Shown piece after piece: positions 1 through 64,000 of a stretch of DNA of 64,000 nucleotides. Where the stretch lies: positions 1-64,000 of the forward strand of contig CALKER010000011.1 of the NCBI GenBank assembly GCA_938084835.1. The letters run 5' to 3'. The first letter of the stretch is position 1; the number at the start of each line of letters is the position of its first letter. The translations under genes and the position numbers were made by a program. This stretch comes from an uncultured Thermoguttaceae bacterium. Lineage in GTDB: Bacteria > Planctomycetota > Planctomycetia > Pirellulales > Thermoguttaceae. Under the pieces are notes generated by a model. That model ran no database searches, was not told where the DNA came from, and was given only the letters and a program-made list of their open reading frames with translations.

Positions 1-483
1 GGGAAATTCGCCTATCGGGTGCGCTCCGAGGGGGGCCGTGAGAAGCCCGTCTTCCAAGATCCCTCTTTCACAGCCGATCAGGTCGAGTTCTCCGAAGAGT
101 TCGAGCTGCTGCCCTCCGAGACGTTGTCTTCGCCGCCGGCCTCCGTTTCGGAGCCATCTGCGGGAGGTGCCGAAATCAGCCCGGTTCCTGCCCCTGATAC
201 AAAGATACCAGCGGGGGCTACGCCGCAAGGCCAATCTGTTCCGCCCCCCCCGCCGGTTCGTCACCTCTCATGGGAGGGGACTCTGCCATACCAGCAATGG
301 ATGAACTTTTACATGAAGATTCTCACCCACTTTGCCACCGACCCGAGCTTGAAGATCTTCCTCCGCTTTGAGGTGAAGCCGGAAGGCGGCATTTCGAAAG
401 AGAAAGTAGCTGAAATCCGATTAGCGCTTGACGAGCTAGGTTTGACGTCTGAAGGCCTCGTGGCCGTTGAAAAAGAGTCCTAG
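1..483 (+). CDS. C-terminal fragment, possibly DUF499/Swt1-like AAA ATPase
   Basis: The frame is open from base 1, so this is the 3' end of a longer gene that starts outside the window; the GTG at 19 is only an internal valine. About 160 residues are visible. Residues ~15-95 are a Pro/Ser/Glu-rich low-complexity linker. The last ~65 residues form a compact end with a tryptophan-rich stretch (WEGTLPYQQWMNFYMKIL) followed by an alternating hydrophobic strand (LKIFLRFEVKPEGG) and a helix (VAEIRLALDELGL). That strand-helix ending resembles the C-terminal module of DUF499 ATPases as I remember them, but no ATP-binding motif is in view. The DUF499 assignment is inference; the partial coding status is seen directly. 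Confidence 0.5.
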   Translation, partial: GKFAYRVRSEGGREKPVFQDPSFTADQVEFSEEFELLPSETLSSPPASVSEPSAGGAEISPVPAPDTKIPAGATPQGQSVPPPPPVRHLSWEGTLPYQQWMNFYMKILTHFATDPSLKIFLRFEVKPEGGISKEKVAEIRLALDELGLTSEGLVAVEKES

Positions 484-978
484 CTTCGGTTTCGGGGCCT
501 TGATTTCAAACTTGCAGAAGAGGATCCGTCGGGCCGGACTAAAACCCGAGCCCCGGGTTTGGCATCATTTGCGGCCGACTTGCGAATCGCCCTTAGCCCA
601 AGCCTTCCCCTTGCCGACGGTGACCAAGTGCACAGTCTGTTATCCACCCGGCGACGTCCTAAGCCTTCCCCTGCCGGCGGTGATGAAGTAGTTGGGAAAC
701 GCCCCGTCGATGGCCCTTCGGCATTCCGCAGCGCCAACGGATACGCCCCTTGCCCAAGCCACCGGACAGGAGCCAAACCTCGATGCATATATCCACCTGA
801 ACACTACCGAAGGGCGCAGAAACCGGGGGCAGAAAGCGGGGCACAAGTGGGCAAAAAGTGGTGCAGAAAACTCCCGCCGCGGCTGGCAACAAAGGGAAAA
901 ATCCCCCACGCATCCCGTGCACGTGCCAGGTTGTGCTACGGAAAGCTCGACGTAAGTCATTGCTCCAAATCAACTTAG
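484..978. other. Gene-poor stretch before tRNA-Ala
   Basis: No reading frame here looks coding. It contains three degenerate copies of a GC-rich motif at about 60-61 nt spacing (listed separately). Nothing else recognisable is seen. Confidence 0.5.
601..750. repeat. Degenerate ~29-nt repeat, three copies at 60-61 nt spacing
   Basis: Copies begin at 601, 662 and about 720. The first two share AGCCTTCCCC followed by GCCG.CGGTGA and then an AAG; the third is weaker (GCATTCC ... GCCAACGGATA). The CGG core sits at 618, 678 and 738, giving exact 60-nt steps in the 3' half. The sequences between copies are unrelated. The geometry is like a short CRISPR array with ~29-nt repeats, and the G..TTCCCC.GC..GCGG.GAT pattern resembles type I-E repeats, but the copies are strongly diverged and no cas gene is visible. 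Confidence 0.35.
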
Positions 979-1051
979 TGGAGGATAGGGGATTCGAACC
1001 CCTGACCTTCTGGATGCCATCCAGACGCTCTCCCAGCTGAGCTAATCCCCC
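979..1051 (-). tRNA. tRNA-Ala (anticodon GGC)
   Basis: On the minus strand the sequence folds into a full cloverleaf. The acceptor arm GGGGGAT pairs with ATCCTCC, the D arm contains AGCTGGGA, the anticodon stem TCTGG/CCAGA closes the loop ATGGCAT, and the T arm is AGGGG-TTCGAAT-CCCCT. Loop positions 34-36 read GGC, which decodes GCC alanine. The third acceptor pair is G3-U70, the classic alanine identity element, and the discriminator base is A. The 3' CCA is not encoded (the bases after A are CTA), so it must be added after transcription. The gene stands alone with no other tRNA nearby. Confidence 0.97.
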
Positions 1052-2163
1052 AAAACCAAAGACCGATGCAGCCTCCTTCCCGTTGACTTAGGTTCGGGCC
1101 GCTCAAATCGCTCCATGTTTTATAGCATGGTACCCCTATGCGGGCAAGCCCGGCTCCAGCGCACGGAGTACAAGCGGCAAACACCATCCGAGTTTAAATC
1201 GGCCTGCGGAGTATCCCGAGCTGCTATCCCCGGCCAGTCACCCAAAAATCTCCTAAACTGCCGGTTTCACAAAATCCGCAACAAACCTACGTGATGTTCA
1301 TGCCGGATGTAAGTTTAAGCCACCTAATCGCCTCCTTGCTTATACGTAATACATGATCCGCCAAGTATTTATAGGTTTGGGATCTGCATGCCTCTTGTAG
1401 AGGTATTGCCTCCTCAGTCCCACGTTAACATTTTTTCGGGCGTCAGGCGCTTTTTCAATATCCTGTGGGTGCCTCCCGACCGGTGAAGAGAGTCTTTCCG
1501 ATCCTCCAAAAGCCAGCTAAAAATCCAAGTTTCTCGAAAGGGTTCGTACTGCATACCTCATGGTAATTGGAAGCCAAGGGAGCAGCCCCGTCCGGCACCG
1601 CGCCTAATCATTTCACACAGTGGCGGCGAACTATCCCGGCCCCTGGCACCGCTGCCAATCTCCATGCCACGTCGTTGTATGACGTAAGGTAAAAGGTAAA
1701 GTACTCCGCTTAAAGTGACCGCCGAGCCGAGGGACTCGGTTCTGTCGAAGATGCTTCGCGGATGCCTCCGGCCAATCTCGGTACCAAGCTGATATCACGC
1801 CGGCCGGATATGAGCCCATCCGATTGATTAAGACTCCAGCCGACGATAATATTCTTTGCTTGCCGGCCGAAGTGTCGGTGGGAACGTAAAGTCGGTGATA
1901 GTGCTGAGTCACAGGAACGGGAGTTTACCCCCTGTTTGTTTGTCGTAATTTCGTGGGTTTTTCCTTTGGGGGGTGTCGTGATGCTTTAGAGTTAATGACG
2001 GGGGTTAAAAAAGGGCGTTTCTTCTGGCCCCACGGTGAATTCCCCTCAGTCAGCGGATCATCAACCGCACGATTAGGGGGGATTTTTAGAGCGGAGAGTA
2101 GCAGGAAAAACGACAGCACTCGCTGGTACTGTCGCTCACAAAACCTAGGCGACGGCGGTAAGC
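1052..2163. other. Long gene-free region upstream of feoA
   Basis: No open frame with convincing coding character is seen on either strand. Small inverted repeats occur (for example CCGAG/CTCGG near 1722-1740), without a T-tract. The feoA promoter probably lies in the last few hundred bases, but I cannot point to a clear -35/-10 pair or a Fur-type palindrome. Confidence 0.4.
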
Positions 2164-2571
2164 ATGGTATTGCTCGAACATTTAAAGCCGGGGCAAAGAG
2201 GCAGAATATGTCGGGTGACGGGTCATGCCCGGGTACTTCGCCGACTGGCGGAGTATGGCGTGCAGCCTGGAGCGGAGGTAGAAATGATTCGCCCGGGGTG
2301 CGTCTCGATCATTCGCATGAACGGCGGCCGTCTCTGTTTGCGGGGATCCAATCACATCGCAATATTCGTGGTACCAGATCCGCTGGGCGAAGAGGTTTCA
2401 TGCTCGAGGGAAGGGGCTGAGCCGGGGGGTGACGAGCAAGTTTCGCCAGGGCCTAGTCGGCCGGGCCAGGCAAAGTTTCCGCGAGGGCCGGTGAGCCCGC
2501 CAGCAGATGGATGCCCGAGGTCAACAGGGTGGCCCTTTCGCTGGCGATTTCGTTGGGGGCGAAGACAGTAA
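2164..2571 (+). CDS. feoA: Ferrous iron transport protein A (FeoA, SH3-like)
   Basis: FeoA is a small cytoplasmic SH3-like protein that supports the FeoB iron permease. Residues 1-75 show the family pattern: MVLLEHLKPGQRGRI, then RVTGHARVLRRLAEYGVQPG (loss of curvature turn with LxxxGxxPG) and a final strand GGRLCLRGSNHIAIFV. FeoA proteins are usually 75-85 residues; this one runs to 135 because of a Pro/Gly/Arg-rich tail from about residue 80 that has no family counterpart and may be unstructured or partly spurious. The ATG at 2164 follows a weak GGCGG ribosome-binding sequence. feoB follows on the same strand 241 bases downstream, so joint expression for Fe(II) uptake is likely. No regulator site was found. 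Confidence 0.85.
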   Translation: MVLLEHLKPGQRGRICRVTGHARVLRRLAEYGVQPGAEVEMIRPGCVSIIRMNGGRLCLRGSNHIAIFVVPDPLGEEVSCSREGAEPGGDEQVSPGPSRPGQAKFPRGPVSPPADGCPRSTGWPFRWRFRWGRRQ

Positions 2572-2812
2572 CTTCGCCTGTGGCCCGTCACCAGAGAGGT
2601 TCTTCTCCGAGTTGGGGGCACAAATCCCGCGGCGATAGACTTATCAGCAGTTGGCGAGAAAAATTTCGCATGTTGCCCCGGGGAAAATTATCCGCGTGGA
2701 GAAACCCCGGGGGAACTTACCGCGTGGCGATCATTGCCGGAACAGAGAATCATCCTCCCCCGAAGCCACTTGGTAGGATCGGGCAGGAATTTTTCATGTG
2801 CGGAGTTGGTGC

Positions 2813-5284
2813 ATGACCGAGGAGCAGCTATCGGCTTCGACTTCAAGTAGCCGACGTCTTCTTCGCGTAGCGCTGGTGGGCAACCCAAATACTGGGAAAA
2901 CAACCCTTTTTAATGCGCTGGTGGGCCTGCGTCAGCGGGTGGGCAATTTCCCCGGAGTAACGGTCGAAAAGAAGTCGGGGCAGTTTTCGCAAGGGCCGTG
3001 GACCGTCGAGGTGGTGGATTTACCCGGGCTGGTGAGTTTGGCGGTGACCTCGGCTGACGAGTTGATCACCTTTGAAGTTCTCTGCGGGCTGCGAGCCGAT
3101 ACACCGCCACCGGATGTGGTGGTGCTTGTGGTCGATGCAAGCCATCTAGAGCGGCAGCTTTACCTGGTGGGGCAAGTTTTGGAGCTGGGCTTACCCGCCA
3201 TCTTAGTTGTTAACATGATGGACGTAGCCCAAAAGGAGGGGAAACAGCTTCGCCTGGATGAACTTGGACGTCGGCTTGGTATCCCGGTGATTGCTGCGGT
3301 GGCCCATCGGCGGCAAGGCGTGGCGGAGCTTCGCGAAATGCTCAAAAGCCTCGCCAAAGGAGAGAAGCTGCCGCCCGGAATCGACCGCAGTGTCCTGCCG
3401 CCGGTGATTGACAACGAGGTGGCCAGGCTTGAAAGCACTTTAGGCGAGCTGATTTTCGAAGTTTTTCGTCCGGGCTCAGCGGCAGCGAAAAAACGGCAGA
3501 GGGTAAGCCCGCGGGACACCCAGCACATTCCCCTGGGAAGTGGGGAGGTTGCGGGCGCGACTTTCGGTCCGGGGGATGCTTTCAAGCACAAGGAGGTGGC
3601 TGCGGCGCTGGGCGAGGTTTCGGCAGGAGGGTGGTTGGATAATTCGGTCCGCCAAAATTTTGCCCGATTTCTGCTGAGGCGATGTCTTCTTGATCCGCCG
3701 GGTGGTTTGATCACGGAAGTTCTTCTGCCGGAGCTGGATCGCCAGGTTACAGCCGAAGTATTCGCGGCTCGGGCGCGACTGTCGGCGGCGGGGATCGATC
3801 TGGCAACGGTAGAACCCGATTTTCGCTTTGCTTGGGTTCGCGAGCTTATCCGTGATGTGGTGGCTCAAGCGCCTGTGCCAACGGTCTCCTGGTCAGAGCG
3901 CATTGACCAAGTTCTGACTCATCCGTGGTGGGGAGTCCTGTTTCTTCTTGTGGCGATGCTGGTGACCTTCCAGGCTGTTTACATACTTTCCAATCCACTT
4001 GTGGATTTACTGCAGGTGGGCCTGGGGTGGTGCAGTGGGCAGCTGTCGCACGCGTTACCGCCGGGAATTTTCCGCGAATTTGTTATCGGAGGCCTACTCA
4101 GCGGGGTAGGAACTGTGTTGTCATTTGTGCCGCCAATTGCTGTGCTTTTCTTCTTCATTGGGGTATTAGAGGATTGCGGATATCTCACGCGTTCTGCCTT
4201 TGTGATGGATCGTTGGCTTGCGCCGGTTGGGTTAAGCGGCAAGTGCTTTATCCCACTGCTGACGTGTTTTTCGTGTGCTGTGCCGGGGGTCATGGCCACC
4301 CGCGTGATCGACGACCCTGGGGATCGGCTGAGGGCCATTCTTGTGGCCCCGTTGATGACCTGCTCCGCCCGGCTGCCGGTCTTTACGCTGATGAGCGCTT
4401 TGCTTGTGCCGGCGGACGCGGCCCTCTTGGGCGGTTGGATCAAATTGCAGGGAATCGCCTTGGCCAGTATGTACCTGTTGGGGATTGCAGCGGCCGGCTT
4501 GTCCGCCTGGGCCTTTAGCCGAACGATCATCCCCGGAGGAGGAGGGCTTTTCATCCTGGAACTGCCCCATTATAAGTGGCCGGATATCTCCACAGTGCTT
4601 TTCCGGGTGCTGGAGAGGCTTAAGCTATTCCTAAAGTTGGCAGGGACCATCATTCTTGGTGTTTCGGTGATTATGTGGATTTTAACCAATTTTCCAAGAA
4701 ATGAACATTTGATCACTAATGATGCGGAGGTGCAGCGGCTGACCCAGCTGGTGGAAAGGGTGGCGTCGGACAGCCCGGAATGGGAAGACTTGGTCCAAGA
4801 ACTGGAACTTGCCCGGCTTGCGGCAATCCAGCGCCATAGTTTGCTAGGGCGGTTGGGACGGGCCATTGAGCCGATCTTTTGGCCGGCCGGCTGGGACTGG
4901 CGACTCGGTTGCGCCGTGCTAGCCTCTTTTCCCGCCCGCGAAGTAGTGGTGGCCAACCTTGGGGTTCTTTTTCAACTGGCCGATGTTGGTACCGACATCC
5001 CGGAGGGTTATCTTCATCGAATCCGCGATAAGTTACTGCAGGTACGATGGGAAGGATCGGACCGCCGACTTTTCAGTTGGCCTGCTGCCCTTTCGGTGAT
5101 GGTGTTTTTCTCCCTATGTGTCCAATGTGCGTCCACGCTTGTAATCATTGGCCGGGAAACCTATTCGTGGCGATGGCCTGTGTTTGTGTTTGTTTACCTC
5201 ACACTTCTTGCTTACCTCGGTGCCGTAGTGACTTATCAGGTTGCCTCGGCTTTAGACACATGGTGGCACTATGCGAAAATATGA
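2813..5284 (+). CDS. feoB: Ferrous iron permease FeoB
   Basis: FeoB imports Fe(II) across the inner membrane using an N-terminal GTPase coupled to a polytopic permease. The 823-residue product has G1 (GNPNTGKTT, from residue 23), G3 (DLPG) and G4 (NMMD) motifs, then a helical spacer, then a membrane domain with paired Gate regions. The conserved stretch with CFSCAVPGVMATR and TCSARLPVF is typical of FeoB, as is PAREVVV in the second half. I chose the ATG at 2813 because GGAG lies seven bases upstream; a GTG at 2798 would add five residues (MRSWC) and is an alternative. Length is normal for the family. The gene follows feoA. Confidence 0.95.
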   Translation: MTEEQLSASTSSSRRLLRVALVGNPNTGKTTLFNALVGLRQRVGNFPGVTVEKKSGQFSQGPWTVEVVDLPGLVSLAVTSADELITFEVLCGLRADTPPPDVVVLVVDASHLERQLYLVGQVLELGLPAILVVNMMDVAQKEGKQLRLDELGRRLGIPVIAAVAHRRQGVAELREMLKSLAKGEKLPPGIDRSVLPPVIDNEVARLESTLGELIFEVFRPGSAAAKKRQRVSPRDTQHIPLGSGEVAGATFGPGDAFKHKEVAAALGEVSAGGWLDNSVRQNFARFLLRRCLLDPPGGLITEVLLPELDRQVTAEVFAARARLSAAGIDLATVEPDFRFAWVRELIRDVVAQAPVPTVSWSERIDQVLTHPWWGVLFLLVAMLVTFQAVYILSNPLVDLLQVGLGWCSGQLSHALPPGIFREFVIGGLLSGVGTVLSFVPPIAVLFFFIGVLEDCGYLTRSAFVMDRWLAPVGLSGKCFIPLLTCFSCAVPGVMATRVIDDPGDRLRAILVAPLMTCSARLPVFTLMSALLVPADAALLGGWIKLQGIALASMYLLGIAAAGLSAWAFSRTIIPGGGGLFILELPHYKWPDISTVLFRVLERLKLFLKLAGTIILGVSVIMWILTNFPRNEHLITNDAEVQRLTQLVERVASDSPEWEDLVQELELARLAAIQRHSLLGRLGRAIEPIFWPAGWDWRLGCAVLASFPAREVVVANLGVLFQLADVGTDIPEGYLHRIRDKLLQVRWEGSDRRLFSWPAALSVMVFFSLCVQCASTLVIIGRETYSWRWPVFVFVYLTLLAYLGAVVTYQVASALDTWWHYAKI

Positions 5285-5677
5285 GTAGAGAACCCCGCCC
5301 CGCACGTGGAGAAATAAGCAGGGGTAACTGTGGGGAAAAATCCGCACAAGTCTACTCACAGCAAATTAGGAAGCGCCGACTGCATTGAAAAGTCCCTCCT
5401 CGGGCGAAAAGCCGCCTCATTTCCGGGCCCCAATCCCGTCTTGTTGCCGACCGAGAAAGTGGCGGTCACAAAAACCCACCGCTCCAGCAGAGAAGCCTTT
5501 TTGCCATCAGCTGCTCTATGGATGAAGATGGCACCGGCCGACAGGCCTAGGTTCTTGATGCCACAGTTTAGGTGGCCAGTGCAGGTGGCAGCCGAATCGT
5601 CCAAAGGCGCGTCGCTTCAGCTCGCGCACTACTCCAAGACTTACCTGGGTCACGATCGCGAGTAACCGTGGCCTGCC
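5285..5677. other. Intergenic, convergent ends of feoB and PH protein
   Basis: This lies between two genes that point toward each other. A CTCGCG/CGCGAG inverted repeat with a long loop lies at about 5618-5660 but has no T-tract. No gene or clear terminator is seen. Confidence 0.4.
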
Positions 5678-6481
5678 TTAATCGGTAATAAGGGCACGTC
5701 GCTCGCGGATCTTTCGCCGGGCATCGTCAATTACATTAAAGGCTCGCTCGAAGTCGCGTAGTCCACGGATGACCAAAATAGGATCTGAAGGATCGGAGGA
5801 CCATATTTTCACTCGTCCCACGCCCCCGCAGAGGTAACGCTCCACGAGACTTTGCAGTTTGGCCATGTCGCGGATGACCCGCAACTCCAAGGCATCTTCC
5901 GTCCGCACAAAGATTCCATGCCGCTTAAACAATCGGTGCGGCGTTAAACGCCACACAATGCTTTTGCGATAAATCGCCACGCATATAGCCCAAATCCAGA
6001 AAAGCACCGGCACGATAAGGAAAATCGACCAATACTCCCGGGGTGGCAATTGCACGGCTTGCTCACGAAATTGAAGGAGCCCAGCGACAATCACAAACAC
6101 GATCGTCCACAGCAGGGCGGAGTACCATCGCACCCGCTTATTAAAGACAAGGATCCACAAGATCAGGGGCACTACTAAAGCCGCCGGCCAAATAACCCAC
6201 GGATTGCGCAAGGCATTAGGCAGCGGGTATTGCGTATCGGCGTAGAAAACGCCAATCACGACCATGACCAAAGTCAACAAGATCGTGCCGAACCACACGA
6301 GATTCATATCATAAAGTGAGTACCGGCCTTGCCAAATCACCTCGGGATATTCGTCACTTATGGGCTCAGCCAAGCGTTCTGCCGCTTGGCTCTGGGCTGC
6401 AACACTGTTTGGGGCACCTCCGCAAACCGGACAAATAGTCACATCTGGGCTAATTTCCATCCCGCAGATACTGCATTTCAT
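5678..6481 (-). CDS. Zinc-ribbon, four-TM, PH-domain (bPH2-like) protein
   Basis: 267 residues. The N-terminus is a zinc ribbon with CxxC pairs at C3/C6 and C17/C20. After a short linker come about four hydrophobic segments (roughly 57-79, 97-115, 120-139 and 148-168) that should span the inner membrane. The C-terminal third (SIVWRLTPHRLFKRHGIF, then VELRVIRDM-like and VGRVKIWSSDPSDP strands) matches the bacterial PH (bPH2/YdbT-type) fold, where the loop ILVIRGLRDFERAF closes the domain. PH proteins of this type are membrane-associated with poorly defined roles. The function here is unknown. The ATG at 6481 begins the CxxC domain directly, which supports the start. The gene is not in an obvious operon. 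Confidence 0.7.
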   Translation of the reverse strand: MKCSICGMEISPDVTICPVCGGAPNSVAAQSQAAERLAEPISDEYPEVIWQGRYSLYDMNLVWFGTILLTLVMVVIGVFYADTQYPLPNALRNPWVIWPAALVVPLILWILVFNKRVRWYSALLWTIVFVIVAGLLQFREQAVQLPPREYWSIFLIVPVLFWIWAICVAIYRKSIVWRLTPHRLFKRHGIFVRTEDALELRVIRDMAKLQSLVERYLCGGVGRVKIWSSDPSDPILVIRGLRDFERAFNVIDDARRKIRERRALITD

Positions 6482-7897
6482 GGTAACACCCCCGACTGTG
6501 AGTGAGCCCTGGCACCTCGAAGCTTAACTAGCCTCACGACCGAACCATGACGATTTTTCACGAAAGCTACTTTCTCCGTATTATGTGCAATATTCCCAGT
6601 CGCCCTATTTTGTCCCTGTTTCCCATATTGTTATTTTCGAAAGTCTTTTGGTTTCTCAGGTGATGCCGGCTTCTGAGTGGGCCGGCGTGGAGCGCTCCTC
6701 CGGGCACCCCGAGGATTTCTCCATAGCCCTTCCTTTAAACGACATTAAGCCCATGCTGATGCTTCGATACGCATCCGGGGGTTCGCACTGCCCGGGGAGC
6801 TGATAGCCGGGCATCAACGGTACCCCGGTGAAGCGAGCCGATAGACTCGTATCCCAATTTATTCCCTTGATGTGGTGCGTTGCAGTTAGGTGGTGCGTTA
6901 CACTCAGGCTCACACTTAGCGGCAGAAGACCGGCCCTGGTCTTCCGAGGGCAGCCGGTGCTCCCATGCCGTTGGGCAAGGGACGTTCCGATGGCGAGGTG
7001 CAATCCTCGCGCCGCGCGAATTGATCCATATCGGAAATCCGGCTTCGTTGTGTTTCAACTTGTGCGGTATGACTGAGCTTGGATTCGGCCCATTTCGCCG
7101 CCCATGCGGGTGTAATCTTTTTTTCGCGCGGGCGCCTTCCTTTGGAAGTGCCCACGCCAGGTCTCTGAATCAATCGCCGGCGCGGAGGCCCGGCCCGGGC
7201 GAGTCATCCACAAGTCCACTGGTTCTGACAAATCTTCTCGGCCAAAAAGCCACTAACAATCTGCTCCTATTCTAAACAAAAAACGGGTGGTTGCTAGTGT
7301 GAAAGTAAGATTCGCGGGAATTCGCACCCAATTTGGGTGTGAAAGGTAAAATAGGTGGATATTTGCGTTCTAGATAGCCACGTCCTGAAGGGCTAACTAA
7401 TGGCCAGTTGGTCCGCCTCAATTAGCGGTCAAGCCTAGCTCAGGTGCAGTTCGAACCAGGCCGCCCCGAACAGGAGTCTCTGTGGTTTGTGGAACCGTCG
7501 GCAACCCTCTATCGAATGCCAAATCGGATGCGTTACTTTTGTCTCCCCGTGGGGAATCCTCGGCATGGGCAACGGCCAGCTTCATTGGTGTGGGCAAGGC
7601 GCCCTGGTTTAATGAACCTGGTTAGCGAATTCCCCTCCGCGGCAAAATTTTGCTATTTGGGCCGATTGGCCCCGAGCAACACGCTTGGATGCTAATCATG
7701 GAGAATGGAGGAGTAAAAGGCGTCCCGGCCAATACCCGCGATTAGGGCGAGAAAGCAAAAGCCGGGGATCCCAAATTGACACTCAGCCGCAACGATAAAG
7801 TGGGAAGAGTCCCAAAGTCAGCCTTATTCGTCGAAGCCCACGTGTTCGCAAAGCGTTTCGGCAACAATTTCGGACCACGCCAAAGGGGGTTTATTTA
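6482..7897. other. 1.4-kb gene-free region upstream of nrdR
   Basis: No convincing coding frame on either strand. The noticeable features are a perfect dyad at 7321-7343 and a related GTGTGAAAG-TAA direct repeat just upstream (listed separately). A frame on the minus strand at 6656-7003 is open but has no recognisable protein character. Confidence 0.4.
7321..7343. promoter_or_regulatory. 23-bp near-perfect dyad, operator-like
   Basis: TTC-G-CACCCAA, a central T, then TTGGGTG-T-GAA: eleven positions pair across the centre, ten Watson-Crick plus one G-T. The loop is a single base, so this suits a dimeric DNA-binding protein better than an RNA hairpin. A partial copy of its right half (TGTGAAAGTAA) sits about 38 bases upstream of TGTGAAAGGTAA. 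The nearest gene downstream is nrdR, 555 bases away, so the target is uncertain. Confidence 0.3.
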
Positions 7898-8392
7898 ATG
7901 AAATGCCCGTTTTGCCATGTAGTCAATGACCGCGTGCTGGACTCCCGCACGTGTGAAAACGGATATGCCATTCGTCGCCGGCGGCAATGCAAAAACTGTG
8001 GCCGGCGATTCACAACTTTCGAGCGCTCCGAACCGGTTCAATTAAAGGTGATCAAGCGGGACGGGTCTCGCGAACCCTTTGACCGTACGAAGCTGAAACG
8101 CAGCCTGGAAATTGCCTGCGGCAAACGTCCCGTCAGCGACGCGAAGTTGGAACAGATTGTTTCCGAAATCGAAAATCAAATTTTTGCAACCTTCGACACC
8201 GAGGTGGAAAGCCGATACATTGGCGAGCTGGCGATGGAACATCTCCGCCGGCTAGACCAAGTCGCGTACGTGCGCTTCGCGAGTGTTTACCGCTCCTTCC
8301 AAGAGGTAAACGATTTCATCGAGGAAATCCGGCAGATTTTGGCCGATGGCTCCCCACGAACCAAGCGGACACAGCACCACAGAAAGAATTGA
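7898..8392 (+). CDS. nrdR: Transcriptional repressor NrdR
   Basis: NrdR represses ribonucleotide reductase genes in response to ATP/dATP. The 164-residue product begins with the family zinc ribbon MKCPFCHVVNDRVLDSRTCE, with the second CxxC pair in QCKNCGRRFTTFER. It continues with the ATP-cone (VIKRDGSREPFDRTKLKRSL), and the C-terminal helical part reads EVESRYIGELAMEHLRRLD...AYVRFASVYRSF as in other NrdRs. Length is slightly above the usual ~150-160 because of a basic tail (TKRTQHHRKN). The ATG at 7898 has AAGGGGG eight bases upstream. No ribonucleotide reductase gene is in the window, so it acts in trans. Confidence 0.96.
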   Translation: MKCPFCHVVNDRVLDSRTCENGYAIRRRRQCKNCGRRFTTFERSEPVQLKVIKRDGSREPFDRTKLKRSLEIACGKRPVSDAKLEQIVSEIENQIFATFDTEVESRYIGELAMEHLRRLDQVAYVRFASVYRSFQEVNDFIEEIRQILADGSPRTKRTQHHRKN

Positions 8393-8683
8393 CCAGCAAA
8401 GAAAAGCACCTTGATCTTCTGCGAATCGGGGAAAAGGGCACCAAACGCTAGAAAGAGGTTTCCGAACCCCTTGAAAGTTATCGCAATCGAAGGAAAGCCG
8501 CCTGATTTGTTGGGTCAATAAATGGGCGCGAAGCGGCGCCGAAGTTTAGAGCGCTGGCAAACTTTTCGAATTTGCCTGGCCGACAAGCCGAATAGACCTA
8601 GTTTCGCCAGCTCCACAAAGTGCCAAGCAGGGTGTCGTTCGATTTGTCAGGGCACAAGTCCGGGGCGCTGGCTGGGGACAAGT

Positions 8684-9688
8684 TCAACGATTCCGCGATA
8701 GCACGTATTCTGCCAAGGCTTTGAGACCCAAAAGCGCGGCATTTTCCGGAAGCCCGGTCAACTCGCGGATAGCCTCCTCCACGTATTGGCGAGCCCTCTG
8801 ACGGGAATAGTCCAGGGCATCCGATTGGGCAATTTCCATTCTCAAGCCATGGAGATCATCCGGGCTGGCGTGACGCAGTCGCTGCCTAAGGTCCTCCCGG
8901 ACTCCGGCGGGGGCCATCTGGAGTAAACGAATTACCGGAAGCGTGGCTTTTCGCTTCAAGAGGTCAGTTCCCAAAGACTTGCCTGCGACTTGTTCGTCTC
9001 CGGCGATGTCCAAGACATCATCGATAATTTGGAAGGCGATGCCCACTTTTCGGCCGAACCGCGACAGCGCCTGCCGGACCGGCTCCTCCGCCCGGGCGAG
9101 ATAGGCCCCCAATTCGGCGGAACAGGCGTAAAGTTCTGCGGTCTTCGCCTCGATAATCTGCAGATATTCTTCCTCCGTCAGGTCGAAGTTCCCTCGCTCG
9201 CAGATTTGACGGAGTTCTCCCTCGCACAGCTTTCTTCCGGCGCGGCTTACCAGGGAGCTAATTTCCTGATCCCGCAGTTGGGCCGCCATCTCGATGGCAA
9301 TCGTGAACAAATAGTCGCCAAGGAGAATGCTTGTCTCTGTGTCCCAACGAAAATTCACCGTCTGAAGGTGTCGCCGGTGCTGGGCACCATCGAGGACATC
9401 GTCATGGACCAATGTAGCCGTGTGGATTAATTCCACCACGGCGCCCATGAAGAAATGTTCTTGCCGCAGCTGGCCGCACACCTGCCCAGCAAGAAGCACC
9501 ACCGCAGGCCGAAGACGTTTTCCGCCCAGTTGGATGCCGTGCTCCAGCAAACGGCGAAAATGGGGCTTACCATCCAGCAAATGAAGGCGCAGTAAGTCCT
9601 CCACTTGGGCCAATCCGGCACGAATCGGTCCATAGATTTTGGCGAGAACGTCTGCATCGTTTATTGCTGTAACCCAGGGCAAGCTCAT
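8684..9688 (-). CDS. Long-chain polyprenyl diphosphate synthase
   Basis: A trans-prenyltransferase that condenses isopentenyl diphosphate with allylic primers to make the side chain of an isoprenoid quinone. The 334-residue protein has GGKRLRP (55-61), the first Asp-rich motif HDDVLD (D96, D97, D100) and the second IIDDVLD (D223, D224, D227), plus KT at 182-183 and the KxxTLP-type end of helix H. Residues just before the first motif are small (A91, T92), which in this family permits long products (heptaprenyl to decaprenyl). Exact chain length is not predictable. moaC lies 103 bases upstream on the same strand, so co-transcription is possible. Confidence 0.9.
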   Translation of the reverse strand: MSLPWVTAINDADVLAKIYGPIRAGLAQVEDLLRLHLLDGKPHFRRLLEHGIQLGGKRLRPAVVLLAGQVCGQLRQEHFFMGAVVELIHTATLVHDDVLDGAQHRRHLQTVNFRWDTETSILLGDYLFTIAIEMAAQLRDQEISSLVSRAGRKLCEGELRQICERGNFDLTEEEYLQIIEAKTAELYACSAELGAYLARAEEPVRQALSRFGRKVGIAFQIIDDVLDIAGDEQVAGKSLGTDLLKRKATLPVIRLLQMAPAGVREDLRQRLRHASPDDLHGLRMEIAQSDALDYSRQRARQYVEEAIRELTGLPENAALLGLKALAEYVLSRNR

Positions 9689-9791
9689 CCGTATGGTGAT
9701 CTTTCAAAATTGGGAAATGTGCTCACGACAAAGTTTGTGACAGTTACTAAGCGACGTAAACATCTGAGGCGTAAATTCCGGGGAAGTAACG

Positions 9792-10304
9792 TTAACGTTG
9801 CTCCTGTCGCTGAAAGTGACCGGAGAGACCTCCCACCTTCCATTCTAGAGTGATCTCGCAAATAGTCATCTCTCGATCGATTCCTTTGCACATGTCGTAG
9901 ACACACAAGGCGGCCACGGCAGCACCGGTAAGGGCCTCCATTTCCACCCCAGTCTTTGCCGTGGAGGAGACTTCCACCCCGATGACCAGCGAATTCTCCT
10001 TGGGCATGGCGAAATCCACCTCCACTGCCTCCACAGGGATGGGGTGACACAGTGGCACGATTTCCCAGGTTCGCTTAACCGCCATGATGGCTGCTAGCCG
10101 GGCGGCCGCAAGTACGTCGCCTTTTGGCACCGCACCCTGACGGATTTGCCCGAGTGTCTCCGGTAACATGCGTACCGTGGCGCTGGCACGGGCCATCCTT
10201 CGCGTGGCCGGCTTTTGCGACACGTCTATCATTTTTACCAGCCCGGGGTGACTTCCCTCCGAGTTCGACGAACTCGTCCCGCTGTGATAATCTGCACTTT
10301 CCAT
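9792..10304 (-). CDS. moaC: Cyclic pyranopterin monophosphate synthase MoaC
   Basis: MoaC makes cyclic pyranopterin monophosphate from the 3',8-cyclo-GTP product of MoaA, the second step of molybdenum cofactor synthesis. The 170-residue sequence carries MIDVSQKPATRRMARA, PKGDVLAAARLAAIMAVKRT, the substrate-site PLCHPI, TGVEMEALTGAAVAAL and the catalytic AALCVYDMCKGIDREM. I chose the ATG at 10304 (MESADYH), with AGAGG nine bases upstream, over the in-frame TTG at 10313. The first ~27 residues are a non-conserved extension. moaA and other moa genes are not in the window. The polyprenyl synthase gene follows 103 bases downstream. Confidence 0.95.
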   Translation of the reverse strand: MESADYHSGTSSSNSEGSHPGLVKMIDVSQKPATRRMARASATVRMLPETLGQIRQGAVPKGDVLAAARLAAIMAVKRTWEIVPLCHPIPVEAVEVDFAMPKENSLVIGVEVSSTAKTGVEMEALTGAAVAALCVYDMCKGIDREMTICEITLEWKVGGLSGHFQRQEQR

Positions 10305-11828
10305 CAATGCCAACCTCTGCCGGAAGCCGACAAACCGTAATCCCTAATAGCAACTTGACAAAGCTCGCCCTTTCCGGTGACCCCACAAATCGACCTTTCC
10401 TCTTAGCATCCCCTCTGGGATGGGACTACAATACTATCCTCAGGAGCGAGGAGCCGCGATGCAAGCCTAAAGGGCCAACTCGCCGGCAGTTGGATTTTCC
10501 CGCCTATCCATACCCTTGTTCGGAAGGAATCGATTCACAACAACAAATGCCCAGTCACGAAACTCTCTCTTCCGCCCGCTACCACATTTTAACCGAACAC
10601 GGCCCATGGCATACCAACCCCTCTTAATGGGGGGGCGGCTTTGGGTGAAGCGTTTTCGGGACTCATGAGCGTTCTTGGGACTCATAATCATCATTAGAGG
10701 AGGGGGAGCCTGGATGAGGACCTCGTCGAGTTTGTACGAGAACTTGAGGGGGCCGGACTTGCCGACCTCCATGGTTCACGTGCTCACCCGACCGATGCCG
10801 GCTGAGGTCCGGGAACATTCCCCGACATCATGCAAAGTCCTCCTCCTAGATTCACAGAAACTTTTCCCGCGTCGCCGGTACATCCGGACCAATCGCAGGT
10901 AAAAATTCTGAAAGGGGGATCAATATGCCTCTGGATAGGCATTCCAAGGGAAGAGGGGAATGAGCCTTTTAAAGTGTGGCGGGAAATTTCGGAAGTTTGG
11001 CTAGAAACTCGGAACGTGCCAGCTTCCGTTGATTTAAATGGCAATCGCGCCGAGATGTCTAGGTTTTGCCTGTCCCTCGCATTACTTGACTTTGGGCCCA
11101 TAGAACCGTGGAAAGTACGAATCTCAAGAGCACTCCCCCTGCATTGCTAGATTGTGGGCCATATGGCGCGTTGTTAACCCGTGGCTCGGTGGCTCTCCCC
11201 CGCAGTGCTAGATTTTGGACTGCTGGGTGCCCGTGACCGAACCCCTCGAAGGGTTCAACCTCCGCTTTGGGAGCCTTTGAACCCGCGAATTTGACGACTT
11301 CGCATGTACGGACTTACCTTCAGCAATGAATGGATTTTTCCTCGAGTATTCTTACCGGATTTTTTTCGCTCAATTATTAATTAAGGAAATGTGAGCGACT
11401 ATAAAAGAAGGGAAAGGTGGTCGCTTGCGGGAAGGCGCCTCCTTTGGTGTCTCATACTCGCACAGGGAACTTTAAACCAGAATTACTCGGGTCAGGATCG
11501 GTCCCGGTCGCGGCTCGCTGGTGGTTGGGGTGTCAACTCGGATGAACGCTTGCTGAAAAAGCCGTCGTTTACACCAGCCCCGTTGGGCACCCGGGATTTT
11601 TTAGAAATGCTGGGCCCTCGCTTCCGTAAACGGAGCTTGGTCCTCAGGTACGCGTATCATTGTTCGTAGAAAGGGCATCCAAAAGGCTAAGCCTTTACCA
11701 GGATCGATAGCAGCTGAGAGCCGGAAGTGGGGCGCTGGCAATCCATGGAGAACCTGTTTCATCAATGCCCAATGCGTGACCATCAGCAAGCCCGATGGGC
11801 GAGCCCCTTCTGACACGGGGAGAACGTC
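10305..11828. other. 1.5-kb gene-poor region between moaC and the radical SAM gene
   Basis: These are divergent promoter-side regions of moaC (minus) and the radical SAM gene (plus). Short frames exist (a 62-codon frame at 10714-10902 with an AGGAGG-like sequence, and a 92-codon frame at 11391-11669), but none reads like a protein or a RiPP leader/core. A degenerate ~62-nt-spaced repeat lies at 11070-11290. Confidence 0.4.
11070..11290. repeat. Degenerate ~30-nt repeat, 3-4 copies at 61-62 nt spacing
   Basis: Aligned on the GC of the core, copies sit at 11079, 11141, 11202 and, more weakly, 11264: steps of 62, 61 and 62. The best pair reads CTCCCCCTGCATTGCTAGAT and CTCCCCCGCAGTGCTAGATT, followed by T.TGG. 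The first copy is TCCCTCGCATTACTTGACTT then TGGGCC. The sequence between copies is not conserved. Repeat length and spacing are CRISPR-like, but the repeats are heavily diverged and no cas genes are visible. Confidence 0.35.
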
Positions 11829-13715
11829 GTGGCAGCTGTTCTCCTGTTGAACATGCCTTTTGCGAATCTTCGCTGGCCGAACCTCGGACCCAGTTTGCTT
11901 AAAGCCGGCCTGCTACGACGGGGCATCCGATGTTCGATTGCGTACTTTAATTTCGACTTTGCAGAGCAGATCGGCGTGGAGCGGTACCAATGGGTCGCTG
12001 ACAACTTTGCATTCGTCTTAGGCGGTGAGTGGGTGTTTGCCCAGCACTATTTTGGGGATCGCATACCCCCTCCGGAAGACTACTTGGCCGCCTTGCGGCA
12101 GCGGCGGCCGCACGAATTCGGCCAAGAAGAGGCCTCCGAACTGCTGGCCGTCGCCAGAGAAGTGCCAAGCTTTATCCGGAAGTGTTTCCAGGCTTTTGAC
12201 TGGTCTCAAATTCGAATTGTGGGTTTTGCTGCCTCGTTTCAACAGACGATGGCCTCCCTATGCCTTGCGCGGATGATCAAAGGACACCATCCGCAGACAA
12301 TTACGGTTTTTGGAGGAGCAGCATGCGAGGCGGAAATGGGGTATGCCCTGTGGCAGTGCTTTCCGGAAATCGACTATGTTTTTGTGGGAGAGGCGGATTA
12401 CTCTTTCCCAGCTTTGGTTCAAGGCATCCTCGAGGGCAGCCTCGCTGAATTACCGCCCGGTGTGGTCGGCTGGCCAGACGCGTATCGAGCTGTTCCCGAC
12501 GAAAGGCAAGAGCGACCACGGCAGGAGCGAAGGGAGCTTGGGACGCTTGGTGATGTCCCAGGATCGGCGGAGATCCTCGACCTCGATGACCTTCCTTATC
12601 CGGATTTCGACGACTATCTCCAGCGCCTGCAGCAGAGTCCGGTGCGACACGAGTTGGAGCCGTTTCTGTTTTTCGAAGGTTCGCGCGGTTGTTGGTGGGG
12701 AGAAAAACACCACTGCAAGTTTTGTGGACTTAACGGAAGTCGGCTTACTTTTCGCAGTAAGTCGCCTCACCGCATCATTGCGGAACTGCAGCATCTGACC
12801 TCGCGCTATGGCATAAGAAACGTCTGCGCAGCCGACAATATCTTTGACTTCCGCTATTTCGACAGGTTACTTCCGGCTCTGCAGGACTCCGGGCTTCAGC
12901 TTCGCTTTGTGTACGAATTTAAGTGCAATTTGCGGCGGCACCAAGTCGAAGCGCTGGTCCGCGCGGGGCTGGGAGCCGCCCAATTGGGAATCGAGACCTT
13001 TTGCACGCGAATCCTTCGGCTGGCAAATAAGGGGGCGACAGGGCTACAAAATCTGCAGACGCTCAAGTGGTTTTCCGAACATCCGATAGAGGTCGAGTGG
13101 AACTTGCTGTACGGTTTTCCTGGGGAGGCTCCGGAGGACTACGCCTGGCTCGCGAAGCTGATACCGCAGCTGGTGCACCTTGCAGCTCCGCTTGCCATTG
13201 GGCGCGTGCGTTTGGATCGTTTTTCGCCGTACTTCCAAGATCCCGAGGCTCACTCATTGGTCAACGCCCGACCCTTATGGGCATTCCGATTTGTCTTTCC
13301 TTTTTCGGAAGAGATCCTGAGGCAGCTTGCGTACCATTTCGAGTTCGACTTTGCCGACGGACGTGACCCAGAAAAATACGCCCGGACTACCATCGAAGCT
13401 GCCCGCAAATGGCAGGAGCTAAGGGGACAAGTAACCTTTCGGGCCTTCGACCGGGAGGATGGCGTACTGATTCTCACCGATACGCGTCCTTGTGCCAGCC
13501 AATTCCAACATCGTCTCACCGGCTGGCCACGCCAACTTTACCTTTGGTGTGACCAGGGACAAACGCTCGCGAATATCTTGCGATATATGGATGAACACTT
13601 CCCCTCTGTGGATGCCTCTTCCGTTCAAGCCACTTTGGCCCGGTGGATCGAGGAATCCCTCGTGGCTTATCTTGACGATCGATACCTCAGTCTTGCTCTT
13701 CGCAGCCATGGCTAA
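11829..13715 (+). CDS. RiPP maturation radical SAM protein (B12-binding, rSAM_ocin_1 type)
   Basis: 628 residues. The N-terminal ~200 residues (LLLNMPFANLRWPNLGPSLL, then VGFAASFQQTMASLCLARMI and VFGGAACEAEMG) form a cobalamin-binding-like Rossmann domain. The radical SAM core has an unusual cluster motif, C288-x7-C296-x2-C299 in GCWWGEKHHCKFCGLNG, which is diagnostic of the RiPP maturation radical SAM protein 1 family (often annotated as a radical SAM C-methyltransferase). LGIETFCTRIL and WNLLYGFPGEAPEDY are later conserved blocks. The C-terminal ~130 residues resemble a winged-helix-like peptide-recognition region, by inference. The GTG start at 11829 has GGAG seven bases upstream. No precursor peptide, transporter or protease gene is evident within several kilobases. 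Confidence 0.85.
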   Translation: MAAVLLLNMPFANLRWPNLGPSLLKAGLLRRGIRCSIAYFNFDFAEQIGVERYQWVADNFAFVLGGEWVFAQHYFGDRIPPPEDYLAALRQRRPHEFGQEEASELLAVAREVPSFIRKCFQAFDWSQIRIVGFAASFQQTMASLCLARMIKGHHPQTITVFGGAACEAEMGYALWQCFPEIDYVFVGEADYSFPALVQGILEGSLAELPPGVVGWPDAYRAVPDERQERPRQERRELGTLGDVPGSAEILDLDDLPYPDFDDYLQRLQQSPVRHELEPFLFFEGSRGCWWGEKHHCKFCGLNGSRLTFRSKSPHRIIAELQHLTSRYGIRNVCAADNIFDFRYFDRLLPALQDSGLQLRFVYEFKCNLRRHQVEALVRAGLGAAQLGIETFCTRILRLANKGATGLQNLQTLKWFSEHPIEVEWNLLYGFPGEAPEDYAWLAKLIPQLVHLAAPLAIGRVRLDRFSPYFQDPEAHSLVNARPLWAFRFVFPFSEEILRQLAYHFEFDFADGRDPEKYARTTIEAARKWQELRGQVTFRAFDREDGVLILTDTRPCASQFQHRLTGWPRQLYLWCDQGQTLANILRYMDEHFPSVDASSVQATLARWIEESLVAYLDDRYLSLALRSHG

Positions 13716-14469
13716 AAGCCGAGCCTGAGCCTTGTGGAATATGCTATGCCACCGATTTAGATAGGATTTGATATTCTGCACATGGTGGGTCCGGCCAAAA
13801 AGAGCCCATCCCGCGTGTGCCGAAAAAGGTTTTCGCCTGGAGGAGGGACGATTTCACTCGCGGATGGGGGAAGTTAATTACGCTCCCAGTGGATCGGTCC
13901 GGTGCGGAATCTCGTGTGGGGGACTTATCTTGTGCTGGGTTCTCTTCTTCGTTGGGTTTTCCCTCGGTCCGCAACTAGCCATTCGTTCGGACAACGTGTC
14001 GATCCCACTGGCCGGGGGATTCTTGAGGATTCCTTGCGCCCGTGTGTGGCTCCTGCGAAATCGCAAGACTCCACGGCGTTGTCAATAAAAAGTTATAGGA
14101 AATTTGGGAAAACGCGGAAAATTATGCTGCCAGGCGATAACGCATTTTGCCGCCGTCATTTCTTCCTTGGCTTGGGCATCCGTTTTCGCCCTGGCGCCTT
14201 CCGACCTCTAAGGAGTTCCGAAAAATCCCTTTCACCTGCACTGGATGGATTGAAATTCCTATTGCCGGGCTTTATACCAATTAGCAGTATCGCCAGAGGG
14301 TGGCAGGGGGCGCCCAATGTGCTGAAGTATTGCTTCGCAGTGTCAAGGGGGCGTTACTTCGGGAAATGGTTGCCTCGACAAGCGGTTTATCCGAAATGGA
14401 CGTGATCGCGGGCTTCAAGCCTAACTTGTCCAATCGGGGAACAGGTGCAGATTTGGAAGGACAGAAACC
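13716..14469. other. Intergenic between radical SAM gene and permease
   Basis: No convincing gene. A 31-codon frame at 13782-13877 lacks a ribosome-binding site. A promoter candidate for the permease lies at 14250-14278. Confidence 0.4.
14250..14278 (+). promoter_or_regulatory. Candidate sigma70-type promoter of the permease gene
   Basis: TTGAAA, a 17-base spacer, then TATACC. Transcription would start near 14285, leaving a 5' leader of about 185 nt before the ATG at 14470. No known riboswitch pattern was recognised in that leader. Confidence 0.35.
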
Positions 14470-15867
14470 ATGATGAATCACCAGCTTCCCACCTACCTTG
14501 CCAATGCGCGACCAAATCCGTTGGAAAATCGGGCTCCGTGGTACCTCAACACGGCCCAGTCCTACGCGGGGATTTTCCTGTGGATCGCCTTCTTCGACCA
14601 GTTGGCCGGCACCGCGGCAGGGGAGGGCGCGTTAAAAATGCTCGGCCTCGGTGGTTCCTTGGTGGCACTGATTGTCGCCGGGTTTGTCGCTTACCTGTTC
14701 TTCTACTATGTCCCGGGCCTATTAGGCATGCAGACGGGGCTACCTCTTTACATTGTGGGGACAAGTACGTTTGGCACCATCGGTGGCTATTTCCTTCCAG
14801 GGATTTTCATGGGGCTGCTACAAATCGGGTGGTTTAGTGTGGGAACTTACTACGCAGCGATTTTGATTTTGGAAGGGATTGGCCTACCCCAACATGCCGT
14901 CTCGCTGTATGGGCAAGGAGGGCAATTCAGCGCGATCTTTGTCCTCGTCGCTGTGATCTGGGGAATTTTGTTTGGCTTAGTGGGAGCTTACGGTATTCGA
15001 TACGTGGCGCGCGTAGCCACGTTCTTTCCCATTGTTCCCATCGTAATGCTTTTACTTTCGGCTCGCTTGGCGGCGCCGTACACAGGCCAGTTCGAGGTTC
15101 GCATTTCTGACCCTGTGCCGGGTTTCCTCCTGGTTATTCAGCTTGTCATTGGCTTTTTTGCTACTGCCGGAGCGGCAGGCGTGGATTTCTGCATGAACAA
15201 TCGCAACCGGGAGGACGTCAAATGGGGCGGTATTTTAGGGATTTGGGTGCCGATTGTCTTCGCCGGGGGATTGGCGATGATCACGGTGGCCGGCGCCTTG
15301 GGAAAGAATCCCGACTTGGAGAATCTCACCTACACTGCTGCTTTGCCTGTGCTGGAACCGCGCTTGGCCCAGGTAATGAAAATCTTATTTGCCATTGGGT
15401 CGGTGGCGCCTGCCTGTTTTTGCTCGTTCATCATCGGCAATAGTCTTTCGACCATGCTCGGGAGCGAGAAGACCCGGGTGCCTCTGACGCTTGCAGGCGC
15501 GGGCATCGGAATTGTTCTGGCGGCGCTTGGTGTGGCGGGGAACCTGGCGGCATTCTTCGGCCTGATTGGGGCATCGTTCGGGCCCGTGGTGGGAGCGATG
15601 ATTGCCGATTATCTCCTCAGTGGCTGTCGGTGGGCGGGGCCTCGGCAGGGGATCAACTGGGCTGGCTATGCCGCCTGGATTGTGGGCTTTGTTGTGGGCA
15701 TCCAGAATCATCCCTGGGTGAGCGGGCTTCCCAACTGGGATATGACCGCCGTCTACTCGCTTGTTGTTGGTTTCGTGGTGTACGCCGCCCTGGCAAAGCT
15801 CGGCTTCCAGCCGCCGGTGGTCGAGGCCCCACATCTCCAGCTGAGCCAAGCTCAGGACCAAGGATAA
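14470..15867 (+). CDS. Cytosine permease-type NCS1 transporter
   Basis: A 465-residue integral membrane protein with about 12 hydrophobic segments and the NCS1/CodB signature: PLENRAPWYLNTAQSYAGIF near the N-terminus, GLLGMQTGLPLYIVGTSTFG, and a later GASFGPVVGAMIADYLL block. Such proteins import nucleobases or related compounds with a cation; substrate cannot be set from sequence. The start is an ATGATG pair with GGAAGGA just upstream. Neighbours do not suggest a pathway, but an AzgA-type purine permease lies 26 kb further on. Confidence 0.85.
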   Translation: MMNHQLPTYLANARPNPLENRAPWYLNTAQSYAGIFLWIAFFDQLAGTAAGEGALKMLGLGGSLVALIVAGFVAYLFFYYVPGLLGMQTGLPLYIVGTSTFGTIGGYFLPGIFMGLLQIGWFSVGTYYAAILILEGIGLPQHAVSLYGQGGQFSAIFVLVAVIWGILFGLVGAYGIRYVARVATFFPIVPIVMLLLSARLAAPYTGQFEVRISDPVPGFLLVIQLVIGFFATAGAAGVDFCMNNRNREDVKWGGILGIWVPIVFAGGLAMITVAGALGKNPDLENLTYTAALPVLEPRLAQVMKILFAIGSVAPACFCSFIIGNSLSTMLGSEKTRVPLTLAGAGIGIVLAALGVAGNLAAFFGLIGASFGPVVGAMIADYLLSGCRWAGPRQGINWAGYAAWIVGFVVGIQNHPWVSGLPNWDMTAVYSLVVGFVVYAALAKLGFQPPVVEAPHLQLSQAQDQG

Positions 15868-16356
15868 GCATCCTCAGTTGACTCCGGTGACGTTTAATTT
15901 TTGAGTCAGGCTGTAAGACTGTTCGAGGTCTGCCATGCGGAGCCCCCGACCTGTCTGCCCCGGGGGTCGTGGCCCATGCCAAAACACTTGGAATGGCACT
16001 TTCAGGGAAGTGCGCAAGACCTCTTTCGGCCCGAAAACTAAAGAAAGGTTGGCCAGCGGGGAAGGCGGTACGCCCGCAGTGCGAAGCCGGCCGGTGCTAA
16101 CTTATGGATTCGGTATGGCGGTGTAGGGTAGGATGGTGGCCAGTGAAGACCAGCGATTGATTCGGGTTTGTTGCTTGGCAATTGTGTTTTGCGAAGACCG
16201 GTTGGCCACGGGTCGCCAGTCCGCACCTGCTCTGTAAAAAAAGAGCTCTGTGTTTGCTGGCAAAGTTGGGAAACCGCTTTTTTGAAATTTCACAGTGTGC
16301 GGTGCAAAAACCTGAATCGCTCACCCACCAGAAAGAGTCCGTGGGAGATGTCGGTC
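15868..16356. other. Intergenic before the GH2 gene
   Basis: An upstream in-frame extension of the GH2 frame reaches 16168, but it has no coding character or signal peptide. Nothing else is seen. Confidence 0.4.
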
Positions 16357-18576
16357 ATGAACCTTTGTCAAGGTACTGTCATTTGTGCGGCAGTCGCCTT
16401 GCTGGCCGCATGGGCTTATGCGGAGCCGTGGAAACCGGCAGAAAACCCGCTTTTCACCGAGTGGGGTAAGAAACTTGATGCTGAACAAGTTTGGACTGAA
16501 TACCCTCGTCCCACCATGGTACGGGGGCAGTGGAAAAATTTGAACGGGCTGTGGGACTATGCCATTCGCCCACGGAAGGAGGCCCGGCCTGACAGTTGGG
16601 ACGGTAAAATCCTCGTGCCTTTTTGTGTCGAGTCAGCTCTTAGTGGCGTCAAACGCCCAGTCACCCCGGATGAGCGTCTCTGGTACCGACGTACGTTTGA
16701 CTACCCGCAGCTTCCTTTGGGAAAGCGACTTCTGCTCCACTTCGATGCTGTTGACTGGCAAACCACTGTGTGGATAAACGGTCATACCGTGGGTCAACAC
16801 TCGGGGGGCTACAATCGTTTTAGCTTTGACGTCACCGATTTTGTTCGTCCCGGCGAAAACGAGTTGGTAGTCGCGGTGTGGGATCCCACGGACACAGGAT
16901 GGCAGCCACGTGGGAAACAGGTGCTGAAACCACACGGGATTTGGTACACGGCAGTGACGGGCATATGGCAGACGGTGTGGCTGGAGGAAGTCCCCGCCGA
17001 ATTCATCGAACGGGTGCGAATCACGCCAGATATCGACCGAGGAGGCGTTACTGTGTGGGTGGAATCGCCCGGCGGATGCGCGGTGCGACTGGAAGCCTTT
17101 CTCCAAGGTCACAAAGTAGCGGAAGCCCGGGGGGCTGCCAAGCAAAATGTGTTGCTTCTTATTTCCGATCCAAAGCTATGGTGGCCCGATGACCCTGTGC
17201 TTTATGACTTGAAAGTCACGCTCTTTAGGGGGGATCAACCTCTTGACGAGGTATGGAGCTACTTTGGCTTGCGCAAAATTGGGGTGGCCAAAGATCAGCA
17301 GGGTATCAACCGCATAATGTTTAACAACAAGCCCCTTTTCCACTATGGGCCGCTGGATCAGGGTTGGTGGCCGGATGGCCTTTACACGGCACCGTCGGAC
17401 GATGCCCTTCGCTTCGATATCGTGATGACCAAAAAGTATGGCATGAACGCCGTCAGAAAACACGTCAAATACGAGCCCGAGCGTTGGTACTACTGGTGCG
17501 ATAAGCTTGGCCTTTTGGTCTGGCAAGACATGCCATCGGGGAATTTCGATCAGGCACCGGAAGGCCGCACCAATTTCCGCCGCGAACTCCGGGCCATGAT
17601 TGACCGGCTTTACAATCATCCCTGCATCGTGATGTGGATCCCCTTCAATGAAGGTTGGGGGCAGCACGATACGTGTGAGATCGCCGACTGGGTGAAATCC
17701 TACGATCCGTCGCGGCTTGTCAACGAGGCCAGCGGTTGGCACGACCACGGCTGTGGGGAAATCTCCGATATGCACCGCTACCCTGGCCCGGGGATGCGCC
17801 CCTTGGAAGAACGCCGCGCATGCGTGCTGGGGGAATTTGGCGGACTTGGTCTCCCCATCGCCGGCCATTTGTGGCGGGAAGAGGGTGCCTGGGGCTATCG
17901 CACCTATCAGGACCAGGATTCGCTCACTGCCGCGTACGTCGACCTCCTGCGGCGGCTTCGCTTGCTCATTGGTCAGGGGTTGTGCGGGGCAATTTACACG
18001 CAAACAACCGATGTGGAAATTGAAGTCAACGGCCTGCTAACCTACGATCGGGCTGTTGCCAAAATCCATATCGATCCGGCCTTTGAGGCGGCGCAAAAGC
18101 TGTATTTGCCCCCGCCGCGCGTGACGCTGCTTGTTCCCGCTTCGGAAACCCAGCCGCATGTTTGGCGATATTCCGTGACCGAGCCACCTGCAAGCTGGAT
18201 GATGCCGGAATTCGACGATAGCACATGGCAGCAAGGTCCTGCCGGCTTCGGACGACCCAAAACACCAGGTGCCGTGGTTCGTACAGAATGGACTACAAGC
18301 GACATCTGGCTGCGACGTTCCTTCGAGCTAAACGAGCTGCCCCAGCGGGGAGAGCTGACGCTTATTGTCCATCATGATGAAGATGCCGAGGTCTATCTGA
18401 ACGGTCGACAGATCGCCGAGTTAAAAGGGTTTTTAACCGGTTACACCCTGCTGCCTTTGCCCACCGACACTCTTTCCCGCTTGCTTCGTCGGGGTATCAA
18501 CATACTTGCGGTGCATTGCCGCCAGACCACCGGTGGGCAATATATCGACGTGGGATTGGCTATTGTCGAGGATTAG
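16357..18576 (+). CDS. Exported glycoside hydrolase family 2 protein
   Basis: 739 residues beginning with a signal peptide (MNLCQGTVICAAVALLAAWA, cut near AYA-EPW). The GH2 layout is clear: a jelly-roll sugar-binding domain (GQWKNLNGLWDYAIRP, then PFCVESALSGV and LWYRRTF), an Ig-like domain and a TIM barrel. The acid/base is E432 in IPFNEGWGQHD and the nucleophile is E493 in VLGEFGGLG. After the barrel, about 150 further residues form a second jelly-roll-like module (ASWMMPEFDDSTW ... LRRSFEL ... AEVYLNGRQIAEL) that may bind carbohydrate. Substrate is probably a beta-galactoside or beta-glucuronide, but this is not determined. I chose the ATG at 16357 because GTGGGAG lies nine bases upstream; ATG 16348 is nearly as good. 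Confidence 0.88.
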   Translation: MNLCQGTVICAAVALLAAWAYAEPWKPAENPLFTEWGKKLDAEQVWTEYPRPTMVRGQWKNLNGLWDYAIRPRKEARPDSWDGKILVPFCVESALSGVKRPVTPDERLWYRRTFDYPQLPLGKRLLLHFDAVDWQTTVWINGHTVGQHSGGYNRFSFDVTDFVRPGENELVVAVWDPTDTGWQPRGKQVLKPHGIWYTAVTGIWQTVWLEEVPAEFIERVRITPDIDRGGVTVWVESPGGCAVRLEAFLQGHKVAEARGAAKQNVLLLISDPKLWWPDDPVLYDLKVTLFRGDQPLDEVWSYFGLRKIGVAKDQQGINRIMFNNKPLFHYGPLDQGWWPDGLYTAPSDDALRFDIVMTKKYGMNAVRKHVKYEPERWYYWCDKLGLLVWQDMPSGNFDQAPEGRTNFRRELRAMIDRLYNHPCIVMWIPFNEGWGQHDTCEIADWVKSYDPSRLVNEASGWHDHGCGEISDMHRYPGPGMRPLEERRACVLGEFGGLGLPIAGHLWREEGAWGYRTYQDQDSLTAAYVDLLRRLRLLIGQGLCGAIYTQTTDVEIEVNGLLTYDRAVAKIHIDPAFEAAQKLYLPPPRVTLLVPASETQPHVWRYSVTEPPASWMMPEFDDSTWQQGPAGFGRPKTPGAVVRTEWTTSDIWLRRSFELNELPQRGELTLIVHHDEDAEVYLNGRQIAELKGFLTGYTLLPLPTDTLSRLLRRGINILAVHCRQTTGGQYIDVGLAIVED

Positions 18577-19129
18577 ACTGGACTAGCCCCGTCGCTTCCT
18601 TTCCCTGGCCGCCTGTGGGTATGATCTGTGCACTTATGGGAGAGGGTTCTTAGCTCATTCCGGGCAGGCCAATCACTGGGGAAAGCACACTCCGGCCTCC
18701 CAAAGCATCCCCCAGTTCGGGCTTTCACCTAATTGGCAAATTGATTCCCACTTGGGGCTTCCAGTTAATTGGGAAAGATCTGTCATTCGGGGAAAACGCA
18801 TCTGGGTGGGGACGCTCTTTGCCGGGGGTTCTGACTTTCCCGCCTTTACGAGCTTGGCTCAGAGAAAGGCCCATTGTTGACCGCTTGCATGCCCGGTTTT
18901 TTCGGAAAACGCCTCAATTTCGTAAAATCCTGCACCTGTGGGGATCAGCTCGCGGTGGTGGTCGCCAAAAAGAAACTTGACGCCTCTTATCGCCGATCTA
19001 CGTTTTCTTGAAGACACACCGCTTTGACCACTGGGGATAAAAAGATACGTTCCACTGAAAACCGGATGCCCCGAACCTTCGCGCGAATCTTTCCCAGCGG
19101 CCAAAAGCCCAACAAGCGGAGCTCCGCCG
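18577..19129. other. Intergenic with a 36-bp tandem duplication
   Basis: No gene is seen. The only structure is the diverged 36-bp tandem repeat at 18722-18793. Confidence 0.4.
18722..18793. repeat. Diverged tandem repeat, two 36-bp units
   Basis: Unit one begins CTTTCACCTAATTGGCAAA and ends ACTTGGGG; unit two begins CTTCCAGTTAATTGGGAAA and ends CATTCGGGG. AATTGG lies at 18731 and 18767, exactly 36 apart. The two units are clearly diverged. Confidence 0.4.
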
Positions 19130-20044
19130 ATGAACCCCAGTTCTCGCGCCCTGTTCACCCACTCTCCTACGCAAAAGGACCGCTTCGATTTGGCAACCCG
19201 GCCTCACATCTCCTTAGGTGACGAGCCCAAAATCTGCTACTCCCTCTGCCAGGGAGAGGAACCACCGGAAGATGAGCTTGCCACTTGGATCACATCGCAA
19301 CTAACTGAGGTCCTTGACCTCATCCGCAGCTACGCGGAGCTTGTTTACGAACGCCACGCTGGCTACCTCGAGCCGGAGGGCTGTCGCCACCTGCGACTGA
19401 TCATTCGCAGTTGTGATCGGGCAGAGATCTTGGCAGAACTACTCCGCGAATATTGCCAGGCCAGTCAACCGGTGGAAGCAGATCGCAGGGTGAAACTTTC
19501 CGACCTCCTCGACGCTCTGCGCAAGGATTTTTGTTGCAAACCGGGTGAAGGACTGAGGTTACACGTCCAGCCGGATATGCCCGAATTGTCCGGCGATCCC
19601 GAGCTCTTCCAGCGGTTGTTCATTTTGCTAGTGGACCTCATAAGCACCTCCCAAGGGGGAAAGAGCTCTCACATTGAAGTCCGTGCGGAAAACGCTACCA
19701 CCATCTTTATCCATGTTGTGGACACAGGTGACGGGAGTCACCCCCAACAGGAAACAAGTGCTCACCGATTGTCGGCTCGAAAAGGGGCGCCGACACTCCC
19801 AGCGATAAAATTAGCCATCGCTCGGCGAATGATGCGGAGTTTGGGAGGCCAACTTCGCGTGGTTCTTGATGGGCTTGGCAGACTGGGTTTCCAGTTGCAG
19901 TTTGAATCGGCTCCTCAGAGCCCTACCGGCCAATCGCCGTTGCCACCACCACATTGGGCCTCTGCTGACAACACTGTTAACGAAAATGAACCGGCCCTCG
20001 TCGACCCTTCAGCCATCAATGGTACGGCTGAGGGTTCCGACTAA
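19130..20044 (+). CDS. Histidine-kinase-like protein, probably a pseudokinase
   Basis: 304 residues, no transmembrane segment. Residues ~52-110 look like a dimerisation helix pair (WITSQLTEVLDLIRSYAELV resembles the HisKA segment around TPL..I.GYAEL), but the phospho-accepting histidine is absent. Residues ~121-260 look like a GHKL ATP-binding domain: DPELFQRLFILLVDLIS at the N-box place, VVDTGDG (D198, G200, G202) as the G1 box, and AIARRMMRSLGGQLRV as the second glycine region. The usual N-box asparagine is Asp169. So the fold is that of a sensor kinase but signalling residues are altered. No receiver gene is adjacent. The ATG at 19130 has GGAG upstream. It could be a scaffold or inhibitor; the role is unknown. 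Confidence 0.55.
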   Translation: MNPSSRALFTHSPTQKDRFDLATRPHISLGDEPKICYSLCQGEEPPEDELATWITSQLTEVLDLIRSYAELVYERHAGYLEPEGCRHLRLIIRSCDRAEILAELLREYCQASQPVEADRRVKLSDLLDALRKDFCCKPGEGLRLHVQPDMPELSGDPELFQRLFILLVDLISTSQGGKSSHIEVRAENATTIFIHVVDTGDGSHPQQETSAHRLSARKGAPTLPAIKLAIARRMMRSLGGQLRVVLDGLGRLGFQLQFESAPQSPTGQSPLPPPHWASADNTVNENEPALVDPSAINGTAEGSD

Positions 20045-20634
20045 CGCGAAAAGGCGCAATCCCCGTGAAAAATGCGACCTTTGAGAGAAATTGATCGGTG
20101 CCTCACCACGAGGAACTGTCATGCTAATGGGATTAAAAAGCGAAACACCCTTACTGGTGTGTTGAGCTTTGCATTTGCGGTGGGTGAGCCAATCGCAAAT
20201 CCGAAAAACAAACCAAGGAAGCGGCACAAGAAAGCTCAGGAGCTTAGCTAACAAGCCTGAAAAGCACGGAACGTTCAAACCCCGGCTGGGGAAATTTTCC
20301 ATCGCGGGTGGAAATTAAAACGAATTTGTCCATCTTAGCGATCCTCTGCTCTGGAGTTTTTCGTTTTTCGTTGGACACTTTTCTCTCGAAACTCTTCTGC
20401 GTGACCTAATTTTTCTTAGAAAGCTGACACAGCTGGGGTGAAGACGATCATTCCGGCATGTGGCTCGGCTCTTCCGATGCCATTGCCGGCAGCTGGCCAA
20501 GTGTCGGGTTTCTCACTTGGAATCTTTGCCGAGGAAAAGCTTTGCAACGGATGGTCGCAACCTGCGGGCGTTCGGGTTGGCATTGTCGAGAACGCGTCTA
20601 CCTAGCAGCCTCGCGAAATGGTGCAAAGACAGCA
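20045..20634. other. Intergenic, or 5' extension of the next frame
   Basis: The frame of the following gene is open back to an ATG at 20458, but residues from that part look non-conserved. Nothing else is recognised. Confidence 0.35.
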
Positions 20635-21318
20635 ATGGGTTGGGTGCAACGAGATTCTCGCGAAAGTCGTAGTAGGGGTGTTCCGGCTCCATCCAGCAGC
20701 TTTGCTCGGCTGACAGACGAGGAGCTTGAAACTCACCTCAATATTAACCGCTATGGCGATTTTACCCTACCGGGAGCCATCCGCCCTTCCTATGACCTTG
20801 AGGTCATCCCCATAGAAGGCTACCGACGGGACTATTTCCGCGACGACAAAGGGACGATCATTCCCGTGCTTATGGCAGCTGTTTCCCAGGAACGGCTGTT
20901 TGACGTCTTTCTCGATTTACTCGATCCGCTTGATCCCGTGGTGGATGTTGTCCTGGAAACAAGTCACGAGCGTTCCCCGGGGAGTCACCAAGACCTTTAC
21001 CGCGAACAGATCGATCTTCCCGTGCTCAAAAGTATTCTCCTGGAATTTGAAGATCTCCTCGTCAACGATGGCTGTACCGGAGTGGCAGTGCTTAATCCCC
21101 GCATGCCGGCCGAAGTTCAGTTTGACGAACACAAGCTGCTTGTCGTCTATGCCTACAACCTTCGGCCATTCGAAAAGATCCTTATGTCCTATGAAATCCC
21201 CGCCAACCCCCGGCTACGTTTTATCACTGAGGCCGAGCACGTTCACACTTCGAGCGAAGTATACCAGGACCTCTTCGACCAACTTCGCATGCGATTGGGT
21301 TTAGACCGACCGGCATGA
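20635..21318 (+). CDS. Conserved-looking hypothetical protein
   Basis: I do not recognise this family. From the ATG at 20635 it is 227 residues, soluble and acidic, with no signal peptide or membrane segment. A regular mix of helix and strand follows: LTDEELETHLNINRYGDFTL, DLEVIPIEGYRRDYF, VSQERLFDVFLDLLDPLDPV, VVDVVLETSHE, VLKSILLEFEDLLVNDGCTG, FDEHKLLVVYAYNLRPFE and ITEAEHVHTSSEVYQDLFDQ. Periodicity and codon use indicate a real globular protein. No clear ribosome-binding site supports either this start or the upstream ATG at 20458, so the N-terminus is uncertain. It stands between the pseudokinase-like gene and a 0.7-kb gap. Confidence 0.55.
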   Translation: MGWVQRDSRESRSRGVPAPSSSFARLTDEELETHLNINRYGDFTLPGAIRPSYDLEVIPIEGYRRDYFRDDKGTIIPVLMAAVSQERLFDVFLDLLDPLDPVVDVVLETSHERSPGSHQDLYREQIDLPVLKSILLEFEDLLVNDGCTGVAVLNPRMPAEVQFDEHKLLVVYAYNLRPFEKILMSYEIPANPRLRFITEAEHVHTSSEVYQDLFDQLRMRLGLDRPA

Positions 21319-22045
21319 AATCCTTGGCAGTGGCGAGAGCCTTCTCGGCAGCAGAAAAGTTGGCCCCTACTTTCCCAACCGTGATCCCTCAGACGCGACT
21401 TACCCATCGCGCGATTTTCTAAGTCAAGCTGCTCTTCGGGCCTAAAGACTCGGGGAGTTGTTTACGGCGGAGAATGTTTTGGCCAAGCCAAGGCTCCCAA
21501 AAGGTTCGCCGAAGGTGCAAAGGCTCAGGCGATGGCTTATCTTTGGTGGCTTGCGTGCTAAGGCCCCTTCGCGTCAGCGGAGAAGCATTCTCAAGAAATC
21601 CACGGCCGCGTAAGATAAGTCCACAAAAAATCAGGAAGATCAATCCTCGGCGTGGAGCGTATCCACTGGCGATGACCCGGCGCACGCGATCCGGTGTAAA
21701 CTTTCCGCTGAAAACCCATGACTAGGGAACCTTTCTCGAGGAACGTTTGGTGCGGAGCCATGTGCCAGATTTTCTTGACTTGGTCACCGGTCGGGTTTAA
21801 AATATGCGTGCAACTAGCGTATTGTGACAAACAAGGTAAGCTTTTTCTAAACATATTGGAGAGTACGGACATACGTGGTGCCGTTCATGCGCGATTTGGT
21901 CCGAAATCATGTGGGGGCTTGCTCACGCGTACTTCGTGTGCATTTATTGGCACTGACCGGAAATTGCGAGTTTTCGCTCCACGTGTGGGGAAAATCTCAT
22001 CGGCTATTTGGCCGACTTAGTCCTTCTTGGCCGGAGGTATGACTC
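21319..22045. other. Intergenic with promoter for the next gene
   Basis: No gene is seen. It carries the strong promoter candidate at 21775-21803 and therefore probably a ~235-nt leader for the isomerase-like gene. Confidence 0.4.
21775..21803 (+). promoter_or_regulatory. Sigma70-type promoter candidate
   Basis: TTGACT, a 17-base spacer, TAAAAT: five of six matches in each box with ideal spacing. Transcription would begin near 21810, some 235 bases before the ATG at 22046. Confidence 0.5.
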
Positions 22046-23089
22046 ATGCAACATTTCGAACTGGGGAATCAGCAGTCCGATAAGCGGTCGCCCTTAAGTC
22101 GCCGGGAAGTCCTGGCTTATGCCAGTGTTTTTGGTACTTCGTTCTTGGCCTCCCAGGGGTTGTACGGGGAGGCAGCGCAGGCGCAGTCTCAGGCCCAGCC
22201 AACCCGCCAGCCGCCCAAGCGCTACGACATGCGAAAATCGATCAACCTGTGGGCCCTCCCTTATCCTGCAAAGATGACACTTCGCGAGTGTTTCCAGTTG
22301 TGCAAAGAGGCCGGCTTTGACGCCGTTGAAGTCAACTATGCTTTGGAGGGCGATTTGACGCCGGAAACCTCCGATGCCCAAGTGGCCGCTATCGGTGAAA
22401 TGGCCCGAAAGATTGGTCTTGAGATCAGCGGTGTGTGCTCTTTCCTCTTTTGGCCTTATTCGCTTACCCACGAAGACCCCGCTCGGCGCACGCGAGGGCT
22501 GGAGCTTGCCATCGACATGATCCGTGTGGCTCGCCTCCTTGGCACACCGAATTTGTTGGTGATTGCCGGCTCCACCTATGTCCCGTGGATAAAAGACGAT
22601 CCGCCCGTGCCACACGATGTGTGCGAAAAACGTGCGCGGGAAGCAATCGCCAAGCTCCTCCCGGTGGCCGAAAAGGCCGGCGTCTATCTTAATGTGGAAA
22701 ACATCTTCGTGAACGGATTTCTCCACAGTCCACAGGAGATGGTCGCTTTCGTCGACAGCTTCGGCTCTCCCTTCGTGAAAGTTCATTTCGACACAGGCAA
22801 CATCGCCCAATGGCATTTTCCGGAACACTGGATTCCCATCCTGGCTAGCCGAATTCAAAATGTGCACCTGAAGGAGTACTCAAAGCGAACCAACGAGTTC
22901 AATCTCAATGCCTTCCGCCCCTTGCTCGACGGAACCACGAACTGGCCGGCGGTGCTGGATGCCTTTGAAGCCGTTGGGTATCGCGGATATCTCACTTTCG
23001 AATACTTTAACCCTTATCCCTATTGGCCGGAGGCCCTAGTGTATCATACCTCCGATGCCTTAGATCGGATGCTCGGCCGAAAGATATAA
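22046..23089 (+). CDS. Tat-exported sugar phosphate isomerase/epimerase-like protein
   Basis: 347 residues. The N-terminus has a twin-arginine-type signal (LSRREVLAYASVFGTSFLAS, then an Ala/Gln-rich spacer). The rest is a xylose isomerase-like TIM barrel: KEAGFDAVEVNY, IGLEISGVCSFLFWPYSLT, VARLLGTPNLLVIAG, AGVYLNVENIFVNGF, SPFVKVHFDTGNIAQ, IQNVHLKEYS and YRGYLTFEYFNPYP. Acidic and histidine residues at strand ends (E in NVEN, D in FDTGN, H in VHLKEY) would bind a metal, as in hydroxypyruvate isomerase-type enzymes. Substrate unknown. The ATG at 22046 follows GGAGG; an out-of-frame ATG at 22038 stops quickly. Confidence 0.82.
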   Translation: MQHFELGNQQSDKRSPLSRREVLAYASVFGTSFLASQGLYGEAAQAQSQAQPTRQPPKRYDMRKSINLWALPYPAKMTLRECFQLCKEAGFDAVEVNYALEGDLTPETSDAQVAAIGEMARKIGLEISGVCSFLFWPYSLTHEDPARRTRGLELAIDMIRVARLLGTPNLLVIAGSTYVPWIKDDPPVPHDVCEKRAREAIAKLLPVAEKAGVYLNVENIFVNGFLHSPQEMVAFVDSFGSPFVKVHFDTGNIAQWHFPEHWIPILASRIQNVHLKEYSKRTNEFNLNAFRPLLDGTTNWPAVLDAFEAVGYRGYLTFEYFNPYPYWPEALVYHTSDALDRMLGRKI

Positions 23090-23312
23090 TCGTACCGGTG
23101 GTCTGAAAGTGCCTAATTATCGCCCGGATCTCCGCAGCGGGCCTCCAAAAGCAAGGTTAGGAGGGTGAAGGGTCAAACGCATTCGGTGTTACCCAAGCCA
23201 GCTTTGGCCTGATTCTCGCATTGTAGCAAGTTTTCACTAATTGGGCTTCATAAGCGAGTTCGGGTACCAATCACGGTGTTATGCCGGCAACATCTTCGAG
23301 GAAGCTAAAGTG

Positions 23313-25169
23313 ATGGGTGAAAAAAGTTCCTACCTTGCAATCTGTATTTTTGGCGCTGCCATCTTTTGCTTTGCCGCGACGGTACCGGCAGCAACAAGCG
23401 ATGGCGAATTTGAACTGCGGCCAGTTCGTGAATCATCAAGCGGATTGTCATTTCAGTATGAGTATCGGCTGATTGCGCAGGAGGAACATTACCGCGTCTA
23501 CAGCATCCGATTTCCATCGCCAGTGATGACAGATGTCTCCTCGAACAACGTGGTTCCGGGAGAGCTTTTTATCCCTTTGGGAGCTGATGCGAGAACTCCG
23601 GTGCCCGCAGTCATATGCCTTCACATCCTCAGTGGCAATCGTGATCTTATGGAGTTAGTGTGTACGGCGCTGGCATCTCGAGGAATTGCCGCCTTTATGT
23701 TTCGTCTCCCCTTCTACGGAGAGCGTGGTGGTCCCGAGGGGCCGCGGCTGCTACTGAGGCAACCGGTGCTCTTTATGCAGGCGGTCGAGCAAGGCTGGGG
23801 CGATGCCCGTCGTGCCGTTGACCTCCTTAGCTCACTGCCGGAGATTCATCCCGAGCGAATCTCGGTTTTGGGGATTAGTTTGGGAGGAATCACCGCCTTC
23901 GGCATTGCAGCCCATGAACCGCGAATTTGGCGCGTGCTCGCCATTTTGGCAGGTGGAAATCTCCCCGAAATCCTTGAGCATGCCCGGGAGACTCAGACGA
24001 TTCGCCAAGCTTTGGACCAAATGTCGGAAAAGGACAGAGAGGATTTCCTCCGTTTGGTCCGAAGTTCCGATCCCCTGGTCCATGCAGCCAAGCTCCGCGA
24101 CAAGGCAGCCGCAGGCCGTGTTCATCTTATTAACGCCACCGAAGACGAGGTCATTCCTCGCAAATGCACGGAGGAGCTTATTGCCGCATTAGGACCCGGA
24201 GTGACCGTCTCATGGATTGAGGGCGTGGGACATTATTCGGCAATTTCCAAGCTCCCGCAGATTGTGGAGGAGACTGTTGCCTTCTTTGCGCAAGATCTGG
24301 AAACGAAACCTCAAGCAAGCATCTCAAGGCAGGCTGCGGAAAGGCCCGCCCAGTTCATATTGGCGGAATTCCTTCAGGGGCTTTCGAAGCTCCTCAGCGG
24401 CGAAGCAACCGGGAAGAAACGTTATCGTGTGGCGCTGGCTGGCTGGGTAAAAAAGCGGCAAGCTTCTGAAGAGGTCATCCGCTTCTCGATAGATTTTGCC
24501 CGAGCCGAAGCCGGCCGTTTTCGCTTGTCGGGAGAAATTCCTCAAGTTGGTCAGGTTGCTTTCGGTCAGGACCAATATCCATGGATTTTTTCCACTACAG
24601 GGATGTTGTTTGTAGGGAGCCTTCTCAGGGAAGGAGAGATTATCCCCGACAGTGGCCGGTCCTCACTCGAGCCGGAAAAAGCATCGCTTGCCGCAAGTGT
24701 TGATAAAAGGGCCTTACCAGCCGAGGGTGAAGCTTCAAAAGTGCTGGCCTGTCCCCAGGACCCTCTTCGGTTTGCCAAGCGGGAGTACTTAGATCAACTT
24801 GGGATGGTTTCGGGGATTCTTGCTGCCGCGGCCTTGGCTCCCCGGCTTTTGGCCAACCAAGAGGTGACTGTTGATTCGCTTGACGGACCAAGTGGTCCGG
24901 CGCTTGTTGTTAAAGCGCGTAAATTTGGCCCGGCCGAAGTTCAACTCCGTTTTCAGCCTGATGGTAAAACACCGCGGAAAATCGGCTTTCAGATATCCGA
25001 GTGGGAAGGCGATTTGGATATTGGCTTGTGGCAGATCGAAGAACCCGTCCCGGATAGCCATTTCGCCCCGCCGGATGTACCCCACAAAACCGAGGTACCG
25101 TGCTACGAGATGCACCGCGTCTTTGGGGCCGTCTTCAATTTCTTAGGGTCGTCGTTAACGGGGAACTAG
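23313..25169 (+). CDS. Exported alpha/beta hydrolase with C-terminal extension
   Basis: 618 residues from the ATG at 23313, which has GAGGAAG seven bases upstream. A signal peptide (MGEKSSYLAICIFGAAIFCF, cut after ATVPAA) directs export. The hydrolase half (to about residue 330) has an HILSGNRD turn, the nucleophile elbow GISLGG, a late acid in NATEDEVIPRKC and the histidine in GVGHYSAIS, resembling dienelactone hydrolase or acetyl xylan esterase-type enzymes. The remaining ~280 residues are strand-rich (VIRFSIDFARAEAGRFRLSG, VQLRFQPDG, KIGFQISEWEGDLDIGL) and unrecognised; a LolA-like or lipid-binding sheet is possible but not shown. The stop codon is the end of a 19-bp motif repeated 30 bases downstream. 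Confidence 0.75.
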   Translation: MGEKSSYLAICIFGAAIFCFAATVPAATSDGEFELRPVRESSSGLSFQYEYRLIAQEEHYRVYSIRFPSPVMTDVSSNNVVPGELFIPLGADARTPVPAVICLHILSGNRDLMELVCTALASRGIAAFMFRLPFYGERGGPEGPRLLLRQPVLFMQAVEQGWGDARRAVDLLSSLPEIHPERISVLGISLGGITAFGIAAHEPRIWRVLAILAGGNLPEILEHARETQTIRQALDQMSEKDREDFLRLVRSSDPLVHAAKLRDKAAAGRVHLINATEDEVIPRKCTEELIAALGPGVTVSWIEGVGHYSAISKLPQIVEETVAFFAQDLETKPQASISRQAAERPAQFILAEFLQGLSKLLSGEATGKKRYRVALAGWVKKRQASEEVIRFSIDFARAEAGRFRLSGEIPQVGQVAFGQDQYPWIFSTTGMLFVGSLLREGEIIPDSGRSSLEPEKASLAASVDKRALPAEGEASKVLACPQDPLRFAKREYLDQLGMVSGILAAAALAPRLLANQEVTVDSLDGPSGPALVVKARKFGPAEVQLRFQPDGKTPRKIGFQISEWEGDLDIGLWQIEEPVPDSHFAPPDVPHKTEVPCYEMHRVFGAVFNFLGSSLTGN

Positions 25170-25199
25170 TTCATGCGACCGTTGTTAACGGCAAACTAG
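25151..25199. repeat. 19-bp direct repeat spanning the stop codon
   Basis: GTCGTTAACGGGGAACTAG (25151-25169) and GTTGTTAACGGCAAACTAG (25181-25199) match at 16 of 19 positions with a period of 30. The first copy ends in the hydrolase stop codon TAG. Confidence 0.6.
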
Positions 25200-25632
25200 G
25201 TGGAACGCCAGGCTTTGGCTCTTGACCATCTGCCGTGCTCTTTGCGTGTTGGATCATGGCATTCTGTTGTTGCTGACGAATCCGGTAGGATTCATGACGA
25301 GTTTACGAAACGGCAGTTTCTCTACATGAACCTTTTGAGTCGTTTGTGAGCCCACACAAAAGGCATACGTTATTGCGTTAATGAACGAGCTACGGCTTTC
25401 CCAATCGTGTGATTTAGATATTTGTCGGCAATGGTCAGGGAGAACGCTGGGAGCCTTTACTCACTTCGTCAACAAAGCCGGCGAAAAAAGCTGACACAAG
25501 TTAGCCAGAATACATAGCCACAATATCGTACGTGCAAGTTCGCGGTGCGACGCCTTTCAATGACCAGGGGCATCTTTCTTGGAATCTTTCGCAAGAATCT
25601 GTGGGTAACAGACTATGAGGTTGGAAGAGAAA
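25170..25632. other. Intergenic between hydrolase and C45 genes
   Basis: Apart from the second copy of the stop-codon repeat, nothing recognisable is seen. Confidence 0.35.
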
Positions 25633-26874
25633 ATGTTTGCTCGCAACCCTTCTGAAGTGTGTGTTACCGGGCGAGGAATTATGAGTATAGCCGGGGCGTT
25701 GGGGTTTTGTGTGCTGGCCTTTGGGGCGATTGCCTGGGCTGGTGATCGGCCTTTGGTTGTCAGTGAACACCCTCCGATCCAATTGGTAGCCTGGGCTCCC
25801 AACGGAAACGGCCTTCTTGCGCGGACGCAGGGCAAACGTGTGCTCATTGTCAAAGGGACTCCCGAGGAAATGGGCGAAGCCCACGGGACGCTTCTGGCCG
25901 AAGAAGTCAACAAGCTGGCGGAGCGGGTCCTTTACTTGGTAGGAGGGCTCGAATCCATTCGCTCGGGCATTTGGTTTATGCAGACGATGGCGGAAATAGA
26001 TCGGCGGACTTCCCCGTTTATCCCCTCCCATTTTCTGCGCGAGTGCGAGGCGATGAGCAAGGCCGCCGGAATGAGCCCGCTTGAAGGTAAGTACGCCAAT
26101 CTGTTTCCTGAACGTTTCCATTGCAGCGGGGTGGCCGTGCGGGGTAAGGCCTCGCGCGACGGTCGTGTCCTCCATGCCAGGGTGCTCGACTACATGACCG
26201 ATATCCACTTGCAGGATGCGGCGGTACTGATGGTGTTCATCCCCCAGGGGCGAAACATCTGGCTTAGCGTAAGCTATGCAGGCTTTATCGGGACAGTCAC
26301 GGCCATGAATGAGAAAGGCTTGGCCATCGGAGAGATGGGTGGCGGGGGAGTCGGGGACTGGGACGGCATGCCCATGAGTTTCCTCTTGCGAGAGATTATG
26401 GAAAGTTGTGGCACGGTGGAAGAGGCTCTGGACTACTTCCGCACTACGCCACGCACGTGCGAGTACTTTTATGTGCTCAGTGATCGTAGCGGCAATTTGG
26501 CAGCCGTTCACGCCACAAGTAAAGCTTTGACCATCCTTCGGCCCGGAGAACAACATCCGTTGCTGCCACCCGTGCCTGAGGATACGGTGTTTATCTCCGG
26601 GGGGGAACATGCGCAGCATTTAAGCCGACGTGTGCACGAGCACTTCGGCACCATTGATGTCCCCACCATGATAGAGATCATCAAACGACCGGTCGCTTTT
26701 GACTCCAATCTTCACGACGCTATTTTTGCTCCCGAAACCTTAGAAGTGTGGTTTGCCGACGCAACCCGCACGGCGCCGGCTTGCGATCAACCCTATGCGT
26801 ATGTGCGACTCCCTGTGCTGGTGGATTTCTTCGAGAAGTCCCGACCCAGCAGAGCTGAGTCGCCAACACCGTAA
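25633..26874 (+). CDS. Exported C45-type Ntn hydrolase (acyl-CoA:6-APA acyltransferase-like)
   Basis: 413 residues from the ATG at 25633, with a long n-region then a hydrophobic core (MSIAGALGFCVLAFGAIAWA) and a cleavage site near WAGD. The mature part fits peptidase family C45: GTPEEMGEAHGTLLAEEV at the start, then the nucleophile C164 in FHCSGVAVRGKASRDG, which in this family becomes the N-terminal residue after autocleavage. Further matching blocks are HARVLDYMTD, SVSYAGFIGTVTAMNEKGLA and MSFLLREIMESCGTVEEAL. Such enzymes hydrolyse or form amide bonds; the substrate is unknown, but it acts outside the cytoplasm. An upstream ATG at 25615 is an alternative start. Confidence 0.78.
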   Translation: MFARNPSEVCVTGRGIMSIAGALGFCVLAFGAIAWAGDRPLVVSEHPPIQLVAWAPNGNGLLARTQGKRVLIVKGTPEEMGEAHGTLLAEEVNKLAERVLYLVGGLESIRSGIWFMQTMAEIDRRTSPFIPSHFLRECEAMSKAAGMSPLEGKYANLFPERFHCSGVAVRGKASRDGRVLHARVLDYMTDIHLQDAAVLMVFIPQGRNIWLSVSYAGFIGTVTAMNEKGLAIGEMGGGGVGDWDGMPMSFLLREIMESCGTVEEALDYFRTTPRTCEYFYVLSDRSGNLAAVHATSKALTILRPGEQHPLLPPVPEDTVFISGGEHAQHLSRRVHEHFGTIDVPTMIEIIKRPVAFDSNLHDAIFAPETLEVWFADATRTAPACDQPYAYVRLPVLVDFFEKSRPSRAESPTP

Positions 26875-27794
26875 GCGTGCGGCTTGGGCCTCTGTGGGTC
26901 GGTAAAGCTGGTCGAATCGCTTATGGTGCGCTTCACCACTTCCGGCCACTAATACGCAGATATGGATCGATCCTTCCGCCGGTCGCGATTCCGAGATTTG
27001 GTGCCTCTTTTTGTTGCCTTTTATGTTTCCTCTCAAAAGCGCGGCAGAAGGGTGTCACGGGTTTTACGCCGATTTAGTTTTTGTTCAACCACTCTGGCGG
27101 CGGGCCATCCCCTCTGACGTGTCCACAGCATGCCGTCACGGGCTTTATAAACGCGGCAAGAATCTTGGCCGAAGTCCACCAACAAGTTTCCGAAGCGTCG
27201 CGGCCGGCCGTGCCCATGGTCAAAGGAGCCGGCTTAAGTGGACAACGTCATGAATCGCGGCGATCGGACTGCTGCCAAACCGCTGGTAATTTCGCTCCCG
27301 TGCCAATCCGGACGCCCTTCTCCGGTGAAGTTCCGTAAGTCCGCCACGAACTTTCAGGTAGCTTCTCAAAAGAATGTAAAGTGCCGTGAGCTATGGAGGA
27401 ATTTCAAGACGCGACTTGCTTTTTAAAGGAAGAGGAATTCTCGCCGTAAGGGATGAGACTTATAATAGGAGGCTCTGTCAATCGGATGTTGTTGCCAGCC
27501 TCGCAACCCTAACCGGTGTTTCGGATTGGGTTTCGGTTGCGGCATGGTATCGGAGGCTGATATCCTGCCAAGCCGGTTCGTGAAAGCAGCTTATGCTTTT
27601 CGCCCAGGACTTGCAAAAACAGCTACCAATAGTGCTAGCAGGGTTAGTGGTTCTCGCTAAAGGGTTGCCATAGCCCGCCGTAGGACGGTTGGTTTTCATA
27701 AGGGCAGAAATCCCGGTCCATTGTTGGCAAGGTTGTTGATCCACTTTGTCAAACAAACACTCGCAATTAGGAACTCTGCTCGCAAGGAGGTCGC
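26875..27794. other. 0.9-kb gene-poor region
   Basis: An 85-codon frame at 27081-27338 has some protein-like composition but no recognisable family or start. TATAAT occurs near 27461 without a matching -35. Two GTCACGGG(T/C)TTTA segments about 80 bases apart are the only repeat noticed. Confidence 0.35.
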
Positions 27795-29423
27795 ATGGAA
27801 GGTAAAGAGCAGCTCTCGGACTCGGGGGTGGAGTTGAATCGGAGCCCCTGCTGGCCCCACGGGGGTTCGCCTATTCACCCCCAGCCCGCAAATGGGGAGG
27901 TTCACGATTGTCAAGCAACTCAAAATGCCGCTCAGAGCTCGACCCTTGACGGCGAAAAAGGAGTGGAGTGGGCTGATGCGGCCGATTTGGCACGTGCCCG
28001 AGCGAAAGCCGGCCACCAGGACGGTACGAAAGGCCTACCTTCAGAAGGCTGGTGTCTTCTACACTGGTTACGGTGGAGAAGCAAACCTCACGTTCTGACC
28101 GTTTTCGGTCTCCTCCGTCCACCCTCCAGACCTTTGGATGAACAATTTCGGTCCTGGGCAGGTTCTCCGGAAGGGAAGCTCGTCGCTGGACTTGCCACGG
28201 TGATCCTGATCATCTCGGTTGTGATTCTAGTTCGTTGGCTCGTCTGGCGCGGGGATGGGGAACCCTCAAGCCCTTCCTCTTTGTCGGGACATGGAGCCAC
28301 CTTGCGTCACGACGCTTCTATCTCGCTTCCCCAGATGTGGGAAAATTCACAAACCCTCGATCAGGGAGCTTACTCATCCGCAGGGGGAAGCACTCAAGGT
28401 GCCTCCGCGTCGTTGGAGTGGGCGCGCAAGCCTCACTTGAGTCCGATTGGGCAAAATGAACCATTCACGTGGGAAAACGTATCTCAGCACTCTGGGGGAT
28501 ATGGGGATTCTGGAAAAGAAAGTAAGCTTGCGAGCTTATCCCACGGACTATTGGGGTTTTCCGACGGCGTCCCCCTATCGCCCGAAGAACCGTCTTCAGA
28601 CGTATCTGCAGCCCAGGGAACATATTCGGACGTTTTAACTGCACGAGGCAGCATCGCTCTTTCCGCAAACTCCGGTAGTGCGTCCAGTTGGCCAGTGTCT
28701 AGTCTTCCCGGCCGGGCTCACCAAACGGCGGACGCGGCTGAGGGGGGCGAGACACACCCGGCGCCTAATAATCAGGAGGGCGAACTCCCTCGGCAGCAAC
28801 TGAGGGATTCTATCTGGCTTGGAACTATGGAAAGGATGGGAAATTCGGAGACCATCGGCTTTCAACTTCCCGGCAGGGAGAGTGCGGAACCGTTCCGTGC
28901 GCCTTTCCCATCTTCAGTTCTGCCGGCAGGGACAACCCAAGAGGTTTCCAACGATCACCATTTTGATCTTATAGATGGTATTTCCGTGACCTTGTCCCGT
29001 GGCTTCCACAACGCGAATTCATGGCAGGAATTGTCGGGCCGAAATGGACCCGACAAACCCAGCTCCCTTGGGGGGACTCCAATAGCTTTTGCTGAGCCGA
29101 CTCCCATCGCCAGAGGGGCTCAGGCTCCCGAAGAAGGCAGCCGATTGGCGCCATCCGGGAAGCAGACCGAGGTTCCTTTAAGGGCAGGGGATAGCACTCA
29201 AGCGGTGGGTGCGGCACCCAGCATTGGGGGGACAAGTAGGACGACTCTCTCCCCGATATACATAACTCAGCCCGGCGATTCCGCCTTTTCTGTGGCGCGC
29301 CGACTATGGGGAAACCCTGCACGGTGGAATGCCATCGTTAACGCCAATCCCGGTGTCTTTCCCACCCCGGAGAGCCTTGAGAGGATTCCCCCGGGGACTC
29401 CGCTAAGAATCCCTGAGTTTTGA
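27795..29423 (+). CDS. Membrane-anchored protein with C-terminal LysM domain
   Basis: 542 residues with a strong start: AAGGAGG six bases before the ATG at 27795. Residues 1-130 are soluble, followed by one transmembrane helix (LVAGLATVILIISVVILVRW, roughly residues 129-150). The long middle part is Ser/Gly/Pro-rich and disordered. The last ~60 residues are a LysM-type domain (YITQPGDSAFSVARRLWGNP, then WNAIVNANPGVFPTPESLERIPPGTPLRIPEF in two blocks), which binds N-acetylglucosamine polymers such as peptidoglycan. A tethered protein spanning cytoplasmic membrane to cell wall is inferred. No operon partner. Confidence 0.72.
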   Translation: MEGKEQLSDSGVELNRSPCWPHGGSPIHPQPANGEVHDCQATQNAAQSSTLDGEKGVEWADAADLARARAKAGHQDGTKGLPSEGWCLLHWLRWRSKPHVLTVFGLLRPPSRPLDEQFRSWAGSPEGKLVAGLATVILIISVVILVRWLVWRGDGEPSSPSSLSGHGATLRHDASISLPQMWENSQTLDQGAYSSAGGSTQGASASLEWARKPHLSPIGQNEPFTWENVSQHSGGYGDSGKESKLASLSHGLLGFSDGVPLSPEEPSSDVSAAQGTYSDVLTARGSIALSANSGSASSWPVSSLPGRAHQTADAAEGGETHPAPNNQEGELPRQQLRDSIWLGTMERMGNSETIGFQLPGRESAEPFRAPFPSSVLPAGTTQEVSNDHHFDLIDGISVTLSRGFHNANSWQELSGRNGPDKPSSLGGTPIAFAEPTPIARGAQAPEEGSRLAPSGKQTEVPLRAGDSTQAVGAAPSIGGTSRTTLSPIYITQPGDSAFSVARRLWGNPARWNAIVNANPGVFPTPESLERIPPGTPLRIPEF

Positions 29424-29892
29424 TTCGCCCTCGTTCGTCGCCTGCGCGTCTCCCCGGTGCGAGCCATTCCTGGCATCAAGATCCGATCCACCCGTTTAGA
29501 TGCAGCTCTTGTTGCCCCGGCTAAGATTGGGGGCTCCAAGCAAAGCTCAAGGGACTGGGAAAAGAGGAACGGTCAGCGTGTCCATCGGTTGGCGACATGC
29601 AATTGAAAAGCAAGGAGTAAAAGACTTACGAAACTCCACACGCCTACACAGTGCAGTTTTTGGTTTTCTCCCCTCTACCGGAGAGTTTCCGCGGACGTGC
29701 GACGGTGGACGCTCCCGGAGCCATGCATGTGCCGTTAGGACAAACCTTGAACATTCGGGCCGAATTGTGGACGAAATACTCTTGCGATGTGCCGGATATC
29801 CCTTACGTCGAAGGTGAGACGTGGGGCTCGTCCCGGCGTCCGTAAAAGTTTGTTGACACCGAAAATTTGTGCTATGTGATTTGCGAAGTGCT
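29424..29892. other. Intergenic upstream of bioB
   Basis: A 64-codon frame at 29651-29845 has no recognisable family. The bioB promoter candidate at 29853-29880 is the only feature. Confidence 0.35.
29853..29880 (+). promoter_or_regulatory. Candidate bioB promoter
   Basis: A perfect TTGACA, a 16-base spacer and a weak TGTGAT. Transcription would start about 6 bases before the ATG at 29893, so the mRNA would be nearly leaderless. Confidence 0.3.
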
Positions 29893-30972
29893 ATGCGCGA
29901 AGGGCTCGTTGAAGCTTGGCCGGTGGGCGAACCGGGTTATTTTTGGAAACTTGCGGAGCAAGTGCTTGCGGGTTATCGCCTTACCCCGGCGGAGGCTTCC
30001 GCGATATTGTCGGTCGAGGATTGTCTCCTTCCGGAACTTGTGGCAGCCGCCCATCGCATTCGTTTACGGTTTTTTGGTAGCACGGTTCAGCTTAATGTAC
30101 TGATCAACGCTCGCAGCGGACTGTGCTCCGAGGATTGCGCCTATTGTTCGCAGTCGCGGGAATCGCAGGCGCCCATTGCCAAGTATGATCTTGTTGATGA
30201 ATCCACGCTTTTGGCCGGGGCGGAGTTAGCTGCCCAGCGGAAGGCTACCACTTACTGCATCGTGCTTTCCGGACGCAGTCCCCGCAGGCACGATCTCCTG
30301 AAATTGGCCCAGGTTGTGCCCAAAATCCTCTCCTGCTGGCCGCTGCGGATCTGTGTTTCAGTAGGCATCATGGGGGAAGAGGAAGCCCGCATTTTGAAAG
30401 ATGCCGGGGTTAGCCGCATTAATCACAATCTCAATACAAGCAGACGGTTTTATTCGCAGATATGCTCGACTCATAGCTACGACGAGCGGCTTGCCACGTT
30501 GCGGGCGGTTCGTCGGGTCGGGCTCGAACTCTGTTCTGGGGGAATTGTCGGTATGGGGGAATCCCCCGCGGATGTGGTAGACTTCGCGTTGACTTTGGCC
30601 CAATTCCAACCGGAGGCCGTTCCCATTAACTTCTTGATCCCCATTGCTGGTACACCTTTGGGCGGAAGGCCGCTTCTGTCGGCGCGGTATTGCCTAAAGG
30701 TGCTGGCGCTTCTCCGTTTTGCCATCCCGCGCTGCGAGCTACGAATCGCTGCAGGCCGGGAGCTTCATCTCCGATCCCTTCAGCCAGTGGGCTTATGGAT
30801 CGCCAATTCTATCTTCGTTGGCGACTACCTTACTACCAAAGGACAACCGCCGGAGGAGGATTTCCGCATGATCGAGGACTTGGGGCTTGTTCCGCAGGTA
30901 GAGGCCGTGGCCCATCCGGGTCACTTTGAAGGGCCTATTTCTGGCTCTACCCCCACGGAACCGAGCGGTTAG
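29893..30972 (+). CDS. bioB: Biotin synthase BioB
   Basis: A radical SAM enzyme that inserts sulfur into dethiobiotin in the last step of biotin synthesis. The 359-residue protein has the [4Fe-4S] motif C78-SED-C82-AY-C85. The ligands of the second, sacrificial [2Fe-2S] cluster are all present: cysteines in TYCIVLSGR, LRICVSVGIM and LELCSGGIVGMGES, and the arginine in AAGREL. NHNLNTSRRFYSQI and the NFLIPIAGTPL block are also conserved. I chose the ATG at 29893 (MREGLVEAW); an in-frame GTG at 29869 would add eight residues. No other biotin genes are in the window. Confidence 0.93.
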   Translation: MREGLVEAWPVGEPGYFWKLAEQVLAGYRLTPAEASAILSVEDCLLPELVAAAHRIRLRFFGSTVQLNVLINARSGLCSEDCAYCSQSRESQAPIAKYDLVDESTLLAGAELAAQRKATTYCIVLSGRSPRRHDLLKLAQVVPKILSCWPLRICVSVGIMGEEEARILKDAGVSRINHNLNTSRRFYSQICSTHSYDERLATLRAVRRVGLELCSGGIVGMGESPADVVDFALTLAQFQPEAVPINFLIPIAGTPLGGRPLLSARYCLKVLALLRFAIPRCELRIAAGRELHLRSLQPVGLWIANSIFVGDYLTTKGQPPEEDFRMIEDLGLVPQVEAVAHPGHFEGPISGSTPTEPSG

Positions 30973-31213
30973 CTGAGGTGATTTGCGTCAACTTTTCGGA
31001 CCGAGCACGCTGTAGCAGGACTCGCGATTGCGGCACTCTGGATACACGATACCGGGAATGTTCACGGATCCGTGCACAACAGGCGAGGAAATCGGCGGCG
31101 CGTCAACAAATTCTGCGGGGATAATCTATGAGGGCCTTTGTCAACCCATGCCGAGGTGATCTTAGCCACCGACTTTCGCGGGCAAGCGCGATTTCTAGGG
31201 AAACGGTCAGACT

Positions 31214-32401
31214 TTATGCCCTACACTGCCCACAGGTCACAGTGGGTGCGGTAATTCTTTTGATTAAGATTGTAGCATAAGCTCCGCGGGGCAATTGGAA
31301 TGCCACCACTAGTTTCCGCCGATTTTTGTACATTTCATCCGTGTGGATCCCCCAACCGACATCTTTCGGAATGACCACGATGGGCCGCGCGCCGGCGGAA
31401 AAAAAAGTATCGCGGGGATAACGCAACTTCAGGCTTTGGAGCTTAAGTCCCCATTGGCCGAGGACCTCCTCGGTGAGCTGTCGGATGCGCTCTGGCATCT
31501 GACGTACGCGTGCCGAGGGTAGGGGCAGTGACTGTTGACGAAGTTTCTCTGCAACCGTCGCAGGAATATTTCGGTAGCACTTCACCTTTTCGCGGCCGAT
31601 GGGAATTTCTATCAACCATTGAGGGGCTAAGTCTTGCTCCAAATATCGGGAGAGAACGCGATTCCACACGGCGCTTTGAAATGCGGAAAGAAAAAGACGC
31701 CGGAGAATCGGGTCAATTCGCACCATGGCCCGCCGAAATTGGGCAGGATGTCTGGCAAGAAATTGTAACACCCGGCGGGTCTGCTTGGAGCGGACGTGTT
31801 TCAAACATTCCTCCCAGTTGCCCCAGTGTTTACGCAAAACTGCTTTTTCCTGACGCCGGCGGGGACGGTCGAAAGGCTGAGGAGCGGCAATGGCCAATTT
31901 TAAGGCTTGTTCGTATTCTTTTTTCACCCATGCGGCAGCGATGAATTCCCCGGATGTGGTGACCGATCCAAATCGCTGTTCGTCAAAGTAGTTGGGATAG
32001 CCTTCCTGAGCTACAAGACGAAGCTCCTCTGCTGACTTTTCCGCTCTTTGTTTCGTGAGATGGCGAATCGTGATCTTAAAACGGTTGCCAGAGATATCCT
32101 CGGAAGTATACGGGCGATCGGTCTGCCCAAGATAGGTCAACGTCAGGTTCTTGATCCGTAAATTTTCCGCGGGCCCACCCTCAATTGTCAGATACTGCTT
32201 TGTCAGCGCATGCCGATCTTTCAACCCTCCATGGGAGATCCTCTCCGGAGGAAGACCCCAGTGCCGCGCGATAAGGCGAAGAGCCTCCGGCGTTCCTAAC
32301 GACTCTTTCCTTAGCTCGTAAAGCGCATACTCTCCCCCGCCGGGGGTGCGTGTTGTGATCTCTTCCACCCGAAAATCACTGGGCTGGCACTTGATCTTCA
32401 T
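31214..32401 (-). CDS. truD: tRNA pseudouridine(13) synthase TruD
   Basis: TruD isomerises U13 in tRNA-Glu to pseudouridine. The 395-residue protein starts MKIKCQPSDFRVEEI, as TruD proteins do, and has the catalytic aspartate in GGLKDRHALTKQY and the second family motif NYFDEQRFGS. The insertion domain characteristic of TruD is present (ARHPAQFRRAMVRIDPILRR followed by LSAFQSAVWNRVL). I preferred the ATG at 32401 to the in-frame TTG at 32410. The YkgJ-type gene lies 165 bases upstream on the same strand and may be co-transcribed. Confidence 0.93.
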   Translation of the reverse strand: MKIKCQPSDFRVEEITTRTPGGGEYALYELRKESLGTPEALRLIARHWGLPPERISHGGLKDRHALTKQYLTIEGGPAENLRIKNLTLTYLGQTDRPYTSEDISGNRFKITIRHLTKQRAEKSAEELRLVAQEGYPNYFDEQRFGSVTTSGEFIAAAWVKKEYEQALKLAIAAPQPFDRPRRRQEKAVLRKHWGNWEECLKHVRSKQTRRVLQFLARHPAQFRRAMVRIDPILRRLFLSAFQSAVWNRVLSRYLEQDLAPQWLIEIPIGREKVKCYRNIPATVAEKLRQQSLPLPSARVRQMPERIRQLTEEVLGQWGLKLQSLKLRYPRDTFFSAGARPIVVIPKDVGWGIHTDEMYKNRRKLVVAFQLPRGAYATILIKRITAPTVTCGQCRA

Positions 32402-32566
32402 TGGAGTCAATTTGTCGACGCAGGATCTTTGCTCGTTGACACGTTCATTAGCCTCAGGGCAATAACTCCCCGGTTTGGTGAGACCTAAAAACAGAGCCTT
32501 GAAGTGCGAGCGATGTGTTTTTGACTACTCCTCGTTTCGATCAAACGAAGAGTTGTTTGCCGAGGA

Positions 32567-33274
32567 CTACTTCCGCTTACTTGAACGACAGACAGCTTTT
32601 GCCGCGATGCTCCGTTGCGGGGGTGGCGGCGTGCGAACCACTCGGCCGGGTGGAGCAAGAACCACCTCGGCAAACTCCCGGACCTGCTGCGGTGTCTCAA
32701 AAATTCTCTCGTAAACCCAATCATCCTCGTATTCGCAGCGCCTAGTGCTATATGCGCGGCAGATCCGCGGACGCTCGGGATAAATTCCACAGCGACCGTC
32801 CTCAAGCAGCCGGCTGCAGGGTGTCTCAAAAAGTATGAACCATCGCCCTTTTTCCTGGAAAACGCACACCTTCTCGTGGAGAACAAACCACACCAGATGG
32901 TCGAGCTGACGCCGGGTAACTGGCTCCTCAATTTCAACGGCCAGATATCGGCAGCATTTGGCGGAACAATACTGGCACAAATTCGCATCTGGCGGAAGGT
33001 CCTCGCGACGAGGCTTCCGACCGTAAGCCACCGGTCCCCAAGCCTTGCCAAGAAGTAGGGGATCCGTCTCCGCCGAGCATCCGCCGGTGTCGACGCCATG
33101 TTTGGCTGCCCCCAAGCCGGGACCTCGTTGACTGGAGTGGAACTTGCTCTTGGCCAGCCGTTTGGCCAAAAACCGCTGGCCTCTTTCGTCGGTCAAAACC
33201 CCCGCGGCACCAGCCGCTTCATTCCGCGATAACTGTTTTTGTCGCTGGCCGTTATTGTGCGCAGAGCTTCTCAT
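32567..33274 (-). CDS. YkgJ-family cysteine-cluster protein
   Basis: 235 residues. The core from about residue 98 has the YkgJ pattern: CQYCSAKCCRYLAVEI, then FETPCSRLLEDGRCGIYPERP and RICRAYS, i.e. CxxC...CC followed by C...CxIYxxRPxxCR. These cysteines are thought to hold a zinc or iron-sulfur site, and the family function is not established. The first ~95 residues are not conserved and the true start may lie further in; the ATG at 33274 has no clear ribosome-binding site. truD follows on the same strand. The C-terminal tail is Pro/Arg-rich. Confidence 0.78.
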   Translation of the reverse strand: MRSSAHNNGQRQKQLSRNEAAGAAGVLTDERGQRFLAKRLAKSKFHSSQRGPGLGAAKHGVDTGGCSAETDPLLLGKAWGPVAYGRKPRREDLPPDANLCQYCSAKCCRYLAVEIEEPVTRRQLDHLVWFVLHEKVCVFQEKGRWFILFETPCSRLLEDGRCGIYPERPRICRAYSTRRCEYEDDWVYERIFETPQQVREFAEVVLAPPGRVVRTPPPPQRSIAAKAVCRSSKRK

Positions 33275-34280
33275 GTGTGGTCATCCCGTTGCCACATCCG
33301 TGCAAGGGGTCGCAATCCTCCTAAAATGCCTCGGCATGCAGAGGAACATTCCAATGCGATCCAAGTATCCGCCACGAAAGATTACGGCTTTCCCACTAGT
33401 TTACCCGCTTCCCAGCTCACTTGGCACCGGCGCGGCCGAAGGCTCTCAACTCCGCTCGTTGCCCCTTGAGTAGGCTCGTGACCCAAAAACGCCACCGCTT
33501 AAAGAGCCTTTCGAGGAATAGTAGACATGCTTGATAGGTCCGGGAAAGCCCCTGGGTACTACGGTTAGAGCCAGGAGACGGAGGCATTCCACGCCTAGCC
33601 TGGCATGGCCTTAGCGCGGGCGCTAGCCGCAGAGCAACTCTCAGGCCACGCCTGACCGGTGGCCTTTCAAGCTACTTGGCTTCGCGCCAATTGGGGCTTT
33701 TAGTAAGGCTTGGGGAAACCGGCGCCGAGGGGGCGTGCGGAATTTTTGGTCTTCGGAGTGGGAACCCACCCAAATCGGTCCTAAATGTTGGACCGATCGG
33801 TAGGCTCGAGCGTTCACACCAGCTTCTTTCCATTTAGCCCATCAAAGTCTCGGCCTTTTGCATGCGGAGACCTCGGCACTAAAAAGGGTGCCGCAAGCGG
33901 CCCTGCGAGAGTCTTAAGCCCCGCTTGGCGCACACCACAGTAGAGGTGGGTCCTCTTAAGTTGCCATGGATTGGCAGGTGGCAGTGTGGGGAGCTGAGAA
34001 AATCCAAATAGCCTCGCCAAATCTTCAAAAATCAGCGAGGAATGCAAACTTAGGGCACAGGCCCGGACTTACTCCGTTTGACCGAAGATCCAAGAACCCC
34101 TGGCCGAGCACACGAGAAAACATCTTGGGGACAGGCCACACTTTGTCATTCGCCGCGGGGGTGCCCACGAATTTCCGCTCATCTAACGCCTGGTTAAACG
34201 CCTAGTTAGTAGCTGGTGAGCTTGGACCTCTTCCAGGCGGTGGGCCGTACGCATCGGTGGCCTGCGCAGAGGGGCTTCCC
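33275..34280. other. 1-kb intergenic containing a possible structured RNA
   Basis: No gene is seen. Consecutive hairpins at 33571-33668 are listed separately. Confidence 0.4.
33571..33668 (+). ncRNA. Possible structured RNA with three hairpins
   Basis: Three hairpins follow one another. First, GCCAGG pairs with CCTGGC around an inner AGGC/GCCT stem. Second, TAGCG-CGGG-CGCTA (33612-33625) has a tetraloop. Third, AGGCCAC (33643-33649) pairs with GTGGCCT (33659-33665), followed by a short TTC. A GGG-AAAG-CCC mini-stem lies just upstream. The strand is chosen from the weak T-run. I matched it to no known RNA family; the AGCCAGGAGAC segment recalls the 3' part of cobalamin riboswitches, but the rest of that motif is missing. 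Confidence 0.25.
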
Positions 34281-35717
34281 TTATTGACACTTCCCATCCA
34301 GGGTACAAAAACTGCCACTTCCGGCGGTGCCTAAAGGTAAAGTTGCGGATGTGGTGGCCACTTGGGCTGATCCGAGTCTTTGTGTCAAAGAACTGGAGGA
34401 TCCGGAATTATTACTTCCGGAAGTCGGCGGGACATACGGCCGGACGCTGCCGGGCAAAAACGGCGAACTGGTAGTCGGAGCTGCCTGGCCAGCCGAGGAG
34501 CTTGTGCCGGAGGAGTTTTGGTTAGGGAGGTTGGAGGAATTCGGCGGCTGGTAGCCCGTCACCCCGGGCTGGTAACCTGTGTTACCCGGCTGGTAATCGG
34601 TGCGTCCCGGCATATTGGGGGTTGGACCGCCGGGGTTCCATGCTTGTCCACCTGCTGCAGCAAAATTATCCCTCCCGGCAGCAGAGCCCTGGGCCCCAAT
34701 ATAACCGGTCGGCTGGACGGCTGTGGTAGATGTCTGCCCACCAAGTGTACCGCCCGTCCCTGAAAAGCCACCGGACCCTAGCGTCGCATTCTGGAGTGAA
34801 GGCATTCCCCCAGACGGTGGCAGCACTCCGGTCGTACTGGAATACCCGGTCGAACCTCTGTCCATAGGTGCCGGGATGATTGTAGGTTGCGTGTAACCCC
34901 AAGGATTTTGGGGCCCTGTGCCCGGCACGGCACCTGAGTTCTGCATTCCTGAAGCTGGCGCGCTAGGGTTATAAGGGTTGCCGCTTAAGTTGTACCGAGA
35001 ACTATTGACATCGTATCGTGCACCGGTACCGGGAGGCGTGGCCGAACCCTGCCAAGGACTTGAATAGTCGACCGCCGACTCCCTTTGTGCAGGGGCATAA
35101 GATCCAGTGCTGCCTGGCGGTTGCGCCCAAACGGGTTGCGGGTTATTATTTCCCACCGGTTGGCCATAACCAGGAGCAGGTAAGTAGGGATTTTGATGGG
35201 GCGAAGCCCATCCCGTGGTGTACCCAGCGGCTCCCCCACTAAATGGTGGACTGGTTGTACCAGTGCCGGACCGGTCTGCGACCCGGGCAGCAGGAGCCGT
35301 CCCTGTCTGCGTGCCGTAGTATCCAACTTGGGGACCGGGCACATAATTGGGCGATGATGCACCGGGGGATGTACCCGGCGGAGCTGACCATCCCGGGGCT
35401 GGGTTATTTTGCGCTGGATACGCCCCAGTCTGCCCCGTATAAGGATACGCTGACGAAGGCGGTGAGGCGTACCCCGAGTTCGGCGGAGTACTGCCGGCCC
35501 CTACCGCAGCATAGCCCGGTTGACTTTGATACCTCGGCGGGCCAGCAATTTCCGAGGGCTTGCTCACGGCAGATGGCGGCGAGTCCTTCTTCCACCAAGT
35601 TAGCGGACTAAATTTCGGAAAGGACCATCCGGAAAACTCGCGTTGGCTTGAGCAACCGGTGGACACCACGAAAATCACGAGAAGAGCAGATAAGGTTGGC
35701 AAAAATCTTTTAGCCAT
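34281..35717 (-). CDS. Pro/Gly/Ser-rich lipoprotein
   Basis: 478 residues. The N-terminus is a lipoprotein signal: MAKRFLPTLSALLVIFVVST then GC, with the acylated cysteine at residue 22. Almost everything after residue 40 is low-complexity Pro/Gly/Ser/Thr/Tyr/Asn sequence, including short repeats such as TGYQPGN, TGYQPGV and TGYQPPN (around 34545-34610) and many PGTG/PPSS units. Only the final ~20 residues (TLPLGTAGSGSFCTLDGKCQ) with two cysteines look ordered. It is probably an extended surface or periplasmic spacer protein. No catalytic motif; function unknown. Confidence 0.7.
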   Translation of the reverse strand: MAKRFLPTLSALLVIFVVSTGCSSQREFSGWSFPKFSPLTWWKKDSPPSAVSKPSEIAGPPRYQSQPGYAAVGAGSTPPNSGYASPPSSAYPYTGQTGAYPAQNNPAPGWSAPPGTSPGASSPNYVPGPQVGYYGTQTGTAPAARVADRSGTGTTSPPFSGGAAGYTTGWASPHQNPYLPAPGYGQPVGNNNPQPVWAQPPGSTGSYAPAQRESAVDYSSPWQGSATPPGTGARYDVNSSRYNLSGNPYNPSAPASGMQNSGAVPGTGPQNPWGYTQPTIIPAPMDRGSTGYSSTTGVLPPSGGMPSLQNATLGSGGFSGTGGTLGGQTSTTAVQPTGYIGAQGSAAGRDNFAAAGGQAWNPGGPTPNMPGRTDYQPGNTGYQPGVTGYQPPNSSNLPNQNSSGTSSSAGQAAPTTSSPFLPGSVRPYVPPTSGSNNSGSSSSLTQRLGSAQVATTSATLPLGTAGSGSFCTLDGKCQ

Positions 35718-36785
35718 GGGGTCAGCATCCTTTACTCAAAAAATCGCACCCTCCTTGGTCTGCTGGCCGGGGTATGTGACCGCTAAAATTGGACGCTCGT
35801 CTCGATCAATTTACGGGGGCTCGAGACGATTTCCTTTTTTGACTGAGATTCTCAAGCCCGATGCGAGATCGACAGCAGTCCCCAGCTAATGCGCGAACAT
35901 CTGAACAGTAGAAAAGCTTTCCCCGGAAGTTTCCCACGCCCTCGATTTGTCGCCACTGGGGCTAGCGATCCAGGAAACTAATCCTGGCTTCGGCCGAGTA
36001 TCCTCCGGATTTCGGTTCAGTAGATCCGCCGGCCCCCACCTCGGCCCGATTCACCGACTGATTCTCCGAATCCGGTCCTAATGCGTCAGGACCTTTACAA
36101 GAATCTCGGCTTTACCGAAGGAATCGATTAGTAAAAAAATGCGAGACCCGTCCGGGCGTCCTAAACGGGCTGGAGTTTACGAGAGGACCAAACTTGCCGT
36201 CAAGATGTCCCTTTCCTCGAGCGGGTCAAGAAGACCCCCAACCGAACTACAGGTGGGGCGCAAGACCGGCAGTTATACCATATTTGGCAACTTAGTGATC
36301 TTTTCTGAGGCGGGCGAGTGTTGTTCTCTCTAAGTTAAGGATGGTTTGAAATAGCATGGGAGCCAGTCGATCTCTTCTCTCAGGGGCTGCGGTAGGGTTG
36401 GGGTATGGTCTAGAGATTTGACCCGCAATTTGCCATCGAATTGGCGTTGCGCAAGAAATCGTTCGGTATCTAAGAAATCCGGTTGGGTTGTCAAAAATCG
36501 GAGTCCTTAGGGACAGAGGGTTAGGTCGCTTCTAGTCGGCCCAGTTTTTGGAAAGAAGCAACCTATCTACTTCGGAGAGACTCAGGGAATCTTCAAGCAC
36601 AAAAATACCTCCGAAGGTGGTCAAACTGGGCAAAAAACGAGAAGTGGTGCGATGCTGATCCAATCGGCAGGGACTTCTCTGCCTCTTTCCCCAGCGCCGA
36701 CTCGACTGGTTAGGAAGCTTCTTTGCTGCTTGTTCGTCCAGAATCGAATTGCCCCCTCTACACAGTTGCTGAAGGTCAGGGCAGG

Positions 36786-36936
36786 GGTGAAACTACGCGA
36801 ATGCGGATCACGGCTTATAGCACTGGGAACGCGCGAAAACGCCCCGGGTGAAACTACGCGAACGCGGATAGCGGGACTTTGAGTGAGATGTCCCCGAACC
36901 CTAGGCCGATGAAACAACGCCAATGCGAATAACCGG
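36786..36936. repeat. Degenerate ~28-nt repeat, three copies at exact 61-nt spacing
   Basis: Copies start at 36786, 36847 and 36908. The first two are nearly identical (GGTGAAACTACGCGAA, then (T/C)GCGGAT, then CGG); the third reads GATGAAACAACGCCAATGCG then AATAACCGG. The 33-nt sequences between them are unrelated. No further copy at the expected flanking positions is better than chance. The repeat is weakly palindromic (CGC-GAAT-GCG). Confidence 0.5.
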
Positions 36937-37051
36937 ACAGCGAAGAGCAAGTCAAACTTGTTGCCCGGAGACTTGGAGCGACGTTTGGCCGATGCGTCTC
37001 GCCTTTTGAATTCGCGCGACCCAAGTTCCCACCCAATCGTTAGCTCAAGAC

Positions 37052-37080
37052 TTGTGTTGAGCTTGGCCTTCCGCTAAAAT
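37052..37080 (+). promoter_or_regulatory. Promoter candidate for the FucI/AraA-like gene
   Basis: TTGTGT, a 17-base spacer, TAAAAT, with transcription expected near 37087 and a ~72-nt leader to the ATG at 37159. Confidence 0.4.
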
Positions 37081-37158
37081 AGTCGACGTTAATGGTCAAA
37101 TTTCTGACCGCTCAAGCCGTCAATCGTATCCAGCTCGCCCAAGAAAGGAGTGACTACC

Positions 37159-38742
37159 ATGAGGCCTCCAACGATCCGGACCTTACCACCCGCGTGCCAT
37201 TGCTGTATGAGTCGGCGCCGGTTTCTCGCCTCATGCGGAAGCGCGTGTGCCGCCGGAACTTTGACCGGCGCGACAGTCAACGTAGCGCAGGGCTCATTGT
37301 TGCAGGAGAGACGCCTAAAAATCCGGGTGGTCTATTCGCTCCATGGGCCCGTGCAAGATAGGCCCGATTGGCCTAATATTGGCTTCGATTTTCGGCCGGT
37401 AATGGAAAAGATTGAGAACGCTCTTCGGACCAGTTATCCGGATATGGAATTTCTGCCGGCTATGGCCGATGGTCCCGAGGCGGCCAAGAAGCTCGTCGAG
37501 GCGGACGCCTCTGAGGGGATCGATGGGTACATCGTGTGGCAGATGAACTGTTGGAACCGTGTCATTCAGACGCTAGTGGAGACGGGGAAGCCGTGCCTCT
37601 ATGTGGACTTCCTGTTTGCCGGCAGCGGCGGCTTCTTGGTATATACAGCCGGGTTTTTGCGTCAAGGCCGCCAAAACGTGGGGGCAATTTGTTCCTCCCA
37701 GATGGAAGACTTTCTGGCAGCGGTGGGGTGCTTCCGCAAGCTCCGTGAGGGTGCCTCGGCGGCAGAAGTCGCTGCGGCGATGAACAAAGTGCGGGTGGAA
37801 AGGACCCGGCCGCCCGGCGATTTGACGTGCCAGGAAGACCCATGTCCCCTCCTTTCGCCCGAAGAAACGCTGCGGCGGGTTCGAGAATCGAAGATCTTGG
37901 CAGTCGGCGGTGGCTGGCCGAGAATCATCGAGGCGTTGGACAAAGAGTTAGGCTTGCCTGTGGTCCACATCCCATTCGAAGAGTTGAACCAGGCTTATCA
38001 TCAGGCCGAGACGGATCAAGCCCGCGAAATTGCTACCGCTTGGCAGAAAGCTGCTTCGCGGATCGAGGATGTTTCTTTCGAGACCCTTGTGGACTCGGCC
38101 AGAATGTACTTGGCAGAACAGGCGCTTTTGAAGCGTCATGGCGCCAATGCCATTAGCATTAATTGCCTCGGCGGCTTTTACGGGGGCCACATGCAAGCTT
38201 ATCCATGTCTAGGATTTCACGAGTTAAACAACAGCGGCCTCATCGGTGGGTGCGAGTGCGATATTCGTAGCGCGGCAACGATGGTGGTGTTTACTATAAT
38301 GACTCAGGGAAGACCTGGATTTATTTCCGATCCAGTGCTCGATATAGCCCGGCGGGAAATCATTTACGCTCATTGCGTGGCCGCGAGTCGTGTGTTTGGA
38401 CCGACGGGGCCGGCAAATCCCTTTGAAATCCTCACCCATTCGGAAGATCGCAAGGGAGCTTCTGTGCGCTCCTTGATGCCTGAGGGCTATATGACCACCA
38501 CTTTGGAGATTGCCCCCGAGCGCAAAGAAATTCTCCTCCATTTTGCCAAGACCACGGGTAATTCGCTCGAGGATCGGGCCTGCCGCACGAAGCTGTGCGC
38601 CGAACCCGTTGGGGACATAGAAAAGCTACTTACCGAGTGGGATCGGTGGGGTTGGCATCGGGTGACATTTTACGGCGACCTGAAAGAGGGTGTTTACGCC
38701 TTGGCGGATCGCTTGGGCTGGAAGGTTACAGTGGAGGCGTAA
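37159..38742 (+). CDS. Tat-exported FucI/AraA-like sugar isomerase family protein
   Basis: 527 residues from the ATG at 37159, with AAGGAG eight bases upstream. The N-terminus is a clear twin-arginine signal (CMSRRRFLASCGSACAAGTL). The mature part resembles the L-fucose/L-arabinose isomerase superfamily: an N-terminal alternating fold (GIDGYIVWQMNCWNRVIQTL), then AISINCLGGFYGG, AYPCLGFHELNNSGLIGGCE, TQGRPGFISDPVLD and IYAHCVAASRVFGP. The glutamates and aspartate in these blocks (CLGFHEL, GGCECD) are where the family binds metal. Export makes a normal cytoplasmic sugar pathway unlikely; substrate unknown. A strong terminator lies 135 bases downstream. Confidence 0.65.
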   Translation: MRPPTIRTLPPACHCCMSRRRFLASCGSACAAGTLTGATVNVAQGSLLQERRLKIRVVYSLHGPVQDRPDWPNIGFDFRPVMEKIENALRTSYPDMEFLPAMADGPEAAKKLVEADASEGIDGYIVWQMNCWNRVIQTLVETGKPCLYVDFLFAGSGGFLVYTAGFLRQGRQNVGAICSSQMEDFLAAVGCFRKLREGASAAEVAAAMNKVRVERTRPPGDLTCQEDPCPLLSPEETLRRVRESKILAVGGGWPRIIEALDKELGLPVVHIPFEELNQAYHQAETDQAREIATAWQKAASRIEDVSFETLVDSARMYLAEQALLKRHGANAISINCLGGFYGGHMQAYPCLGFHELNNSGLIGGCECDIRSAATMVVFTIMTQGRPGFISDPVLDIARREIIYAHCVAASRVFGPTGPANPFEILTHSEDRKGASVRSLMPEGYMTTTLEIAPERKEILLHFAKTTGNSLEDRACRTKLCAEPVGDIEKLLTEWDRWGWHRVTFYGDLKEGVYALADRLGWKVTVEA

Positions 38743-39731
38743 AGCTGGCGTAAGGCTTTCTCCCCGCAAATCGCGGGTTCCTGCGCCAGCGGATATTGTC
38801 AAAAGGCCTCTAGGACACCGGCGCTAACTGTTGTGGTTTAGCAGCCGAGTTTCGCCGCATTTGTAAACACGTGGGTGAGGGCCCGTATCGGGCCCTCTTT
38901 TATTTTCCCAGAATTGCACAAGTCGGCCCGAGATAATCTCCCAGTCATCCGCAGTTATCATGGGTAGCAAGTTTGCGGGAATCACGGCAGAAAATCGGCT
39001 CGCCTTGTCTGCGAGTTTGACCTTGCGAGGTTGGCTTGCCCGCGAAGGCCCGAAATATGACAACGAACCATCCGAGCTCTGGAGGGTTGCGTGACTTTCC
39101 CTCTGGGCTGTTTGAGCTTCCCAAACAAGCGCGATCCGACCCCGACGCACTCATGTGGATCTTCGGTCGTTAGTACAAAAAAGATGTTTAGACTATTTCG
39201 GGCCTTACGGCGGGAAACAACGGGCAGCTTCGCCAATCCGCATATCCCGCACTTACCCAACCGAGCGCAGTTTGCCGAGGGGTTGCTCGCGACTAAGGCC
39301 GAATGCCAAGTCTCGTGAAGCTAACTTTCTTTCGCTCTCTTTTGGAAAAACTCGCCCTGAAAGCAGCATCGCTACGCTCTTCTGAGACAGCGTTGAATCG
39401 CCCCTCGAACCGCTTCGGTCGGTAGACGATCGGTCATCACGAAATTAAACTGTTGCTAGTGTGGGTGGGCATGATCCCCAAAAAGGAAACTGCCAATTTT
39501 ATCGGCAGTGGGGTGAATCCCCCTTGGTAGCGGCTCGAGCATTCTCACTCGGTTGCGATAAACAAGTAAAAAGTTGCGTGTCCTCACGCTTGCTACCAAG
39601 GTAACTTGGTCGGGTTTCGCCCAACTCTGGGGTTTATTAGACGCATGCCGGTCCGCCGCTGTGAATTGAGCAAGAATTGTACCCCGAAGTATCACTGGTA
39701 CCTCAAGAATGCAACTAAGGTGAGGCATTTC
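38743..39731. other. Intergenic with intrinsic terminator
   Basis: It contains the terminator at 38877-38906 and, just after the stop codon, an inverted GCTGGCG/CGCCAGC pair (38745-38795) without a T-tract. Nothing else is seen. Confidence 0.4.
38877..38906 (+). terminator. Intrinsic terminator
   Basis: GAGGGCCCG, loop TAT, CGGGCCCTC: a perfect nine-pair stem directly followed by TTTTATTTT. It ends transcription from the FucI/AraA-like gene. Confidence 0.85.
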
Positions 39732-40577
39732 ATGATGACACACAGTCGTAGAGAGCTCTTGCATTTTGCCGGTTTATGCTTTATCGGTCAGGCAGCTTCG
39801 GCGCTCACAACGGCAGGGGCACAAGTGGGGCGAAAGATCCCCGTTGGGCTCCAGCTTTACTCCGTCCGGACAGATGCCGCTAGAGATCTGGCACAAGTCC
39901 TTGCTTTCGTGCGGCAGGCTGGCTACGAAGGCGTGGAGTTTGCCGGTTACTACGGACACCCGGCAGAAGCCATTCGAAAGATGTTGGACAACGAGGGGCT
40001 GGCGTGTTGCGGTTCGCATGTGGCTTGGGAGCTTCTCCAGCCCGATAAATTGGCGGAAACCATCGAGTTCAACCAGGCAATCGGGAACAAATACCTGATC
40101 TGCCCTTACCTACCTAGTTCGTTGCTTGTGCCCAAGGAAAAGGCTATCGAGACAGCTAAGCGGTTCAACGAATTGGCCGACAAGGTAGCGGATAAAGGCT
40201 TACTTGTAGGCTATCACGCCCATGCCCACGACTTCACTAAAGTCAACGACGAAACGGCTTGGGAGGTCTTCTTCGGCCACACCAAGCCCGAGGTGGTCAT
40301 GCAGCTGGATACGGGCAACTGTCTTGGCGGAGGTGGGGATCCGTACCGTATGATCGAGAAATTTCCCGGCAGATCGAAAACTATTCATCTTAAGGAATTC
40401 GGCGGCCCGGCGGGAGCCATCTTGGGAGAAGGCGAGGTAGATTGGGCTCGAATTTTCCGCCTCTGCGAGTCGGTAGGCGGCACGGAATGGTACATCGTGG
40501 AGCAGGAAACCCACCGCCATCCGCCGCTGGAAACGGTCCGCCTATGCCGTGAAAACCTCCGCAAATTGGGGCGGTAG
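39732..40577 (+). CDS. Exported sugar phosphate isomerase/epimerase-like protein
   Basis: 281 residues from the ATG at 39732 (AAGGTGAGG just upstream). The N-terminus carries a short twin-arginine-like signal (MMTHSRRELLHFAGLCFIGQ then AASALTTAGA). The TIM barrel reads GLQLYSVRTDAARDLAQVLA, QAGYEGVEFAGYYG, LLVGYHAHAHDF, VVMQLDTGNCLGGG, TIHLKEFGG and EWYIVEQETH. The expected metal ligands are E in GVEFAG, H in YHAH, D in LDTGNC and E in VEQET. Probably an isomerase or epimerase on a periplasmic sugar derivative. This is the second protein of its kind in the window (the other is at 22046); they differ in length and signal peptide. Confidence 0.82.
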   Translation: MMTHSRRELLHFAGLCFIGQAASALTTAGAQVGRKIPVGLQLYSVRTDAARDLAQVLAFVRQAGYEGVEFAGYYGHPAEAIRKMLDNEGLACCGSHVAWELLQPDKLAETIEFNQAIGNKYLICPYLPSSLLVPKEKAIETAKRFNELADKVADKGLLVGYHAHAHDFTKVNDETAWEVFFGHTKPEVVMQLDTGNCLGGGGDPYRMIEKFPGRSKTIHLKEFGGPAGAILGEGEVDWARIFRLCESVGGTEWYIVEQETHRHPPLETVRLCRENLRKLGR

Positions 40578-40673
40578 TCCGTTTCGGCGAGCCTTCCTAA
40601 TCCTTGCTCAGCCCTGCGGGTGTCAGGCCCGGGCGGTCAATCCGTCTGGCTGAGACAGTTCGGAGAACTGTGG

Positions 40674-42125
40674 ATGTTGGAACGGATCTTTCATCTGCGG
40701 GAACATGGAACCACCGTCCGCACAGAGATGGTGGCCGGCATCACCACTTTTTTGACCATGGCTTACATCATTGTGGTGCAACCGGCGGTGTTGACGGGGG
40801 AGCTGTTTGTGTCCACTTTGGGAGAGGAGGTCCGCACCGGAATGGATTTCGGAGCGGTCACCGCTGCTACCTGCTACGCCACAGCCATCGCTACCTTGCT
40901 CCTTGGGATTTTGGCGAATTATCCGTTGGCCCAAGCGCCGGGGATGGGTGAGAATTTCTTTTTTGTGCTTACCGTGGTGCCGGCGGCTGCCGGCCTTAGT
41001 GCTGTGGCCGCGGGACATACCTCGGCCTGGCAGGTGGCCTTGGGTACCGTCTTTGTCGCCGGTGTCCTTTTCCTGGTTATCTCTGTTCTTGGGTTGCAGG
41101 TCTTCCTCCTGCGGGCGATCTCCCCAACACTCCGCAATGGCATCGCGGTGGGAATTGGGATCTTCATCGCCTTTATCGGACTCCAAAACGCGGGAGTAAT
41201 CGTGAAGAGTCCCGGGACGGGCGTTGCATTAACAAGCACGGTGGCCTCGCCGGATCTTCTTATATTTGCGATCGGGCTTATTGTCACTGCAGCACTGTTT
41301 TCGAGGGGTGTGCGGGGTGCCATAATCGTCGGTATTGCGGTGGCCACGGCGGTAGCTGTGGGACTGCGATATCTGGTATCCTTTTTGCCGCAGGTGGCAA
41401 CCTGGCCAGCGGTAGCCGAATCGCGACTCCTACTCCCAGCAGAACAAGGCGGTTTTGCCGTAGCCAGTCAAATTTTGTCCCTTCCGCCCTCCTTAGCCCC
41501 TACCCTGTTTCGAATGGATGTGATTCATGCTTTGAGCTTGCAAATGGTGCCCTATATCATCATTTTTCTATTCATGGATGTGTTCGACACACTGGGAACC
41601 TTGGTAGGGGTAGCCGAGCAGGCCGGGTTTGTGCGGAACAACGAGATTCCTCGGGCAAAGCAGGTCCTTGTGGCTGATGCTTGCGGAACAGTGCTGGGTG
41701 CTGTGGCTGGCACAAGCACCGTGACAAGTTATATCGAAAGCACGGCTGGGGTGGAACAAGGCGGGCGGACAGGACTTTCGGCCGTGGTCGTTGCCCTGTT
41801 GTTCTTGGCGGCACTTTTCTTTTATCCGCTGGTCTGCATGATCGGGTCCTATCCACCCCTCACCGCTCCCGCGCTTATCGTGGTGGGCGCCATGATGATG
41901 CGCAATGTCACCAAATTCGACTGGAGCAATTTTGCAGAAATTTTGCCTGCCTTTGTGGTGATGTTGGGTATCCCCCTGTGTTATTCCATTGCCGACGGAC
42001 TCGCCCTCGGATTTGTGAGCTACCCGCTTGTCAAATTCTCTGCCGGACAAGGGAGGGATGTACATTGGCTGATGTATGTTTTAGCCGTGGTGCTGTTGGT
42101 GTATCTTGTGGGATTTCGTGGATGA
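40674..42125 (+). CDS. AzgA-type NCS2 purine permease
   Basis: A 483-residue polytopic membrane protein. MLERIFHLREHGTTVRTEMV followed by AGITTFLTMAYII is the standard opening of AzgA-type adenine/guanine/hypoxanthine permeases. Later matches are APGMGENFFFVL, GVDF-like FMDVFDTLGTLVGVAEQAGF and GAVAGTSTVTSYIESTAGV. I chose the ATG at 40674 with GGAG eight bases upstream; an upstream in-frame start at 40620 would add 18 unconserved residues. The stop TGA overlaps the next start as ATGA, so translation of the M28 peptidase is probably coupled. Confidence 0.88.
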   Translation: MLERIFHLREHGTTVRTEMVAGITTFLTMAYIIVVQPAVLTGELFVSTLGEEVRTGMDFGAVTAATCYATAIATLLLGILANYPLAQAPGMGENFFFVLTVVPAAAGLSAVAAGHTSAWQVALGTVFVAGVLFLVISVLGLQVFLLRAISPTLRNGIAVGIGIFIAFIGLQNAGVIVKSPGTGVALTSTVASPDLLIFAIGLIVTAALFSRGVRGAIIVGIAVATAVAVGLRYLVSFLPQVATWPAVAESRLLLPAEQGGFAVASQILSLPPSLAPTLFRMDVIHALSLQMVPYIIIFLFMDVFDTLGTLVGVAEQAGFVRNNEIPRAKQVLVADACGTVLGAVAGTSTVTSYIESTAGVEQGGRTGLSAVVVALLFLAALFFYPLVCMIGSYPPLTAPALIVVGAMMMRNVTKFDWSNFAEILPAFVVMLGIPLCYSIADGLALGFVSYPLVKFSAGQGRDVHWLMYVLAVVLLVYLVGFRG

Positions 42126-43123
42126 GCGCCGGCCGACTCAGGCCGATGAGTCGGGTCCTTCACATCGCAGGCTTGCTCACACTTGTAATGGCTTGTCTCA
42201 CTTGCCGGGGGAAGTTCCATTCTGCGGCTTCATCTGCTTCGGAGAGTAATTCCCCTCACGCCAGCACGAACACGCCACGATTTGACGGGCAGCGAGCTTA
42301 CCAATATCTCCTGGAGCTATGCGCGCTGGGACCTCGTCCCAGCGGCTCCCCAGGAATGGAAGCACAACAAAGGCTGTTGACAAAACATTTCACCGATCTC
42401 GGAGCGCGTGTTCACCTCCAGCGGTTTCGCACGGGACATCCCGTGGATCACTCCTCTGTCCCCATGGCTAATATCATCGTGGAATGGTTTCCTGAGAGAA
42501 AAGATCGCGTGCTATTATGCGCCCACTACGATACCCTGCCATATCCCATGCTAGATCCGGAAAATCCGCGCGGGGTGTTTATCGGCGCCAATGATGGAGC
42601 AAGTGGTGTGGCCGTGCTGATGGAGCTAGGACACCACGTGGCGAAGATACCAGTTCGCCTAGGGGTGGATTTCGGTTTTTTTGATGCGGAGGAGTTTATC
42701 TTTCGCGAGTCGGACCCTTACTTCCTTGGTTCCGAATTCTTTGCGCGAAGTTACCGGGACAAACAACTGCCCTTTGAGGCACGGTATCGCTGGGCTGTTC
42801 TTTTGGACATGGTGGGCGACCGTGATTTGCAGATTTATCAGGAACGGAATAGTCTGTCCTGGCCGGAAAGCCGGCCGCTTGTATATCAGTTGTGGAACAT
42901 TGCGCGTCGGCTGAATGTCAAGGAGTTCATCCCTCGGCCAAAGTATGACATTCGCGATGATCACATCATGCTGCGGAATATCGGGGGAATTCCCAGCTGT
43001 GTTATCATCGATTTTGACTATCCGTATTGGCATACGCAGCAAGATCTTCCAGATAAGTGTGCGCCAGAAAGCCTCGCAAAAGTCGGGCTTGTGCTCATCG
43101 AGTGGTTGAAAGAGGTTAAATGA
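42122..43123 (+). CDS. M28 metallopeptidase (glutaminyl cyclase-like), lipoprotein candidate
   Basis: 333 residues. It begins at an ATG overlapping the permease stop (ATGA). A hydrophobic stretch (VLHIAGLLTLVMAC) ends in a lipobox-like VMAC at Cys25, so lipid anchoring is likely; an alternative ATG at 42146 would keep it. The M28 zinc ligands can be placed: H135 in CAHYDT, D158 in GANDGASG, E190/E191 in FDAEEF, D229 in LLDMVGDRD and the final histidine in YPYWHTQQD. The EWFP...VLLCAHYDTLP pattern and the YWHT ending are close to bacterial glutaminyl-peptide cyclotransferases. Whether it is an aminopeptidase or a cyclase cannot be decided. Confidence 0.85.
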   Translation: MSAGRLRPMSRVLHIAGLLTLVMACLTCRGKFHSAASSASESNSPHASTNTPRFDGQRAYQYLLELCALGPRPSGSPGMEAQQRLLTKHFTDLGARVHLQRFRTGHPVDHSSVPMANIIVEWFPERKDRVLLCAHYDTLPYPMLDPENPRGVFIGANDGASGVAVLMELGHHVAKIPVRLGVDFGFFDAEEFIFRESDPYFLGSEFFARSYRDKQLPFEARYRWAVLLDMVGDRDLQIYQERNSLSWPESRPLVYQLWNIARRLNVKEFIPRPKYDIRDDHIMLRNIGGIPSCVIIDFDYPYWHTQQDLPDKCAPESLAKVGLVLIEWLKEVK

Positions 43124-43589
43124 TGCTTTCGGCTGGCGGCAGTTAACGTTTAACGCTCCCTAGGGAGGCTTCGGCCCTGTAAGGGCGCCCCATCCCGGAA
43201 GACGCAATCTTTGCTGCAATGTGCCGAAGCCTTTTGATGCTTACCTCACGTAGTAGGCGCGCCCACTCACGGGGAGGATAAAGATCGCGAAGCCAGCCGA
43301 CCGGTCGCCATGCTTTTTAACCGCTTGTTTCTTTTTTAAGAGTGAACGGGGATTTCGCGCCGCTTGGGTTTCCAAGAAGCAATGCCCCTGGTTGGGGTAC
43401 AGGTTCGCTTTTGGGAGCTAGATGCAGGGGGGCTCCGCCGAGGTGAAGTTTGGCGTAGAGCTTGCCCTTCGCGTGAATCATGGATTCAATAAAGAAGCTC
43501 ACGGTTCGTAAATGGATTTTGCTGGCGAGTAAGCACGGCTATAACGACAATTCACAAATGAGTCGCCGGTGTCTGCAAGGAGCCGTTCG
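43124..43589. other. Intergenic with CTCCCTAGGGAG palindrome
   Basis: A 12-bp perfect palindrome lies at 43156-43167, next to GTTAACG/TTTAACG. No gene is seen. Confidence 0.35.
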
Positions 43590-44075
43590 GTGGCTTCCCA
43601 ATTCACTGTGGTTTTAGGGTTGTTGGTGCTCGGCTTTGCTGCCGTCCTCCTTTATCATCATTGGCGGGATTGGAGCGAGCTGCGAGCTCGTCAGTTCCCT
43701 GCGGACGAGAGTGGTCAACAAGAGGGCCGATATCGTCGCCGCCGGCTACGCCGCCGACTCCAAACAACATTGATGGTCGGCATTGTCGGCGCGTGCATGA
43801 TTGCGGCGGTTATACTTCGCCGGTTGGGAGCCAGCCCTGTATGGATTGTAGGGATTTGGTCAGCAATACTTATCCTTCTTGTGTGGATCCTTCTACTTGC
43901 GGTGGCCGATATCACGGAAACTCAGCGACACTTCGGCAGGATGCGCCGGAACGTGATTCTCGAGCAGACGCTGTTTCTTGCGCGATTGCGGCGGACTTCT
44001 CGTAGCTCACCAGGCTCATCCGTAAGTCAGAGGGAAGGAGATTCGGGCAACGGAAAGCCGGCCCCCTCGCGTTAA
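43590..44075 (+). CDS. Small hypothetical membrane protein
   Basis: 161 residues from the GTG at 43590, which has AAGGAG (43577-43582) seven bases upstream; a GTG at 43569 is less well placed. Three hydrophobic segments: FTVVLGLLVLGFAAVLLY near the N-terminus, then after an Arg-rich stretch (RYRRRRLRRRLQ) a pair at TLMVGIVGACMIAAVIL and WIVGIWSAILILLVWILLLA. The end (ADITETQRHFGRMRRNVILE and a Ser/Arg-rich tail) is soluble. I do not recognise the family. A possible terminator overlaps the stop. Confidence 0.55.
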   Translation: MASQFTVVLGLLVLGFAAVLLYHHWRDWSELRARQFPADESGQQEGRYRRRRLRRRLQTTLMVGIVGACMIAAVILRRLGASPVWIVGIWSAILILLVWILLLAVADITETQRHFGRMRRNVILEQTLFLARLRRTSRSSPGSSVSQREGDSGNGKPAPSR

Positions 44076-44091
44076 AGTCCGGCGGTTTTTT
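44057..44091 (+). terminator. Weak terminator candidate over the stop codon
   Basis: GCCGG (44057-44061) can pair with CCGGC (44079-44083), followed by GGTTTTTT. The stem is only five pairs with a 17-base loop. Confidence 0.35.
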
Positions 44092-44356
44092 CCTGGTGAT
44101 GGCTCTCGTCCCCAACACCCCATATTTGCCAAAAGCCGCCAGAAGATTATTATGGGTTTATGGCCGGGCACTTCCCCTTACAGCCACGGCGCGTAAGGCT
44201 AACAATTCCACCTTTGATGTTTAAGCCAACGCCGATGTGGAAAAATAGAGGAGAGCGCAACGGACGGAACTTCTCGGACAAAAGCCATATGCCGGTGTTT
44301 GCTTGGGCATGTCGCACAATATGATATGAGACGTCTTCGGCGGAGTATCCCCGCTT

Positions 44357-45007
44357 ATGGACCCTTTAGCAGTTGCCTTAGCATTTGGGCCGGTGGCTGT
44401 GTATTGTGCCATCATCGGGTTGATCAACATTCGGCGTTTTCCGCTGGTAATGGCAGGATGGAAAGACACGGCACTATTGCTATCGGCCTTTTCCGGGTTT
44501 GCCATCATTGGACCGGCAAATCTGTTCTTCCCTTTGCCCGCGTATTTGAGATTCGGTGTGTGGGTGTGGGTGCTGCTTATTGTCTTGTATGGGTTGATAA
44601 TTGTTTCGGTGATCTTGTGGATGCGACCACGAATCGTGGTGTACAACGTGCCGTATACAGAGCTCCGTCCTGTGCTGTCTGAAGTGGCCTTGGCCTTGGA
44701 CTTGGATGCTCGCTGGGCGGGCGACTGTCTTTGGCTCCCAACGCGCGGGATTCAACTGTTGGTGGAATACTTTCCCCTCTTTCGCAATGCCCGCCTGATA
44801 GCGGTCGGGCGTCGCCAAGAGTTTCAGGCGTGGGCAGATCTGGAAGAAGAGCTCCGCCGACGACTCCATGCAATTGACGTGGGTCCTCATTGGGCTGGAG
44901 GAGCATTTCTGGCGATCGGGATCTTTCTGGCTTTGATGGCCGTGTTGTCGCTTGCCGCGCAGCCGGAGCAAGTCGCCGAAGCCTTCGATCGTCTAATCTT
45001 GCGCTAG
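44357..45007 (+). CDS. Hypothetical membrane protein
   Basis: 216 residues from the ATG at 44357. Three membrane segments lie in the first ~95 residues (AVALAFGPVAVYCAIIGLI, TALLLSAFSGFAIIGPANLF, VWVWVLLIVLYGLIIVSVIL). A soluble ~95-residue domain follows (RIVVYNVPYTELRPVLSEVA, LDLDARWAGDCLWLPTRGIQ, FRNARLIAVGRRQEFQAW) and then one more segment (GGAFLAIGIFLALMAVLSLA). The order suggests a membrane protein with one cytoplasmic domain. Not recognised. Its end is 71 bases from the convergent MoCo-carrier-like gene. Confidence 0.6.
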   Translation: MDPLAVALAFGPVAVYCAIIGLINIRRFPLVMAGWKDTALLLSAFSGFAIIGPANLFFPLPAYLRFGVWVWVLLIVLYGLIIVSVILWMRPRIVVYNVPYTELRPVLSEVALALDLDARWAGDCLWLPTRGIQLLVEYFPLFRNARLIAVGRRQEFQAWADLEEELRRRLHAIDVGPHWAGGAFLAIGIFLALMAVLSLAAQPEQVAEAFDRLILR

Positions 45008-45078
45008 AAGTCCGCCCATCTCTCAAGTTCGGATTTGGTTTTAGGCGCGATTTTTCGATAGGCGTGATCATTGGGCGC

Positions 45079-45555
45079 TTACGCTTCGTCACACAGCACC
45101 CGGCGTAGAAATTCTTTTGCCTGAGCGTAAATGCCTGGAGCATGGCTCTCCCGAGGACCGGCTACATTAAGCCGCCGGATACCATGCGTGAGGATCCATT
45201 GGCGAACCTGCGCAACAGGTGCCGGATGAGAAAGATCTATCAGCAAATGAGGTTTCTGCTGTGCCTCAGCCACTTGTTTAGTAAATGCAGTGCCGCCGAA
45301 AATTTCACCTCGCGCGAGGATGAGCGTGCCGTCGGAATCCCGGACATTCCACTCGGTGCGGACTTCCGGGCGTAAGCTGGGCGTTTCCTTCAGGCGATAA
45401 TGCTGCGGAATCGTACCATCTTCCGCCCACCGACCGGCGGGACACCATCCCTGATGGGGGAGGCCTAATTCGATCGCCAGGTCAAGGGCTGCCCGGTCCA
45501 CCCCCGTTTGTCCTCCGGAGATGAGAATCAGATCGCGAAATTCCCGGAGTACCAC
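45079..45555 (-). CDS. Putative molybdenum carrier / YpsA-like protein (PF12694 type)
   Basis: 158 residues. The sequence LILISGGQTGVDRAALDLAI then LGLPHQGWCPAGRWAEDG is the signature of the putative molybdenum-carrier family, which has the SLOG/YpsA Rossmann-like fold. Later blocks VRDSDGTLILARGEIFGGTA, KPHLLIDLSH and RRLNVAGPRESHAPGIY also fit. The GTG at 45555 has AGGAGG seven bases upstream and is preferred to the TTG at 45576. The family is named after an algal molybdenum-cofactor carrier; nucleotide binding is more general. It lies downstream of the C25 gene on the same strand, 402 bases away. Confidence 0.85.
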   Translation of the reverse strand: MVLREFRDLILISGGQTGVDRAALDLAIELGLPHQGWCPAGRWAEDGTIPQHYRLKETPSLRPEVRTEWNVRDSDGTLILARGEIFGGTAFTKQVAEAQQKPHLLIDLSHPAPVAQVRQWILTHGIRRLNVAGPRESHAPGIYAQAKEFLRRVLCDEA

Positions 45556-45957
45556 TCTCGTTCCTCCTGGGCGCAAAAAACTTTACCGCTGGCCCGCGCC
45601 GACTCTCTGGCAACAACATTTGGGAGCGGGGATCCACCTCATGTTCTTTCGTTTACGAGGTCAGCCGTCGTTTCTCCATTATGAGCCACTGCTTTCCTCC
45701 GACAAGCGAAGGGCCGAGAAAGGTACCTCTGCAAAAACCCTTGGTCGGGCTTCCCACCACTTGTGCAACGATTAGGTGGAACGATTACTGTTTTAGGAGC
45801 AGGAAGCGTTCGATCTTGGCAGAGTTCGCACAGTTGCGACGGTAAAGAGGGTAAGGTCCCTGCGCCGGCATGTTTTGGCAAGCAAAGCGAAAAAAGCCGA
45901 TGTCTCTCTCCTTTGTAAACCACGCGAAAGGAATTGATGGAATTTGCGCCCTGAATT
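45556..45957. other. Intergenic between MoCo-carrier-like and C25 genes
   Basis: No gene and no clear terminator for the C25 gene are seen. Confidence 0.35.
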
Positions 45958-48900
45958 TTAGTCCACAGAGGGAGTCCAAAAGCCGGTTAACTCCAAGGCG
46001 TAGTCAAACGGGTTTTGGGCCAGCTCTAAGCGGGCCCCAAATCGGCCCACGGCAACTACACGGGTTGGTCTCTCCAGCCAACAACTCGAGCGTGGCCCGA
46101 TGATTCCCACGACATTAGCAGCGGCCACAAGCCTATCTTTTGCAGAAGAGTCGTACACGATGCTCGTTATGCCTGCTTTTGGTGCGGCTTGGATGCGAAC
46201 CTGGCTGATGCCGGAAAACTGCCAATCACCTTGCGGACCAACAAGGCGCACCCACTCGGGGGAGAGCACAACGTGGCTGACCCACGACGGAGCGCGAACA
46301 AGCGCCTGATCGGCACCACCTTGTTGGGCGTAGATGCGCAGTACATCAAAACCCTTGGCCACCACAACCCCTCGCACAGTGACCAATTCCACCCAATTAT
46401 CGCCCAGGCGGAAAAGGTCATCACTGGGCGAGTCAAAAATGCGGATGATATCGCCGGAGCCAGCCGTGGCTGTCACGATGACCTGGGCGAAACCTTGTAC
46501 CCGCGTATACGCGCCGGGGGTCGTAAGGGTCACATATCCACTAGTGATAACCGCTGAGTCGGTCCCCGGTGAGTCATACAGTTTGGCAACGTCTGCACCG
46601 TAGGAAGATCGGGCTATGACCCAGCGAAATCCCTCAGCCCGTTGGAAATATCCGGGACCTCGCATGGCGGCATATCGTGGCGTGGATGTAAACGAGTCCT
46701 CACCCGGGCCATCTTGGAAATAGATGGCATCAGTGCCACCAACCGACGAGGTGGTTAAGATAGTGGCAAATCCCCGCACAGCGACCATCACCCGCTGGCC
46801 GTAAAGGGTGGCTTCCCTTGGGCGGAGGAAGATCCGGTCGTTGCCTGGGGTGTCGCCAAGTTGGGCTATAGTGCTCGGTCCAGCCCCCGCCCACACATCG
46901 ATTCGTTCGAATCCCTTGAGGTTGATCGCCACTTCTGCGGTAACAAACTGGGCCCCCACGTGTGTAAACACAAAACGATCGGATGGGCTATTTCCGTAGA
47001 TCCGGGCTGAGTCGGTCGGTCCCCCGGCAACAAGCGAGATGCTGGCCACGTGCTTTGCGGCGACCCAAAGCCCGGTGTGCCCGATCAGGGCCTCGCCATT
47101 GCGAAAAACGAAGGACGTAGCTCCCAAAGCGGAAGTCCAATAAAGTTGGTCCCGCCCTCCTTTTCCTACGATTTCAATCGATGTGGCAGCGCGCCTTGGC
47201 AACGTGTACTCCACTCCATTGATGGCAACATGCAGGTCTTGTCCCACCGCGATTTGAACGACATCATCTTTGGGAGAACCAAAGACCTGAACTTTTCCGT
47301 CAGAAAAGCTTAGAAGGTTGACCGCGCGGAGGGAAACGACTTGGCCCTGTCCTGTTAAGCGCATCAAGTACTCGCGCTGCGCAATGACTTCGGTATCTAA
47401 GCGGCAAGTGCCGAAGGGGGAATACGCGCGTGCCAGCCGCTGTCCGGAGGCATCGAAAAGATCGATCTGAATCGGCAAATTTTCAAGGGCCGAGGTGGCC
47501 TCCGCGGTGAAACTCCCCGAATGTGCCGCGCGGAAGCGCCACCAGGTTCCGCTGCCCGGCGCAGCAATTTGTTGCTCTTCGAGCCAGTGAAGAATGCCAA
47601 GGTTTTCGCCCCTTTCACCCTGGCCGATTGGTGCCAGGAGAAAGTTATATGAAGAGTCGGCCAGGTGTGGCTGTGGCAGGATGGGATAAGCTTCGCCAAT
47701 CGGCGCCACGACAAACCACCCGACAGGTGGCTCCACGCACAAAGCACCGGTGCTGGCGGCAACCTGCGGGAGGAAAAACACCCCATCACCATCTGTGAAG
47801 GTCGTCGGTTCGGCGTACCCCAAGGAAAGATTCCATCCATGAAGGATGCCGGAATCGCGAGTGGATACATCAACAATCTCCAAAACCCACACTCCTTGAG
47901 CTGGCTCACCCTCAAAGGCACGAAGTGCTTGGGCCGGGTGAATGTCGCCGCTAATGTGTCGCTGCTGGGGGGAAATGGTCCGCAGGGCATCGTCGCGAAA
48001 GGTAACATCGCGGAGTACGCCAGCTCCTAACGGGGGCCGGGAAAGAAGCTTTACACGCGTGCCAGAGGGACTAATCAACGAGATCTCTAAGTCGTGGAGA
48101 AACTGATGCTCAAGCGAAAGGGACACAAAAATCTGTGTTATTTGTCCTGGGGCATCCACTTCGACTGTGGCCCGGAGGGTACCCAGGTCGGGAATTGGCG
48201 TTGGTTGTCCCGACCAACGGTAAAGCGACGAGCCTTCGTTGAATGTGCGGTCATTGTTTGTGTCAACAAACACCCGCACGCCGGCGATACCCCCCGCGGT
48301 TGAGTCAACGGAGGCAGTCCCAGGGATGTCGGCCAGGACCCTTCCAGAGATGTGACCGGGTGTGCCAGAGGGGTCACGGGGCCCTATCTGAAGTGGTAAC
48401 TCAGGATCGCCGAGAAGAATCGTAGTAAAGTGAATCCATCGATAGACGCCCGTATCCCCCACGCGGAAAAGATTGTCAAGCTTGGAATCATGATGGGCCA
48501 GACCAAGGTGAACAAACTTTTCGTTAAACAAGGCATCGAAAAACTCGTAGGCGTAAAAATGGTTCCCCCCAGGGGTGGGTCCCGGAACATACCAGCCGAA
48601 TCGCGTGTTCATCACCGCGGCAACAGCACTTGCGGGAGCCACCACGTGGGCTTCTCCGATGGCAAGATCGTACAAGTCGAAAGCGCCTGAATAGCACCCC
48701 TGGGAGTAGAAAACATAAGGCATGGAGTTAGTTAACGATTGCACATTGGCCACGGTCAATCGGGCATTCCAGTGGGCACTTGCATGGCCCAAATGATGCA
48801 CCAGATGGGGAGACTGGTTGAGAAGCCCGCGCAGTTCTTCGCCGCTCCAGCGGCCGTCGCGGTCGTAACGCTCAATGGCAGTCCAATCCCCCGGGAGGGT

Positions 48901-50613
48901 TTCGCGACGAATCGCTTCTCCGGAGATGCTTCCATCGGTCCGAGAATCAAGCTCTTCCCCCAGCCACAGCACGGTGGTTCGCTGAGGATGGGCGTAGGAC
49001 TCGTAGCGAATGACTTTATCAACGAAATATACGGCTTCCGTCCAGGAACTTACAGGCGCACGGCCGACGAAGACCTCGGGCACGAGATCGATATCCCTTC
49101 TCCCGATGCCGTCAACAGGTTCTCCCCAGATGCCATTGCGATTTCCGTCCCATGGGCCATCTAGGCAGGCGTAGTAGAGATCTGTGGCAAGTGATGTGTC
49201 CACGATCGAACTAACACGGGCATAAACCCCGCGAGTAGGAATGATCTCCACATCGCCCCCCAGAAGAATCCAGCTTGTCCCCCAGTGGAGGTAAGCCTCG
49301 CTAATGAACTGCCGAATGCGGTCGGCCAAATCGCCGGATTCTGTGCCGGTATATCGGCTACCAATAAGCTCGATAGTGACGATGGTGGCAGAAAGGCCCC
49401 GGCTCTTTTTGTGGTCCACCAATCGCTCGAAAACCGCCTGTAGCTGCTCAGAGGTGATTACTACATATTCGAAATGGCCCGCCCACGGAAGCCTGGGGGA
49501 TTGCGCGGGGACGGTAGCTGTTACGTACGTGGTAATCGCAGCTGGGTTGTCCACATAAGATGCTATTAGACTGATGTCCTCGGGCAATAAGCGTAGCGTG
49601 TGAGGGAGGAGGTCCCGATTTTGACCGTCATTCTGTGATATGGCACCAGCAGTGGATGAAATCTGCGGGATTGTTGACGAACTGGCAGTAATCTGGAGGG
49701 TCATTTCCTCATGGTAAATCAGCGTTGCCCAGGTATCATCCCAGTGAACCGGAAACACCTGAATGGTGGCGAAGGTAAAACCGCGAAACGTATGAAGCTG
49801 ATACCGCACAGGAGTCAGAGACGTGAGGACGTCCGTGGGTAAACCGGTCCAACTCGCAGCTCCCTCGGTGGTTTGCGAGCCGACCACGGCCATTGGGGTC
49901 AGCACAGCCGTGGGCAGAACCGATAAAGGCTGGGCTTGCGAGGAAAAATGCACGGTGATTGTCAGGGAGTCACTGCGTGCCGGCAGGAGGAGCGTCGACA
50001 CCCGTACAGGAACGACGGGTTCGCCAGGCTGGAGCCATAGTGACTCGCTTGCGAGTGTCACAAACCCACCTTGTGGGGCTAAGTGGAAGGAGGGTAACCC
50101 CTGGAAGCGAAAGCTAAGCCGCGATACAAGGGCGTCGCCCTCAGTGCGGAAGTCGTCAACGGCGTCGGCGCCTCGCGGTCGCGACTGAACCTGCCAGCCG
50201 TCAGCCACCAGCGCGGAGGGCCAAGAATAATCTGCATGTGCGGGAAGCCTCTCAGCCGGCCAAAAATGTTGCCCCCCTTCCGCCAAAAGGCCGAAAAGGC
50301 CGTAACCCCCCGGACCAACCGAAAGGAAAAGGCGATCTTCGAGTTGTTCAACAAAGCGGGTGTGTTTCCGGCCCTTGAGCCGCCCATCCTGTTGCCGCCT
50401 GGTTCGAAGGGTCAACAGTCGCTTTTGCTTATTCCGAGGAGATTCCGCACGTTCTGTGGTTTTTGCACATGGCGGAAAAACAAGTGCCTGAAATCCTGTC
50501 ACTATTCCGCTGCAACGGTTTTGACTCCTGCTTCCCAGCCATTTCTGCAGAATTCTGCCGTGGCCACGGCCCTTGACTAGCGCCGTGGGCGCCGACAAGT
50601 GAGAGCGATCCAT
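45958..50613 (-). CDS. Secreted C25 (gingipain-like) cysteine peptidase with P domain and repeat tail
   Basis: 1551 residues; the ATG at 50613 has GAGG six bases upstream. The N-terminus is long and basic and ends in the LEPR-XLL-type motif EQLEDRLFLS (residues 91-98), typical of large exported planctomycete proteins. A gingipain propeptide-like region is followed by the C25 catalytic domain (about 380-720): catalytic His610 in VHHLGHASAHW and Cys640 in SQGCYSGAFD, 30 residues apart as in gingipains. A proprotein-convertase P domain follows (LRATVEVDAPGQITQIFVSL, HDLEISLISPSGTRV, GVWVLEIVDVS). The last ~450 residues are a repeat tail shared with the giant protein upstream, ending DYALELTGFW. 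Probably cell-surface bound. Confidence 0.85.
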   Translation of the reverse strand: MDRSHLSAPTALVKGRGHGRILQKWLGSRSQNRCSGIVTGFQALVFPPCAKTTERAESPRNKQKRLLTLRTRRQQDGRLKGRKHTRFVEQLEDRLFLSVGPGGYGLFGLLAEGGQHFWPAERLPAHADYSWPSALVADGWQVQSRPRGADAVDDFRTEGDALVSRLSFRFQGLPSFHLAPQGGFVTLASESLWLQPGEPVVPVRVSTLLLPARSDSLTITVHFSSQAQPLSVLPTAVLTPMAVVGSQTTEGAASWTGLPTDVLTSLTPVRYQLHTFRGFTFATIQVFPVHWDDTWATLIYHEEMTLQITASSSTIPQISSTAGAISQNDGQNRDLLPHTLRLLPEDISLIASYVDNPAAITTYVTATVPAQSPRLPWAGHFEYVVITSEQLQAVFERLVDHKKSRGLSATIVTIELIGSRYTGTESGDLADRIRQFISEAYLHWGTSWILLGGDVEIIPTRGVYARVSSIVDTSLATDLYYACLDGPWDGNRNGIWGEPVDGIGRRDIDLVPEVFVGRAPVSSWTEAVYFVDKVIRYESYAHPQRTTVLWLGEELDSRTDGSISGEAIRRETLPGDWTAIERYDRDGRWSGEELRGLLNQSPHLVHHLGHASAHWNARLTVANVQSLTNSMPYVFYSQGCYSGAFDLYDLAIGEAHVVAPASAVAAVMNTRFGWYVPGPTPGGNHFYAYEFFDALFNEKFVHLGLAHHDSKLDNLFRVGDTGVYRWIHFTTILLGDPELPLQIGPRDPSGTPGHISGRVLADIPGTASVDSTAGGIAGVRVFVDTNNDRTFNEGSSLYRWSGQPTPIPDLGTLRATVEVDAPGQITQIFVSLSLEHQFLHDLEISLISPSGTRVKLLSRPPLGAGVLRDVTFRDDALRTISPQQRHISGDIHPAQALRAFEGEPAQGVWVLEIVDVSTRDSGILHGWNLSLGYAEPTTFTDGDGVFFLPQVAASTGALCVEPPVGWFVVAPIGEAYPILPQPHLADSSYNFLLAPIGQGERGENLGILHWLEEQQIAAPGSGTWWRFRAAHSGSFTAEATSALENLPIQIDLFDASGQRLARAYSPFGTCRLDTEVIAQREYLMRLTGQGQVVSLRAVNLLSFSDGKVQVFGSPKDDVVQIAVGQDLHVAINGVEYTLPRRAATSIEIVGKGGRDQLYWTSALGATSFVFRNGEALIGHTGLWVAAKHVASISLVAGGPTDSARIYGNSPSDRFVFTHVGAQFVTAEVAINLKGFERIDVWAGAGPSTIAQLGDTPGNDRIFLRPREATLYGQRVMVAVRGFATILTTSSVGGTDAIYFQDGPGEDSFTSTPRYAAMRGPGYFQRAEGFRWVIARSSYGADVAKLYDSPGTDSAVITSGYVTLTTPGAYTRVQGFAQVIVTATAGSGDIIRIFDSPSDDLFRLGDNWVELVTVRGVVVAKGFDVLRIYAQQGGADQALVRAPSWVSHVVLSPEWVRLVGPQGDWQFSGISQVRIQAAPKAGITSIVYDSSAKDRLVAAANVVGIIGPRSSCWLERPTRVVAVGRFGARLELAQNPFDYALELTGFWTPSVD
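45961..47330 (-). repeat. C25 protein repeat tail (YDSP/GF..V units)
   Basis: This section encodes about seven ~50-60-residue units with the pattern GxDxAxxYDSPxxD, then a Y/T strand and GFxxVxA. Clear units contain AKLYDSPGTDS, IRIFDSPSDD and IYFQDGPGED. It opens with KVQVFGSPKDD and NGVEYTLP, which match VYFYGTAAPE and NGVEYRFP in the giant protein's tail. Confidence 0.7.
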
Positions 50614-51188
50614 GGCTCACCTCGCCCAGCCCATTTGACAAGTAAAAGGTCGACAAAAGTGAACCCCATTGGCCCATCATGGAGGAAGATCGAGCGTCAC
50701 AGCCGGCAACGCCCCTGGCATGGACAGCCGTCTTTCCTCGCAAGAGAAGTAAACGCGAAAATCAAAACCATAAGGGTTTTTCCATGACTAGGAGAGGATC
50801 AACCGATCCTACCGTAATATAGGTCGCAAAACGGCGGCAAAGGAAGGCACTCGGCGCATAAACAGCCGGCGAAAAATGTGGCGAAAAGAAAAATGCGGAA
50901 AAAGAGTTCGATTTATGTTTAGGGATGGGACGATCGGTTCCTCGATGTGTCGGAATGTCCTCCCTCAAAAACGCCGTTGTCAAAAAGCAACAGCTGTTTC
51001 CTGGGCTCAACAAAAAGCCCACCGCTTCCGTTGCGGTGGGCCAATCGGCGCTTTTGCCAGCAACTCATGCAGGAGGCGGCTTACTTGTCGGCTCGTCCAA
51101 GGCCCGGTTGATTTCAGCCCGCGGGCATGCTGGCCACAAAGTCAACTGCTCGGCTTTGATGACAAAACGGGCAAAACACTTGGGTGTT
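50614..51188. other. Intergenic between giant protein and C25 genes
   Basis: It holds the intrinsic terminator at 51012-51041 for the giant gene. The C25 promoter must lie at about 50620-51010, but no clear -35/-10 pair is seen. Confidence 0.5.
51012..51041 (-). terminator. Intrinsic terminator of the giant-protein gene
   Basis: On the minus strand GCCCACCGC, loop AACGGAA, GCGGTGGGC, then TTTTTG: a perfect nine-pair stem with a T-tract, 148 bases after the giant gene's stop. Confidence 0.88.
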
Positions 51189-54100
51189 TTAATCCCTCCA
51201 GGAGCCGAAAGTTTCCAATGCGAAATCGAGTGCTCCGATGATTTCCTTAGTGTCTACACCGGGATCACTTCCGTAGGCTTCCACCCTGTCGAAGTTGATA
51301 GCCCATAACTCGTAGTCAACAAGGCTATTGCTGACTTTAGCCCAATTGCCCTGGGCCTGGAGATGATCACCGGCCCAAGCCAGGGCCATATCGTACAGCT
51401 GGGCCAGATCGTACCCGGAAGTGGCATTGCCCACGACCTTACTGAAGCCCACAGCCTGGTTATCGTAGCCGGCTCCGTACATTCTCCCTTCGAAGGGCTT
51501 GGCCACGAAACGATCGTCGCCCAGCGAATCGTAAAAGATGGCGTGATCATTACCTCCGCGGGAGTAAGCGGTCACATAGCGGAAGCCCTCTACCTGGACC
51601 TGGTAGTTAATGCCCACCATTAAGGCGTAGGTGGGATAAGCGAGGAACGACTCCGCCTGGGCCGGATCGTCATACAAGCGACCGCGATCGTTGCCGCCGC
51701 GAGCAATTGCCTGAACATTCCGGAAACCGAAAACCCGGTGGTTAAACGTATCGCCGTAGTAAACGGCATATGTAGGAGTGGCCTCGAAACGATCGAACCG
51801 AGCCGGATTATCGTACAAAATGGCCGTGTCACTACCGCCTCTCGACTCAGCGGTTACATAGCGGAATCCCTGCAACTGGATGCGGTATCCGCTGCCGGCC
51901 AATTCTACATTACCCGGCTGAGCTACAAACACATCGACCCCTATCGGATTGTCATAGAGGGTCGCTCCGTCATTCCCGGTTGTGGCGTAGGCCACCACAT
52001 CGGCAAAGTCGCGGGCAAAGACGTAGAAGCCAGCACCGGAGATCCGGGCATAAGTCGGATCGGCTACCACCCAGTCGCGGGTGGCCGGATTGTCATAGAG
52101 GATGGCTTTGTCGCCGGATCCGTTTCCGTAGGCATAGGCCCAACGGAAGTTATCCGCCTGGATGAAGTAGCTTCCGCCATCCAACTGGACGGAAGTAGGC
52201 GTACCCACAAATGTTTCGGCCACGGCAGCGGAGCCGTAAAGCCGTACCACGTCGGCCCCTTCACCCGGATTACCGCGGATGTGGACCCGCGGGAAATTAT
52301 TGACGCGATTGACCACGGCTCCGGTGGTCATTTGCACATAGCTTGAGGTTCCCACTACCGTGTCCTTAACGCCGGGCGTTGCCGACAGGACCGCTTGGTC
52401 GTTGCCACCGCGGCCATTGACCGTTACGTTTTCCGCCTGGGTGACTACAACCAAGAAGTTTGCCCCTGTGAGCATCGCGAAGCCGGATCGCAATTCGACG
52501 GTCTCGGCACCGCTTGTTCCGTTGAGAATCGCCACGTCTTGCCCAGCGCCAGCGGCGAAGACGAAGGCATCTACCTCCGAAGCCGGGAATCTGTACTCCA
52601 CACCGTTGTACACAACCCGGTGTTGACCGCCGGGACTGGCGGTAGGTGTAAATTCGAACCTCTCTGGCGCCGCCGTGCCGTAGAAGTACACCGTGCGCCC
52701 TTGCCGCGCGAGTCCCGTAGGAGCTGAGGCCACAATCTGTACTTGATAATCTTCCACCTCACCATTGAGGGCCGACCCGAAGTAAAGGAGCCCGCCTGTG
52801 GTGCTGAAGCGGAATCGTGCAAATGTATTTCCTAATTCAGCCCAGCTGGGGACTGTGAAACTTAGCATGTTCACGCCGGGCCAGAGAGGTTGGCTGGTGA
52901 AAATCTGCTCACCGGCATCTACGACGCTGAGCGGGTCGGTAGGATTACCCCAGCGGCCATTTCGGTTAAAGTCGACCCAAGCGTCTAAATAGCCGGCCAC
53001 CGAGGCCCGTACGGCCACCTGGGCTACCTGACCCGGTATCAGCGGTGTGAGGAAGACCACACCGTCTTCGTCGGGCAGGTTGGTTTGGTCATCCCCCAAG
53101 GCATCAGCGGAGGCCAAGCCATCGCGCTCGCCGTCCACCTGCCAACCCAGATAGACAGTCGGATCAATCGCATGCCGCGCACCATCGTCGGCCAACAACG
53201 TACGGTAGGAAGCCGGGGCATCACCAAAATCCCACCCAAGCCCACGGTCATCATCATTGAGGATCCACACCCGCACCTCGGAGGGATTAAGCACCACCGA
53301 GCCAGTTCCCAAAGCAGGCACTTCCGCGGCGGAAATGCGGACCCAGAAGTATTCATCCGACTCTACCCGATCGTCGCCAACGATGGTCACGCCAACCGGT
53401 GTCACAATCCGTGGTGACTCATACTGGGCAACGCAAATCTCGTAATCCACACCGTCCCAGTTCCGCCACGTGACGTAGTCCCCCGAAATTAGGGGATACC
53501 AATCGGTCGCCGGATGTCGCGAGATATTTTGGGCCACACCCGCGGTCGACAAGTCGTATACAAACACCTCGAAGTTGCTACCAATTCGGGCATGCCACAC
53601 CACCCGATGACCATCGATCTTCGGGAACTGGTTGTCATATGGGTTGGCAGAAATGTTGGTTGGGGGCAGGCCGAGCTCCAGCTCCTCCAAATTCATGTAG
53701 TAGATTTGCCACGTGGTGCCCACCCTAGTTTGCCATACCACGTGATTACCCGACAAAGCGGGAGACACATCGGCCACAGTGTTATTGGTGAGCTGGCGGG
53801 AGACTCCGGTGGCAAGATTGTGAACCCAAATTTCGTAATCATTTCCGTCAAACTGTTCCCATACCACCCACTGACCATGAATCCGCGGGGCGCGATCAGC
53901 AGTGGTGTTATTGGTCAGTCGACGGGTGCCGGCGATCGCATCCCAGATGTAGATTTCCTCGTCGAACCCATCCCAACCGGACCATACCACATGCGGGCCA
54001 AAGGTCTGCGGTGCGAAGTCGCCGAAGGGATTACCCGAGATATTTCGCGGCGGCTGGGTGACTCCCCACGTGCTGTTCACCCACGCCTTGTAATTGAAGA

Positions 54101-57100
54101 CAAAGACTTCGCTGTTGGAAGCTGTGACCTGACCCACCCACACCACGTAGGTGTCATCAATTTGCGGCGAGGATTCGTTGAAGGTGTTGTTCGTAAGCTG
54201 AATGGCAGGAGAAATAAACCCACGTCCACGCTCGTACACACGGAGGAATACTTCTGTATCCGTTTGTCCGGGCGTTTGGTCTTGACCGATCCACACCAAA
54301 TAAGCCCGGTCTCCATCTTCGTACACGGTGGGGAATCGGTCATCCACGGAGTTATTCGTAACCCGATGGACCGAATCGGTCTTGAGGTCGTACAGCCAAA
54401 TTTCCCAATCGCCGCCTTCAGCCGGCGGGTCGAGAACTTGATAAACCAGGATGTGTCCAGACAGGCCGTAGTCGTAGTCCCCGCGGTCGTTACTGGTAAG
54501 GACCCGCACCGGCCATCTGCTCTGAGGTGGCAGGTCCGCCGTCAACTGCAAGGCCTGCGCTATGGGAAGATAGTCGTTGTCCACGGCAGTGGCAGTGCCG
54601 TCGGCGGTTAAAAGCACAAGGTCGATGGGCGCGCCGAAGGATCGCTCCCACACCAAATTCAGTTCTACCTCGGTGAATTGACCGTTTTGGCCTTCCAGGA
54701 CGCGGACATCGTTCCATGAGAGGATTGGGCGGAGGAAATTGCCGAAATCGATACGGCTTATCACCGCCCCAGCATCGAGGTTCACCGTGTACGAGCCATC
54801 GGGATTGACGCGGGCCGGTCCACCCGGCAAGAAGCTCGTCAGTCGATCCACGGTTAAGGTGCGACCACGGAGGATTACCTCAGTGTCCGCCGCTACTGCC
54901 CAGATGTTCAGACCGAGAGCGGCGGCCTGGGTTTGCACGGCTGTGGCAATAGCGGCAGCAACTTCTGCCGGTGTGCGACCTGCTACCGGGATCAGCACAT
55001 GGCCCCGGCCCGGGTAAGAGGAAGCACCGTCCCAATCGAACTCGAAGGTCACCTGGCCCCGGCCATCTCCGACCGAGAAAATCGAACCTTCGGGGATGGT
55101 GCTACCGGCAAGTGCGGTGAAGCGAACCGTCCACGGATAATCCTGGGGGAAGAGGATGACGGGATCACCAGTGATGACAACCTCATCCCCTTCTGCTCCG
55201 GCCTGGAGAATCAACCCCCGGGTGCCGCGAGCCGTGTTCACCGCTGTGGTGATCGCTTCGGCCACTTGGTCCGCTGTGGTCAGGCCGGCTATATTCACCG
55301 GGATCACCCCCGGATCGCTCAGCAACCCATTACGATCGAATTCAAAGGTGTGAACTCGCCGGCCGTCAAAGATCCTCAATTGGTCGCCGTCCCGCAGCTC
55401 GCTGGGCGGAACCGCCACGACCCGAAGATCACCCGAAGCCAGATAACCCACGGCACCCCACCGCGGGTTGGTTTGTATCCACTCTTGCCACTCTGGTGAT
55501 GTCAGATCCTCTCGGATGACATAGGTGCCGGGGGGCAAGGGGCCAAAGCGGAATCGGCCGGATTCGTCCTCCAAGGTGCCGCGCAAATCGCGCTGCGCCA
55601 CCACCGTCCATTCACCGGGATCCCGCACGCCATTGTTATTAGCGTCAATGTACACCACGCCTCCCGGAATTCCGTATTCCGGTCCGTGTGGTCGGCCAGT
55701 GTTGGGGTCGATTCTTACGCCGAGGACCTGCTGAGCCACAAGCTCATCCAATCCGGTTTGGCTGGTTGGTCGGAAAATGCGGGCATACGTGAAGTTATTG
55801 CCGGCGTTGAACCCGATCTCCGCTCCCGGGTCCCCGTAGCCGCCGGTCCGCACCCAAGTGCCGGTCTCGGGATCGAAATAATCCCCGGTCGTCCACTGCA
55901 GGTTCCAGTAGACGAATCCCACCACATCGCCAAGGGGGTCATCTTCGATGTAAACGCCGAAGGTATTTCGCCGTGATAGAAGTGGCAAGTTGAGCGGATC
56001 GTATCGATTGTAAAAGCCCACATCAACCCACGTCACCTGCACAAACGGATTGCCTGTGAGCGGGTTGGTGCCGCGGGAAAGTTCCACACGCCCACCACCC
56101 AGTCGCAAGTCAACATCGGCCCAGAAGGGCGCAATCATCGGAATGCTTTCTGGGAATCCTGCCAAATCGAAGGCGCTTACCGGCGAGCCAAACGAGATCG
56201 CTCCGTTTTCACTCACGTAAAACTGCGTGTAGATGGCTCCGTAATAAGCGAACTCGAATCCCAGGTCGATCGGTCCAACTGTGGCGTTAAACCCGCCGGT
56301 TAGGATGGGGGTGCCGGAGCCTGGAGCTGTGGGCTGGATAATGGGCTGGAAGACATTCGGCCACCATTGCCAGATTCCGTCGGCGTTGGCATCGTTGAAC
56401 TTGGTACCCTGGATCACACCCTGAAGGCTTTCCACAAACAGGGCGTGGTCCTCAACTTCGCCGTCTGGGGCGCGGCCTACCGGGGCCAGTACCGCCTGGC
56501 GATCACTCGAATACCGCAACCGTAGGAAGGTGACACCTTCGGCCGCCGAGGCGGGTACATGCACATCGAAAACAAACGGCGCCGAATCGTCCGCGATGTA
56601 AACACCTTGGACGACATGCTCGCGGACATACTGGCCGGTGAGCGGATCGAGGTAATCGCTGAAGACGCCGTCACCATTAAAGTCAATCCACGCACTGAGG
56701 TATCCGGTCCCAGTGACGGCCACTTCGAATCGCCCAATCTCTCCGCGGTAGAGAATGCCCGGACGGAACTGGCCGGCCACCAGGGTGCCGTAGCTTAAAA
56801 GCCCATCTTCATCCTGTTCTCCGGTGAAGTCATCTCCCACAGCCGCCTGATCCACCAGAGCGTCCGGCTCGGCATCGCCCGGCGCGTAACCTAAATACAC
56901 ACCTGTGGGGACCAGCAAATGTCGCGGGCCGTCATCCGCCTTCAACGTGCCGTAACTAGCCGGAGCATCACCAAAATCGAGGATGGGTGCCCGGACTTCA
57001 ACCCGGTGGTCCTCCACCTCTCCATTCGGATCCGGCCCGGCAGGATCTGGATTCCCTCCGTAGGGGAGCAAGTAACGAACATTGCTGCTAAAGCGCAGCC

Positions 57101-60100
57101 GCAGGAAAGTCTCGCCCAAAGGCATATCCTCGGGCAACGGGGCAAGCTCAGTTAATTCGTGGAGCCAATACAGCCCGGGTGAAGCAATCCACACGCCGCT
57201 GGCCAATTGTTCACCTGGATCCTCCCAATCGCCGTCTTGATTGATGTCGATCCAGGCATTGAGGTAGCCCGGGGTTGCGGCAAAAAGTTGGATTAGCGGC
57301 TTAAAGCCGGGGCTAACAAACCACAGCCGCATACCGTTTTCGTCATCGAGCCAATGTTCGTCGTCCCCTAAAGCCTGATCGTGCGGTAGCCCGTCGATGT
57401 ACCAGTCAACGCCGACGAGTTGGCCTGTCTCAGCATCCGGGAAGGCCAGATACGGATTGTTCTTAGGCCACACCACGTGGTAGGCACCGCCGGCATCACG
57501 AGTGACCGGATACCTGGCCGGGGCATCGCCGTAGTCTCGGTAGTAGTCAACAATCGTGACCTCGTAGTCTTCCACTTCGCCGTCGGTAGCAAGGCCCAGG
57601 TAGTTGGGCGATCCGCCCACAGGTAACTGAGAACCTGTCAGACGGAAGCGGGCCCAGGTCTTACCCAATTCGGCAGCCCGTGGTACGTTAAAGACCAGAT
57701 AGCCGGTCTCAAAGTCGAAATCATTCCAGCCGGCCTTCACGGGCACATTAGTGAAGACGTATTCGGAGCCTTCCGGCCACACATCGTCCCAGTCGCCATC
57801 TCGGTTAAAGTCGATCCAGGCATTGAGATAGCCAACAGTGCCGTCGGGCTGCACGGGCCAGTCAGCGGGAACACTGACGTAGACCCGAACACCGTGCCGC
57901 TCCAATGGCTCGGTGGGGTCGCGCTCAACGCGGATTTCGCCCCAATACTGGAAGAACACGCCATCATCGAAGGTATCGACGCCGCGCGCGTTAAGCTCTT
58001 CGTCCACAGCCCAACCGAGGGCGAAGCCTGGTACCACAATGTGACGCGCTCCATCGTTTTCCCGGCGTGTGGGATAACGATCGCTCGGGGCATCGCCATA
58101 GTCCCGCGGCTCGACCAGAAGGAGCACCTGATGATCTTCCACCTCTCCATTAGGCGGCGGGCCGTTAGGATCAGGGTTGCCACCGTACGGTGTCAAGTAC
58201 TGCACATTGCTGCTAAAGCGTAGCCGCATGTAACTTGTTCCGGGAGAAAGATCTTCCCGAAGAACAAGGACTTCCGGCCGCAAATGAAGCTGATGTTCGC
58301 CGGGCTCAAGCCACAGTCCCTGCACTATGTGCTCGCCGGCATCGTCCCAGTCTCCGTCGCGGTTGAGATCAATCCACATATTGAGCCACCCGCCGGTGAC
58401 AGCGTTGACGCTCATGATCGGTCGCGCCCCGGCCGTTAACGCCTCGATCCGCACGCCGTTTTCGTCATCGGTGCCGGGTAGATCAGGCCAACCACCTAGA
58501 TCGTCCCCTAAAGCTTGGGGATGTGGCTGACCATCAAGCTCCCAATCCACCGGGATAATTCGCCCAGTCACTGGATCCGGATAAGCAAGATGGGGATTGT
58601 CGACCGGCCATACGACGTGGTAAGCCCCATTTTCTGCCTCGAGGGTGCGATACGGGGCCGGGGCGTCGCCCCAGTCGCGGTAGTATCCCACCAGCTCTAC
58701 CGGGTAGTCTTCCACCTCGCCGTCCAGAAGCTCCATGGCGAAGCTTACGTCGCTGCTGGCGGTAATGGGGTAGCTACTTAAGCGGAAGCGGGCCCAGCTC
58801 GGCCCCAACGCCGCATCGTAAGGTACCGCAAAGACCAAATAGCCGGTGCCGAAGTCGTACCGATTCCATCCCGCCCGCACCGGTACGTTGACAAATACCT
58901 GCTCCTGTGGATCACTCCAGGCACCATTGCGGTTAAAGTCGATCCAAGCATTCAAATACCCAACAGTGCCGTCGGGCTGTACCGACCATCCCGCAGGCAC
59001 GCTAACATAGACCGACACCCCGTGACGTTCCTGTGGCCGAGCAGGGTTACTCTCCACCCGGATCTGCCCGCCATATTGGAACACTATGCCGTCATCCCCA
59101 TCGTCGACTGTCAGGGCATCCTGCTCCTCGGTGATGGACGCTCCTAAATGGAAGCCCGCAACCATTAAGTGGCGAGCCCCATCGCTGGCCAGCCGGGAGG
59201 GATAGCTCGGATCTGGGGCATCCCCAAAGTCAAGCGGCCAGCGCTCAAGCCGTACCCAGTGATCTTCCACTTCCCCATTGGGATCCTCTCCCGGCGAAGA
59301 TGGATTGCCACCATAGGACAAGAGATAGCGCACGTTGCTGCTAAAGCGCACGCGTAGGAAGGTGTCACCTTCGCTGAGGGTCATCGGCAGGATGCCCACA
59401 TCAGCCAATTCGTAGAGCCGATGTTCACCCGGCTCCAACCATAGCCCCCGAACCAAGTGTTCCCCGGGATCATCCCAGTCCCCGTCCCTGTTAAGATCCA
59501 CCCAGAGATTAAGCCAACCTGCGCCCACAGCATACACACTGATCAGCGGCCGCATGCCTGCTACTAAGATTGGCCGGCCATCGGGAGTTTGCAGCACCGC
59601 CCGCACGCCATTTTCGTCGGCAGCCCAGCCACCCAAATCATCACCCCGTGCTTGTGGATGCGGCTGACCGTCCACCTCCCAGTCGGGAGCGACCACAATT
59701 CCCGTAACGGGGTCGGGAAAAGCTAAGTGGGGATTGTTTTCCGGCCAAATCACGTGGTAAGCACCATTCTGCGATTCGACCGTGCGGTAAGGTGCCGGCG
59801 CATCGCCCCAATCCCGATAGTAAGGCACCAATTTCACCAGGTAGTCTTCCACTTCGCCGTCCGGGGCTTCGCCAAGGTAACCGGCCACAGGGGGTAGCGT
59901 TACGCTCGATAGCCGGAACCGGCTCCACGTTTCGCCAAAGGCGGCACTGTGGGGCACATTAAAGTACAAGTTATTCCAGCCGGCTTTCACCGGAACGTTC
60001 TGGAAGATTTGCTCGCCTGGGTCGTCCCAATCGCCATCGCGAGTGAAGTCGATCCAAGCGTTTAAATAGCCCACATTCTCATTCGCATCGACCGGCCATC

Positions 60101-63100
60101 CTTCCGGTGTGCTGACGTAGACGCGTACCAGATATTGCTCGGCAGGTCGGGCCGGATTTGTTTCCACCCGAATCTCGTTCCCGTACTGGAAGACGACCCC
60201 ATCGTCGAATTCATCTTCCGCGGGAGCATTGCGATCCCGGGTGACACCCCAACCCAGGTGGAAGCCGTCCACAATTACGTGGCGAGCTCCGTTGCTTTGC
60301 AGCCGCGAAGGATAGGATGGATCCGGCGCATCGCCATAATCTACAGGTACCAATTCCACGGGAACCCGATAGTCTTCCACTTCCCCGTTGGGATCGTCGC
60401 CACCGCTGATGGGATTGGCGCCGGTTGGGCCAAGACCCTGGACGTTGCTACTGATTCTCAGCCGTACATACGTCGCACCGACAGGCATATCCTCCGGCAA
60501 CAGCCCGAGGACGCCGGGCAGCTCATGAAGCCGATGCTCGCCCTCATTCAACCACAAGTCGCGAACTACGTGATCCACGTCATCGGCGAAGCTTCCATCC
60601 TGATAAACATCAATCCACACGTTGAGGTACCCGCCGCCGACCACATAGACGGTAATGCGTGGCACACGACTGGGGTTAAGTGTCTCAATAAAGGCTCCGT
60701 TTTCATCGGCGCGGCGGCCGTCGAGCCAGCCGTAAATGCTATCGGTGTCATCGCCTAAAGCCTCCGGATCGGGCTGGCCGTCGAGCTCCCAATCGGGCCC
60801 GACGAAGATGTACTGACCCGTGTTCGGATCGACCAGGTATTCCCCGGTATCCGGATCGCGGAGAGGAAATGCCAAATGGGGATTACCCACTGGCCACACG
60901 ACATGATAAGCGCCGTTGTCGGCCCGGAGTGTTCCGTACGAGGCCGGCGCATCGCCCCAGTCGCGGTAGTACCGTACCAGCTCCACCTGGTAATCCTCCA
61001 CCTCACCGTCATCGGCAACGCCGGTGAAGCTGAGGGCATTCTCCGGCGTGAAGCGATAACTCGTCAGGCGGAAGCGGGCCCAGCTGCTCCCGTACTCGGC
61101 CTCCCGCGGTACACTGAACACCAGGTAGCCACTGTCAAAGTCAAACTGGTTCCACCCAGCCTTTACCGGGATATTCTGCAAGATATACTCCGAGCCGGTG
61201 TCCCAGCTATCCTCCCAGTCGCCATCGCGGTTGAAGTCGATCCACGCATTCAAATATCCCACCGTTCCATCGGGAGCTGTGGGCCAACCGCTTGGCACGC
61301 TGACATACACCCGGACACCGTGGCGCTCCACCGGTTGATTGGGATCTTTCTCTACGCGGATTTCCCCACCAAACTGGAAGATTACACCATCATCGAAGGT
61401 GTCTTCCTCACGTGGGGCAAGCTCGCGGGAAATACCGGCTCCGAGATGGAAGCCATCCACAATTAAATGCCGAGCTCCATTGTTGACAAGCCGCGACGGA
61501 TATGGCAGATCCGGCGCATCACCGTAGTCCAGCACATCGATGCTCACCGTGAAGTAGCAATCACCGAAGACGGGGTGAGCCACGGGCCGGTTCGGCTGCA
61601 GAATATTACCGGCCAGGTCTCGGATCATGGTCCGATCCAAAGCAATGGTGTAGCGGTAGCCCGGCTCCCACAGCCCCGGCGCAGGATACAAAATGATCCG
61701 ATCATTAGTTACATCGTAACTGAACAAATAGTCGGCACCCACCGCAAGTGGTGTCTGGCGGTCATCGCGATAAACTTGGACGGCCTGCGGGACCACCGTG
61801 GCATCATCGATGCCGATTCCCACATCATACAAGCTGATAACAAACTCCGTCACCCGCACATGGGCCAGGGCCACCTCGTGGGGACTCCGGGCACGGTCGG
61901 CAGGACCGTTATCTACCGGTACCGTGATGGCTGCCGTTGGACCAAAGAAGTCCACCCGGTCCACCGCTCCACGATCCTTGAAGACATTGGCGCCCATACC
62001 GGCTGGCGGTGCTACCCACGGATCGTCCTGCCGCAATTGGCCAAATAAGTCCAGACTTGGCGCTAAAATCGGTGAGGGAGGAATTCCGATCGGCTGAAGC
62101 ACCGCGCTAAAGTAGCCGGACCGCTCCTCCAAACTGTCGATGGCACTGTCGATAATCCGAGAACCGGCGGCCGGATAGAAATTGTTTCGCTCGGGAGCCA
62201 CAAACAGCGGCTCAGTCGGCCCAAGGAGCAGAGCAAACGACCCCGTAGTTGTGCCACTAGCATTTTGGGTATTGCGGGCAAAAGCGTTGCCACCCAGCAC
62301 GGTGCTCGCCGAAGTTGAGTGGACCAAAACACCTGTCTGCCAGCCAGCAATGACATTGTTCAAAAGCGTGGGCGTAGCATTGGGACCAACTTGAATACCC
62401 GTTCCGGTGGCACTCTGACCTCGTAGGACATTGCCCACCACGGTGTTGTTAACAATTCGCCCGAAAGGAATAGCACCCAGGGGCTGCGCTGTGTCGCCGC
62501 CGAAGTAGATTCCACCCTGGCCACTGTAGGCCACAATGTTGTTGACCAAAGTCACCCCGGGCACCCACATCGAACCGGGAGTATTTGTTGGATAAGCGGC
62601 GTTCATCCACCGGCCGGAGCCCGGATGCGGCCAATTTCCGCCGGCATCTCTTGCCGCAGGCTCCACACGGATTCCCCAATCGCGCGAATACAGCACCTGC
62701 GTGCTGTCGATGATGAAATACCCTTTTTCCCGGAGCTGATTTTTATCCCCAATAAGCGGGTGATTGCCTTGTTTCGGGTTGACATAGGTCACGCCGGCCG
62801 GCGGTGAGGGTACGAAGTACGTCGTAGATGGCAGACCAATGACCTCTTGGGCTTTGTCCGAAAGGTCCACCCGGCCCGGAATGGAGATAGCTGCTGTTAC
62901 GTTCAGTTTTCCATCGGTGTTGGCTCTGTTAATCGCGTCGCGAATGAGGACGGCGATCTGGCTGGCAAGCATGCCAAATTCATAGGTAATCTGGTAAAAC
63001 TCCGGCGGCGCCGTTTCCCCAGTTAATGCGTTGATAAACATGAAATCGACCGCATTACCGTCGATGTCCGTTACACGGAAGGTGCTGCGATGGTTAATCG

Positions 63101-64000
63101 TATTACCGGCCGGAGCTTCGATCCGAAGATAGCGCGTTCCCACAGCCTCGACCGAGCCATAAATAATTTGCGAAATGGCAAAGGCCGGCCGAACTTGTGG
63201 AGGTGGATTCTGCTCCCCACCTAAGATGCCGCCCACGTACACCGCACCCCACAGATCAACGATATCCGAGACGCTTCGCCGCAGGGCCTGAACGTTCAAC
63301 CGGCCTTCGTTGGCCGCCTGATTTATGGCACTCTGCACTTTGCTTGCCAGCACAGCGGCCGACTCGTACCGCGAGAAGAAAATGGGAATGGCCTCCCCCG
63401 TAGCTCCACGCAGATCGTTATCAAGGAAAACAAACTCCTGCCGGCGGACACCGTCGTCGATCCAGAATCGATCCCCGTGACCAAGCTCGCTGGCCGGCGG
63501 AATGCGGATGCTAATCTCCTGAACAAACCGATCATTGGTGTCCACCTGCGGAGCAAGCCGCAGCACAGTGTACGGCGCGCTCGGTGGTCCGACCAAAGTC
63601 CCGAATTCATGGCCACGCCGGATTTCCAGCTGGTAACTTCCAGTTACCACAATGTTCTCATCCAACCGCGGTTCGCGCAGGAAGTCAAAACCGGTGACTC
63701 CGGTCGGGGCGTTGGTCACAAGTTCGCCACGCTCAGCAAAGCCAATGACGATGTCATCAATGTACCACCCTTCAAAGGCATTATTTTGGCCGCGGCGGAA
63801 ATTCCAAAAGCGGTTTTGGTTTCGCCCTGTGCCATAGGACTTATTGGTGGTATCGCCTTCTAAGGTGCTGGCATATCGGAAAGGCCCTGGGTTTGTCACC
63901 TCCACATCGTAAACGCGGATGAGAGCCTCCGCCCGACTTGCGCCCGTATTGTTCGGACTCGGGCTACTCGAGAGGAAACGCTCGTCCAATTTCCACGTGG
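51189..64000 (-). CDS. Giant modular surface protein with tandem GEVED domains (5' end outside window)
   Basis: At least 4270 residues; the frame is open to base 64000, so the N-terminus is missing and the TTG at 63989 is an internal leucine. From the N-terminal side: a FEGWYIDDIVIGF jelly-roll end; two ~75-residue modules with a D-G...FVF/FMF core; a parallel beta-helix (62000-62800; repeated NNIVAYSGQGG, NNTVVGN); an SbsA/Big_5-like Ig domain; nine GEVED domains (56440-61540); a NIDO-like domain inside an SdrD_B-like one; two more FEFD modules; a Calx-beta domain holding an eight-repeat propeller; a tenth GEVED domain; and a YDNP repeat tail ending DFALETFGSW. No catalytic domain is seen in this part. 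It is probably a cell-surface or cell-wall structural or adhesive protein. An intrinsic terminator follows. Confidence 0.88.
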   Translation of the reverse strand, partial: TWKLDERFLSSSPSPNNTGASRAEALIRVYDVEVTNPGPFRYASTLEGDTTNKSYGTGRNQNRFWNFRRGQNNAFEGWYIDDIVIGFAERGELVTNAPTGVTGFDFLREPRLDENIVVTGSYQLEIRRGHEFGTLVGPPSAPYTVLRLAPQVDTNDRFVQEISIRIPPASELGHGDRFWIDDGVRRQEFVFLDNDLRGATGEAIPIFFSRYESAAVLASKVQSAINQAANEGRLNVQALRRSVSDIVDLWGAVYVGGILGGEQNPPPQVRPAFAISQIIYGSVEAVGTRYLRIEAPAGNTINHRSTFRVTDIDGNAVDFMFINALTGETAPPEFYQITYEFGMLASQIAVLIRDAINRANTDGKLNVTAAISIPGRVDLSDKAQEVIGLPSTTYFVPSPPAGVTYVNPKQGNHPLIGDKNQLREKGYFIIDSTQVLYSRDWGIRVEPAARDAGGNWPHPGSGRWMNAAYPTNTPGSMWVPGVTLVNNIVAYSGQGGIYFGGDTAQPLGAIPFGRIVNNTVVGNVLRGQSATGTGIQVGPNATPTLLNNVIAGWQTGVLVHSTSASTVLGGNAFARNTQNASGTTTGSFALLLGPTEPLFVAPERNNFYPAAGSRIIDSAIDSLEERSGYFSAVLQPIGIPPSPILAPSLDLFGQLRQDDPWVAPPAGMGANVFKDRGAVDRVDFFGPTAAITVPVDNGPADRARSPHEVALAHVRVTEFVISLYDVGIGIDDATVVPQAVQVYRDDRQTPLAVGADYLFSYDVTNDRIILYPAPGLWEPGYRYTIALDRTMIRDLAGNILQPNRPVAHPVFGDCYFTVSIDVLDYGDAPDLPYPSRLVNNGARHLIVDGFHLGAGISRELAPREEDTFDDGVIFQFGGEIRVEKDPNQPVERHGVRVYVSVPSGWPTAPDGTVGYLNAWIDFNRDGDWEDSWDTGSEYILQNIPVKAGWNQFDFDSGYLVFSVPREAEYGSSWARFRLTSYRFTPENALSFTGVADDGEVEDYQVELVRYYRDWGDAPASYGTLRADNGAYHVVWPVGNPHLAFPLRDPDTGEYLVDPNTGQYIFVGPDWELDGQPDPEALGDDTDSIYGWLDGRRADENGAFIETLNPSRVPRITVYVVGGGYLNVWIDVYQDGSFADDVDHVVRDLWLNEGEHRLHELPGVLGLLPEDMPVGATYVRLRISSNVQGLGPTGANPISGGDDPNGEVEDYRVPVELVPVDYGDAPDPSYPSRLQSNGARHVIVDGFHLGWGVTRDRNAPAEDEFDDGVVFQYGNEIRVETNPARPAEQYLVRVYVSTPEGWPVDANENVGYLNAWIDFTRDGDWDDPGEQIFQNVPVKAGWNNLYFNVPHSAAFGETWSRFRLSSVTLPPVAGYLGEAPDGEVEDYLVKLVPYYRDWGDAPAPYRTVESQNGAYHVIWPENNPHLAFPDPVTGIVVAPDWEVDGQPHPQARGDDLGGWAADENGVRAVLQTPDGRPILVAGMRPLISVYAVGAGWLNLWVDLNRDGDWDDPGEHLVRGLWLEPGEHRLYELADVGILPMTLSEGDTFLRVRFSSNVRYLLSYGGNPSSPGEDPNGEVEDHWVRLERWPLDFGDAPDPSYPSRLASDGARHLMVAGFHLGASITEEQDALTVDDGDDGIVFQYGGQIRVESNPARPQERHGVSVYVSVPAGWSVQPDGTVGYLNAWIDFNRNGAWSDPQEQVFVNVPVRAGWNRYDFGTGYLVFAVPYDAALGPSWARFRLSSYPITASSDVSFAMELLDGEVEDYPVELVGYYRDWGDAPAPYRTLEAENGAYHVVWPVDNPHLAYPDPVTGRIIPVDWELDGQPHPQALGDDLGGWPDLPGTDDENGVRIEALTAGARPIMSVNAVTGGWLNMWIDLNRDGDWDDAGEHIVQGLWLEPGEHQLHLRPEVLVLREDLSPGTSYMRLRFSSNVQYLTPYGGNPDPNGPPPNGEVEDHQVLLLVEPRDYGDAPSDRYPTRRENDGARHIVVPGFALGWAVDEELNARGVDTFDDGVFFQYWGEIRVERDPTEPLERHGVRVYVSVPADWPVQPDGTVGYLNAWIDFNRDGDWDDVWPEGSEYVFTNVPVKAGWNDFDFETGYLVFNVPRAAELGKTWARFRLTGSQLPVGGSPNYLGLATDGEVEDYEVTIVDYYRDYGDAPARYPVTRDAGGAYHVVWPKNNPYLAFPDAETGQLVGVDWYIDGLPHDQALGDDEHWLDDENGMRLWFVSPGFKPLIQLFAATPGYLNAWIDINQDGDWEDPGEQLASGVWIASPGLYWLHELTELAPLPEDMPLGETFLRLRFSSNVRYLLPYGGNPDPAGPDPNGEVEDHRVEVRAPILDFGDAPASYGTLKADDGPRHLLVPTGVYLGYAPGDAEPDALVDQAAVGDDFTGEQDEDGLLSYGTLVAGQFRPGILYRGEIGRFEVAVTGTGYLSAWIDFNGDGVFSDYLDPLTGQYVREHVVQGVYIADDSAPFVFDVHVPASAAEGVTFLRLRYSSDRQAVLAPVGRAPDGEVEDHALFVESLQGVIQGTKFNDANADGIWQWWPNVFQPIIQPTAPGSGTPILTGGFNATVGPIDLGFEFAYYGAIYTQFYVSENGAISFGSPVSAFDLAGFPESIPMIAPFWADVDLRLGGGRVELSRGTNPLTGNPFVQVTWVDVGFYNRYDPLNLPLLSRRNTFGVYIEDDPLGDVVGFVYWNLQWTTGDYFDPETGTWVRTGGYGDPGAEIGFNAGNNFTYARIFRPTSQTGLDELVAQQVLGVRIDPNTGRPHGPEYGIPGGVVYIDANNNGVRDPGEWTVVAQRDLRGTLEDESGRFRFGPLPPGTYVIREDLTSPEWQEWIQTNPRWGAVGYLASGDLRVVAVPPSELRDGDQLRIFDGRRVHTFEFDRNGLLSDPGVIPVNIAGLTTADQVAEAITTAVNTARGTRGLILQAGAEGDEVVITGDPVILFPQDYPWTVRFTALAGSTIPEGSIFSVGDGRGQVTFEFDWDGASSYPGRGHVLIPVAGRTPAEVAAAIATAVQTQAAALGLNIWAVAADTEVILRGRTLTVDRLTSFLPGGPARVNPDGSYTVNLDAGAVISRIDFGNFLRPILSWNDVRVLEGQNGQFTEVELNLVWERSFGAPIDLVLLTADGTATAVDNDYLPIAQALQLTADLPPQSRWPVRVLTSNDRGDYDYGLSGHILVYQVLDPPAEGGDWEIWLYDLKTDSVHRVTNNSVDDRFPTVYEDGDRAYLVWIGQDQTPGQTDTEVFLRVYERGRGFISPAIQLTNNTFNESSPQIDDTYVVWVGQVTASNSEVFVFNYKAWVNSTWGVTQPPRNISGNPFGDFAPQTFGPHVVWSGWDGFDEEIYIWDAIAGTRRLTNNTTADRAPRIHGQWVVWEQFDGNDYEIWVHNLATGVSRQLTNNTVADVSPALSGNHVVWQTRVGTTWQIYYMNLEELELGLPPTNISANPYDNQFPKIDGHRVVWHARIGSNFEVFVYDLSTAGVAQNISRHPATDWYPLISGDYVTWRNWDGVDYEICVAQYESPRIVTPVGVTIVGDDRVESDEYFWVRISAAEVPALGTGSVVLNPSEVRVWILNDDDRGLGWDFGDAPASYRTLLADDGARHAIDPTVYLGWQVDGERDGLASADALGDDQTNLPDEDGVVFLTPLIPGQVAQVAVRASVAGYLDAWVDFNRNGRWGNPTDPLSVVDAGEQIFTSQPLWPGVNMLSFTVPSWAELGNTFARFRFSTTGGLLYFGSALNGEVEDYQVQIVASAPTGLARQGRTVYFYGTAAPERFEFTPTASPGGQHRVVYNGVEYRFPASEVDAFVFAAGAGQDVAILNGTSGAETVELRSGFAMLTGANFLVVVTQAENVTVNGRGGNDQAVLSATPGVKDTVVGTSSYVQMTTGAVVNRVNNFPRVHIRGNPGEGADVVRLYGSAAVAETFVGTPTSVQLDGGSYFIQADNFRWAYAYGNGSGDKAILYDNPATRDWVVADPTYARISGAGFYVFARDFADVVAYATTGNDGATLYDNPIGVDVFVAQPGNVELAGSGYRIQLQGFRYVTAESRGGSDTAILYDNPARFDRFEATPTYAVYYGDTFNHRVFGFRNVQAIARGGNDRGRLYDDPAQAESFLAYPTYALMVGINYQVQVEGFRYVTAYSRGGNDHAIFYDSLGDDRFVAKPFEGRMYGAGYDNQAVGFSKVVGNATSGYDLAQLYDMALAWAGDHLQAQGNWAKVSNSLVDYELWAINFDRVEAYGSDPGVDTKEIIGALDFALETFGSWRD
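51200..52720 (-). repeat. Giant protein repeat tail (YDNP units)
   Basis: It encodes 8-9 units of about 45-60 residues: G-x-D-x-A-x-L-YDNP-xx-D-x-F-x-A-x-PTYA, then GxGYxxxxxGFRxVxA. Examples are AILYDNPARFDRFEATPTYA and GRLYDDPAQAESFLAYPTYA. The final unit (WAKVSNSLVDYELWAINFDR) and end motif differ. Confidence 0.85.
53415..54500 (-). repeat. Eight TolB/WD40-like propeller repeats inside a Calx-beta domain
   Basis: Eight ~40-50-residue repeats with the pattern LTNN-xxxDxxPxIxGxxVVW-xxxDGxDxEIxVxxLxTG. Examples: RAPRIHGQWVVWEQFDGNDY, DVSPALSGNHVVWQTRVG and QFPKIDGHRVVWHARIGSNF. The flanks (TADGTATAVDNDYLP before; GVTIVGDDRVESDEYFWVRI and VRVWILNDDD after) are the two halves of one Calx-beta domain. 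Confidence 0.75.
54740..55390 (-). repeat. Two FEFD modules in the giant protein
   Basis: Two copies of a ~75-residue unit: DGDQLRIFDGRRVHTFEFDR, then TADQVAEAITTAVN and a strand EVVITG; and VGDGRGQVTFEFDWDG, then TPAEVAAAIATAVQ and TEVILRG. Two more diverged copies lie at about 62880-63530 (VTDIDGNAVDFMFIN and IDDGVRRQEFVFLDN). Confidence 0.6.
56440..61540 (-). repeat. Nine tandem GEVED domains, alternating A and B types
   Basis: Nine domains, each ending in GEVED(Y/H). Type A opens DYGDAPDPSYPSRL..NGARH and has FDDGV.FQ and VGYLNAWIDFNRDGDW. Type B opens YYRDWGDAPAPYRTL...NGAYHVVWP, with a DGQPHPQALGDD segment and LWLEPGEH. The order is A-B-A-B-A-B-A-B and then a ninth domain of B-like opening (DFGDAPASYGTL). 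Each A+B pair is about 1.1-1.2 kb of DNA. Confidence 0.85.

Follow-up and report, generated by a model that had tools for sequence, protein, structure and literature searches.

The C25 peptidase and the giant protein encoded by two neighboring genes of an uncultured Thermoguttaceae bacterium end in a common tail, and the observation is real, general within its lineage, and wider than these two proteins. The C-terminal position of the tail, its conservation, its association with an N-terminal export motif, and the variety of the fronts that carry it are established. We infer that its role lies in folding, stability, or surface retention. According to the reading favored here, which is held with moderate confidence, the module would be a capped C-terminal β-solenoid of proteins exported by way of the LEPR-type motif, folding and stabilizing them or holding them outside the cell. 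The manner in which planctomycetes export and retain giant surface proteins is unsettled, and a well-delimited C-terminal module that finishes in a sharp motif provides a handle on the problem.

The two neighboring genes and their shared tail

The window analyzed is a stretch of 64,000 nucleotides, and the two genes are arranged head to tail on its minus strand with the C25 peptidase gene positioned downstream of the giant. The relevant features are as follows.

45961..50613, minus strand: C25 peptidase gene (ORF), 1551 aa, with LEPR motif, C25 domain, P-domain, and C-terminal tail
50320..50343, minus strand: N-terminal motif LEDRLFLS of the C25 protein, aa 91-98, LEPR-XLL / Planc_extracel type
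45961..47298, minus strand: C25 tail module from opener to C-terminus, aa 1106-1551, homologous to the tail of the giant
47278-47298, minus strand: C25 opener GKVQVFG
inside 47206-47226, minus strand: C25 INGVEY
47016 down to 46045, minus strand: C25 repeat units, six recognizable
45976..46008, minus strand: C25 closing motif FDYALELTGFW, aa 1536-1546, five codons ahead of the stop
51189..63989, minus strand: giant protein, C-terminal 4266 aa; it runs on past the window (7298 aa in the contig)
51192..52694, minus strand: giant tail module from opener to C-terminus, aa 3766-4266, modeled with AlphaFold2
52677-52694, minus strand: giant opener TVYFYG
52593-52610, minus strand: giant YNGVEY
51270..52544, minus strand: giant array, nine units of ∼47 aa (unit-profile matches, best E 1.4e-21)
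51198..51230, minus strand: giant closing motif LDFALETFGSW, aa 4254-4264, two codons ahead of the stop, forming the last strands of the model

Within the C25 protein, PF01364 matches residues 383-741 (E 6e-48) and PF01483 residues 827-931 (E 4e-14); LEDRLFLS was assigned by pattern, without a curated profile above its cut-off. That portion of the giant contained in the window is composed of GEVED domains, a nidogen-like domain, and propeller repeats, followed by the tail. The gene upstream of the giant gene encodes a BBP2-type porin.

The first-pass annotation had proposed that both proteins end with the same order of opener, repeat units, and closing motif. The coordinates agree, and the tails are homologous, with the last 515 residues of the one protein displaying 27% identity to the last 515 of the other over 432 residues (BLASTP E 2e-21 in a single comparison). 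The upstream parts, thought to be unrelated, yield noise only in BLASTP (best 26 bits, E 0.045). The YDNP/YDSP repeats that had been assigned to both tails are borne out for the giant with its nine units, but the C25 array is degenerate and contains one true YDSP unit.

The order and orientation of the two genes are kept in two congeneric genomes, and a tail-bearing C25 peptidase adjoins the giant gene in three. The giant tails of the two congeneric genomes are 76 and 60% identical to that of the window, and their C25 tails 42 and 33% identical to its C25 counterpart. Since these same-kind values exceed the 27-31% identity observed between giant-kind and C25-kind tails, the two copies diverged before the genus split, without homogenization since.

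Distribution, position, and conservation of the module

Seven tail proteins are encoded in the source genome, on contigs C8, C10, C11 (two), C13, and C17 (two), and the closing motif differs from one to the next: FDYALELTGFW, LDFALETFGSW, VDWLLATGW, VDYVLTFGSW, VDFLITRGYW, LSYVLEDIGPW, and FDFELELIGDW. The tail of the giant alone found no match in the genome contigs, and a diverse alignment gave no usable pattern; three closer tails employed as queries succeeded. Of 60 relatives, 34 showed repeat matches; the closing-module profile matched 55 of the 119 genomes of the family. Of 392 genomes sampled across the phylum, only 8 matched, the source genome included; seven of these fall within its order, and the eighth comes from another family within its class. 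The named tail matches are mostly from Pirellulales, Thermogutta MAGs among them, and the module is nearly confined to that order. Pfam, NCBIfam, and PHROGs contain nothing that matches it convincingly. We consider it to be undescribed, a C-terminal partner of the N-terminal motif not having been found in the literature searched.

As assigned by profile, the fronts include C25 with a P-domain, GEVED with a nidogen-like domain and propeller repeats, subtilase S8 (one with a P-domain), a PF09826 propeller, a trypsin-like domain, SdrD_B with a weak GDSL lipase match, and Big_9/cadherin with lamin-tail domains. What these proteins have in common, apart from the tail, is located at the opposite end of the chain. 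Among the 17 tail proteins whose N-terminal frame is complete, 16 show the pattern LExLExRxLLS following a basic stretch, and the remaining one, which starts inside a domain, is probably truncated. The motif is of the PF07595 (Planc_extracel) / NF012209 (LEPR-XLL) type, both of which are without a match at curated cut-offs in the source genome. It was described in 2004 by Studholme et al., as cited in PMC8567305, where it is treated as probably a new signal for the export of planctomycete surface proteins; the tail proteins belong to the same class of giant surface proteins as those in that report. Their N-termini mostly do not contain a hydrophobic segment of signal-peptide strength. LEPR proteins devoid of the tail exist as well: two in the source genome end otherwise and a third runs off its contig, and in 1.2 Mb of a related genome there are three LEPR proteins, two with arrays and one without the tail.

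For proteins whose loci were fetched by the repeats alone (at least three units, stop codon in view), the array is C-terminal in 48 of 48 distinct cases. The detected units number from ∼3 to 17, and the last one ends 22-168 residues before the stop (median 26). The endings of these proteins, chosen without regard to the closing motif, are GxW in 33, another Trp-containing form in 12 (Trp within the last 12 residues, often AVDxVxxAYWP), and without Trp in 3; the motif is conserved. A closing-module profile trained on 25 sequences (73 positions) gave 70 further full-length matches, and 68 of the 69 with the stop in view, a held-out set that includes some orthologues of training sequences, end 0-6 residues from it. 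One exception, L176, is a second and weaker match 147 residues from the stop in a protein that has a terminal closing module also. The other is L192, 1777 residues long, whose array and closing module run only to about residue 950, the C-terminus being occupied by a matrixin-like domain. Hence the tail was found where the first-pass annotation had predicted, namely at the C-terminus of large exported proteins with varied fronts, and neither outcome that would have spoken against its idea was seen: the closing motif is conserved, and the repeat does not occur equally often in cytoplasmic proteins or in mid-protein, L192 being the one clear case of the latter.

The spacing of the units is 46-47 residues over 597 distinct examples, with the consensus GGxDxAxLYDSxGDDxF...GF..V.AYA. 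G1 is conserved in 92% of them, G2 in 100%, D4 in 98%, D15 in 88%, and F38 in 88%. The closing consensus is VDFVL...GxW. In 88 non-redundant closing modules the Gly is found in 96%, the Asp in 85%, Phe or Tyr in 91%, and the Trp in 100%; note that the last value is inflated by the requirement that a match reach position 68 of 73, a bias from which the repeat-selected set is free.

Predicted fold and the closing motif

AlphaFold2 models, each based on an alignment of 14 sequences, were obtained for the complete tail of the giant (pLDDT 91.3, pTM 0.78) and, with confidence, for its last 215 residues (pLDDT 95.0, pTM 0.91). They are all β, with approximately five short strands per unit. In the 215-residue model the closing motif forms two confident final strands (195-203 and 206-210), and an amphipathic helix, considered as an alternative for this segment, was rejected on that basis.

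The top structural neighbors are RTX domains. The complete tail matches them with a Foldseek E of 5e-5, and the 215-residue model, for which Foldseek gave no match below E 0.1, superimposes on one with Z 5.8 and an rmsd of 5.4 Å for 169 aligned residues, values that are low for repeat proteins. All RTX matches to the tail models have Z scores of at most 5.8 and low TM-scores. Like the RTX β-roll (PF00353), the tail is predicted to be a C-terminal, Gly/Asp-rich, all-β repeat solenoid with a C-terminal cap, and the β-roll, although a weak match, is its best structural neighbor. The RTX unit, however, is nine residues long as opposed to 46-47, and its consensus xUxGGxGxD, recognized by PF00353, is unmatched in the tail: 14 tails searched at E up to 10 gave no PF00353 match, and an hhalign comparison with a generic nonapeptide consensus aligned 13 columns with 35% probability. 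RTX rolls hold calcium in their turns; the sequence of the tail shows conserved Asp and Gly turns. Because the structural matches are weak and the sequence match is absent, the tail was not filed as an RTX domain; the models suggest that it resembles one. Two other results were judged to be chance: a flavodoxin, the only solved structure to match by sequence (65 positions, E 0.007), and Hermes DNA-binding Pfam matches of the repeat in 7 of 14 tails (best E 2e-4).

The likeness raises the issue of whether the tail proteins might be type I substrates, with an RTX-like roll whose cap and C-terminal secretion signal lead to export by HlyB/HlyD/TolC. The Gly/Asp-rich, C-terminal units and the fold matches are in keeping with such a scheme, and in RTX rolls the last ∼20 residues of the C-cap do carry a secretion signal (PMC6891781). 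RTX proteins travel through a type I machine, whereas HlyD of that type (TIGR01843) scored above cut-off in none of the 119 family genomes (best 113 of 208.65 bits). Other planctomycetes possess a second SecA/HlyD locus (PMC4452313); it was not seen in the source genome, which is 92.7% complete, because only one SecA_DEAD protein scored above cut-off there. Together with the lack of a PF00353 match and the presence of the LEPR motif at the N-terminus, these results render type I export highly improbable, and it is disfavored.

With respect to the closing motif, the question is whether it functions as a cap or as a tag. RTX rolls fold only when their C-terminal edge is protected (PMC6891781). 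A free sorting tag, on the other hand, would be expected on proteins that lack the array as well. A 21-column profile of the closing motif (30 rows, one a hand-written consensus and the rest natural) retrieved from the source genome the seven array proteins and nothing else, even at E up to 10. Six other genomes yielded, below E 0.01, array proteins already seen and no others. When 1.2 Mb of a related genome was translated mechanically, a loose regular expression fitted 10 of 10,909 ORF ends, as against 33 of the 48 array proteins picked without regard to the motif; the longest of the ten belongs to an array protein, and the remaining nine look like chance fits. Because the motif is predicted to fold as the last strands and was seen in these searches only where the array is present, it looks like a structural C-cap, and a free-standing sorting tag was rejected. 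A cap thus explains the motif no less well than a sorting tag would, although the folded end may additionally be recognized by something. Short conserved C-terminal motifs on varied exported proteins are likewise the hallmark of PEP-CTERM and GlyGly-CTERM, but there the motif is accompanied by a hydrophobic transmembrane helix and a basic end, both lacking in the tail, whose motif lies in a folded β domain. C-termini such as ALDFALETFGSWRD and VDYVLTFGSWIDR are predicted to be β strands. A general C-terminal VDxxF motif on non-array proteins, suggested by the matrixin-like ends AVDQFF and DVDAIF, was dropped because that position corresponds to the last helix of the matrixin fold.

Possible roles of the tail

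In the capped-solenoid reading, the closing motif would serve as a C-cap covering the open edge of the solenoid at the chain end, and the array would fold after its arrival outside the cell, with this capped end either initiating the process or sealing it. By analogy with RTX β-rolls, a metal such as calcium would probably be held by the near-invariant Gly/Asp turns. The folded and capped array would protect the C-terminus and stabilize the protein, and might also retain it on the cell surface. The analogy may fail, given the weak structural matches and the missing RTX sequence match. Furthermore, a cap alone does not account for a C-terminal array on so many proteins, and the occurrence of array and cap in mid-chain in L192 counts against the explanation.

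A sorting or anchoring role, in which the closing motif or the folded module is recognized by an envelope machine for outer-membrane passage or attachment, is possible but unlikely. The parallel would be the type IX C-terminal domain (TIGR04183 / PF18962), with the LEPR motif serving the inner-membrane step. The strict C-terminal place, the sharply conserved end, and the combination of varied fronts with an N-terminal export motif on the same proteins are as expected for it, and the C25 peptidase adjoining the giant gene in the three congeneric genomes belongs to the clan of the type IX sortase. The type IX domain is likewise a β module on varied exported proteins, C25 peptidases included; it is short and Ig-like, however, whereas the planctomycete tail is a long repeat solenoid, and comparison of the two window proteins with Pfam and NCBIfam (E up to 1) returned no type IX tail profile. 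SprA_N gave no match, but the control genomes did not match it either. Opposed to sorting are the folded, array-bound nature of the motif, the LEPR proteins that do without the tail, and the absence of a recognizing machine in the searches for type I HlyD (119 genomes) and a second SecA (source genome). The co-occurring secretion gene that the first-pass annotation had envisaged was accordingly not found in these searches. Of its localization tail, the common C-terminal module of exported proteins stands, and the sorting or localization system is unproven. With the module defined, fusions, truncations, and phyletic profiling become designable and the sorting reading is now testable; a profile of the tail would, in addition, annotate the ends of many otherwise unlabeled Pirellulales proteins.

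An extension of the sorting reading, which we regard as quite doubtful, is a two-ended pathway for surface display. LEPR-XLL would direct passage across the inner membrane and the capped GxW solenoid passage across, or attachment to, the outer membrane, with the adjacent C25 peptidase processing or attaching cargo in the manner of PorU, which does so in type IX secretion. With a score far below cut-off, the PorU profile matches the C25 protein at E 1e-10.

Finally, the solenoid might serve adhesion or ligand binding, the partner being polysaccharide, neighboring cells, or further proteins with the tail; its location at the C-terminus would then be a mere matter of arrangement. This is improbable: the conserved positions of the unit are Gly, Asp, and core hydrophobics, which present no obvious binding face. 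What speaks for adhesion is the variable length of the array and the nature of the fronts, peptidases and cadherin/Ig stalks among them. Variable arrays and fronts of these kinds are found in many surface adhesins.

A second C-terminal module and the mid-chain array

In the loci designated L229-L258, large proteins carry a recurrent matrixin-like C-terminal domain (HExGHxxG...LM...G.RR.P...VDxxF). This domain, observed on large proteins in 50 of the 246 genomes sampled from the order, represents a second C-terminal module that is common among proteins of this kind. It found no match in the window's own genome. The same type of HExGH domain forms the C-terminus of the following protein, which bears the planctomycete export motif.

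L192 (G450:C382:5000-14539), 2636-7966: LEPR protein, 1777 aa

Here the repeat array and its closing module lie mid-chain, with the latter near residue 946. This is the only clear non-terminal array among the cases seen.

Tail proteins on other contigs

The window's pair is resembled by two neighboring tail-protein genes on one strand of contig C17.

L028, 624-14645: tail protein, 4674 aa
L028, 14905-18225: tail protein, 1107 aa

A tail protein of the planctomycete type was also observed on JABMRB010001106.1 (locus L066), a contig labeled Candidatus Nealsonbacteria. That label looks wrong, because the match fits G018:C1009, from the window's own family.

Surroundings of the giant gene

Two long frames antisense to the giant gene appear to be shadow frames of repetitive coding sequence rather than genes.

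Window 51738-52346, plus strand: long frame
Window 53514-54611, plus strand: long frame

Immediately upstream of the giant gene lies a porin gene, with nadA beyond it.

L030, 14192-16414, minus strand: BBP2-family outer-membrane porin gene (PF07642)

What the first reader, a model, noticed from the sequence alone, without database searches (positions are those of the whole stretch)
53260..54725. Calx-beta domain split by a complete eight-repeat beta-propeller
The N-terminal half of a Calx-beta domain (VRVLEGQNGQFTEVELNL ... TADGTATAVDNDYLP) runs directly into eight TolB-like repeats. After the eighth repeat the typical second half resumes (GVTIVGDDRVESDEYFWVRI ... VRVWILNDDD). In ordinary Calx-beta domains these halves are joined by a short loop. 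So the propeller seems to be inserted in a surface loop. An insertion of this kind would place a recognition domain on a stalk built of GEVED and Calx-beta units.
Basis: partly seen in the sequence, partly recalled or inferred. Interest (0 to 1): 0.65.

Follow-up and report, generated by a model that had tools for sequence, protein, structure and literature searches.

The report
Propeller inserted within a Calx-beta domain
In a giant surface-type protein of a Thermogutta-like planctomycete, an eight-bladed propeller is built into one loop of a single Calx-beta domain, an arrangement conserved across its bacterial family, where the propeller sometimes carries a further enzyme-like module.

Summary
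Window 53247-54737 (minus strand) lies in one uninterrupted ORF of about 7,285 residues and encodes Calx-beta strands A-D (residues 1-66), an eight-bladed propeller (72-441) and Calx-beta strands E-G (442-497). The two halves match complementary parts of the Pfam Calx-beta profile (35-68, 71-119); joined they pass its cut-off. No other Calx-beta half exists in the whole protein.

The same three-part order spans a single match in 22 of 119 genomes of the same family (15 of 40 genera) and in none outside that family in two wider samples. In 37 ordinary Calx-beta domains examined the same halves abut. AlphaFold2 gives mean pLDDT 91; removing only the C-half drops the N-half from 82-93 to 45-63 and leaves the propeller unchanged. 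So the flanks behave as one domain.

The 'stalk of Calx-beta units' is wrong: there is one Calx-beta; the repeats are GEVED. In one relative the propeller entry carries a subtilisin-like or vWA-like module. Function (surface recognition on a calcium-stabilised mount) is inferred. New variant of a known kind.

The parts
54540..54737 (-). Calx-beta N-half: strands A-D, residues 1-66 of the 497-residue unit; includes E15, DGTA (46-49) and D55-Y56
   Evidence: Pfam Calx-beta profile 35-68 on this half alone; strands 5-7, 11-14, 21-31, 38-46, 60-65 in the model; invariant columns
54525..54539 (-). Entry linker at the D-E hairpin (residues 67-71)
   Evidence: Lies between strand D (60-65) and the first residue aligned to solved propellers (72); maps to the PG/ETQ turn of the NCX1 Calx-beta domains
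53415..54524 (-). Eight-bladed beta-propeller, residues 72-441; N-terminal strand 77-79 closes blade 8
   Evidence: TIGR04275 110.4 bits; model pLDDT mostly 86-97; pdb_via range 72-441 aligned to propellers such as Fbw7/Cdc4 and the eight-bladed design Tako8
53247..53414 (-). Calx-beta C-half: strands E-G, residues 442-497; GDDRVESDEYF and the closing NDDD
   Evidence: Pfam Calx-beta profile 71-119; strands 443-453, 462-473, 482-484, 487-493; needed for the N-half to be predicted as folded
52719..53246 (-). GEVED unit directly downstream (DFGDAPASY ... GEVEDYQVQIV)
   Evidence: Sequence; GEVED PF20009 with 10 stretches in the window part of the ORF; a GEVED-like start follows in 24 of 25 split copies (23 by pattern, L074 by eye, L064 is the exception)
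51189..64000 (-). Window part of the giant ORF (4,269 codons); continues to ATG at contig position 73043, about 7,285 residues in all

Best explanation
A single Calx-beta domain is used as a two-ended mount for an eight-bladed propeller. The chain forms strands A-D, leaves at the D-E hairpin, makes a closed propeller whose first strand closes its last blade so that entry and exit lie together, and returns to form strands E-G. Shown by sequence and prediction: the split, the insertion site, mutual dependence of the halves in the model, conservation across a bacterial family. Inferred: the Calx-beta binds calcium through residues from both halves, so calcium would lock the mount; the propeller projects from the pole opposite that site, beside the joint to the preceding domain; it presents a binding face from a GEVED-rich secreted or surface giant protein.
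For: Complementary profile halves and a joined score over the cut-off. Joined flanks of a homologue align across the junction to the Calx-beta domains of NCX1, E = 3.9e-8 (3us9). Same order at full length in 22 of 119 family genomes. Same halves abut in all 37 ordinary domains examined, against 338-821 residues in 25 split copies. Model mean pLDDT 91.2, pTM 0.85; control without the C-half: N-half pLDDT falls from 82-93 to 45-63, strands C and D shrink, propeller unchanged. Distances of N-half, propeller and C-half correlate (r 0.72-0.82, 0 of 5000 permutations). The 26 split domains form one side of a branch against 37 ordinary ones, SH-aLRT 96. Calcium-type residues from both halves invariant in 9 of 9: E15, D55, E459, D461, N494, D495, D496, compared with NCX1 ligands.
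Against: Model coordinates and PAE were not available, so packing of the two halves was not read directly. The flanks rest on only 4 full-length rows in the prediction alignment. The solved-structure comparison tested only residues 72-441. The unjoined window is just under the Pfam cut-off (26.5 against 27). D446 of NCX1 is a glycine here, so calcium sites would be fewer. One relative (L063) has no detectable C-half by the split profile. No functional or localisation data.
Confidence: 0.85

Rival explanations
1. Two independent, degenerate half-domains or linkers happen to flank a propeller and do not form one fold.
For: Each half alone is a weak Pfam match (14.3 and 18.3 bits); packing was not seen in coordinates.
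Against: Deleting the C-half collapses only the N-half in the model. The halves join seamlessly in ordinary domains, co-vary in distance, and no other partner half exists in the whole ORF.
Confidence: 0.05
2. The halves do form one Calx-beta fold, but between two molecules or copies (domain swapping), so that the propeller is a hinge or dimer arm rather than a loop insert.
For: Not excluded by a single-chain prediction. Entry and exit of the propeller are close, which suits either closure.
Against: AlphaFold2 builds both halves with confidence in one chain. The window protein has a single split domain, as do most relatives in the stretches read.
Confidence: 0.07
3. Assembly or binning chimera that pasted a propeller gene into a Calx-beta gene.
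For: The window belongs to a draft assembly of 25 contigs.
Against: The frame is open throughout and the same junctions recur in 22 of 119 family genomes, one of them listed as a single contig (G105).
Confidence: 0.01
4. The architecture is as described, but the propeller is structural (a spacer or a polymerisation contact of a surface layer) and does not bind an outside ligand.
For: TIGR04275 is named for Methanosarcina propellers (name; their surface role is recalled). The insert length is well kept (338-399 residues in 21 of 25 copies).
Against: In one relative the propeller entry carries a subtilisin-like or vWA-like module, which suits display of active parts.
Confidence: 0.35

Closest known systems
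Calx-beta domain (PF03160), as in NCX1 CBD1/CBD2
   Same: Strand order, DGTA..DY and GD..E.DE.F motifs and the acidic closing motif; homologue halves align across the junction to NCX1
   Different: The D-E hairpin holds a propeller of about 370 residues; the first acidic residue of the EF loop (D446 in NCX1) is glycine
TIGR04275 beta-propeller repeat; propeller-only genes of other genomes (L084, L086-L088, L090, L091, L093)
   Same: Repeat sequence, 29-35% identity to the window over the aligned part
   Different: Those matches show propeller repeats only, with no Calx-beta half detected in their ORFs
TolB and S9 peptidase propellers
   Same: Propeller fold, top Foldseek hits
   Different: TolB model far under its cut-off (31 of 343 bits); eight blades here, TolB six (recalled)
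ADGRV1/VLGR1 (35 Calx-beta motifs and seven EAR repeats, PMC9262510, passages read)
   Same: Giant adhesion protein that combines Calx-beta and a repeat domain usually modelled as a propeller (the last point recalled)
   Different: Many Calx-beta domains; in the passages read, EAR repeat 1 (residue 3234) lies after a CalX-beta 22 position (3153). Whether it interrupts a Calx-beta was not tested

Membership tests
Calx-beta (PF03160) | Sequence covers the family profile over its curated cut-off | tested here: met
   Met when the flanks are joined: 30.9 bits, cut-off 27, profile 38-119. Unjoined the window gives 26.5, just under; unmodified homologues L024 and L026 give 40.5 and 35.5, L022 24.7.
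Calx-beta (PF03160) | One seven-strand sandwich formed by the whole domain | tested here: inconclusive
Calx-beta (PF03160) | Acidic calcium-binding positions in CD and EF loops and at the C-terminus | tested here: met
   D55, E459, D461, N494, D495, D496 invariant in 9 of 9 rows, D455 in 8 of 9; placed by alignment to NCX1. Sequence only; D446 of NCX1 is glycine here.
Calx-beta (PF03160) | Calcium binding | not testable with these tools
   Needs titration.
TIGR04275 beta-propeller repeat | Score over the curated cut-off | tested here: met
   110.4 bits in P0001 and 89.2 in the 4,269-residue stretch, cut-off 85.
TIGR04275 beta-propeller repeat | Closed propeller fold | tested here: met
   Predicted model, eight blades; residues 72-441 align to solved propellers, Z 25.6 (7z8b_F, 323 aligned, 3.4 A) and 21.4 for eight-bladed Tako8 (312 aligned, 4.3 A).
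TolB (TIGR02800) | Score over the curated cut-off | tested here: not met
   31 bits against 343.15.
GEVED-repeat proteins | GEVED domains over cut-off | tested here: met
   PF20009, 387.6 bits, 10 stretches, cut-off 24.4.

The most novel reading that the evidence does not exclude
The D-E hairpin of this Calx-beta domain is an evolutionary socket: a whole propeller was plugged in once in the ancestor of a planctomycete family, and the propeller's closing loop then became a second socket that accepts catalytic or adhesive modules (a subtilisin-like protease, a vWA-like domain). Giant planctomycete surface proteins would thus evolve by nesting domains in loops rather than by adding them end to end; a vWA-like module in a beta-helix loop of a relative would be a separate case of the same habit.
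Probability: 0.5. Interest if true: 0.6.

Novelty: new variant of a known kind. Interest (0 to 1): 0.5.

Why it matters
Calx-beta domains are normally beads on a string. Here one has been turned into a calcium-dependent-looking holder for another complete domain, and the arrangement has been kept across at least 15 genera. It gives a natural example of nested domain insertion (protease or vWA module in propeller in Calx-beta), a tractable 497-residue construct to test how insertion and calcium affect folding, and a handle on the uncharacterised giant proteins of planctomycetes.

Tried and rejected
Search of the own genome with Pfam PF03160 gave nothing, and the tool's control genomes gave nothing either, so it says nothing. 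The first genome-contig scan with the single protein found no relatives; the second, with a closer alignment, gave 23 loci, of which L081, L082 and L083 carry the full unit and 20 show propeller repeats without a detected Calx-beta half. PDB sequence search with P0001 gave nothing; with A3 only weak hits (TolB among them; the PrfA rows look like chance). Foldseek and pdb_via lists are filled by propellers; no Calx-beta chain appears in the rows shown, but those lists did not test the flanks. Two independent Calx-beta domains: rejected. Assembly chimera: rejected. Membership of TolB: rejected. Literature: searches for Calx-beta with propeller and planctomycete (1 paper, listing only), with insertion and beta-propeller (0), with domain insertion (0), GEVED (2, listing only), giant protein with planctomycetes (4, listing only), surface-layer propeller (2, listing only), general insertion terms (1, listing only), Thermoguttaceae (listing only), NCX1 ligands and ADGRV1. 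No description of this insertion was seen in these searches of one open-licence library; passages were read in PMC3386913, PMC9262510 and PMC12922695.
Full report
WHAT IS THERE. The region is in one long minus-strand ORF. It runs off the window edge; with the adjoining contig stretch it is about 7,299 codons between stops, with a plausible ATG at contig position 73043 giving about 7,285 residues. Pfam finds GEVED (10 stretches, 387.6 bits), NIDO (60.5 bits), weak beta-helix matches and a weak Calx-beta match in the window part, and a weak matrixin and a PPC match further upstream. Within this region NCBIfam finds the propeller repeat TIGR04275 well over its cut-off (110.4 of 85 bits) and TolB far under its own (31 of 343). 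The unit discussed is 497 residues at 54737-53247 (P0002).

THE SPLIT. Given alone, the N-half (72 residues) matches Pfam Calx-beta positions 35-68 and the C-half (58 residues) positions 71-119; joined they match 38-119 at 30.9 bits, over the cut-off of 27. Unjoined, the window scores 25.6-26.5, just under; three unmodified homologues score 24.7, 35.5 and 40.5. Profiles of the two halves find exactly one significant N-half and one C-half in the whole giant protein, at the two sides of the propeller.

HOMOLOGUES. In 40 genomes (own included), the window unit found full or near-full matches in eight further genomes of the same family. With a nine-row alignment (A1; 32-50% identity to the window) 119 held genomes of the family were searched: 36 have some match, and 22 have a single match spanning from model position 5 or lower to 462 or higher of 483, in 15 of 40 genera (my count from the table). 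In 396 genomes of the order, which include family members, and 392 of the phylum (E <= 1e-30 only), no full-length match lay outside the family; matches listed there outside the family were of the Calx-beta N-half or of propeller repeats. The one search list is cut at weak E-values. One genome of the same genus (G002) has no match. The GenBank title of the G001 contig is 'uncultured Thermogutta sp.' (family Thermoguttaceae, order Pirellulales), so the window is from that genus or very near.

THE EMPTY SITE. Profiles of N-half, propeller and C-half were run on 30 fetched loci. Of 65 N-halves found, 25 are followed by propeller and then C-half with 338-821 residues between the projected ends; 37 are followed directly by a C-half with projected ends overlapping by 4-16 residues; 3 have no C-half (L062 and L079, where the matching region runs to a contig end, and L063, where the whole-unit match does reach position 483). 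The 37 ordinary domains come from five loci (24 of them from L031, outside the family); the other four loci belong to the same family. So ordinary Calx-beta domains of close relatives are the same sequence without the propeller. In 25 split copies the preceding residues end in an FG[N/D/S/A]-type motif in all by eye (22 by the pattern used), and a GEVED-like start follows in 24 (23 by pattern, L074 by eye; L064 is the exception).

ORIGIN. A tree of 26 split and 37 ordinary domains (124 columns, few for so many rows; quick method) places all split ones on one side of a branch, SH-aLRT 96. Pairwise distances of N-half and C-half, N-half and propeller, C-half and propeller correlate at r = 0.72, 0.82 and 0.73, with 0 of 5000 permutations as high (25 copies, window not included, rows not independent). 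This fits one insertion followed by joint inheritance.

STRUCTURE. AlphaFold2 with 11 rows (4 full-length, 7 propeller only) gives mean pLDDT 91.2 and pTM 0.85. Strands 5-65 precede and strands 443-493 follow the propeller, in the order of a Calx-beta domain. Residues 72-441 match solved propellers (best Z 25.6; eight-bladed design Tako8 Z 21.4). Eight sets of strands can be listed, the last closed by strand 77-79 from the N-terminal side. As a control the same rows without the C-half were predicted: the first seven blocks of ten residues fall from 82, 88, 91, 86, 93, 88, 84 to 61, 57, 63, 58, 61, 45, 53, strand C (38-46) shrinks to 38-40 and strand D (60-65) to 63-65, while the propeller keeps its confidence and strands. 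The N-half therefore needs the C-half to be predicted as folded. Coordinates and PAE were not available, so contacts were not read.

HOW IT MOST LIKELY WORKS. NCX1 ligands are E385, D421, D446, D447, I449, E451 and D498-D500 (passages of PMC3386913). By alignment, D421 is D55 here (N-half), D447, E451 and position 454 are D455, E459 and E462, and D498-D500 are N494-D496 (C-half); E15 may stand for E385 (one residue off in the alignment, so tentative); D446 is a glycine. E15, D55, E459, D461, N494, D495 and D496 are invariant in 9 of 9 rows and D455 in 8 of 9. A calcium site would thus be built from both halves and would lock the mount. In this topology the D-E hairpin lies at the pole opposite the CD and EF loops (inference), so the propeller would stand beside the joint with the preceding domain, away from the calcium site. 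That the protein is secreted or surface-bound and that the propeller binds a partner are inferences from domain content.

NESTED MODULES. In genome G045 one ORF fragment holds four propeller-plus-C-half sets, three with their N-half in the fetched stretch. In one, the stretch between N-half and propeller blade 1 is a subtilase with a fervidolysin-type prodomain (Peptidase_S8 169.8 bits; D, H and S motifs visible, motifs recalled). In another, and in a second contig of G045, it is a vWA-like stretch with a DTSGT motif, whose Pfam match is weak (16.2 bits, cut-off 23.8, E 0.013). Of 119 family genomes only G045 shows the S8 module in this place (query 1-506 covered only there at E <= 1e-60). A relative of the vWA module (52% identity) lies in the giant ORF of G012, inside a beta-helix loop that is uninterrupted in the window protein. 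These rest on draft assemblies.

VERDICT. Domain-in-domain insertion is a known kind of event; this host-guest pair, conserved over a family with further nesting, was not seen in the literature searches listed under Tried and rejected.

Noticed in passing
L061 (G045:C99:14000-28596, minus-strand ORF residues 906-1635 and 2293-3238); L062: Further modules nested at the propeller entry: a vWA-like stretch and a subtilisin-like protease with prodomain.
   Followed up: partly
L026 (G012:C8:40000-58075), ORF residues about 2170-2390: A vWA-like module inserted in a loop of the beta-helix of the giant protein of G012; the window protein has that beta-helix uninterrupted.
   Followed up: partly
45958-50613, minus strand: Downstream gene: peptidase C25 (gingipain-type, 164.4 bits) with a P-domain (53.1 bits); its C-terminal repeats are similar to the tail of the giant protein (25-28% identity, E 2e-19).
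   Followed up: partly
L001:11518-11550, minus strand (contig 71517-71549, outside the window): HEILHNLGFGH, a metzincin-type zinc motif (motif recalled) near the N-terminus of the giant protein; weak matrixin match 20.9 bits, cut-off 24.
   Followed up: no
near 55052 in the window; contig 67856 and 69755 outside it: A recurring unit of about 70 residues (DG..F...FEFD ... A..I..AI) without a Pfam name, one copy shortly upstream of the split domain.
   Followed up: no
genome G002 (same genus as the window): No match to the split unit although the assembly is listed as 95% complete; loss or an assembly gap.
   Followed up: no
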